Shown piece after piece: positions 1-33,225 of a stretch of 33,225 nt of DNA. The notes beneath the pieces were generated by a model. It worked only from the letters and a program-made list of their open reading frames with translations. It ran no database searches and was not told the origin of the DNA. Source of the DNA: Hyphomicrobiales bacterium (GTDB lineage Bacteria; Pseudomonadota; Alphaproteobacteria; Rhizobiales; JAJFHB01); contig JAJFHL010000156.1 of assembly GCA_021775615.1 (NCBI GenBank), forward strand, positions 1 through 33,225, given 5' to 3'. Position 1 is the stretch's first letter. Every line of letters starts with the position of its first letter. A program made the position numbers and the translations under genes.

Positions 1-1078
1 CCTCGCCTTCCACGCCCTCGACATAATAGTTCATGCCGAGAAGATCCTTGTCGCTGATTGTCTCACCTTTACCGACGATCAGTTTGCCCGCCTGATCGCG
101 GATCGGGCCGGCGAAGGGATGCAGGGTGCCCTTGGCGATGGCCTCGGCGGTCGCCTGTGCCTCGTCGATCATCTCCGGGGTCAGGAGTTCGGCGTTGTAA
201 TCGGCCATTTCAACCATTCCGGTGTTGATGCCGCCCCAGGTGTCTTCGGATTTCCAGGTACCCTCCATGACGGCCCGGACACGCGCGACGTAGTAATGGC
301 TCCAGTTGTCGACAATCGAGGTGAGCTGCGCCTTGGGGGCAAAGTTGAGCATGTCGGAGGCCTGCCCGAAGCCATGGACGCCGGCGGCCTGCGCAGCCTG
401 CAGGGGGGCGGTGGAATCGGTGTGCTGAACGATGATGTCGGCACCCTGGTCGATCAGCACCTTGGCGGCATCGGCTTCCTTGCCGGGGTCATACCAGGAA
501 CTGACCCAGACCACCTTGACGGTCGCCTCGGGGTTTACTGTGTGCATCGCCAGAGTGAAGGCATTGATGCCGCGAATAACCTCGGGGATCGGGTGCGAAC
601 CGATATAGCCGATGACATTCGACTTGGTCATGCGTCCGGCGATCTTGCCGATGACATAGCGGCCTTCATAGAAACGCGCCGCATAGGTCGACATATTGTC
701 GGCGCGCTTCCAGCCCGTGGCGTGTTCGAACCTGACCTTGGGAAACTGCCTGGCCACCTTCTCCGTCGGGTTCATGTATCCGAAGGAGGTGGTGAAGATG
801 ATGTCGTGGCCGCTTGTCGCCAGTTCGCGGATCACCCGCTCGGCGTCGGAGCCTTCCGAAACGCTTTCGACGAAACTGGTCTCCACCTCGTCGCCAAAGG
901 CCTCTTCGATCGCCTTGCGCCCGGCATCATGCTGGTAGCTCCAGCCGAAATCGCCGACCGGCCCGACATAGACGAAGCCGACCTTGACCGGGTCGGCGGC
1001 TTTTGCGCCCCAGACTGTCGCGGCCAGGGCGATGCCCAAAACCAGGGCGAACGCGCTCAGTGTCCTGCTCAGTTTCAT
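1..1078 (-). CDS. BMP-family ABC transporter substrate-binding protein (C-terminus cut by window edge)
   Basis: Periplasmic binding protein of the BMP (basic membrane protein/Med/PnrA) family, which feeds ABC importers usually specific for nucleosides or purines. The start at 1078 gives a clear signal peptide of about 27 residues ending in an AKA cleavage site, followed by the mature start DPVKVGFVYVGPVGDFGWS and the family core with SEGSDAERVIRELA and IIVQHTDSTAP. About 359 codons are visible with no stop before base 1, so only a short tail is missing. It lies 46 bp downstream of the BKACE gene on the same strand, so the two are probably co-transcribed. The ATPase and permease genes would be expected beyond the left edge. 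A purine ligand is plausible because guanine deaminase is divergently encoded nearby, but the ligand cannot be read from the sequence. Confidence 0.9.
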   Translation of the reverse strand, partial: MKLSRTLSAFALVLGIALAATVWGAKAADPVKVGFVYVGPVGDFGWSYQHDAGRKAIEEAFGDEVETSFVESVSEGSDAERVIRELATSGHDIIFTTSFGYMNPTEKVARQFPKVRFEHATGWKRADNMSTYAARFYEGRYVIGKIAGRMTKSNVIGYIGSHPIPEVIRGINAFTLAMHTVNPEATVKVVWVSSWYDPGKEADAAKVLIDQGADIIVQHTDSTAPLQAAQAAGVHGFGQASDMLNFAPKAQLTSIVDNWSHYYVARVRAVMEGTWKSEDTWGGINTGMVEMADYNAELLTPEMIDEAQATAEAIAKGTLHPFAGPIRDQAGKLIVGKGETISDKDLLGMNYYVEGVEGE

Positions 1079-1124
1079 TTTTCGCTCTCCCTGTTTTCTT
1101 AAGTCTTGGGAACACAAAAGCGGC

Positions 1125-2051
1125 CTAGAAACCCACCGCGTCGCCGCCCTTGAGGCCGAGGGCGGCACGCGCGTCATCCGGCGTCGCGATCTCGAGCGAC
1201 AGGCCCTCCAGGATCTGGCGTGCAAGCGTGACCTGGGCCGCATTCGATTCTGCAAGCTGGCCTTTTTTGAGATAGATCGAGTCCTCAAGCCCGACGCGAA
1301 CGTGCCCGCCGAGAATGGCCGACGTCGTGATCAGGCTCATCTGATGCCGTCCGGCGCCGAGGACGGAAAACTCATAGTCATCACCGAACAGCTTGTCGGC
1401 GATGCGTTTCATATGCATCAGGTTTTCAGGATCCGCGCCGATCCCGCCCATGATTCCCAGGACGAACTGGAGGAACAGCGGCGGGCGCACCAGGCCGCGC
1501 TCGAGGAAATGGGCCGCGGTGTAGATATGGCCGACGTCATAGCACTCCATCTCGAAGCGGGCGCCAAATTCGTTGCCCGTGGTGAGGATCTCCTCGATGT
1601 CGGTGAAGGTGTTCTTGAAGACCCGGTCGCGGCTGCCTTCGAGATGGTCCTTCTCCCACTCGTGTTTCCAGTCGTCATACTTCTCCAGCACCGGAAAGAG
1701 ACCGAAATTCATCGACCCCATATTGAGGGAACAGACTTCCGGCTGCGCCCGGCGCGGCGCTTCAAGGCGCTCGCCGATGGTCATGGTCGGACCGCCGCCG
1801 GTGGTGATGTTGACCACCGCATCGGTCGACTGCTTGATGCGCGGCAGAAACTGAAAGAACACGTCCGGGTCCGGCGTCGGGCGGCCGTCGACCGGGTCGC
1901 GGGCATGGAGATGCAATATGGCGGCGCCGGCTTCGGCGGCGCCAATCGCCCCTTCGGCGATTTCGCTCGGCGTTGTCGGCAGGTGCTCGGTCATGGTCGG
2001 CGTGTGGATCGACCCGGTCACGGCGCAGGTGATGATGACTTTCTTGGCCAC
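1125..2051 (-). CDS. BKACE-family beta-keto acid cleavage enzyme (DUF849)
   Basis: 308-residue zinc enzyme of the BKACE/DUF849 family, whose type member is 3-keto-5-aminohexanoate cleavage enzyme. The family condenses a beta-keto acid with acetyl-CoA and cleaves it to acetoacetate plus a CoA thioester. The N-terminus IITCAVTGSIHTP, the zinc-binding LHLHARDP (H47 and H49), the NITTGGG loop and the late GLEDS segment are all present, and the length is normal. Family members differ widely in substrate, and nothing here identifies the keto acid. It is the first gene of a minus-strand pair with the BMP-type binding protein, which suggests the transporter brings in the precursor. The ATG at 2051 is preceded by a GGAGGAA-type ribosome binding site. 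Confidence 0.88.
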   Translation of the reverse strand: MAKKVIITCAVTGSIHTPTMTEHLPTTPSEIAEGAIGAAEAGAAILHLHARDPVDGRPTPDPDVFFQFLPRIKQSTDAVVNITTGGGPTMTIGERLEAPRRAQPEVCSLNMGSMNFGLFPVLEKYDDWKHEWEKDHLEGSRDRVFKNTFTDIEEILTTGNEFGARFEMECYDVGHIYTAAHFLERGLVRPPLFLQFVLGIMGGIGADPENLMHMKRIADKLFGDDYEFSVLGAGRHQMSLITTSAILGGHVRVGLEDSIYLKKGQLAESNAAQVTLARQILEGLSLEIATPDDARAALGLKGGDAVGF

Positions 2052-2181
2052 GGTTCCTCCTTGCGGTCAGCGCCCGCGATTATGCCTCATCACCGGATAC
2101 GGCCAAGGTGTTTTTGCGTGGCGGCGGCAAAGATCGTGCTAAATTCCGCCGCCGAGGGGCCGTGACGACGGAGGTGGCGGA
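2052..2181. promoter_or_regulatory. Divergent promoter region between the BKACE gene and the guanine deaminase unit
   Basis: This 130-bp gap must hold promoters for both directions. It contains the left arm (2143-2150) of an 8-bp inverted repeat, ATTCCGCC/GGCGGAAT. The right arm (2176-2183) overlaps the ribosome binding site and start codon of the 31-codon leader ORF. The repeat could be an operator or an RNA hairpin hiding the leader start. I see no convincing -35/-10 pair. Confidence 0.35.
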
Positions 2182-2277
2182 ATGGACAATGGCGCCCTGC
2201 CGGGCATGGTCCGGCATGCCGACCGGGCGGAAAGCTGCGGTTGCGTAACGATGCATGCGTGCCCGGTGGCAGCATGA
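2182..2277 (+). CDS. Candidate 31-residue leader ORF translationally coupled to guanine deaminase
   Basis: A short ORF too small for ordinary gene callers. It starts at ATG 2182, six bases after a strong GGAGGTG Shine-Dalgarno, and runs 31 codons to a TGA at 2275-2277. That stop overlaps the guanine deaminase ATG at 2274 in an ATGA junction, the usual signature of translational coupling. The peptide begins MDNGALPG and ends in HACPVAA; it has three cysteines and no obvious membrane segment. Its start lies in the right arm of an inverted repeat, so its translation could be gated by RNA structure. It may be a regulatory leader peptide, a small protein, or a non-functional run with a good ribosome site by chance. 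Confidence 0.4.
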   Translation: MDNGALPGMVRHADRAESCGCVTMHACPVAA

Positions 2278-3638
2278 CCGGTTTTTCTCTGCGCGGCACA
2301 ATCATGCACACGCCCGAGCGGGGCACGTGCGATGTGGTTGAACGGGCCCTTGTGGAAGTCGGCGCCGACGGCGCCATTACGCGCGTCCTCAAGCCGGACG
2401 ATGCGGAGTACGAAACCGCGCTCGAAGAGGCGCGCACCGCCGGCCGGCTGACCGAACTGTCGGGCAACCAATATCTGCTTCCGGGGCTCATCGATCTCCA
2501 CATTCACGCACCGCAATGGCCGCAGCTCGGCAAATCCCTGCATCTGCCGCTCTACGACTGGCTGCAGAACTGCACCTTTCCGCTGGAAGCGAAGTACGCC
2601 GATACCGCCTTTGCCGACAGGGTCTATGGCTCGCTGGTTTCGAGCCTGCTTGCCAATGGCACCACGACGGCGGTCTATTTCGCGACCGCCCATCTGGAGG
2701 CAACCCAGCGCCTCGCCGATCACTGCATTGAAAAGGGGCAGCGTGGATTTGTCGGCAAGGTGGTAATGGACGATCCCGAGCAATGCCCGGACTATTATCG
2801 CGACGCCTCGGCGGCGCAGGCGCTCGACGAGACGGTTGCGTTCATCGAATACGTGCGGGGCCTCGACGGCAACGGCTCAGAACTGGTCAGGCCGATTGTG
2901 ACGCCGCGCTTCATTCCGAGCTGCAGCGACGACGCGCTCTCAGGTCTCGGCGCCATCGCGCATGACCATAAGTGCCACGTCCAGACGCACTGCTCGGAAA
3001 GCGACTGGGAACACAGTTTCGTGCTGGACCGTCATGGCAAAACCGACACCCAGAGCCTTGCCGATTTCGGCTTGATCACGCGGCATACGGTGCTCGCCCA
3101 TTCCAATTTCATTTCCGATCCGGACATGGACCTGATCGGCAACGTCGGGGCCGGCATCGCCCACTGCCCGTTGTCCAATTTCTATTTCTCCAATGCGGTG
3201 TTTCCGCTGCGCGCCGCCCTGAACAAGGGATTGCACGTGGGGCTCGGCACCGACATTTCCGGCGGCCACAGCGCATCGATGCTGCACGCCTGCCGGTATG
3301 CGGTGGCGGCATCGCGGGCGCTGGAAGACGGCGTCGATGCAGCGCTCGCCGCCGAAACACGCGGCCGGGCAAATGCGCGCATCGACTTCATGGAGGCGTT
3401 CTGGCTGGCGACCGCCGGCGGAGCGCAAGCGCTCGATCTCAAGGTTGGCCGGTTCGCCCCCGGCTATCGTTTTGATGCCATGCTCGTCGATGCCGGCGTC
3501 GAAGACTCCAGCCTTCTCGTCTGGGACGATCTGGACACGGCGGAGGACGTGTTCCAGAAAATCGTCTATACGGCGGAGCGCAACAACATCCGCAAGGTCT
3601 GGGTCGACGGCATCATCCGGCTCGACAAGACCGCCTGA
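2274..3638 (+). CDS. guaD: Guanine deaminase
   Basis: Zinc amidohydrolase predicted to convert guanine to xanthine and ammonia in purine catabolism. From ATG 2274 the protein is 454 residues, typical for the family. The metal-binding start of the barrel reads PGLIDLHIHAPQWPQLGK (H76 and H78), and the HAPQW context is characteristic of guanine deaminases among amidohydrolases. Further motifs are QTHCSES, VLAHSNF and GLGTDISGG, which carry the remaining metal and catalytic histidine/aspartate positions. An in-frame TTG at 2241 would add 11 residues, but ATG 2274 fits the family and overlaps the leader ORF stop. The ammonia-yielding reaction fits the nitrogen-salvage theme of the window. Confidence 0.9.
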   Translation: MTGFSLRGTIMHTPERGTCDVVERALVEVGADGAITRVLKPDDAEYETALEEARTAGRLTELSGNQYLLPGLIDLHIHAPQWPQLGKSLHLPLYDWLQNCTFPLEAKYADTAFADRVYGSLVSSLLANGTTTAVYFATAHLEATQRLADHCIEKGQRGFVGKVVMDDPEQCPDYYRDASAAQALDETVAFIEYVRGLDGNGSELVRPIVTPRFIPSCSDDALSGLGAIAHDHKCHVQTHCSESDWEHSFVLDRHGKTDTQSLADFGLITRHTVLAHSNFISDPDMDLIGNVGAGIAHCPLSNFYFSNAVFPLRAALNKGLHVGLGTDISGGHSASMLHACRYAVAASRALEDGVDAALAAETRGRANARIDFMEAFWLATAGGAQALDLKVGRFAPGYRFDAMLVDAGVEDSSLLVWDDLDTAEDVFQKIVYTAERNNIRKVWVDGIIRLDKTA

Positions 3639-3655
3639 GGTCACTTCGATGCACT

Positions 3656-4996
3656 ATGGCAATGAGTACAGACTCTAGCGCGCAGAACCTTGCCTTGAAC
3701 GAGGCGATGACGTTGCGTGCACGCGGCGATCTGAATGGCGCGGAGCGGGCGTTGCGTTCGGCGCTGGACAAAGATGGCGGTTCGCCGGCGTTGGCGGCGG
3801 AACTTGGTGATGTTCTGCGCCAGGCCCGTAAATGGGCCGCCGCCGCGGAGATCTGTCGCACTCTGATCAAGGCGGACCCAGGCGACCAGCGGGCACGCGA
3901 ACATCTGGTCTATGCGCTTGGCATGTCGGGCCGGCCTGCAGATGCCGTCGAAGTTGCGCTGGCGTCGCCACTTCGCGGCGCCGAGCGGGCGCGTTCGCTT
4001 GCGGCAAGCGCGGATGCCTTCTACGAGGTCAGGCGTCTCGGCATTGCCGGTGTGCTTTATCGCGAAGGATATGCGGCGGATGCTGACAACTTCGATGCCA
4101 AGATCGGCCTTTCGCAGGTGCTCCGCAACCAGGTTCCGCGCTGGCACTTCGGAATGCTGAACGACCAACCGCGCAACGCCGCCTATGAGGCTGCAATCGG
4201 CGCCGCGGTCACGGACGGCGATGTGGTGCTCGAAATCGGCACCGGCGCCGGCCTGCTTGCGATGATGGCGGTGCGAGCCGGCGCCGAGCATGTCTACACA
4301 TGCGAGAGCGTCGGAACCATCGCGCAGAAGGCGCGGGACATCGTGGAGGCCAACGGCCTCGCATCCAAGATTACGGTCATTCCGAAATGGTCGACCGATC
4401 TCCTCGTCGGTCAAGACCTGCCGGGCCAGGCCGATGTTCTGATTTGCGAGATCGCGGACAATCTTCTGATCGGCGAAGGCATGCTGGCCGCCGTCAGCCA
4501 TGCGCGGGCAAATCTCCTGGCACCGAACGCGCGGCTGGTTCCGACATCGGGCTCAGTTCATGTGGCTCCGATCGAAGCGCCCAATCTGCACGCGCTTGAC
4601 CGGGTTGGCGACGTGGCGGGTTTTGATCTCTCACTGTTCAACGAGTTTTCCAGATCCGGCAACCTGTCAGTGGAGAGCGTTCGGGACGGTGACTTCGAGC
4701 TGCTTGGCGAAGCCACGACTGTATTCGAATTCGACTTCTCCGGCGGCGCCTTCGAACGAGAAACAAAGCATATCGAAACAACCTGCCGCCGTGGCGGCGT
4801 GCTGCACGGCTTCATGGTGTGGTTCGAGATGTTGCTGATGGATGGGGTCTCGATCGGCAACTATCCCGGCCGGTCGGGCGATCACTGGGGCCATGCATTC
4901 TTTTTCGTGGATGCACCCCGTCCGGTTGCCGCAGGTGAGACCATTTCGGCGATCGTGCGCCACGATACGACAACCATTGACCTGGTGTCGGAATGA
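3656..4996 (+). CDS. TPR-domain protein with PRMT-like arginine methyltransferase domain
   Basis: 446 residues in two parts. Residues about 8-155 form TPR-like helical pairs (RARGDLNGAERALRSAL, ARKWAAAAEICRTLI). From about 163 there is an SAM-dependent methyltransferase fold: motif I LEIGTGAG (192-199) and a glutamate-rich loop CEIADNLLIGEG with E265 and E274, nine residues apart as in the PRMT double-E loop. A DHW triplet (409-411) sits where PRMTs have their THW loop, in the family's C-terminal beta-barrel region. The entry segment WHFGMLNDQPRNAAYEAAI resembles PRMT7/PRMT9-type enzymes, and PRMT9 also carries N-terminal TPRs. I infer protein arginine methylation; the target is unknown. It starts 18 bp after guaD, so the two are likely co-transcribed. 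ATG 3662 is an alternative start. Confidence 0.75.
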   Translation: MAMSTDSSAQNLALNEAMTLRARGDLNGAERALRSALDKDGGSPALAAELGDVLRQARKWAAAAEICRTLIKADPGDQRAREHLVYALGMSGRPADAVEVALASPLRGAERARSLAASADAFYEVRRLGIAGVLYREGYAADADNFDAKIGLSQVLRNQVPRWHFGMLNDQPRNAAYEAAIGAAVTDGDVVLEIGTGAGLLAMMAVRAGAEHVYTCESVGTIAQKARDIVEANGLASKITVIPKWSTDLLVGQDLPGQADVLICEIADNLLIGEGMLAAVSHARANLLAPNARLVPTSGSVHVAPIEAPNLHALDRVGDVAGFDLSLFNEFSRSGNLSVESVRDGDFELLGEATTVFEFDFSGGAFERETKHIETTCRRGGVLHGFMVWFEMLLMDGVSIGNYPGRSGDHWGHAFFFVDAPRPVAAGETISAIVRHDTTTIDLVSE

Positions 4997-5003
4997 TCAA
5001 CAG

Positions 5004-5552
5004 ATGATGACCGCAAGTTCAGAAACGGATGGATACCAGATCCGGCCCGGCACCGCCGCCGATCTCCCGGCCCTCGCCGCCATCGAGCGCGACGCGGCTG
5101 AGCTTTTCCGCGAGGTCGGGTATGATTTCTGCGCCGACGGGCCCAACCGCGGCGACGAGGAACTGCGCACCGCACTCGAACATGGCGCCGTCTTCATTGC
5201 CTGCGCGCGAAACGGGCGGATCTGCGGGTTCGCCCTGATCTGGCGCATCGACGGGTGTGCCCACCTGCTCGAGCTCGCGGTCTCGCGACGCGATCAGGGC
5301 AAACGCCTCGGCCGCAGGCTGGTCGATGCGTCGGAAGCGTGGGTGCGAGATGCCGGGCTCTCTGAAATCACGCTGACCACCTTCCGCGATGTGCCGTGGA
5401 ATGCGCCGCTCTATGAACGGCTTGGCTACCGGGTATTCGAACCGGAAGCCTGGCGCACCGGCCTTGCGGCCGTCCAGCATGAAGAAGCCGAAAGCGGCTT
5501 CGCGGTTGAACCCCGTGTCGCCATGCGAAAGGCGCTGGTCGATGGTGGGTGA
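5004..5552 (+). CDS. GNAT-family N-acetyltransferase
   Basis: 182 residues with one complete Gcn5-related acetyltransferase domain. The N-terminal strand YQIRPGTAADLPAL is a standard GNAT opening. The acetyl-CoA loop is LAVSRRDQGKRLGRRLV (Q-x-x-x-x-G type), and the C-terminal NAPLYERLGYRVFE is the usual NxxxxxFYekxGF-like motif B. The frame stays open upstream to 4842 inside the methyltransferase gene, but the ATG at 5004 (or 5007) gives a proper domain start 7 bp after the upstream stop, so the gene ends the guaD operon. The acceptor substrate cannot be predicted. It converges with the MFS gene, with a 27-bp gap. Confidence 0.87.
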   Translation: MMTASSETDGYQIRPGTAADLPALAAIERDAAELFREVGYDFCADGPNRGDEELRTALEHGAVFIACARNGRICGFALIWRIDGCAHLLELAVSRRDQGKRLGRRLVDASEAWVRDAGLSEITLTTFRDVPWNAPLYERLGYRVFEPEAWRTGLAAVQHEEAESGFAVEPRVAMRKALVDGG

Positions 5553-5579
5553 CAACTCCGCATAACGTGTGCCTGCGTG

Positions 5580-6734
5580 TCACCCTGGCGGCTGTATGGC
5601 CGGCCGCCGCAGGCGGACCGCGTCGCCGAGCGCCGGTACGATACAGAGGGCGGACGCGGCGGCGCAGACCGCAAACCCATAGGTCTCGAACAGCGAACGG
5701 AACGCCACGGTGCCCGCGAACAGGCAGACATAGGTCGTGGCGCTGTACAATCCCATCACCGCGCCACGCTGGCGCTCGTCAAGCGCCGTCAGCCGGCCGA
5801 CGATCAGGTTGAGACCAAGGTGGTTCGCGAGGCCCCAGGCGAAACACAGCACCACGAGACCGGAAAAAGACGCCGCAAACACCGCCATTGCAAGATAGAC
5901 CGCCGCAAGCGCGGAGAAGACGTATAGCGAGACGCCTCGGGCACCAAACCGGTCGATCATGCGGTCGAGCGGCGCGGCGACACCGAAGCCGAGCCCATAT
6001 GCCAGGGGAGCGAGGCCGGTGAGAGCGGTCGAGCGGCCGAGACTTCCCTGAAGGTGGGCTCCGAGATAGCCGTAGAGCCCATAAAAGGCGACCATGTAGG
6101 CCGCACAGACAATCAGGATGGGCCCGATTCCCGGGACACGCAGGGCGGTGAACGGAGAGGTCGCGAAGTCAGACGCGGCCCGATGACCCCAGTCGTCGGC
6201 CCGGCTGACCAGAAGGACCGTCACCGCGCACAGACCGGCCAGGGTCCAGTAGACGCCGCGCCAACTGACCATGTCCGCGAGGACCGCGGAGAGGCTCACC
6301 CCGGCGACCAGGCTCAGGGTCCAGCCGGTCAGCACGATGCCAAGCGTGGTGCTTTCGCGCCCTTTCGGGGCAACCTGCACGGCGAGCGCGTAAGCCGCCG
6401 GAAGCGCCGTGCCCGCCGCCAGCCCGGCCAGCGCCTGGGCCAGGCACAGCATCCAGAACGCGGGCGCGGCGGCGCTGGCGCCAAGGGCAAGCACCAGAAC
6501 CGCCAGGGAACGCCGCAGCATGGCCTCGGCACCGGTCCGATCTGCCCGCGGCGCCAGGGTCAGGGCGCTGACCGCGGTGCTCAATCCATAGACGGCGGAC
6601 GCCGTCATCACCGCTGCCGGGTCGGTTCCCACGAACGATTGCGCAACCGAACCGGATATCGGGCTGAGCACCAGTGCGTTCGAGCCGACAATGGCGACGG
6701 ACAATGTGAGGAGCGGCACCGGGTTCCGCAACAT
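5580..6734 (-). CDS. Major facilitator superfamily transporter
   Basis: 384-residue integral membrane protein with about 12 hydrophobic segments in two halves, of the drug:proton antiporter (DHA1/YdhP-like) kind. Segments such as ALAGLAAGTALPAAYALAVQVAP and LGFGVAAPLDRMIDRFGARGVSL are typical of MFS helices and the cytoplasmic A-like loop. It is transcribed divergently from an Lrp/AsnC regulator across a 67-bp AT-rich gap, the classic arrangement for an amino-acid-type exporter controlled by its neighbour. Export of an amino acid or related metabolite is therefore plausible, but the substrate is not shown by the sequence. Confidence 0.87.
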   Translation of the reverse strand: MLRNPVPLLTLSVAIVGSNALVLSPISGSVAQSFVGTDPAAVMTASAVYGLSTAVSALTLAPRADRTGAEAMLRRSLAVLVLALGASAAAPAFWMLCLAQALAGLAAGTALPAAYALAVQVAPKGRESTTLGIVLTGWTLSLVAGVSLSAVLADMVSWRGVYWTLAGLCAVTVLLVSRADDWGHRAASDFATSPFTALRVPGIGPILIVCAAYMVAFYGLYGYLGAHLQGSLGRSTALTGLAPLAYGLGFGVAAPLDRMIDRFGARGVSLYVFSALAAVYLAMAVFAASFSGLVVLCFAWGLANHLGLNLIVGRLTALDERQRGAVMGLYSATTYVCLFAGTVAFRSLFETYGFAVCAAASALCIVPALGDAVRLRRPAIQPPG

Positions 6735-6801
6735 ACCTGTTCCTTGACTTTTGTTCTGCTATTTTATCTATTAGCTGAATGTCATTCTGAAAAGAGATTA
6801 G
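6735..6801. promoter_or_regulatory. AT-rich divergent promoter/operator between MFS transporter and Lrp regulator
   Basis: This 67-bp gap is strikingly AT-rich against the flanking GC-rich genes. It holds an imperfect inverted repeat, TTCTGCTA (6754-6761) and TAGCTGAA (6772-6779), around the AT core TTTTATCTAT, the shape expected for an Lrp-family site. A second perfect palindrome, GAATG-T-CATTC, lies at 6777-6787. AAGAGA before ATG 6802 is the ribosome binding site of the regulator. Both promoters must lie here, so one bound regulator could control both genes. Confidence 0.5.
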
Positions 6802-7335
6802 ATGCAGAACACATCAAAAGCAGATGAGGTTCGGAAAACCCCGGCGCCTACCCGTCCGATGGATGCTCTGGACCGAAAAATATTAGGCGAACTGGCGCGG
6901 CGGGCCGACGTCAGCTACGCCGATCTCGGCGCGCAGGTCGGTCTTTCTCCACCCGCCGTGCACGAGCGGGTCAAGCGGCTGCGGGCGTCGGGACGCATTC
7001 GCGGCACCGTTGCGCTGGTTGACGGGAAGGCCGTTGGCAAGCCACTGCTGGCCTTCATTCACGTCGACACATCGGGCTGGGGCAAGTCCAAGGAACTCAT
7101 GGATCTGGCCAACCTGCCGGAACTTGAGGAAATCCATTCGGTGACCGGCGACACCTGCATGCTGCTCAAGGCGCGGCTCGAAAGCAGCGAGGCGCTGGAA
7201 GGGCTGCTGGCGCGGATCTACGAGATACCGGGGGTGCGCGGCACGCGAACCTATGTCACGCTGTCCACCTATCTTGAACGGCCGACACAGGCGGGTATCA
7301 CCGATGAACTTTCAAGCGACCGGCATCTGGAGTAG
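6802..7335 (+). CDS. Lrp/AsnC-family transcriptional regulator (MFS-linked)
   Basis: 177-residue regulator. Residues about 21-70 form the AsnC-type helix-turn-helix (LDRKILGELARRADVSYADLGAQVGLSPPAVHERVKRL in essence). The C-terminal half is the RAM/effector-binding fold (LLAFIHVDTS, LEEIHSVTGDTCMLLKARL, TRTYVTLSTYLE). The HTH ending SPPAVHERV differs clearly from the SEGT-RNRVN type of the two Lrp paralogues further right, so it probably reads a different operator. Divergent placement suggests it controls the MFS exporter and itself. The CHAT gene begins 3 bp after its stop and may be co-transcribed. Confidence 0.92.
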   Translation: MQNTSKADEVRKTPAPTRPMDALDRKILGELARRADVSYADLGAQVGLSPPAVHERVKRLRASGRIRGTVALVDGKAVGKPLLAFIHVDTSGWGKSKELMDLANLPELEEIHSVTGDTCMLLKARLESSEALEGLLARIYEIPGVRGTRTYVTLSTYLERPTQAGITDELSSDRHLE

Positions 7336-7338
7336 GCG

Positions 7339-8718
7339 ATGAAGCTGAAAATCCTGTTTGGGCCGGGCGCCATTGTATTGGGAATGCTGACTGTGCTGGC
7401 GGCGTCCGCCGGCCGGGCATCCGCGCTGTCGGGAGAGGGATGCGAAAACCCGGACAGATTTCAACTGGCCCTGCAGGAGCACGACAAGGCGCGGATCGAG
7501 TTCCGTTACAAGATGCTGACCGGTTACCGGCGCCATGCCAAGCGCGGCGATCTCGCCATTTCGCGTTCACGCCGGGCGTTTCTTTACGCAGACGTTGAGA
7601 CCCTGATCAAGGCCATCGCCGAGCACGCAAGCGCCATGGACGCAAGCGGACTGACCGCGGTTCTGATCTATGAGCCCGACCAGGGCCGGTGCGTCTGGCT
7701 GATCGCGCCTGACGGAGGAGTGACCGCCGCCGAGCTGCAATCGGCGGACCATGTGTCGCAACTCTTCCGGGACAAGCTCGCGGTCACAACGCGTGCGGTG
7801 ACCCGAGCACCGGTCAAGCACGGCGAAGACCGTGGTGCGCTGGCGTCGCCGGATGCTCCGCTCTCGGCGGTTTCAGGCAGCGAAGCAGAGCGGCTCACCG
7901 AACGGGTGCTCCCCGAGACCATCCAAGAGCAATTGCTGGCGGCCGCATACCGCAAGCTTTTGATCCTGCCGAGCCGTGACCTAAGTTCGGTACCCTTTGC
8001 TGCGCTCCGCATCGGAGAACCGGACCACACCCTGATCGATGTCCTGTTGCCGGTAGTGCTGCCCACCGTCGATGCCCTGTTCTTCTGGGTCGAAGCGCCG
8101 AAGCGCTTTGCGCGCGGGTCCAGCGTCGTCATTGGCGATCCCGATCTCTCGGGAGATCCGGTTTGGGAGTTTGCGGTCCTTCCCGGCGCGCGCAAAGAGG
8201 CTGAGTTTGCGGCGAGATCCCTCGGCGCATCGCCGATCACCGGTACCGAGGCAACCTTCGACACGGTGCGAGAGGCGCTCGGGTCGCAGGATCTGTCGAT
8301 GATCTACCTCGCCACCCATGGGGTTTCCGACGCGGTCAATCCGATGGACGGCAGCTTTCTGGCGCTCAGCGGACGCCATCTCACCGGCGGCGACATCAAG
8401 GCTCTGTCCTATCGCAGCAAACATCCCGTGGTGGTCATGAGCGCCTGCCAGTCCGGCCTCGGAAAGACCTTTGAAAGCGGTGTGTTCGGCCTGGCGCGGG
8501 CCTGGATCCATGCCGGGGCGTCACAGATCGTGGCCAGCCTGTGGAATGTCGATGACGAGGCCACGAGCTTCCTGATGAAGCGCTTCGTGACCATGCTGCG
8601 CGCCGGCAAGGGCACCGAAGCGGCACTGCATCGCGCCATACTGGACGCCAAGGCAAAATATGACGACCCGGCACTGTGGGGCGGCTTCAGTTTCTTCGGC
8701 TACCCGCAGCCAAGATAG
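7339..8718 (+). CDS. Exported CHAT-domain (caspase-like) protein
   Basis: 459 residues. A signal peptide (KLK start, hydrophobic 9-24, ASA cleavage near 29) is followed by a region of about 150 residues that I do not recognise, then a CHAT domain (caspase HetF associated with TPRs) from about 190 to the end. The domain is intact: LLILPSRDLSSVPFAAL, catalytic histidine in YLATHGVSDA (H327), catalytic cysteine in VVMSACQSGLGK (C370), then the typical GARAWIHAGASQIVASLWNVDDEAT-like tail. CHAT domains are clan CD cysteine proteases or their relatives, often fused to TPRs; no TPR is visible here, and export is unusual. The substrate is unknown. The 3-bp gap to the Lrp gene implies shared transcription. 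Confidence 0.85.
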   Translation: MKLKILFGPGAIVLGMLTVLAASAGRASALSGEGCENPDRFQLALQEHDKARIEFRYKMLTGYRRHAKRGDLAISRSRRAFLYADVETLIKAIAEHASAMDASGLTAVLIYEPDQGRCVWLIAPDGGVTAAELQSADHVSQLFRDKLAVTTRAVTRAPVKHGEDRGALASPDAPLSAVSGSEAERLTERVLPETIQEQLLAAAYRKLLILPSRDLSSVPFAALRIGEPDHTLIDVLLPVVLPTVDALFFWVEAPKRFARGSSVVIGDPDLSGDPVWEFAVLPGARKEAEFAARSLGASPITGTEATFDTVREALGSQDLSMIYLATHGVSDAVNPMDGSFLALSGRHLTGGDIKALSYRSKHPVVVMSACQSGLGKTFESGVFGLARAWIHAGASQIVASLWNVDDEATSFLMKRFVTMLRAGKGTEAALHRAILDAKAKYDDPALWGGFSFFGYPQPR

Positions 8719-8775
8719 GGCTTCCGGCACACCAAACGCATTCGACACGGCGCGAATAGGCTCTAAGATATCCAG

Positions 8776-10416
8776 ATGAGCGCTACGGATGTCTTGGTGA
8801 TCGGCGGCGGTCTGGCGGGCCTTGTCGCCGCGGGCGAACTGGCGCGGCGCGGCCGCCGGGTTGTCATTCTTGAGCAGGAACCCGAAACCTCACTTGGCGG
8901 GCAGGCCTTCTGGTCGCTCGGCGGGTTGTTCATGATCGATACGCCCGAGCAGCGGCGCATGGGCATCAAGGACAGTCTGGAACTGGCCCGCGCCGACTGG
9001 TTCGGCTCGGCCCAGTTCGACAGACCCGAAGATCACTGGCCGCGGCAATGGGCGGAGGCCTATCTGGAATTTGCCGCCGGTGACATGCGCGCATACCTGC
9101 ACGGGCATGGCCTGCGCTGGTTTCCGGTTGTCGGCTGGGCCGAGCGCGGCGGCGCCGAGGCGCACGGCCATGGCAATTCGGTGCCGCGCTTTCATCTCAC
9201 CTGGGGCACCGGCCCGGGCGTGCTCGAACCCTATGAGGCGCGGGTGCACGCCGCAATATCGGAGGGCAAGGTGGAGATCCGCTACCGTCACCGGGTGTCC
9301 CGCCTGATCGTCGAGAACGGGGCCGTGTGCGGTGCTGCCGGAGACGTGCTGGCCGCGGATACGGTTGCGCGCGGCGTCCAGAGCTCGCGGGACGTGACCG
9401 GAGACTTCGAACTGCGCGCCGATGCGGTCATCGTGGCTTCGGGCGGAATTGGCGCCAATCACGACCTGGTACGCCGGCACTGGCCGACAGACCGACTGGG
9501 CGGCCCGCCGAAGTCGATGCTGTCGGGAGTGCCGCATCATGTGGACGGACGCATGCTGGCTATCGCCGAGAGCGCCGGAGCGGCGCTGATCAACGTAGAC
9601 CGCATGTGGCACTACACCGAAGGGGTCCGGAACTGGGCTCCGATCTGGCCGAAACATGCCATCCGCATTCTGCCCGGCCCCTCCTCCATGTGGTTCGACG
9701 CCGAGGGCAACCGGTTTCCGGCGCCCTGCCTGCCCGGCTTCGACACCCTGTCCACGCTGAAGGCCATTCTCGCCACCGGACATGAATATTCCTGGTTCGT
9801 GCTGACGCAGAAAATCATCGAAAAGGAATTCGCCCTGTCGGGCTCGGAACAGAACGAGGACTTCACGTCGAAAAGCTGGCGCATGCTGCTCAAGGACCGT
9901 CTGTCGAAAGGCGCGCCCAAGGCCGTCGAGGCGTTCAAGCAGCACGGCGCCGATTTCGTCGTGGCGGACACTCTGCCCGAACTGGTTGAGGCCATGAACG
10001 CCCTCGGCGAGGTCGAGATCAAACTGGCCCATCTTCAGGCCCAGATCGAAGACCGCGACCGGCAGCTCGACAATCCGTTCGCCAAGGACGCCCAGATCAT
10101 CGCGTTGCGGGGCAGCCGCGCCTATCGCGGCGACCGGCTGTTGCGCACCGCCAAGCCGCACCGCATCCTCGATCCGGAGGCGGGGCCGCTGATCGCCGTC
10201 AAGCTGCATATCATGACCCGCAAGAGCCTGGGCGGCTTGCACACCGATCTGGAAGGGCGTGCGCTCACCGGGGCCGGCGAACCCGTGCCCGGCCTTTACG
10301 CAGCGGGCGAAGCGGCCGGTTTCGGTGGCGGTGGTTATCACGGTTACAACGCGCTTGAAGGCACGTTCCTGGGGGGCTGCATCTTCTCCGGTCTCAAAGC
10401 CGGCAAAAATGCCTGA
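8776..10416 (+). CDS. FAD-binding dehydrogenase (fumarate reductase/3-ketosteroid dehydrogenase-like flavoprotein)
   Basis: 546-residue flavoprotein. The N-terminal Rossmann fingerprint VLVIGGGLAGLVAAGELARRG followed by VVILEQE binds FAD. The C-terminal FAD-contact block GLYAAGEAAGFGGGGYHGYNALEG is typical of the succinate dehydrogenase/fumarate reductase flavoprotein superfamily, as are the internal VASGGIGANHDLVRRHWP and SLGGLHTDLEGR. Such stand-alone enzymes are often annotated FAD-binding dehydrogenase and related to 3-ketosteroid delta-1-dehydrogenase; the true substrate is unknown. No signal peptide is seen. The last 8 bases overlap the next gene, so they form a translationally coupled pair. 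Confidence 0.87.
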   Translation: MSATDVLVIGGGLAGLVAAGELARRGRRVVILEQEPETSLGGQAFWSLGGLFMIDTPEQRRMGIKDSLELARADWFGSAQFDRPEDHWPRQWAEAYLEFAAGDMRAYLHGHGLRWFPVVGWAERGGAEAHGHGNSVPRFHLTWGTGPGVLEPYEARVHAAISEGKVEIRYRHRVSRLIVENGAVCGAAGDVLAADTVARGVQSSRDVTGDFELRADAVIVASGGIGANHDLVRRHWPTDRLGGPPKSMLSGVPHHVDGRMLAIAESAGAALINVDRMWHYTEGVRNWAPIWPKHAIRILPGPSSMWFDAEGNRFPAPCLPGFDTLSTLKAILATGHEYSWFVLTQKIIEKEFALSGSEQNEDFTSKSWRMLLKDRLSKGAPKAVEAFKQHGADFVVADTLPELVEAMNALGEVEIKLAHLQAQIEDRDRQLDNPFAKDAQIIALRGSRAYRGDRLLRTAKPHRILDPEAGPLIAVKLHIMTRKSLGGLHTDLEGRALTGAGEPVPGLYAAGEAAGFGGGGYHGYNALEGTFLGGCIFSGLKAGKNA

Positions 10417-11422
10417 AGTACCGAAGGTGGCGGTGTTGGGCGCCGGCGCGATCGGCTGCTTTGTCGGGGGCCTGTGGCAATCTGCGGGACTCGACGTCCG
10501 CTTCGTCGGGCGCGCCCATGTCGGCGACGAGATCGCGGGAAACGGCCTCACCCTCAGTGATCATTCAGGCTGGTCGTGGCACTGCGACGCCACAGACGTC
10601 GACTTTGCGGCGGACCCCACCCGCCTGGCGGAAGCCGAGCTGATTGTGCTTACCGTGAAATGCACCGCCCTTGCCGAGGCGGCCCGGACGATCGCAGACC
10701 ATGCACGGCCGGGTACGGCGGTGTTGTCGCTGCTGAATGGCGTGCGCGCGGCATCGGAGCTTGTGGCCCTGTTGCCCGACCATCCGGTGATCGCCGGCAT
10801 GGTGCCGTTCAATGTGGCCGCGCTGGGGGACGGGCGCTGGCATCAGGGCAGCAAGGGCCGCGTGACGGTGCAGAGGACGGAGATCACCGAGACGCTGGCG
10901 AAAGATCTTGAAGGCTCGCGGGCGAGCCTTTCCCTCAAATCCGACATGATGCCGGTGATGTGGGGCAAACTGCTGTTGAACCTCAACAACCCGGTCAACG
11001 CATTGTCCGGACTGACATTGCGCGAAGAACTTTCGCAGCGCGGTTACCGGAAGGTCTTCTCAGCCTCGATCCGCGAAGCGCTGGCCGTGTTGAGGGCGGC
11101 CGGGGTCACTCCGGCAAGCATCACGGCGCTGCCACCCGGGGCACTGCCGCACATGCTGGACACGCCGGACTGGTTCTTTCGGAATGTCGGGCTGCGGTTG
11201 CAGAAGATCGACGGGACCGCGCGATCCTCCATGGCCGATGATCTTGCGAAGCGGCGACCGACGGAGATCGACTACCTTAATGGCGAGGTGGTGGCGCTGG
11301 CGCGGCGTCACGCCATGGAAGCACCGGTCAACGCCCGCGTGATGGAGCTCATCAAGGTGGCGGAAACCGAAGGCCTGGAGCCCATTCGCGCCCGGGATCT
11401 CGCCGACGCGGTTCTTGGTTGA
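10409..11422 (+). CDS. PanE/ApbA-family ketopantoate reductase-like protein
   Basis: 337-residue NADP-dependent reductase of the 2-dehydropantoate 2-reductase family. The N-terminal Rossmann motif is KVAVLGAGAIGCFVGGL. The C-terminal ApbA domain opens with the catalytic lysine/asparagine segment WGKLLLNLNNPVNALSG, and the substrate-side IDYLNGEVVALARRHAMEAPVN is well conserved. The start at 10409 overlaps the flavoprotein stop by 8 bp; a longer frame from 10259 is only the overlapping flavoprotein region. Close pairing with an FAD dehydrogenase suggests a catabolic keto-acid reduction rather than housekeeping pantothenate synthesis, but this is inference. Confidence 0.85.
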   Translation: MPEVPKVAVLGAGAIGCFVGGLWQSAGLDVRFVGRAHVGDEIAGNGLTLSDHSGWSWHCDATDVDFAADPTRLAEAELIVLTVKCTALAEAARTIADHARPGTAVLSLLNGVRAASELVALLPDHPVIAGMVPFNVAALGDGRWHQGSKGRVTVQRTEITETLAKDLEGSRASLSLKSDMMPVMWGKLLLNLNNPVNALSGLTLREELSQRGYRKVFSASIREALAVLRAAGVTPASITALPPGALPHMLDTPDWFFRNVGLRLQKIDGTARSSMADDLAKRRPTEIDYLNGEVVALARRHAMEAPVNARVMELIKVAETEGLEPIRARDLADAVLG

Positions 11423-11446
11423 TCGGAAGGAAACTTTGCCCCTTGC

Positions 11447-11491
11447 GAACCCGTAACGGTTCTTGACACCAACCCTTACAGAGCCAAACAT
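11447..11491 (+). promoter_or_regulatory. Possible promoter and operator of the DUF1116 gene
   Basis: A consensus -35 hexamer TTGACA lies at 11463-11468, with a weak -10 candidate AAACAT at 11486-11491 after a 17-bp spacer. Immediately upstream, GAACC (11447-11451) and GGTTC (11458-11462) form a small inverted repeat touching the -35 box, as an operator might. The gap to the previous stop is 119 bp, which supports an independent transcript for the DUF1116 gene. Confidence 0.35.
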
Positions 11492-11541
11492 CCATTCCCT
11501 GGGGGCGTCAAAATGGACTAGGTCCGCCGGGAGACTTCGAG

Positions 11542-12783
11542 ATGAACCGATCCACAGAACATGACGCCGCCAATCAAGAAGCGTTCGAACGCCTGACAAC
11601 CGCGAACCCCGTGCTGACCGATGTGGCGCCCGCAATCGACGTGGTTCCGGGCATGACCAAAAACACGGTCCTGACCTCGGGTCCGCCGCTGCCGTGGGAG
11701 GCCTATGAGGGCGGCCAGCGCGACGCGATCATCGGCGGAGCGCTGTTCGAAGGGCTGGCAGGCAACGCGGAAGAGGCGGCCGAAGGGTTTGCCAGCGGTG
11801 AGCTCAAGGTCGACGGCTGCCACGACTATGGCTGTGTCGGCTCGCTGGCGGGCATCTATACCGCATCGATGCCGGTTTTCGTGGTGCGCAACGAGACCCA
11901 CGGCACCGTCGGCTACTGCAACATGTATGAGGGCAAGTCGCCAAAGCGGCTCAATTACGGCGTCTATGACGAGGACGTCCGCGAGCAGCTCCAGTTCATC
12001 GGCGACAAGGTGGCCCCGACAATCGGCGCGGCGACCCGGGCGCTTGGCGGCATACCGCTCAAACCGATCATGAGCCGGGCGCTGCACATGGGCGATGAGC
12101 TGCACTCGCGCAACACGGCGGCATCACTTCTTTTCGCGCGCGAACTGATGCCGGCGTTCCTCGACTTGGCCGACGTGCCGCGCAGCGATGTGCGCGACAC
12201 GATGGAGATCCTCACCGAGGACCACTATTTCTTCCTGCGCCTGTCGATGGCGGCGGCGAAGGCGATCGCCGATGCGGCGCATGGCGTCGAGAACTCCAGC
12301 ATCGTGACGGCGATGTGCTTCAGTTGCGCCGAATTCGGTATCCGGGTTTCGGGCCTTGGCGACGAGTGGATCCGGGGGCCGCATGCCAGCGTCCAGGCCA
12401 AGCTGTTCGACGGCCACACGGAAGACGAGATTTCCTGGATGGGCGGCGAAAGCCCGATCACCGAAACCGTGGGATTGGGCGGCTTCGCCCAGGCGGCCGC
12501 CTTCCCGCTGCAGGCCTATCAGGGCGGCGACCCGCAGGCGATGGTCGACCGCAATCTGAAGCTCTACGACATCACCCAGGGCGAGAACCCGGATTTCCAT
12601 ATTCCGTTCCTCAAGTATCGCGGCACGCCGACGGGGATCGATGTCTTCAAGGTGGTCCAGACCGGAATCCTGCCAATGATGGACATCGGTATCGCCGGCA
12701 AGGGCGGCGGGCAGATCGGCGCGGGAACCGTGCGCGCACCCATGGAGTGCTTCGAGGCGGCGGTGGCGAAGTTCGGCGGCTGA
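11542..12783 (+). CDS. DUF1116 protein (AllG/YlbE-like), stand-alone
   Basis: 413-residue member of the DUF1116 family, whose E. coli member YlbE (AllG) works with FdrA (AllF) and AllH in the carbamoyl-transfer step of anaerobic allantoin/oxamate use. Recognisable features are the opening NPVLTDVAPAIDVVPGM, PPLPWE, the Cys/His-rich DGCHDYGCVGSLAGIYTASMPVF, FVVRNETHG, GYCNMYEG, SRALHMGDELHSRNTAA and the glycine-rich end GIAGKGGGQIGAGTVRAPMECF. A GGGAG ribosome site precedes ATG 11542. No FdrA or AllH homologue is in the window, so its partners, if needed, are elsewhere. A link to purine/ureide nitrogen metabolism fits the nearby guanine deaminase and urease, but the reaction is not established for stand-alone copies. 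Confidence 0.8.
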   Translation: MNRSTEHDAANQEAFERLTTANPVLTDVAPAIDVVPGMTKNTVLTSGPPLPWEAYEGGQRDAIIGGALFEGLAGNAEEAAEGFASGELKVDGCHDYGCVGSLAGIYTASMPVFVVRNETHGTVGYCNMYEGKSPKRLNYGVYDEDVREQLQFIGDKVAPTIGAATRALGGIPLKPIMSRALHMGDELHSRNTAASLLFARELMPAFLDLADVPRSDVRDTMEILTEDHYFFLRLSMAAAKAIADAAHGVENSSIVTAMCFSCAEFGIRVSGLGDEWIRGPHASVQAKLFDGHTEDEISWMGGESPITETVGLGGFAQAAAFPLQAYQGGDPQAMVDRNLKLYDITQGENPDFHIPFLKYRGTPTGIDVFKVVQTGILPMMDIGIAGKGGGQIGAGTVRAPMECFEAAVAKFGG

Positions 12784-12784
12784 A

Positions 12785-13474
12785 CTACCCCTCAAGCAGG
12801 GCGATTATCTCGGTGTATCCCCGTGACGTGGCGTGGGCGAGCGGTGTGACCCCCTGGCGATCCGCAATGGACTTGTCGGCGCCGGCCCTGACCAACGCCC
12901 CTACCGTCCTGACATGGTCCGGCCCGCCGTCGCCGAGGATGACGGCCTCGATCAGCGCCGTCCAGCCGAGGTTGTTGATGTGGTCGAGCGGCGCGCCTCC
13001 CGCAATCAGGCGTTCAACGACGCCATGGTGGCCGAGATGAGCTGCGGCGATCAACGCGGTCCCGTCATAGGGACTGGTTATGTTGCCGGCACTGGCTCCG
13101 AGCGACAATGCGAGGTCGACCATCTTCAGATCGTTGGCCACCGCCGCAATGGTCACGATGTCATAGCGGCTGTTTTCCAGGGCGTTGAGATCCGCACCCG
13201 CCAGCGCCCGAACCGCGTCATACTGCGAGGCAAAAGCCGCCACATGCAGTGGTGTGCGGCCGGCGGCGTCGCGCACCTCCATGTCCGCGCCCCCCGACGT
13301 GAGCTTGCGGATGGCGGCGACATCTCCACGATGGGCGGCGGCATGCAGGCCGCTGTAATTTGCGGCCTCGAGTGCCGACGGCGCCCTCTGCGCGGATGCG
13401 GTTGTGGCGGCGAGCGATGCCGCCACGATACAGAGGCAGGCGGCGAACACATAAATGAGCGGCTTCGAATTCAT
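12785..13474 (-). CDS. Exported ankyrin-repeat protein
   Basis: 229 residues: a signal peptide (MNSKPLIYVFAACLCIVAAS, ASA cleavage at about 28) followed by roughly five ankyrin repeats filling the rest. The repeats show normal consensus pieces such as GLHAAAHRGDVAAIRKL, GRTPLHVAAFASQYDAV, GTALIAAAHLGHHGVVERLIAGGA, LGWTALIEAVILG and GVTPLAHATSRGYTEIIALL. Ankyrin arrays bind proteins, so a periplasmic scaffolding or inhibitor role is likely, partner unknown. AGGAGAC just before the ATG is a good ribosome site. It lies 40 bp downstream of the MetX-like gene on the same strand and ends 1 bp from the DUF1116 stop, tail to tail, leaving no space for a separate terminator. Confidence 0.85.
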   Translation of the reverse strand: MNSKPLIYVFAACLCIVAASLAATTASAQRAPSALEAANYSGLHAAAHRGDVAAIRKLTSGGADMEVRDAAGRTPLHVAAFASQYDAVRALAGADLNALENSRYDIVTIAAVANDLKMVDLALSLGASAGNITSPYDGTALIAAAHLGHHGVVERLIAGGAPLDHINNLGWTALIEAVILGDGGPDHVRTVGALVRAGADKSIADRQGVTPLAHATSRGYTEIIALLEG

Positions 13475-13514
13475 GTCTCCTGGTCCTTCCTCCCATCATC
13501 GCAGGCAGTGCTGC

Positions 13515-14534
13515 CTAAGCGCCGGACAGCAATTCCGCGATCGCCTGGTCGAGAGCCGCCTCGAACTCCGGCGAATTGCCCGGACTCGCGACGCAGTGAC
13601 CCCAGGGCGACGCGATGGGCCGGCATTCGGCGTGCGCCATGTGGCTCACCTCGATCTCATTGTCCACCGGCGGGAAGTAAAGGTCGGTGGTGCAGGGAAT
13701 GACGATGCAACGCGCCTTGATTGCGCCGAGCGCTTTCGCAAAATCACCACCATAGAGCGGATTGTCGGAGATGTCGGCGTTCTGCCAGGTCCAGATTTTG
13801 GCGATGAGATTGTTGGCGTCCCAGTTGGCGACATGGTCCTCCTCCCAGTCGCGCAGCAACTCTTCGAAGGTCTCGAAGCCGAGCTGGCGGTGCAGCTTTT
13901 CGCGGTAGAAGGTCTGGGAAAACGCCCAGCCGGCATAGACCCGGCCGAAGGCCCTGAGGCCGCGCTCCGGCTGGACTTCATAGTCGCCGCCGTTCCAGTC
14001 GCCGTCGGCACAGAGCGCCGCCTTGACGCCTTCGAGGAAGACAATGTTGTGCGGTGAGGCCTTGGCCGAGCCGCAGAACGGCAGGATGGCGTCGACCATG
14101 TCCGGATATTGTGCCGCCCACTGATAGCTCTGGAGCGCCGCCATGGACCAGCCTGCGACAAGGGCGACCCGTTCGACCCCCAGCTCCTCGGTCAGGAGCC
14201 GGTGCTGGCAGGCGACGTTGTCCCAGATGGTCACATCGGGAAAACGCGGGCCGTCGTTGGGCGGCGCCGTGTTCGACGGCGAGGACGACAGGCCATTGCC
14301 GAAGAGATTGACCGAGACAATGAAGTGGCGCGCCGGATCGATGGCGCGGCCGGGGCCGAAGAACCCTTCGTTGCGGGTGTGGGTGCCGGTGTAGAAGGTG
14401 GGCAGGACCACAACATTGTCGCCCGACGCATTGAGCGTGCCGTAAGTCTGGTAGGCGAGCCGGGCGGCCGGCAGCACCACGCCAGACTGCAACGCCACAT
14501 CACCCAGTTCGAACGTCCGGTGATCTTGGGTCAT
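13515..14534 (-). CDS. MetX-like alpha/beta hydrolase
   Basis: 339 residues from ATG 14534, an alpha/beta-hydrolase of the homoserine O-acetyltransferase (MetX) type. The opening ARLAYQTYGTLNASGDNVVVLPT and the NLFGNGLSSSPSN region match that family. The nucleophile elbow reads VAGWSMAA (S130) rather than the GGSMGG of true MetX enzymes. The likely triad is completed by D284 in PCTTDLYFPP and H313 in WGHCVASPG. The altered elbow argues against homoserine acetylation and for hydrolysis or transfer on another acyl substrate. Twenty-four further in-frame upstream codons exist but run into the repeat region, so ATG 14534 is preferred. The ankyrin gene follows at 40 bp. Confidence 0.82.
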   Translation of the reverse strand: MTQDHRTFELGDVALQSGVVLPAARLAYQTYGTLNASGDNVVVLPTFYTGTHTRNEGFFGPGRAIDPARHFIVSVNLFGNGLSSSPSNTAPPNDGPRFPDVTIWDNVACQHRLLTEELGVERVALVAGWSMAALQSYQWAAQYPDMVDAILPFCGSAKASPHNIVFLEGVKAALCADGDWNGGDYEVQPERGLRAFGRVYAGWAFSQTFYREKLHRQLGFETFEELLRDWEEDHVANWDANNLIAKIWTWQNADISDNPLYGGDFAKALGAIKARCIVIPCTTDLYFPPVDNEIEVSHMAHAECRPIASPWGHCVASPGNSPEFEAALDQAIAELLSGA

Positions 14535-14592
14535 CGAGCAGGTCCCGGCGTTTCCGTAAATCCCCGGGCATGTCCCGCACTTGATGCTGGAC

Positions 14593-14651
14593 CCAGGGCG
14601 ACACACCCATGCTTTTTCGCATCGCCCTGGACCCCGGGTCTTCGCCCGGGG
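14593..14651. repeat. Dispersed palindromic element (two hairpins) after the urease operon
   Basis: Two adjacent inverted repeats lie between the nickel transporter stop and the MetX-like gene. The first is CCAGGGCGA (14593-14601) with TCGCCCTGG (14622-14630), its loop holding a smaller ATGC/GCAT stem. The second is CCCCGGG (14632-14638) with CCCGGGG (14645-14651). This GACCCCGGG...CCCGGGGAT form is a common dispersed intergenic palindrome in alphaproteobacteria. It lies about 120 bp past the last gene of the urease operon and could help end that transcript, but no T-run follows on either strand. Confidence 0.6.
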
Positions 14652-14768
14652 ATCGAGATTATGTGAAGATGCAAGGCTATCATCGGCCAGTGTTTCCGTG
14701 TGCTATCGACCGGGCTTGGAACGTTACCGCCTGGCATGATCTTCTGTTTTCGGACAGATCCACGAAAT

Positions 14769-15485
14769 TCAAACTCCACCAGCGAGCAGGGCGCCTTTTT
14801 CGAAGATAATCACAACGCCGATCGCCACGGCAACGATGCCGGCACCAGCCTGCAGGGTTCGATTGAGCCAGGTGAGGGATTTGGCCGTGACCGATAGCGG
14901 TATCGCAATCATTGCGGACAGCACCGCCATCCCGGCGACGGAACCGACGCCGAACAGAACCATGAACAGGAGGCCGAGTTCCAGCGATGACGCGGTCGAT
15001 CCCATCAGGACGACGAGTGCCGCAGAACCGGCGAGACCGTGCATCATGCCGACCAGCAGTGTCTTGCGCCAATCGGTGTCGGGATGAACGTGGGCGTGCG
15101 CGCTCTTGGCATGATCGGCGACATCGCCATGGTGACTGTGGGCGTGGAAATGCGCGCGGTCCTCATCGTGACGGTGGGCGTGAAAGTGCACGCGGTCGCG
15201 CACCAGCCGGTAGATCACACGCCCTCCGAGCGCCACCAGCATGATCCCGACCACAAACTCCATCGATGCCGACAAATGTTCGTCAAGGGCAATCTTAAGG
15301 CCGAACACCAGGCCGCCGAAGACCGCCAGCATCGCGGCGTGGCCCATGCCCCAGATGGCGCCGAGGCGGGCAATGCGCCTGATGCCGGTCTTGTCGCTGG
15401 CGAGCGACGTGACCGCGGCCACGTGATCCGCCTCGAAGGCATGCTGCATGCCGATGAAAAATCCCAGTGTCAGCCATGTCAGCAT
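14769..15485 (-). CDS. Nickel transporter, UreH/NiCoT-like, His-rich
   Basis: 238-residue membrane protein. The first helix carries the metal-transport signature HAFEADHVAAV (H15, D20, H21), the H-x4-D-H motif of NiCoT and UreH/RcnA-type nickel permeases. A second signature GMMHGLAGSAALVVLMG (H149) lies in a later helix. Between them a loop at about 100-134 holds roughly 14 histidines (HFHAHRH, HFHAHSHHG, HAHVH), fit for binding nickel before translocation. It is the last gene of the urease operon, 14 bp after ureD, so it is expected to import nickel for urease and probably for the nickel-type ureohydrolase at the other end of the operon. Confidence 0.9.
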   Translation of the reverse strand: MLTWLTLGFFIGMQHAFEADHVAAVTSLASDKTGIRRIARLGAIWGMGHAAMLAVFGGLVFGLKIALDEHLSASMEFVVGIMLVALGGRVIYRLVRDRVHFHAHRHDEDRAHFHAHSHHGDVADHAKSAHAHVHPDTDWRKTLLVGMMHGLAGSAALVVLMGSTASSLELGLLFMVLFGVGSVAGMAVLSAMIAIPLSVTAKSLTWLNRTLQAGAGIVAVAIGVVIIFEKGALLAGGV

Positions 15486-15499
15486 CGCCTACTGCCTTC

Positions 15500-16381
15500 T
15501 CATTTACGGCGGACGCTCGCCGGAGAGCCCGTTAGTTCTTCGCGCATCGCCGACCAAAGTCCCGTCATGGCCGACCTGAGATCGGCCCCGTCCGACGCCA
15601 TCACCCGGGCCCAGACACCGCGCCCTCCCGGCAACAATGAACTGCCGACCGACGACGTACTGAAATCGCCTGCAGCGCGGCGGCTCACCTCAAGCAGCTT
15701 TCCCGCCTCGTGCCCGGGACTGTACGCGATGATGGTCCCGTGGCAACCATAACCGCCGGTGACGCCGATAGCGGGATCGGAAAAATCGCTGCCTTCGGCC
15801 TCGAACCGGTCGATGGCCATGGGCCGGCCCCTCTCGTCCTCTATCACCACGTCGGAAATCATGCGGTCGAATGGGCGCCCCTTGCCCTCTGGATCATGGG
15901 TAAGGAATGCATCGAACAGAACCACCGATGCCGAGGCGGCGGCCTGCACTTTGACCTTCGAAACGAGGTGGGCGCCGGGCAACAGGATGACCGGATCGGG
16001 CAGATACTCCACATAGGCCTCCGCGTCCGCCACGATCCGCATCTCCTGGCTTGCGGGGCCACGCGCGGATTTGTGCACGATGGTCGAGGCCTGGGTGGTG
16101 AGATGCACCTGCGCGCCGGCGCCGGCGCGCACCGTGGCGCGAAGACTGTCCTGCGTGTAAAGCCCGCCTGAACTTGACTGGGTGTAGACCGTGGCCATGC
16201 CGGGCGCGGCGCTGTCCAGGTAAAGCGCACGGCAGACGTGAAACGGGTATGACGCGAATTGCCGGTCAAGATAGGTCTTGCCCGAAGGCGCGCGCTCGAA
16301 GCCGAGCTCAAGACGTCCGCCGACCGTGCCGGTGTCGGGAGCGCCCGTGGCCGGTGGCGCGATCTCCAGGACGCTATGCAT
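15500..16381 (-). CDS. ureD: Urease accessory protein UreD
   Basis: About 293 residues; UreD (UreH in Helicobacter) is the scaffold that joins UreF and UreG on apo-urease during nickel insertion. Family features seen are [26 protein letters not shown] near the start, then [29 protein letters not shown] and [18 protein letters not shown]. The start is either ATG 16381, whose sequence ATGCATAG overlaps the ureG stop by 8 bp, or ATG 16396, five residues longer; neither has a strong ribosome site, so translation coupled to ureG is likely. It follows ureG and precedes the nickel transporter. Confidence 0.92.
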
Positions 16382-17030
16382 CGACGAACAGGACATCGTG
16401 GCAGAGCTGGTCGACCACGGCCGTGATCCCCTGATTGTCGCGGCAGTTGGTGAGGATCACCGGCCGTCCGGACCGCACCGCGTCCGCCTGCTCTTGCATG
16501 AGGTCGAGATCGACATCGACATGGGGAGCCAGGTCGGTCTTGTTGATGACGAGAAGGTCGCTGCGAACGACACCGGGCCCCCGTTTGCGGGGAATGTCGT
16601 CTCCGCCGGCCGTGTCGATGACGAACATCCAGTAGTCGACGAGATCAAGTGAGAAGGTCGACGCCAGATTGTCGCCGCCGCTTTCGATGAGAATCACCGA
16701 GGCGCCCGGAAACTGTCGGCTCAGCTCGTCCGCCGCGGCTATGTTCAAGGTCGGGTCCTCCCGGATGATGGTGTGCGGGCAGGCGCCGGCCTCCACCGCC
16801 CTCACCCGGTCGGGCGATATCAGCCCGCTGCGCTGCAGGCGCAGGGCGTCTTCCTTGGTGACCAGATCGTTGGTGACCACCGCGCATTCGATGCCGCGTT
16901 GGCCGAGTTCGGGTATCAGCCGCTCGATGAGAGCGGTCTTGCCGGAACCGACCGGGCCGCCGATGCCAATACGCGCCGCCGACGCGGGCTGAACCCGTGC
17001 CGGGGGGTCAGCGGTGACTGTGTCGTCCAT
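16374..17030 (-). CDS. ureG: Urease accessory GTPase UreG
   Basis: 218-residue SIMIBI-class GTPase that supplies energy and carries nickel for urease maturation. The P-loop GPVGSGKT is at 25-32. The nickel-binding CPH motif (C84-P85-H86, in [17 protein letters not shown]) is intact, as are the switch segment [14 protein letters not shown] and the guanine-specificity motif NKTD. The N-terminus carries a short 18-residue extension but not the long His-rich tail of some UreG proteins, in line with a separate His-rich transporter in this operon. It starts 9 bp after ureC and overlaps ureD. Confidence 0.97.
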
Positions 17031-17039
17031 GATCCCTCC

Positions 17040-18752
17040 TCACCGCATCATGTAGAGTTGCGCCAACGGCAACCTGTCCGCCGGCTCGCAGGTCGCCAGC
17101 TCACCATCGACGAAGACATCGAACGTCTGGGTATCGACGGTGACCTCGGGGCAGGCCGAATTGTGCAGCATGTGCTGCTTGTTGAGCTTGCGGGTGCCCC
17201 TGGTCGCCAGGAGATGCTTTGACAGGCCGAGCCTGCCGGCAATATCGCTCTCAATCGCCATGGGATTGACAAATGAGGCGCTCAACGCCTGCTTCGCCCG
17301 CCCGAATGCGCCCCATTGCGGGCGCATCTGGACCGGCTCGCAGGTCATGAGCGAGGCGGCGCTGTCTCCCATGGCGCCCCAGGCGATGAAGCCGCCCTTG
17401 ACCACAATCTCCGGCTTGATGCCGAAAAAGCCCGGCCGCCAGAGCACCACGTCGGCGAGCTTGCCGGGCTCGAGGGACCCGACATGCTGCTCGATGCCGA
17501 AGGTGCGCGCGGCGTTGATCGTGTATTTCGCGATGTAGCGCTTGATGCGCTCGTTGTCGCCGTTCGCCGTGCGCTCCTCGGGCAACCGGCCACGCTGGTC
17601 GCGCATTTTCGAGGCGAGCTGCCAGGTCCGGCAGATGACCTCGTTGATGCGGCCCATGCCCTGGCTGTCGGAGCCAAGCATGGAAATCGCGCCGAGATCG
17701 TGGAGCACGTCCTCCGCCGCGATGGTCTGGGCACGGATGCGGCTCTCGGCAAAGGCCACGTCCTCGGGGATCGACGGGCTGAGATGATGACAGACCATCG
17801 TCATGTCGAGATGCTCGTCGAAAGTGTTGACCGTGTAGGGATTGGTCGGGTTCGTCGAGGACGGCAGGCAGTTCATTTCGCCGGCCACGCGGATAATGTC
17901 GGGGGCATGTCCGCCACCCGCACCTTCGGTGTGATACATGTGGATCGTGCGGCCGTTGATGGCGGCGAGCGTGTCCTCCAAAAAGCCGCTTTCATTGAGC
18001 GTATCGGTGTGAAGCTGGACCTGGAAGTCGAGCTCGTCGGCGACCGACAGGCAGGTGTCGATGGCGCTCGGCATGGCGCCCCAGTCTTCGTGAATCTTCA
18101 GGCCGAAGGCGCCGCCGGCGATCTGATCGTATATGGAGCGCGGCTTGGAGGTGTTGCCACGGCCGAGAAAGCCGAAATTGATCGGCCATTGCTCCGCCGC
18201 CTGCAGCATCTTGCCGACATTGAAGGCCCCGCCGCAATCGATGCCGACGGTGATGGGCCCGAGCGAACCGCCGATCATTGTGGTGAGGCCGGACGAGATG
18301 GCGTGCTCGCAAAGCTGGGCGGAGTCGAAGTGCACATGGACGTCTATACCGCCCGGTGTCGCGATCAGTCCCTCGGCGTCACGCACGGTGGTGGCGGCGC
18401 CGCAGATCAGGTTGGAGTCGACACCGTCCATGATACCCGGATTGCCGGCTTTGCCGATGCCGGCGATGCGGCCGTCCTTGATGCCGATGTCGCCCTTGAC
18501 GATGCCGAGCACCGGATCGATCACGGTCGCATTGCAGAGCAGCATGTCGAGGGCGCCCATGGCGCTGTCGTAACCCGGCGTCAGGCCGAGACCGTCGCGC
18601 AGGGTCTTGCCGCCGCCATGCAGGCACTCGTCTCCGGGAACGCCGTAATCGTGTTCGACCACCGCAAACAGGCTGGTGTCGCCGAGGCGCACCGCATCGC
18701 CGGTGGTGGGCCCGTACATATGCGCATAGTCTTCGCGTTTCATCTTTGCCAT
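17040..18752 (-). CDS. ureC: Urease subunit alpha
   Basis: 570 residues, the normal length of the catalytic subunit that hydrolyses urea to ammonia and carbamate. All di-nickel ligands are visible: H139 and H141 ([10 protein letters not shown]), the lysine to be carbamylated K219 and H221 (GLKIHEDWG), H248 (VQLHTDT), H274 ([12 protein letters not shown]) and D362 ([10 protein letters not shown]). The mobile-flap cysteine and histidine are present in [22 protein letters not shown] (C321, H322). Nothing suggests inactivation. It starts 5 bp after the fused ureAB gene and precedes ureG. Confidence 0.98.
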
Positions 18753-18757
18753 TGTCT

Positions 18758-19450
18758 TCAGGCCCCTTTGTAACCCTGGTCGCGAGCGCGTTTCAGCGCC
18801 GCCTGTTTCACGGTTTCGCTGGTGGCCGACCCGTTGGTGAGACCGTTCAGCCCGTGCAGTTCCTTGGTTCCACCGAATTCGGTGAGCGTGACCTCCTTGG
18901 CCTCGCCCGGCTCGAACCGGACCGCGGTCCCGGCCGGAATGTCGAGCCGCTTGCCAAAGGCCGTGTCACGGTCGAAATCGAGCGCCTTGTTGGTCTCGAA
19001 GAAGTGGTAGTGGCTTCCCACCTGAACCGGCCTGTCGCCGGAGTTGGTGACCTTCAAAGTGACGGTATCGCGGCCCGCGTTGATCTCTATGTCGCCGTCC
19101 TCGCAGACGAGTTCGCCCGGCGCCTCGTTGGCGGCCTTGCCCTTGCCGGGGCGTATCGGGTCATGCACCGTCACCAGCTTGGTGCCGTCGGGAAAGGTTC
19201 CCTCGACCTGAATGATGGGAATGAGGTCGGCGACCCCGGGCATGACATCGTCCTGGCTGAGCAGGGTCGAACCGTAGCCGATCAGGTCGGCCACCGAGCG
19301 CCCGTCACGGGCCCCTTCGAGGATTTCGTCGGAGATATAGGCAACGGCCTCCGGATGATTGAGCTTCAGACCCCGGGCCTTGCGCCGGCGCGATATCTCG
19401 GCGGCGGTAAAGATGGTCAATCTTTCCAGTTCGGTTGGTGTCAGTAACAT
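18758..19450 (-). CDS. ureAB: Fused urease gamma-beta subunit (UreA-UreB)
   Basis: 230 residues covering two normally separate urease subunits in one chain. Residues 1 to about 100 are the gamma subunit ([48 protein letters not shown]). A short linker [12 protein letters not shown] leads into the beta subunit ([56 protein letters not shown]). There is no stop or frameshift between them. The same order of fusion is known from Helicobacter UreA, and fused forms also occur in some alphaproteobacteria. It lies between ureF and ureC and supplies the non-catalytic frame of the enzyme. Confidence 0.95.
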
Positions 19451-19474
19451 GCGGACCTCCCATTGTTCGGCCGG

Positions 19475-20158
19475 TCAGTTGGCAAAAAGACGCATTTCGT
19501 CGGTCTCGTGGTTCATGGATGCGATGTCGGTCTGTGGAACAAAACTGTGAATGGCGTCCGGGCCGGCGACGGCCTGGCCAAGCAGATCCTCGATGACCGG
19601 ATGCAGGTCGGCGAGCACGCGCTGGGCGTCGAAATGACCGATGATCGCGAGGCGGACCGCCGCGCTTAGAAGGCCGGTGCACAGGGCGTGCGCCGCCATC
19701 CGCTGGATGAGCTGGGCATCGAACCCGAGCCGCTGCCACACCAGGCCCTGCACCACCGGCAGGTGCCCGGCGGCCAGACCGTCATGCACACGGGCCAGAT
19801 AGGCCTCGGCATCGCGCGTCTCCAGTTTGACGTGGATCGCAAGCAGGGCCGCGCCCATGCGCCGCGAGCCGTCGCGCTGCTCGGCGGCCAGGGTCTGCGC
19901 CTCGACCCGCCAGTCGAGGGCGGCAAGTGCTTCCATATCACCCGCGGCGGCGTGGGCGTGGATCATGACAGGACGCTCGAACACCGCCCACCGGTTGGTC
20001 AGCTGGGCGCGAACGAACTGGTGCAGATCGCGCCGCGTGGACACCAGGCCACGGTTGCTCATGGTCTCAAGCCCCCAGGAAAACGACACCGCGCCGCTTG
20101 GAAAGAAGCTGTCGACATGCTGGAACGCCGCCAGCGGAATGGCGCCGGGATCACTCAT
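19475..20158 (-). CDS. ureF: Urease accessory protein UreF
   Basis: 227 residues; UreF acts in the UreD-UreF-UreG complex as the activator or fidelity checker of the GTPase. The opening AAFQHVDSFFPSGAVSFSWGLETM is the family's N-terminal signature, with SGAVSFSWGLE in place of the more common GGFAHSYGLE. The middle has GHLPVVQGLVWQRLGFD and the C-terminal part LLSAAVRLAIIGHFDAQRVL. The start codon overlaps the ureE stop (ATGA at 20155-20158), so the two are translationally coupled. The fused ureAB gene follows after 24 bp. Confidence 0.93.
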   Translation of the reverse strand: MSDPGAIPLAAFQHVDSFFPSGAVSFSWGLETMSNRGLVSTRRDLHQFVRAQLTNRWAVFERPVMIHAHAAAGDMEALAALDWRVEAQTLAAEQRDGSRRMGAALLAIHVKLETRDAEAYLARVHDGLAAGHLPVVQGLVWQRLGFDAQLIQRMAAHALCTGLLSAAVRLAIIGHFDAQRVLADLHPVIEDLLGQAVAGPDAIHSFVPQTDIASMNHETDEMRLFAN

Positions 20159-20619
20159 GGTGCCTGCTCATGACACTCACTCAGGACCACTCGCCCGTCA
20201 TCGAGAAAGTGCCTCAGGCGATCGATGTAATCGAGCTCGGGTCCTTCCAGAGCAACAAGCAGATGGTCGCCCTCAAACCTAACCCGCCAATGCAGATTGC
20301 CGGCGAAATAGCCCAGTTCAAGCGCCGCGGCGCTGTCCCTCGGGCGCACTGCAAGCCACCGCTCATCCGCCAGACGCACGACAACGGCGCGGTCTTCGTC
20401 GAGCAGCAAAACCGCCCCGTCGCCCAGGCACTGTTCGCGCGGCAGGGCAATCAGGCAGTCGGTCCCCTTGTCGGTGCGGGCCCGCAATCGCCGGCGATGG
20501 ACGTCTTCGCCGGCAAGCATCACGTATTCGACGCCGCCGGCATGCCCGAGATCATGCAGGCGTCCGGCGAAGGCGGCTTCGCTGGCGAAACCCAGGATCT
20601 GCGATACTCTCACTTCCAT
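20155..20619 (-). CDS. ureE: Urease accessory nickel metallochaperone UreE
   Basis: 154 residues from ATG 20619. UreE delivers nickel to the UreDFG complex. The N-terminal half is a peptide-binding-like domain (LAGEDVHRRRLRARTDKGTDCLIALP), and the C-terminal half carries the conserved metal histidine in ELGYFAGNLHWRV (H110), equivalent to the GN-x-H of the family. The usual His-rich tail is nearly absent: the end is LSECHEQAP with one cysteine and one histidine, so storage capacity may rest with the transporter's His loop. A GTG at 20628 would add three residues; ATG 20619 has the better GGTGAG ribosome site. It is the first urease gene and follows the ureohydrolase pair by 60 bp. Confidence 0.88.
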   Translation of the reverse strand: MEVRVSQILGFASEAAFAGRLHDLGHAGGVEYVMLAGEDVHRRRLRARTDKGTDCLIALPREQCLGDGAVLLLDEDRAVVVRLADERWLAVRPRDSAAALELGYFAGNLHWRVRFEGDHLLVALEGPELDYIDRLRHFLDDGRVVLSECHEQAP

Positions 20620-20679
20620 CACACTCACCGAACAATGACGCTCACCGAGACTTGAGGTGCTCCGCGTCCACGCTCACAC

Positions 20680-21711
20680 TCAGCCCGGCCGCCTGACCTC
20701 TTTGTCGACAACCTCGCCGCGCGCCTGCGCCATGGCGGCCAGGGTCCGCAGGATGACGCAGACCGCCAGCCGCGACGTTGTTCCGCTGACGTCGAATATG
20801 GGACACAGCTCAGACACCTCGATCACGCTTACCTTGCCGCGCGCGCCAAGCGCGCCGGCGACGCGCATCATCTCGCGCGATTCCATTCCGCCCGGCTCGG
20901 TGGCGGTTACGCCCGGCGCCGCCGAAGCGTCCATGACATTGAAATTGAAGCTCACATACTGGGCGTCGGTGCCGTCCCAGGCCCGTGCGATGGCTTCCTC
21001 GGCGACGGTGTCGACACCGCGGTCAAGCACTTCGAGCATAGGGAAGAACCGCAGGCCTCTCTGCTCGGCCAGATCGATCCAGTCCTTCGGATTGAGCGAG
21101 TTGCGGGCGCCGACATGGGCGGTGTTGGCACTGGCGAGGTTGGGAAGCTCGCTGATGCGCGCCAGCGCGCAGGTGCTGACGTCCCGCTCGCCGGCCCAAC
21201 TGTCGGCCATTTCGAGATGGGCGCCGAAGTGCAGGTAGCCCATCTTCTTTTCGGCCCCGATATGGTCGGACAGCGCCCTGGTCGCGGGGATCGAGATCGA
21301 CCGGTCGCCACCGCAGATGATCGGGGTCACGCCGGCGGCGAGGATCGTGCGCACCGCCTGGTAGATCCGGTCGCGCGAGAGGGCCGGATTGACCTTGGGC
21401 ATCTGCACGTCGCCGCAATCGGCGCTGCAGCCGTAGAGATCGACCTGATACTCGAACCAGTAGGGAAAATACTCCTGCGAGGCGAGACGGAATTCCCGGG
21501 GACCCTCATCCGATCCGGGCTTGCCGACGTTGCCTTCATCGAACGGCGCGCCGATGAAGGCGAACCGCACGCCGGCCTCCCGCAGTTTTTCGGTATCAAG
21601 CGGCACGTGATCGGCGCGCATGAAGGTGATCTGACCGGGGGCGCGGTAGTTTTCCGCATCGTCGCCGCCCTGAGGGGAGAACAGATGGGCGAAGGCTTTG
21701 GCAGGGTTCAT
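20680..21711 (-). CDS. Ureohydrolase-family protein lacking metal ligands (probable beta subunit of heteromeric ureohydrolase)
   Basis: 343 residues of the arginase/agmatinase fold, but the di-metal site is dismantled. GGDH has become GGDR (R137), DAHxD has become GAHLE (G163 and E167, only H165 kept), and DxD has become NFN (N256, N258). The rest of the fold, for example IGAPFDEG, VGARNSLNPKDW and PGVTATEPGG, is well kept, so this is selection for structure and not decay. The gene lies 52 bp downstream of an intact paralogue. Known metformin hydrolase and dimethylguanidine hydrolase are heteromers in which only the alpha subunit binds nickel, and this protein fits the beta role. ATG 21711 is chosen because GAGGAGA lies just upstream. 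Confidence 0.85.
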   Translation of the reverse strand: MNPAKAFAHLFSPQGGDDAENYRAPGQITFMRADHVPLDTEKLREAGVRFAFIGAPFDEGNVGKPGSDEGPREFRLASQEYFPYWFEYQVDLYGCSADCGDVQMPKVNPALSRDRIYQAVRTILAAGVTPIICGGDRSISIPATRALSDHIGAEKKMGYLHFGAHLEMADSWAGERDVSTCALARISELPNLASANTAHVGARNSLNPKDWIDLAEQRGLRFFPMLEVLDRGVDTVAEEAIARAWDGTDAQYVSFNFNVMDASAAPGVTATEPGGMESREMMRVAGALGARGKVSVIEVSELCPIFDVSGTTSRLAVCVILRTLAAMAQARGEVVDKEVRRPG

Positions 21712-21763
21712 CGGATGGTCTCCTCGCGCTTGGGCAATGTGGTGTCCTTGATTTCGCTTTTGG

Positions 21764-22831
21764 TCATGGCGCCTTGCCCTCATCACGCAGGGTCTTCGCG
21801 CGGCTGCCGAGATAGTGGTAGATCATGCAGCAGGCCAGCTTGATGCTCATCTGGCTGACATCGAAGATCGGGCTGAGTTCGGAAATCTCCAGCACATCGG
21901 CGCCATAGGTGCCGGCGGTGCGGGCGATCTGCAGCGCCTCGCGCGACGTGATGCCGAAACATTCCGGCGCGGTGGTCCCGGGCATGCAACTGGCGTCGAG
22001 GGAATCCGTGTCCCAGGAACAATAGATGCCGTCGGTGCCGTCGCCGGCGACCTCGAAAATCTCCCTGGTGCAGTCTTCAACGCCGCGCTCGACGACCTCC
22101 ATCATCGGGATCAGGGTTGCGTCGGTGTCGACGAAAAAATCGTACCAGTCCTTCGGGTTGAGGCCGTTGCGCGAGCCCATATGGGCGATGTTGACGCCGT
22201 CGCAGTTGGGCAGATCGAAAGCCCGTGAGACCGGGGAACAATTGGTGTTGTCGATGCCGCCCCAGTCCGGCGCCGAGTCGAGATGGCAATCGATGTGCAT
22301 GTAGCCGATCTTGCCGTTCTTGTGGAAATCGGACAGGGCGCGTGCGCCCGGGATCGGTGCGGAATGGTCGCCGCCGCAGAAGATCACCTTGGCGCCGCCT
22401 TCGAGGCACTCGGTGATGTATTCGTAGATGAACTCGTGCGAGCGGTTGTTGTTGCCGGTGACGATCGGCACGTCGCCGCAGTCCACCGGCCGGAAAAAGC
22501 TCATCAGATCGACGCCGAACTCGAACATGTAGGAGAAATACTGGGTCGAGGCCTCGCGAATGCCGGTCGGGCCGGAAGAGGTGCCCGAGCGCACCATCTG
22601 GCCCTGGTCCCACGGCACGCCGAGGAAGCAGATCTTGGCGCCCATCTCGCGGATCGCGTGGCGGTCGGGCGGGCAGTAGGGCGCGCCCATGAAGGTGGCA
22701 ATGCCGCCTGACTTGAACGTGCCGTTATGCAGCTTGGGTGAGTAGATATGGTCGTCTTCGCCGGTATGCTGCCGTGGCCCCCGGTGCTGATGAGGCACGA
22801 ATTCCCAGCCCAGTGTTTTTGTTTCGCTCAT
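21764..22831 (-). CDS. Ureohydrolase (agmatinase/guanidine hydrolase family), catalytic alpha subunit candidate
   Basis: 355 residues of the arginase/agmatinase superfamily, which hydrolyses guanidino groups to urea plus an amine. All six metal ligands are present: H156 (FCGGDHSAPIPG), D181, H183 and D185 (HIDCHLDSAPDW), and D274 and D276 (SWDTDSLDAS). The N-terminus is long (about 65 residues before GAKICFLGVPWDQG), as in guanidine-type hydrolases rather than E. coli SpeB. The frame is open far upstream inside the ATPase gene; ATG 22831 with GGGAGA upstream is the start that fits. Between an uptake ABC transporter and urease, a guanidino substrate with urea as product is the best inference. 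Plain agmatinase is possible but less likely given the partner. Confidence 0.88.
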   Translation of the reverse strand: MSETKTLGWEFVPHQHRGPRQHTGEDDHIYSPKLHNGTFKSGGIATFMGAPYCPPDRHAIREMGAKICFLGVPWDQGQMVRSGTSSGPTGIREASTQYFSYMFEFGVDLMSFFRPVDCGDVPIVTGNNNRSHEFIYEYITECLEGGAKVIFCGGDHSAPIPGARALSDFHKNGKIGYMHIDCHLDSAPDWGGIDNTNCSPVSRAFDLPNCDGVNIAHMGSRNGLNPKDWYDFFVDTDATLIPMMEVVERGVEDCTREIFEVAGDGTDGIYCSWDTDSLDASCMPGTTAPECFGITSREALQIARTAGTYGADVLEISELSPIFDVSQMSIKLACCMIYHYLGSRAKTLRDEGKAP

Positions 22832-22881
22832 CAAGTTCTCCCGATCAACTTCCTCAAAATTCGCGAGTTCGCCGCCACCCG

Positions 22882-23733
22882 TCAGGCACCGTTGCCCCGG
22901 CTCGGGCTCTCTTCGCGCATCATGCGCATGATGTGTTTTTCCAGTTCGGCGTATCCCGCCATGCCGATGATTTCTTCTTTTTCCACATTGCGCCGGCCCG
23001 ACTTGAACTCGGTCACGAGGTTTTCGCGAATGCGCCCGGGATGGCGCGACATGAACAAGATGCGGTCGGCAAGGAAGATGGCTTCTTCGATATCGTGGGT
23101 GACCATGAGGACCGTGGTCTTCGACGTCTCCATGATGCTCAACAGAAGCTCCTGCATGGCCCAGCGCGTCTCGGCGTCGAGGGCGCCGAAAGGCTCGTCC
23201 ATGAGCAGGATCGCTGGATTGTTCGCCAGGGTCCTGGCGATCGCCACGCGCTGCTTCATGCCGCCGGAAAGCTGTGAGGGATAGGCGGTGCGGAACCTGG
23301 TCAATTGCACCAGGTCGATGAAATAGTCCGCCTGTTCGCGGCGCTCCGCCTTCGGCACTCCGTTGAGACGCATGCCGTATTCCACATTCTGCTGCACCGT
23401 CAGCCAGTCGAAGGACGTGTAGGACTGGAAAACCATGCCGCGGTCGCCACCGGGCCCGAGGATTTCGTGGCCGTCGAGAACGAGGGTCCCCGCGGTCGGT
23501 TCCTCGAGGCCAGCGACCATGCGCAGAAGTGTCGACTTGCCGCAGCCGGACGGCCCAAGGAGAATGCACAACTCGTTATCGGCGACGTCGAACGAGGCGT
23601 CGACCACCGCGTCTATGCGCTCGCCGTCGGCCAGCGGAAACGACTTTGACACACTCGTCACACGGAGCTTCGAGCCGCTGACAGAACGGTCCGGTCCGGC
23701 GGGACTGTCGTCACTTTGCTTCCGCTTGGCCAT
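22882..23733 (-). CDS. ABC transporter ATP-binding protein, NitT/TauT family
   Basis: 283-residue ATPase of the nitrate/sulfonate/taurine-type importers (TauB/SsuB-like). Walker A GPSGCGKST is at 60-68, the Q-loop in MVFQSYTSFDWLTVQQNV, the signature LSGGMKQRVAIARTL at 155-169, Walker B ILLMDEPFGALD from 175, and the H-loop in LMVTHDIEEAIFLADR. A charged tail of about 30 residues precedes the domain. ATG 23733 is preferred over the start six codons upstream because AGGATCGCA precedes it. It lies between the binding protein and the ureohydrolase alpha gene (50 bp), so it should power uptake of that enzyme's substrate or of a related nitrogen compound. Confidence 0.93.
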   Translation of the reverse strand: MAKRKQSDDSPAGPDRSVSGSKLRVTSVSKSFPLADGERIDAVVDASFDVADNELCILLGPSGCGKSTLLRMVAGLEEPTAGTLVLDGHEILGPGGDRGMVFQSYTSFDWLTVQQNVEYGMRLNGVPKAERREQADYFIDLVQLTRFRTAYPSQLSGGMKQRVAIARTLANNPAILLMDEPFGALDAETRWAMQELLLSIMETSKTTVLMVTHDIEEAIFLADRILFMSRHPGRIRENLVTEFKSGRRNVEKEEIIGMAGYAELEKHIMRMMREESPSRGNGA

Positions 23734-23808
23734 TGCGATCCTGTTCCACAAATGATCCGGTCTGCGTTCCGCCGGGCGTCGGCGGCCGCCGTATTTCGGT
23801 ATTGTTTT

Positions 23809-23835
23809 GGAGGGCCGGCCAGGGGCCGGCCCTCC
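23809..23835 (-). repeat. Perfect 12-bp stem-loop between binding-protein and ATPase genes
   Basis: GGAGGGCCGGCC and GGCCGGCCCTCC pair perfectly around a 3-base loop, giving a very stable GC hairpin 25 bp after the binding-protein stop. The downstream RNA reads AAAACAAU, not a U-run, so it is not a standard terminator. Such hairpins after binding-protein genes commonly stabilise the upstream mRNA and let the binding protein be made in excess of ATPase and permease; that role is inferred here. Confidence 0.7.
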
Positions 23836-23859
23836 ATCGATGACTGCACCGCAGGGCGC

Positions 23860-24915
23860 TTATTGCGCGTAACCCGCCTTGTGCAGGTCGCTCAGCAGCG
23901 AGCAGTCAATGCCCGCCTCCGGCGCCACGGTCTTGTCCATCTGACCGAATTTGATCCACCAGTCGTTGGTCATCTTCCAGTGGTCGGTGATCTGGCTGTT
24001 CTTCTGACCGAAGGGAGGGTCGCCGGGTGCGGAGCCACAGAAGCGGGCCGCTTCCATGAAGCCGTAGGGATAGAGCCCGCCATCCTTGCCGGTGCCGTCT
24101 TTGCCGATCACCAGCTCGACATCGGCCACCGACATTTTCATGCCGTCGGCAATGATCTTGTTGCCCTCGGTGGGGTTCTTGCGCCACCAGGCGATGGCGT
24201 CGTAAAGCGCCTGCATGGTCTTGACCGCGACGTCGCGGCGTTTGGCGATGAAGTCCGAGTTCATGAACACCGAATCCGCAATCAGCGCGTTGGACAGCCA
24301 GAAGGGCTCACGCGACTGGGCCGCAAGACGCGACCCTGGCAGGTTGGTCAGGATCTGCGTGCCGAACGGATCCCAGAATTCAGCCGCCGCGACATCGCCG
24401 CCGATCATTGCCGAAGCGGCATCGTCCATGATCAGGTTGACATACTCGACCTTGTCATAGGCGACGCCGTTCTGCTCAAGCCAGATCGCCATGTAAAGCT
24501 GGGCGAGGCCGCCTTCCAGCACAGCCACCTTCTTGCCGATCAGATCCTGGGCGGACTCGATGCCGGGGCCGACGACGATCTTGTCGGTGCCGTAGGACAG
24601 ATTGCCATAGGCAACCAGAGAGATCGGCATGCCCTGGGCGGCGGCGATCGGGGCGAACTCAATGGTGCTCGACACCACGTCGAGCTGGCCCGAGGTCGCC
24701 AGGCCGAAGCTCTGGTAGGGATCCTCGATCGCCTGGTAGCTGATCTCGAGATCGGGCGCGAGACCCTTCTCCTGGGCGATGAACCAGAAACCGTAGCCCG
24801 GCCAGGTCAGGCCGGCGATACTGACCTTTTCCTTGGCCTGGGACGGTGCGGCCCAGGCGACGGCAAGGGCGACAAGCGCCACCGTCAGAATGCTGCGTAA
24901 AGATTTGTAGGCCAT
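23860..24915 (-). CDS. ABC transporter substrate-binding protein, NMT1/THI5 (NitT/TauT) type
   Basis: 351 residues with a signal peptide (hydrophobic 9-22, SQA cleavage at 27). The mature protein opens KEKVSIAGLTWPGYGFWFIAQEKGLAPDLEISYQ, the standard start of the NMT1/THI5-like fold, and continues with DPYQSFGLATSGQLDVVSS and AVLEGGLAQLYMAIWLEQNGV. Many aromatic residues (YGFWF, EFWDPF, DWWIKFG) could form a pocket for a cationic ligand, but this is speculative. Gene order permease-SBP-ATPase with the ureohydrolase pair following makes a guanidino compound the favoured ligand. Taurine, nitrate or thiamine precursors are family alternatives. Confidence 0.92.
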   Translation of the reverse strand: MAYKSLRSILTVALVALAVAWAAPSQAKEKVSIAGLTWPGYGFWFIAQEKGLAPDLEISYQAIEDPYQSFGLATSGQLDVVSSTIEFAPIAAAQGMPISLVAYGNLSYGTDKIVVGPGIESAQDLIGKKVAVLEGGLAQLYMAIWLEQNGVAYDKVEYVNLIMDDAASAMIGGDVAAAEFWDPFGTQILTNLPGSRLAAQSREPFWLSNALIADSVFMNSDFIAKRRDVAVKTMQALYDAIAWWRKNPTEGNKIIADGMKMSVADVELVIGKDGTGKDGGLYPYGFMEAARFCGSAPGDPPFGQKNSQITDHWKMTNDWWIKFGQMDKTVAPEAGIDCSLLSDLHKAGYAQ

Positions 24916-24999
24916 TTCATTACTCCTCCCTGAAATTTATTTTCTTGGGTGTGTTTGCACCGCAACGGCGATGCCGGCCGGATTAGGCTCCGGCCGCGT

Positions 25000-25863
25000 C
25001 TAAGCCTCCCGTTCGTTGATGTATGGAAACAGAAGCCGGTGGGCGAGCCGGAACAGATAGTCGAAGGTCAGGCCCAGCACGCCGATAACAAGAATACCCG
25101 CCATGATCTGCTCGACATGGAGGAACCGCTTGGCGCGCATCATCATGGCGCCGATCCCAGTCGTCGCGGCGACGATCTCCGCGATCACCAGATAGGTCCA
25201 GGAGACCGCCAGCATCTGGCGCATGGCCACCAGGATACTTGGCATGGAGGCCGGAATGACGACGGTCCTGAGAATCTGCCAGCGGTTGCCGCCAAGGGTC
25301 ATGGAGGTCTCGATCAGCTCCGTGCGTACGGATTTCACGTGGTCCATGATGATGGTGATCAGGAACCAGATAACGCCGATGAACAGCAGGGCGATCTTCT
25401 GGCCTTCGCCGGTTCCGAACCACATCAGCAGGAGCGGAATGAATGACGGCGCCGGCAGATAGCGCCATGACGACACAAGGGGATTGACGAAGGCTTCGAC
25501 GCGCTTGAACGAGCCCATCAGGATGCCGAGGGGAATCGCAATCGCACAGGCCAGCGCGAAGCTCAGCGCAATGCGGTAGACGCTGATCACCACGTCGGTG
25601 AGGAAGCCCTGCTCGACAACGAGCTTGTAGAGACCGGCGAGGACCTTCTGCGGCGGCGGCACGAACAGGGCATTCACCCACTGGAACGCAACGGCCGCTT
25701 CCCACAGCGCGAAGAAGATGACCCAGATCGAGATGCCGAGCGCGATGGTGTGGTGACGGGGAATCGGCGTCTTGAATTCCAGCCAGCGCCGCTTGCGGCG
25801 CGAGCCGGTCGGAGAACCGCCGCGTTCGGTCCGGACTTTTCCCCCTTTGGCGCTCGAGACCAT
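25000..25863 (-). CDS. ABC transporter permease, NitT/TauT family
   Basis: 287-residue inner-membrane permease with about six hydrophobic helices after a basic cytoplasmic tail of 35 residues (RRKRR). The coupling loop ETSMTLGGNRWQILRTVVIPASMPSILVAMR is the EAA motif that contacts the ATPase. PAPSFIPLLLMWFGTGEGQKIALLFIG and AEIVAATTGIGAMMMRAK are typical for SsuC/TauC relatives. It starts 71 bp downstream of the Lrp gene and precedes the binding protein by 84 bp; no separate promoter is evident in either gap, so it is likely read from the Lrp promoter. Confidence 0.93.
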   Translation of the reverse strand: MVSSAKGGKVRTERGGSPTGSRRKRRWLEFKTPIPRHHTIALGISIWVIFFALWEAAVAFQWVNALFVPPPQKVLAGLYKLVVEQGFLTDVVISVYRIALSFALACAIAIPLGILMGSFKRVEAFVNPLVSSWRYLPAPSFIPLLLMWFGTGEGQKIALLFIGVIWFLITIIMDHVKSVRTELIETSMTLGGNRWQILRTVVIPASMPSILVAMRQMLAVSWTYLVIAEIVAATTGIGAMMMRAKRFLHVEQIMAGILVIGVLGLTFDYLFRLAHRLLFPYINEREA

Positions 25864-25934
25864 TACGACCCCTTGCCTCCCCTACTTAACCCGTCGCATG
25901 CCGCACCGAAACGCACTGGCCGGCATGGCCGATA

Positions 25935-26459
25935 CTATGGACGCCCCCACTTCATCAGATTCTTGTACAGCGCCAGCGCCATCATCGGCTCGACCGATGC
26001 GGTGTCCGCCTGCCCGTAACAATGCTCGAGCAGGAAATCGCGCAGATCCCGGTGGGTCTCGCAGATGACCTCGATGACGAGATCGTACTGACCGGTGGCG
26101 AACAGGACGAAGGTCACCTCTTCAAGGGCCTCGAACCGGGCGCTCACCTTGCGCGGATCGGCGCCGCCGCTGAGGCGCATGGCCACCAGCGCATAGCCTT
26201 CATTGCCAAGAACCAGGGGGTCGGCGACGCCGATCACCCGCAGCACCTTGGCCGCCACCATCTGGTTGACCCGGTTGCGTACCGTGCCTTCCGACGTACC
26301 GAGCTCGCGCGCGATTGTCGAATAGGGCATGCGGCCGTCTTCCTGGAGAAAGGCGATGATGCGGCGGTTGGTCGGGTCGGCGGCAAGCGCCCGGCGATCG
26401 ACCGTGCTGTCTGCGTCCACCTCTTCGGTGTCCGCGAATTCGCGATTGGCCGACGACAC
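25935..26459 (-). CDS. Lrp/AsnC-family regulator of the ureohydrolase-urease unit
   Basis: 174 residues if started at GTG 26459, which has an excellent GGAGGTG ribosome site six bases upstream. An ATG frame from 26684 would add 75 residues of poor quality reading through the promoter, so it is rejected. The helix-turn-helix is at about 30-75 (DPTNRRIIAFLQEDGRMPYSTIARELGTSEGTVRNRVNQM), followed by a RAM effector domain (VTFVLFATGQYDLVIEVIC). The HTH is nearly the same as in the Lrp gene at 28280-28828 (QxDGRMPY and SEGT-RNRVN in both), so they probably read similar sites. Its position at the head of the ABC-ureohydrolase-urease genes makes it their likely controller, with a substrate or nitrogen signal as effector. 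Confidence 0.9.
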   Translation of the reverse strand: MSSANREFADTEEVDADSTVDRRALAADPTNRRIIAFLQEDGRMPYSTIARELGTSEGTVRNRVNQMVAAKVLRVIGVADPLVLGNEGYALVAMRLSGGADPRKVSARFEALEEVTFVLFATGQYDLVIEVICETHRDLRDFLLEHCYGQADTASVEPMMALALYKNLMKWGRP

Positions 26460-26801
26460 GATTTCACCTCCGATTCTCGCCGCGGATCGCTCCGGCAAGA
26501 ACCGACATACGAATTCCGCTGGAAAACCAGCCTTACTTTTTGAAATCCTTCTGTCAAGCACCAATAAATTACGGAATTCGTAATCAACGCCACGCGAACG
26601 AATATTTCCCAAAGCGGATGCCAGTGCTGGCCGGGATGTCCCGGCGCCTGCCCAGGTCGCCATGTGGAGATTGTGGTGCATCATGTGACTGGATCACGAT
26701 CGAATTGGGGGTTCCCACCCAAATCGATAAAACGTGATCGACTCCAATATCTTGGAGCGGGATCGGACGGAAAACCGGTGTCCACTTTTCCTGATCCCGC
26801 T
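26460..26801. other. 342-bp intergenic region: Lrp promoter plus repeat element
   Basis: No credible gene. The left half (26460-26600) holds the ribosome site, promoter and operator-like palindromes of the minus-strand Lrp gene. The right half (26690-26804) is a nested palindromic repeat that runs into the stop codon of the glutamine synthetase gene. Short frames here are AT/GC shadows without ribosome sites. Confidence 0.7.
26508..26584 (-). promoter_or_regulatory. Promoter of the Lrp-ABC-ureohydrolase-urease unit with flanking operator palindromes
   Basis: On the minus strand a perfect -35 TTGACA lies at 26557-26552, with a poor -10 near 26536-26530. Upstream of it is a 17-bp palindrome ATTACG-GAATT-CGTAAT (26568-26584). 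Part of this site, CGGAATTCGTA (26572-26582), recurs in inverted orientation as TACGAATTCCG (26508-26518) downstream of the -10, an exact 11-bp match. Two related sites bracketing a promoter suit Lrp-type autoregulation by looping or wrapping. The core TTAC-N7-GTAA also occurs upstream of the second Lrp gene. Confidence 0.55.
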
Positions 26802-26804
26802 CTA
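26690..26804. repeat. Rhizobial-type mosaic palindromic repeat
   Basis: Nested inverted repeats: ATCACG...CGTGAT with an inner TTGGG/CCCAA stem (about 26694-26738), then CTCCAA-TATC-TTGGAG (26742-26757). The last is a long hairpin GAGCGGGATC (26755-26764) with GATCCCGCTC (26793-26802), enclosing GGAAAA/TTTTCC. The combination ACGTGATCGA ... GAGCGGGATC ... TTTTCC ... ATCCCGCTCTAG is one I recognise as a dispersed intergenic repeat of Rhizobiales genomes. The outer arm supplies the TAG stop of the glutamine synthetase gene. Confidence 0.65.
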
Positions 26805-28226
26805 GTAGAACCGGAGATATTCTTCGACTTCCCACTCCGATATGGAAACCGAATAGCGCTCCCATTCATCGTCCTTGTAGGCGCAGTAGGACTTGTGCAG
26901 CTGCTCGCCCATGGCAGTGCGCATGACCTCGTCGGCCTTGAGCATGTTTATTGCCTCCTGGAGCGTGCGCGGCAGGCGCTGGACGCCGGCATCGTCGAAT
27001 TCCTGCTCCGTCATTTTGTAGAGGTCCTTGCCGAGCGGCGGGCCCGGATCGATCTTCTCGACCATGCCGCGGACCACCGCGGCGGTCGTGCAGGCAAGCG
27101 CAAGATAGGTGTTCATGCACATGTCGACGGCGCGGTTTTCGACGCAGTAGCGGTTCTGCGGCAGGCGCAGCATAGCGGATCGGTTGTTGGGTCCGTAGGT
27201 CACATGGGTGGGCGCCCAGGTGTAGACGCCGCCTTCGAACCCGGGCACGCGGGCGACGAGGCCCTTGTAGGACGTCACCGTCGAGCAGGTGATCGCCGAC
27301 AGCCCGCCGCCGTGGCGCAGGAGCCCGCCGACCGCATGGTTGACTTCGTCGGCCCAGCCGTCCTTCGAATTGCCGAAGAGGTTCTCTCCGGTCTTGACGT
27401 CCTGGATTGAAAAATTGATATGCGCGCCGGAACGCCAGTCGCCGATGGTCACCTTGGGCATGAAGGTGACGAACAGGCCATGGTTCTTGGCCACTTCTTT
27501 CAGGAACACCCGCAGGAAGGTGAGCCGGTCTGCCATTTCGACGACATGAGTGTAGCCGAAGTCGAGTTCGAACTGGGAATAGGCGCCTTCGCAGACCACA
27601 TCGTGCAGGTCCCAGTCGAGATCGCCGAGAATGTCGATCAGGTCGCCGAGAAAATCCATCGAATCCGCAGTCGCCTCGATGTCATAGCCCCAGGCCTGGC
27701 GGCGCGGGAACCTGCCGTTGCGCAGGGGCGGGTCGACATCGAACGCCTTGATCGGCAGCCCGTCTTCGTCGTAGCGCATGACGATGAACTCGGGCTCGAT
27801 GCCGGCCATCGGCCGGTAGCCGGCTTCGGCGGCTTCGGCAACCTGTCGCTTGAGCGCCATGCGCGGGCACACATTGTAGGGCGCGCCCTCCCAGTAGAGA
27901 TCGGCGAAAATGAAAGCCTGGGCCGGATCCCACGGACAGATGTAAACCGCATCGAGATCGGGGATCATGATCTGGTCGGGGTCGGCCGGCCCGAGTTCGG
28001 GAACGAAGGATACGGAGTGGACGGCAAATTGCGGGCCCTTGCCAAGGCACAGTTCCTCGAAGTCCCACATGGGCACCGGCTTGGTCTTGGGCACACCGAG
28101 GAGGTCGATCCAGCAGGACAGGACATACTTGACGCCCGCCGCCTCGAGCCGCGCCTTGACCTCGGGGATCTTGCCGCGATTGCGCTCGATCGCCTCTTCC
28201 ATGGTTTCGTAATAGATCTTGCTCAT
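26802..28226 (-). CDS. Glutamine synthetase-family enzyme (GlnT/gamma-glutamylamide synthetase-like)
   Basis: 474 residues of the glutamine synthetase superfamily, which ligates ammonia or an amine to glutamate using ATP. Present are the N-terminal VLSCWIDLLGVPKTKPVP, the metal/glutamate motif AGIEPEFIV, EGAYSQFELDFGY, GAHINFSIQD in place of the usual GSGMHVHQSL, and the nucleotide/arginine region NNRSAMLRLPQN. The divergence from housekeeping GlnA and the adjacent dedicated Lrp regulator suggest a specialised enzyme, for example a gamma-glutamyl-amine synthetase. Near an operon expected to release urea-derived ammonia and an alkylamine, it could capture either; the amine specificity is not readable. 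It follows the Lrp gene at 53 bp. The C-terminal stop codon lies in a repeat element. Confidence 0.87.
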   Translation of the reverse strand: MSKIYYETMEEAIERNRGKIPEVKARLEAAGVKYVLSCWIDLLGVPKTKPVPMWDFEELCLGKGPQFAVHSVSFVPELGPADPDQIMIPDLDAVYICPWDPAQAFIFADLYWEGAPYNVCPRMALKRQVAEAAEAGYRPMAGIEPEFIVMRYDEDGLPIKAFDVDPPLRNGRFPRRQAWGYDIEATADSMDFLGDLIDILGDLDWDLHDVVCEGAYSQFELDFGYTHVVEMADRLTFLRVFLKEVAKNHGLFVTFMPKVTIGDWRSGAHINFSIQDVKTGENLFGNSKDGWADEVNHAVGGLLRHGGGLSAITCSTVTSYKGLVARVPGFEGGVYTWAPTHVTYGPNNRSAMLRLPQNRYCVENRAVDMCMNTYLALACTTAAVVRGMVEKIDPGPPLGKDLYKMTEQEFDDAGVQRLPRTLQEAINMLKADEVMRTAMGEQLHKSYCAYKDDEWERYSVSISEWEVEEYLRFY

Positions 28227-28279
28227 GTCGCTCTTCCCCTGTTTGTCGGCGGCGCCCGTTGCGGGCTGTTCTTGCCGTG

Positions 28280-28828
28280 TCAGCTCCAGTTCCGTTTCAA
28301 GAGGAACTGGTTCTTGAAGCTCTTCAGACCGGCCATGGTCTCGACCGAGGCGATGTCGGCCTGGTTGTGCACCTGTTCTTCCAGGAACCTCAGGAACTGG
28401 TCCTTGTCGTCATTGACCACTTCGACAAGCAGGTCGTAGCGACCGGCGGTCCACAAGACGTAGACGACTTCGGAATGAGCGCCCAGACGGGTGGCAACGT
28501 CTTCCGGCGTGTGGCCGGGCGCGACCTTGATGCCGAGCATGGCATCGGTGCGGTACTCGACGGCGACCGGATCCGCAATGGCGACGATGCGCAGCATGCC
28601 GGCGCTCTTCATCCAGTTGACCCGGTTGCGGATGGTGCCTTCGGAAACGTTCAACGCGGTCGCGATTTCCGCGTAGGGCATGCGTCCGTCTTGCTGGAGC
28701 ATGCGGATGATGTCGCGATTGAGCGAGTCGTGCGGAGAGGCGACTTCCTGCGAGCGGGTGCGCGGGGCATCGAGCGGCACCGCCTTGAGGGTCCCGTCGG
28801 ACCGCTGCCCTTTCGCTCTGCCCGCCAT
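28280..28828 (-). CDS. Lrp/AsnC-family regulator of the glutamine synthetase/Rieske block
   Basis: 182 residues from ATG 28828, which has a GGAGAGGTGTGGAG ribosome region; an earlier in-frame start at 28891 would extend into the promoter. A basic tail of about 30 residues precedes the helix-turn-helix (LNRDIIRMLQQDGRMPYAEIATALNVSEGTIRNRVNWM), then the effector domain (VVYVLWTAGRYDLLVEVVN). It is a close relative of the Lrp gene at 25935-26459. It heads a minus-strand pair with the glutamine synthetase and is divergent from the Rieske oxygenase gene, so it may act on both through the shared 180-bp control region. Confidence 0.92.
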   Translation of the reverse strand: MAGRAKGQRSDGTLKAVPLDAPRTRSQEVASPHDSLNRDIIRMLQQDGRMPYAEIATALNVSEGTIRNRVNWMKSAGMLRIVAIADPVAVEYRTDAMLGIKVAPGHTPEDVATRLGAHSEVVYVLWTAGRYDLLVEVVNDDKDQFLRFLEEQVHNQADIASVETMAGLKSFKNQFLLKRNWS

Positions 28829-28866
28829 ACTCCACACCTCTCCGGCACCTGTATTCGGCTTCAATC

Positions 28867-28930
28867 GGTTTCGAAACCCGTAAACAGGCAATCATGTGTT
28901 ACTGATTGCGTAACAAACTATGTCTATGAT
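28867..28930. promoter_or_regulatory. Operator palindromes and promoter between Lrp and Rieske oxygenase genes
   Basis: The 180-bp divergent gap holds three perfect inverted repeats: GGTTTCGAAACC (28867-28878); GCAATCA (28888-28894) with TGATTGC (28903-28909); and, overlapping it, TGTTAC (28897-28902) with GTAACA (28910-28915). The last has the core TTAC-N7-GTAA also seen at 26569-26583. A plus-strand -10 TATGAT lies at 28925-28930, which puts its -35 region inside the palindromes, so a bound regulator could block or activate the Rieske promoter. Confidence 0.55.
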
Positions 28931-29008
28931 ACGTTTTCGTCAACAAGGAGATTCATTCGTTGCATAAACCGCAGCGAATCCCGGGTTCGAAGGTTGAGTG
29001 CAGACGCC

Positions 29009-30382
29009 ATGACAGACACAGCTCCGAGCGCATCGCAGACCACGTTTTCCGGATATCACCAGTCGCAGCCGGCCGGCGCCGACGAAGAGCTGGCGCGGAT
29101 CGGACCCACCACGCCTGGTGGGGAATACATGCGCCGCTTCTGGCATCCGGTGTTCATCACCGAAGAGCTCGGCGAGCTGCCGTCGCTGGTCCGCGTCCTG
29201 GGCGAGGACCTGGTGCTGTTCCGCTATGCTGGCGACAAGTTCGGCCTGGTGCACAAGCACTGCCCGCACCGGCGCGCCTCGCTGGAATACGGCAAGTGCG
29301 AGCCGCGCGGCATCCGCTGCTGCTATCACGGCTGGCTGTTTGCCGCCGACGGCGAAATCCTCGAAACGCCCGGCGAAGCGCGCGACGCCGAACCCGCCGC
29401 CAAGGTGCGCGCCCGCACCCGGCTCGGCGCTTATCCGGTGATCGAGTTCAACGGCCTGATCTTTGCCTATCTCGGGCCGCCGGACGCCATTCCTGAATTC
29501 CCGATTTACGACGCCTTCAAGATCCCCGGCATCACCATCCGGCCCTACAAGGCGCCTTACCGGTGCAACTGGGTGCAGGTGCTCGACGCCATCATGGATC
29601 CGGTGCACACGTCGTTCCTGCACAGCCAGATCAGCCATGCCCAGTTCTCCGAAGGCATGGGCGAGCTTGGCGAGCTGGGGTTCTACGAGCGCCATGAAAA
29701 CCACTTTCTCGGATCGAGCACGCGGCGCGTCGGCGACAATGTCTGGGTGCGGGTCAACGAATTGATCCTGCCCAACTTCACCCAGGCCGGCGCCGCCTTT
29801 GCCGCCGACGGCACCGCGTCGCGCTATTTCGGGCGCAGCGCCTTTACCCGCTGGGTGGTGCCGGTGGACGACGAGAATTCGATCGCTTTCGGGTGGGGTA
29901 ATTTCGGCGAGCGCGGCGACCCGCATGAATACAATACCAAGGAAGGCTGCGAGCTGATCGAGCAGGGCGAGATACTCGACCGCCCGGACGAAGAGCGCCA
30001 GCGCAACCCGGCCGATTCCGAGGCGGTGGAGGGCATGGGGGCGATCTCGACCCATATGGGCGAGAACCTGATGCCGACGGACCGCGGCATCTCACTCTAC
30101 CGGCGCCGCATCCGCCGCCAGATCAAGGAGCTTGCCGAGGGCTCCGAACCGCCACAGCCCCGCAAGGGCCCGACCGTGCACACCTACGGTCAGGACACGG
30201 TCTTGAACCTGCCGGCTGACGGCGCGAACGACGACCGGTCCTTCCTGCGCCAGGTCGGGGAAACCGTCATGGAAATCGAATTCGAACATGAAGGGTTGGA
30301 CGATGCGGCGCGCGACGAGGCGATTATCGCGAAGCTCAGGGACCTGGAGACAAACGGCCTGAACCGGGGTTCCACGACATGA
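29009..30382 (+). CDS. Rieske non-heme iron oxygenase, alpha subunit
   Basis: 457 residues from ATG 29009; the frame is open further upstream, but only through the control region. The Rieske [2Fe-2S] ligands are C85 and H87 (KHCPHRRASLEYGKC) and C104 and H107 (RCCYHGW). The catalytic domain has the mononuclear iron motif NWVQVLDAIMDPVHTSFLH with H200 and H205 and the bridging D197. It resembles phthalate-dioxygenase-type and O/N-demethylating Rieske enzymes that use a separate reductase; no ferredoxin or reductase gene is in the window. The substrate is unknown. N-demethylation of an alkylamine would fit the neighbours but is speculative. It overlaps the dehydrogenase gene by ATGA. Confidence 0.9.
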   Translation: MTDTAPSASQTTFSGYHQSQPAGADEELARIGPTTPGGEYMRRFWHPVFITEELGELPSLVRVLGEDLVLFRYAGDKFGLVHKHCPHRRASLEYGKCEPRGIRCCYHGWLFAADGEILETPGEARDAEPAAKVRARTRLGAYPVIEFNGLIFAYLGPPDAIPEFPIYDAFKIPGITIRPYKAPYRCNWVQVLDAIMDPVHTSFLHSQISHAQFSEGMGELGELGFYERHENHFLGSSTRRVGDNVWVRVNELILPNFTQAGAAFAADGTASRYFGRSAFTRWVVPVDDENSIAFGWGNFGERGDPHEYNTKEGCELIEQGEILDRPDEERQRNPADSEAVEGMGAISTHMGENLMPTDRGISLYRRRIRRQIKELAEGSEPPQPRKGPTVHTYGQDTVLNLPADGANDDRSFLRQVGETVMEIEFEHEGLDDAARDEAIIAKLRDLETNGLNRGSTT

Positions 30383-31407
30383 CCCAGGAGCGCACCGTCA
30401 AGGTGCACGTCAAGAACAACCACGCCGCACCGGACACCTTTCCGAACACTCCCGAAGGCGAAGAGGTGTTCACCATCACGCGCGAACGGTTCGACGCGGC
30501 GGCGGCACATTACCCTGACGTGGCGCGACGGCTCGAGGTCTTCATCGACTGGGACACGGAGACATGGGTGAGCTCGATGCAGGCCGCGGAGGTCCTTCTC
30601 ACCTGGGATTTTCCGACCGAAAATCTTGCCGCGGCCGCGCCCAATCTCAAGATGATCCACTGCATCGGCGCCGGCGTCGAACACCTCCTGCCGATGGACT
30701 GGCTACCCGACGGTGTGACGCTCACCAACAACAAGGGGGTGCATGCCGCCAAGGCCGGCGAATTCGGCCTGATGGGCGTCTTGATGCTGCACAACAAGGT
30801 GCCGGCACTGATGACCAATCAGCGCGCAGCGGCCTACGATTCTCTCTATTCCACTCCGATTGCCGGCAGAACGCTCCTGGTCGTCGGTGTCGGCAGCATC
30901 GGCGGCGCGGTGGCGAAACACTGCGCCGATCTGGGCCTCAACGTCATCGGCGTCAGCCGGCACGGCCGGGCGGCGGAAGGCGTGCACAAGATGGTGACGC
31001 CGGACGCGCTTGACGATGTCCTGCCGTCGGCGGACTTCGTTTTCGTTTCGACGCCCATGACGCCGGAAACCGCAAACCTCCTCGACGCGCGGCGCCTCGA
31101 TCTCCTCAAGCCCACGGCCGGGCTCATCAATGTCGGCCGCGCCGGGGTGATCGACTACGAACACCTTGCAGTGAAATTGGAAGCCGGGAGCCTCGCCGGG
31201 GCGATCCTCGATGTTTTCGATCCCGAACCCCTGCCCGCGACATCGCCGCTGTGGTCGACGCGCAACCTGGTGGTGACGCCACACGTCTCCGCCGACGACG
31301 GCGATTCCTATGTGCCGCTCACTCTCGACCTGTTTTTCCGCAACATGGAGCGCTATCTGGCCGGCGAGGAGCCCCTCAATCAGGTGCGGCCGGAGCTTGG
31401 ATACTGA
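30379..31407 (+). CDS. D-2-hydroxyacid dehydrogenase (NAD-dependent)
   Basis: 342 residues of the D-isomer 2-hydroxyacid dehydrogenase family. The Rossmann segment is LLVVGVGSIGGAVAKHCADLGLNVIGVSR. The catalytic trio is visible as arginine in LINVGRAGVIDYEHL, glutamate in DVFDPEPLP and histidine in VTPHVSADD. The first 50 residues differ from the common CtBP/GyaR start. Four-base ATGA overlap with the Rieske gene indicates translational coupling, so the two probably act in one pathway. Reduction of a 2-oxo acid or oxidation of a 2-hydroxy acid is expected; which one cannot be told. Confidence 0.9.
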   Translation: MTQERTVKVHVKNNHAAPDTFPNTPEGEEVFTITRERFDAAAAHYPDVARRLEVFIDWDTETWVSSMQAAEVLLTWDFPTENLAAAAPNLKMIHCIGAGVEHLLPMDWLPDGVTLTNNKGVHAAKAGEFGLMGVLMLHNKVPALMTNQRAAAYDSLYSTPIAGRTLLVVGVGSIGGAVAKHCADLGLNVIGVSRHGRAAEGVHKMVTPDALDDVLPSADFVFVSTPMTPETANLLDARRLDLLKPTAGLINVGRAGVIDYEHLAVKLEAGSLAGAILDVFDPEPLPATSPLWSTRNLVVTPHVSADDGDSYVPLTLDLFFRNMERYLAGEEPLNQVRPELGY

Positions 31408-31429
31408 AACACGGAACGCTTCCATCATC

Positions 31430-31510
31430 ACCACACTTGATCCGGTGATCTCCATCAGCCAACGTTGCGTCTATCGCATGAGATACGCGGATCAAGTCCG
31501 CGTATGACGC
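31430..31510. repeat. Dispersed palindromic element upstream of the M24 hydrolase gene
   Basis: Two hairpins face each other: ATCACC...GGTGAT around ACTTGATCC (about 31430-31450), and ATACGCGGA (31483-31491) with TCCGCGTAT (31497-31505) around TCAAG, followed by GACG. The second half shares the core CGGATCAAGTCCG and the ATGACG tail with the complement of the hairpin at 32887-32911, showing that both belong to one dispersed family. It ends about 20 bp before the M24 start, so its RNA form could affect that gene's translation. Confidence 0.6.
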
Positions 31511-31526
31511 GAGAGGGAACGTCTAT

Positions 31527-32702
31527 ATGAGCGAAGGTACACCTCCCCAACGGGGCTTTACCCGGGGCGAGTTCGAACATCGCCTCGAGCGCGCGCAAGC
31601 GGCCATGGCGCGGGACGAGATGGATGCCCTCGTCGTCACCGCCCCGCCCAATGTGCGCTACTTCTCCGGCTTCGCGACCCAGTTCTGGGAGAGCCCGACA
31701 CGGCCGTGGTTCCTGGTGATTCCGCGCGAGGGCTGTGTGATTGCGGTTATCCCCGAGATCGGCGCGCCGGGCATGGCGCTGACCTGGGTCGACGATATTC
31801 GCACCTGGCCGGCGCCGGTGCCCGAAGACGACGGTCTTTCCCTGCTCGGCGGGGTGCTCGAAGACCTGCCCCGGCGGTTCGGGAGAATCGGCTGGGAGAT
31901 GGGACGTGAGCATGTGATCCGCATGCCGATCAAGGACTTCGATACGTTGCGGTCGCAGGTGTCGGGCCTCGAATTCGTCGACGGCTCGCCGACAATATGG
32001 TCGCTGCGCATGGTGAAGTCCCCTGCCGAAGTCGCCCATATCCGCCACATCTGCCAGATCGCCAGCGGCGCCTTCGAGCGGCTCATCGACGAGGTGGTCA
32101 TCGGCGACACGGAACTCGACGCATCGCGCAAGATCCGCATCGAACTGATGAAGGGCGGCGCTGACCTGGTGCCCTTTGCCGCAACTATTTCGGGGCCCGG
32201 CGGCTATGACCAGATCATCGTCGGCCCGACGGAACGGGTTTTGGGCGACGGCGATGTGCTGTTCATCGATCTGGGCGCGCTTTACGACGGCTATTCCTGC
32301 GATTTTGACCGCAACTATGCCATCGGTTCGATCCGGGATGATGTGGCGCGCGCCCATGAAGCGGTCTGGCAGGCGACCGAGGCCGGCATTGCCGCGGCGC
32401 GGCCCGGCGCGACCACCACGGATCTGTGGCGCGCCATGGCCAGGGTTCTGGAAGATGCCGGCTCGCGGGGCCTCAATGTCGGACGCATGGGTCACGGGCT
32501 CGGCATGCAGCTCACCGAACCGCCGTCGAACACGCCCGACGACGGCACCGAACTGGTGCCCGGTATGGTGATGACCATCGAGCCGGGTATGGAGTTCACG
32601 CCGGGCCGCATGCTGGTGCATGAGGAAAACGTGGTGATCACCGAAGATGGTTGCGAGCTTCTGACCCGGCGGGCGCCACGGGAGATGTGGCGGATCGGCT
32701 GA
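31527..32702 (+). CDS. M24-family metallohydrolase (Xaa-Pro peptidase/creatinase-like)
   Basis: 391 residues. The N-terminal half is a creatinase-type domain (ALVVTAPPNVRYFSGFATQFWE). The C-terminal pita-bread domain has the full di-metal set: D248 and D259 (FIDLGALYDGYSCDFDRN, 11 apart as in methionine aminopeptidase), H323 (MGHGLGMQLTEPP), E352 (MTIEPGMEF) and E367 (HEENVVITEDG). The family includes Xaa-Pro dipeptidases and amidino/amide hydrolases such as creatinase and ectoine hydrolase. True creatinase lacks the metal set, so a metal-dependent peptidase or amide hydrolase is favoured. It follows the dehydrogenase by 119 bp with a repeat between, so it may or may not share its transcript. 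Confidence 0.88.
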   Translation: MSEGTPPQRGFTRGEFEHRLERAQAAMARDEMDALVVTAPPNVRYFSGFATQFWESPTRPWFLVIPREGCVIAVIPEIGAPGMALTWVDDIRTWPAPVPEDDGLSLLGGVLEDLPRRFGRIGWEMGREHVIRMPIKDFDTLRSQVSGLEFVDGSPTIWSLRMVKSPAEVAHIRHICQIASGAFERLIDEVVIGDTELDASRKIRIELMKGGADLVPFAATISGPGGYDQIIVGPTERVLGDGDVLFIDLGALYDGYSCDFDRNYAIGSIRDDVARAHEAVWQATEAGIAAARPGATTTDLWRAMARVLEDAGSRGLNVGRMGHGLGMQLTEPPSNTPDDGTELVPGMVMTIEPGMEFTPGRMLVHEENVVITEDGCELLTRRAPREMWRIG

Positions 32703-32719
32703 AGGGCGCGGAGTTCGGC

Positions 32720-32742
32720 CACCAGGAGTTCTGCTCCTGGTG
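32720..32742. terminator. Terminator-like hairpin after the M24 gene
   Basis: CACCAGGAG (32720-32728) pairs perfectly with CTCCTGGTG (32734-32742) around a 5-base loop, beginning 17 bp after the M24 stop codon. No U-run follows, so it is either a non-canonical terminator or an mRNA-end stabiliser. The symmetrical stem could serve both converging transcripts. Confidence 0.4.
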
Positions 32743-32763
32743 CACTGGGATCATTCTTCCCAC

Positions 32764-32987
32764 TTCCCGCACTTGGTGCGGGAACCAGGGGCGAATTGCA
32801 CCTCCGCGGGATACCTCCCTGGGCCCCGCATCACGTGCGGGGCACGCCGGTCTTGGCCGCGTCACGGCACCTCGCTCACCAACAACCGTCATCCCGGACT
32901 TGATCCGGGATCCACTCGCGGCGCGGCATGCCACAGCGATGGCTTCCACGCGCTGTTCGGCGAGTGGGTTCCTGCTTTCGCAGGAAC
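32764..32987. repeat. Cluster of four dispersed palindromes
   Basis: Four perfect inverted repeats in 224 bp: TTCCCGCAC/GTGCGGGAA (32764-32784), GCCCCGCA/TGCGGGGC (32823-32843), ATCCCGGA/TCCGGGAT around CTTGA (32891-32911), and GTTCCTGC/GCAGGAAC around TTTC (32968-32987). The third, in the context CCGTCATCCCGGACTTGATC, and the fourth, ending GGAACGACG, are dispersed intergenic palindromes I recognise from many alphaproteobacteria. Several copies have piled up at this convergent junction. Confidence 0.7.
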
Positions 32988-33026
32988 GACGAATGCGGGC
33001 GTGGCAGGCTAACGGTTGGTGGTGCC

Positions 33027-33225
33027 TCAGACGTCTTCACCTCTGCGCGGTTTGATCACCGGCTTGCGCCACGCCAGTTTCTGAACCTCGGCATCGAGCG
33101 GGGTGCCGGCGATCGAGTTGGTGTAGTTGCTCATCACCTTCACGGCGAGCCCGAGCACCACCTCGAGTGCCTGTGTCTCGGCATACCCCGCTGCAAAAAA
33201 CGCATCGAGATCGGCTTGCGCAACA
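33027..33225 (-). CDS. Carboxymuconolactone decarboxylase/AhpD-like protein, C-terminal part (cut by window edge)
   Basis: Only the last 66 codons are visible, ending in TGA at 33029-33027. The segment DAFFAAGYAETQALEVVLGLAVKVMSNYTN-SIAGTPLD, with QKLAW after it, matches the C-terminal end of alkylhydroperoxidase-like carboxymuconolactone decarboxylase family proteins. Members with this ending are often small peroxidase-like proteins with a CxxC further upstream, which lies outside the window and cannot be checked. The tail RKPVIKPRRGEDV is basic and not conserved. Confidence 0.75.
   Translation of the reverse strand, partial: VAQADLDAFFAAGYAETQALEVVLGLAVKVMSNYTNSIAGTPLDAEVQKLAWRKPVIKPRRGEDV

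Follow-up and report, generated by a model that had tools for sequence, protein, structure and literature searches.

A metal-less ureohydrolase paralogue beside an intact one

We asked what role falls to a ureohydrolase paralogue that has lost its metal site when its gene adjoins that of an intact ureohydrolase. The locus lies in a 33,225-nucleotide stretch of DNA from a Hyphomicrobiales bacterium (contig JAJFHL010000156.1), which is called the window below. Our answer, held at a probability of roughly 0.85, is that the following two genes specify the subunits of a single heteromeric DmgH/MefH-family ureohydrolase, in which beta is inactive.

20680..21711, minus strand: beta subunit, metal-less ureohydrolase paralogue, 343 aa (homology, ligand alignment, predicted fold and dN/dS)
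21764..22831, minus strand: alpha subunit, ureohydrolase with six metal ligands, 355 aa; pocket Q80, C184, W192, N199, T288-T289-A290 and E320 (MetCa numbering)

The beta frame runs open from an ATG at 21711, behind a GAGGAG-like ribosome-binding site, to a stop that ends at 20680. At the positions of the MetCa ligands H158, D183, H185, D187, D276 and D278, beta carries R137, G163, H165, E167, N256 and N258. Five of the six are thus changed and only H165 is retained, which bears out the claim of an earlier note, made from the sequence, that five ligands are replaced in an open frame. The same note held that the neighbouring alpha keeps all six, and we indeed observed them in the motifs GGDH, DCHLD and DTD. 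The two window proteins are 40% identical to each other over 324 residues.

Both subunits were compared with solved structures using phmmer against the PDB. The best match of alpha was metformin hydrolase subunit A (MetCa; 574 bits, 65% identity), and that of beta was metformin hydrolase subunit B, with 528 bits against 217 for the next match. Foldseek with a predicted single-chain beta model (mean pLDDT 76.8, weak at residues 1-27) returned metformin hydrolase beta chains at all of ranks 1-10, followed by GdmH of Synechocystis and the Nitrospira guanidinase. These two share the ureohydrolase fold with the window proteins, and GdmH is nickel-dependent; they differ in being single-gene enzymes, with ~27-30% identity to the window beta.

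Metformin hydrolase is an alpha2beta4 hexamer with nickel in alpha only; both subunits are needed, and the beta N-terminus caps the alpha pocket (PMC11271267, PMC11399263). The window pair resembles this enzyme (MefH/MetCaCb/MfmAB) in having a beta without five of the six ligands and an alpha with all of them. Alpha retains the non-ligand pocket residues Q80, W192, N199 and E320, and shares these as well as C184 and A290 with the metformin enzymes. In beta, Y22 and F82 and the N-terminal sequence of MetCb are preserved. By analogy, the window alpha would hold a two-nickel site and do the chemistry, and beta would be an obligate structural partner. For nickel in alpha, the six retained ligands and the adjoining urease genes are indirect pointers. 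An alpha2beta4 hexamer is expected, with the beta N-terminus capping the alpha pocket. Residues 1-23 of beta have a conservation of 0.762 compared to the protein average of 0.666; since 54 of 321 windows of the same length score as high, this is no special evidence for the cap. A counterpoint is the assayed pair RsMetCaCb (alpha 61.7% identical), which formed hexamers but had no metformin activity (PMC11271267, PMC11399263).

Beta is maintained as the partner of alpha

We assembled 33 full pairs from the 32 loci of a GTDB genome scan, adding the window pair and a second pair of its own genome and removing one duplicate and one fragment. Alpha adjoins beta in all 33, and the window follows the family pattern of an alpha with six ligands and a beta that has lost three to five. 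In the tree of pairs, alpha and beta separate at 100/100 support. The window alpha and beta each sit within their respective clade (100/100), together with their counterparts from the DmgH of Aminobacter niigataensis DSM 7050; the earlier note had proposed a tree with metformin and dimethylguanidine hydrolases as a check. When 18 other ureohydrolases of the window's genome were added to root the tree, alpha and beta were sister clades, each at 100/100 and joined at 100/97, and one duplication therefore suffices. Alpha and beta distances correlate across the 33 pairs (r = 0.86), which shared species history alone could explain.

Purifying selection on beta is evident from comparison with an 84% identical orthologue: its dN/dS of 0.09 is close to those of alpha (0.078) and ureC (0.07), although the values are approximate because dS exceeds 1 for both subunits. 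Constraint on beta is about as strict as on alpha. Together with the clade placement and the 528-bit match to subunit B, this supports the division of labour that the earlier note had drawn from metformin hydrolase. Could beta nevertheless be an agmatinase pseudogene in decay, or a protein that stands alone and plays no part in alpha activity? The loss of five metal ligands would fit such a view, but the frame is open, dN/dS is low, pairing is universal in our set, and beta groups with DmgH beta and not with decaying agmatinase genes. The pseudogene was rejected on dN/dS and clade placement, and we regard the whole alternative as scarcely credible.

The family is rare. A single close beta turned up among 385 sampled genomes of the class, and a single one among 398 of the phylum; each time it was that of the window, with no further one found. 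Three close kin of the same genus or family also hold one or two pairs. In a Rhodobacteraceae assembly, a fragmentary alpha and beta lie beside a complete urease operon (L057, 9945-10587), possibly a decayed pair.

The beta metal site was lost in steps

The ligand replacements recur in homologues from other genomes, with N258 in 33/33 betas and R137 in 29/33, and are therefore not due to chance. The loss of five ligands stands for the window itself, but E167 is not typical of the family: the ancestral Asp persists at this position in nearly all relatives, the 84% identical orthologue among them, and the usual count of replacements is four. In the order of the six ligand positions, the betas read H G H N D N (L052, L053), H G H D N N (L050), R G H D N N (most), R G H E N N (window) and R G/S Q D N N (Aminobacter). 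Every beta has G or S in place of D183 and N in place of D278, and the remaining losses followed later. E167 is thus a recent change in the window beta, and the count of five was reached independently there (D to E) and in the Aminobacter beta (H165 to Q). The series shows a metal site eroding stepwise while the partnership persists.

The presence of both His165 and Glu167 in the window beta, where the Aminobacter beta has Gln165, raises the alternative that beta binds a weak or single metal through these residues and aids catalysis. We consider this very improbable, as the equivalents of D183, D276 and D278 are G, N and N, that of H158 is R, and MetCb carries no metal by ICP-MS (PMC11271267). 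A salt bridge between R137 and E167 in place of the metals, as the earlier note suggested, would be compatible with the data and nothing further. All 29 betas with R137 have an acidic residue at 167, but this acid is a leftover ligand equivalent to Asp187, so their co-occurrence is no evidence for a bridge.

The pair is part of a urease operon

The window operon comprises an AsnC-type regulator, a glutamine-synthetase-like (GS-like) ligase, a taurine-like ABC importer, alpha, beta and the genes ureE, ureF, ureAB, ureC, ureG and ureD:

26802..28226, minus strand: GS-like ligase; best solved match glutamate-methylamine ligase, 235 bits
25935..26684, minus strand: Lrp/AsnC-type regulator; recurs beside several other window-type pairs
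25000..25863, minus strand: ABC importer permease, TauC-like
23860..24915, minus strand: ABC importer substrate-binding protein, NMT1/SsuA type
22882..23751, minus strand: ABC importer ATPase, taurine/nitrate type (ORF limits, start not fixed)
20155..20628, minus strand: ureE, urease nickel chaperone, 51 bp after beta
19475..20158, minus strand: ureF (position and conservation in orthologous operons)
18758..19450, minus strand: ureAB, fused urease gamma/beta subunit (sequence and position)
17040..18752, minus strand: ureC, urease alpha subunit, 81-90% identical in orthologous operons (sequence)
16374..17030, minus strand: ureG (sequence and position)
15500..16396, minus strand: probable ureD (position and conservation in orthologous operons; no NCBIfam match)

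Loci were compared by the residues at alpha positions 184 and 288-290, which define the three types described below. The operon is conserved among loci of the window's TTA type, where ureE follows beta directly in 7 of 13, compared to none of 12 TSC-type and none of 8 STS-type loci, and where the importer, regulator or GS-like gene is found again in most. Most TSC-type pairs adjoin a Pot-like (polyamine-type) ABC importer, a label taken from similarity to the neighbours of the second pair.

We propose that a small imported N-alkylguanidine would most likely be hydrolysed to urea and an amine. The urea would feed the urease whose genes lie directly downstream, and the GS-like ligase might take up the amine. 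For the exact substrate class, N-alkylguanidine is a moderately probable assignment. Glutamylation of the amine by the ligase is a hint and no more.

A search with Rfam at gathering scores over six stretches, the window and five related ones, found neither a guanidine riboswitch nor any other RNA. The family PF11927, which we used as an indicator of dimethylamine oxidation, has no member in the window's genome. Two window-type pairs (L049, 7208-13123; L050, 9349-16327) adjoin a soluble di-iron monooxygenase (Phenol_Hydrox) and a RidA-family protein, the latter locus also with a reductase; L051 (11295-18242) has ORFs of the same sizes and order. The neighbours in L049 and L050 may bear on the substrate. 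Upstream of the window operon, Rieske oxygenase, 2-hydroxyacid dehydrogenase-like and M24 peptidase/creatinase-like genes lie on the opposite strand (28259-32699, plus). Further nitrogen-compound genes of the window encode a guanine deaminase (above the NCBIfam cut-off) and an AllG-like protein (2241-3638 and 11542-12783, both plus); the second pair has a 63% identical counterpart of the AllG-like protein nearby (L021, 3990-5237). The type III glutamine synthetase model has 19 matches in the genome, of which three exceed the cut-off, a large GS-like ligase set.

A second pair in the genome carries the nickel chaperone genes

The window's genome holds a second alpha/beta pair on another contig (C270), with the S184/STS residues of DmgH and adjacent hypBA; the sole HypA of the genome lies there. 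At the window cluster we found no hypBA, which is typical of the family there but not defining. Only ~50 bp separate the ABC ATPase frame from alpha in the window, and since hypBA occupies precisely this place in the 84% identical operon of L022, its loss from the window cluster is likely. Two further TTA-type clusters (L027, L033) are without hypBA, and their assemblies hold other pairs with it (L043, L055). With this pattern in 3/3 cases, sharing of chaperones between the two pairs of one genome would be the natural reading, and HypBA would be supplied to the window enzyme from the DmgH-type pair. Six genomes have two pairs, always of different types, a sample too small for significance. The 6.3-Mb genome of the window has 23 matches to the ureohydrolase family PF00491, which looks unusually large.

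Three pocket types among the alphas

Positions 184 and 288-290 are specificity determinants, S184/STS in DmgH and C184/NSA in MefH, and their mutation changed the activity or specificity of DmgH (PMC11399263). The window alpha has neither serine 184 nor the STS triplet of DmgH, and it shares C184 and A290 with MefH but not N288 and S289. The gene neighbours of the window pair are also different from those of MefH. Because residue 288 and the 288-290 triplet as a whole fit neither enzyme, any single substrate named for the window is a guess.

The alphas of the 33 full pairs split cleanly into S/A184 with STS (n = 8, including the proven DmgH of A. niigataensis DSM 7050), C184 with TSC (n = 12) and C184 with TTA (n = 13, including the window). 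The division of labour between alpha and beta was itself published in 2024, and these three pocket types are what is new here. The STS and TSC types are clades (99/95 and 100/100). The TTA type is not a clade and contains the most basal alphas (L052, L053), and for these reasons we infer from the tree that C184/TTA is probably the older state. If so, Cys184 of metformin hydrolase would be a reversal to the ancestral residue.

Is the window pair simply a second dimethylguanidine hydrolase, with neutral differences at 184 and 288-290? It is 65% identical to the DSM 7050 enzyme in both subunits, a Hyphomicrobium DmgH of ~70% identity keeps dimethylguanidine activity, and an association with urease has been argued for DmgH too (PMC11399263). 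Both systems have two clades, a tandem of alpha then beta and a degenerate beta, and the DmgH locus (L048) also has a urease gene downstream, although its ureE is 9.5 kb away. However, hypBA adjoins the pair at the DmgH locus and is absent at the window cluster, which has a taurine-like ABC importer of its own and urease genes immediately next to the pair. The genome already holds an S184/STS pair whose importer and neighbours differ from those of the window, DmgH-type loci form their own clade, and changes at these very positions were not neutral in DmgH. We find a second dimethylguanidine hydrolase rather doubtful, though a serious contender.

Metformin hydrolase has been presented as an enzyme recently adapted to a modern drug, with a poorly known natural background. 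Of the four residues associated with metformin activity, the window pocket already has C184 and A290, which are among those that gave DmgH some such activity. That the window pair is itself a metformin hydrolase is nevertheless highly unlikely: residues 288-289 are TT and not NS, and alpha is 65% identical to MetCa, whereas the known metformin hydrolases hardly differ from one another (PMC11399263). Moreover, C184/TTA occurs in 13 pairs including the most basal alphas, and adaptation to a modern drug is improbable there.

The placement in a urease operon, the active-site signature of its own and the second pair in the genome are the less ordinary features of the window pair, and the operon setting hints at a natural role in gaining nitrogen from alkylguanidines. 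A fuller reading, to which we give a little under an even chance, is that heteromeric ureohydrolases have diversified as a family, that the window type is closest to the ancestral one and serves the urease-coupled import and assimilation of an N-alkylguanidine other than dimethylguanidine, that the two types of one genome share nickel chaperones, and that MefH returned to the ancestral Cys184. On one contig (JABJGO010000013.1), two different pair types (L037 and L052) lie ~12 kb apart.
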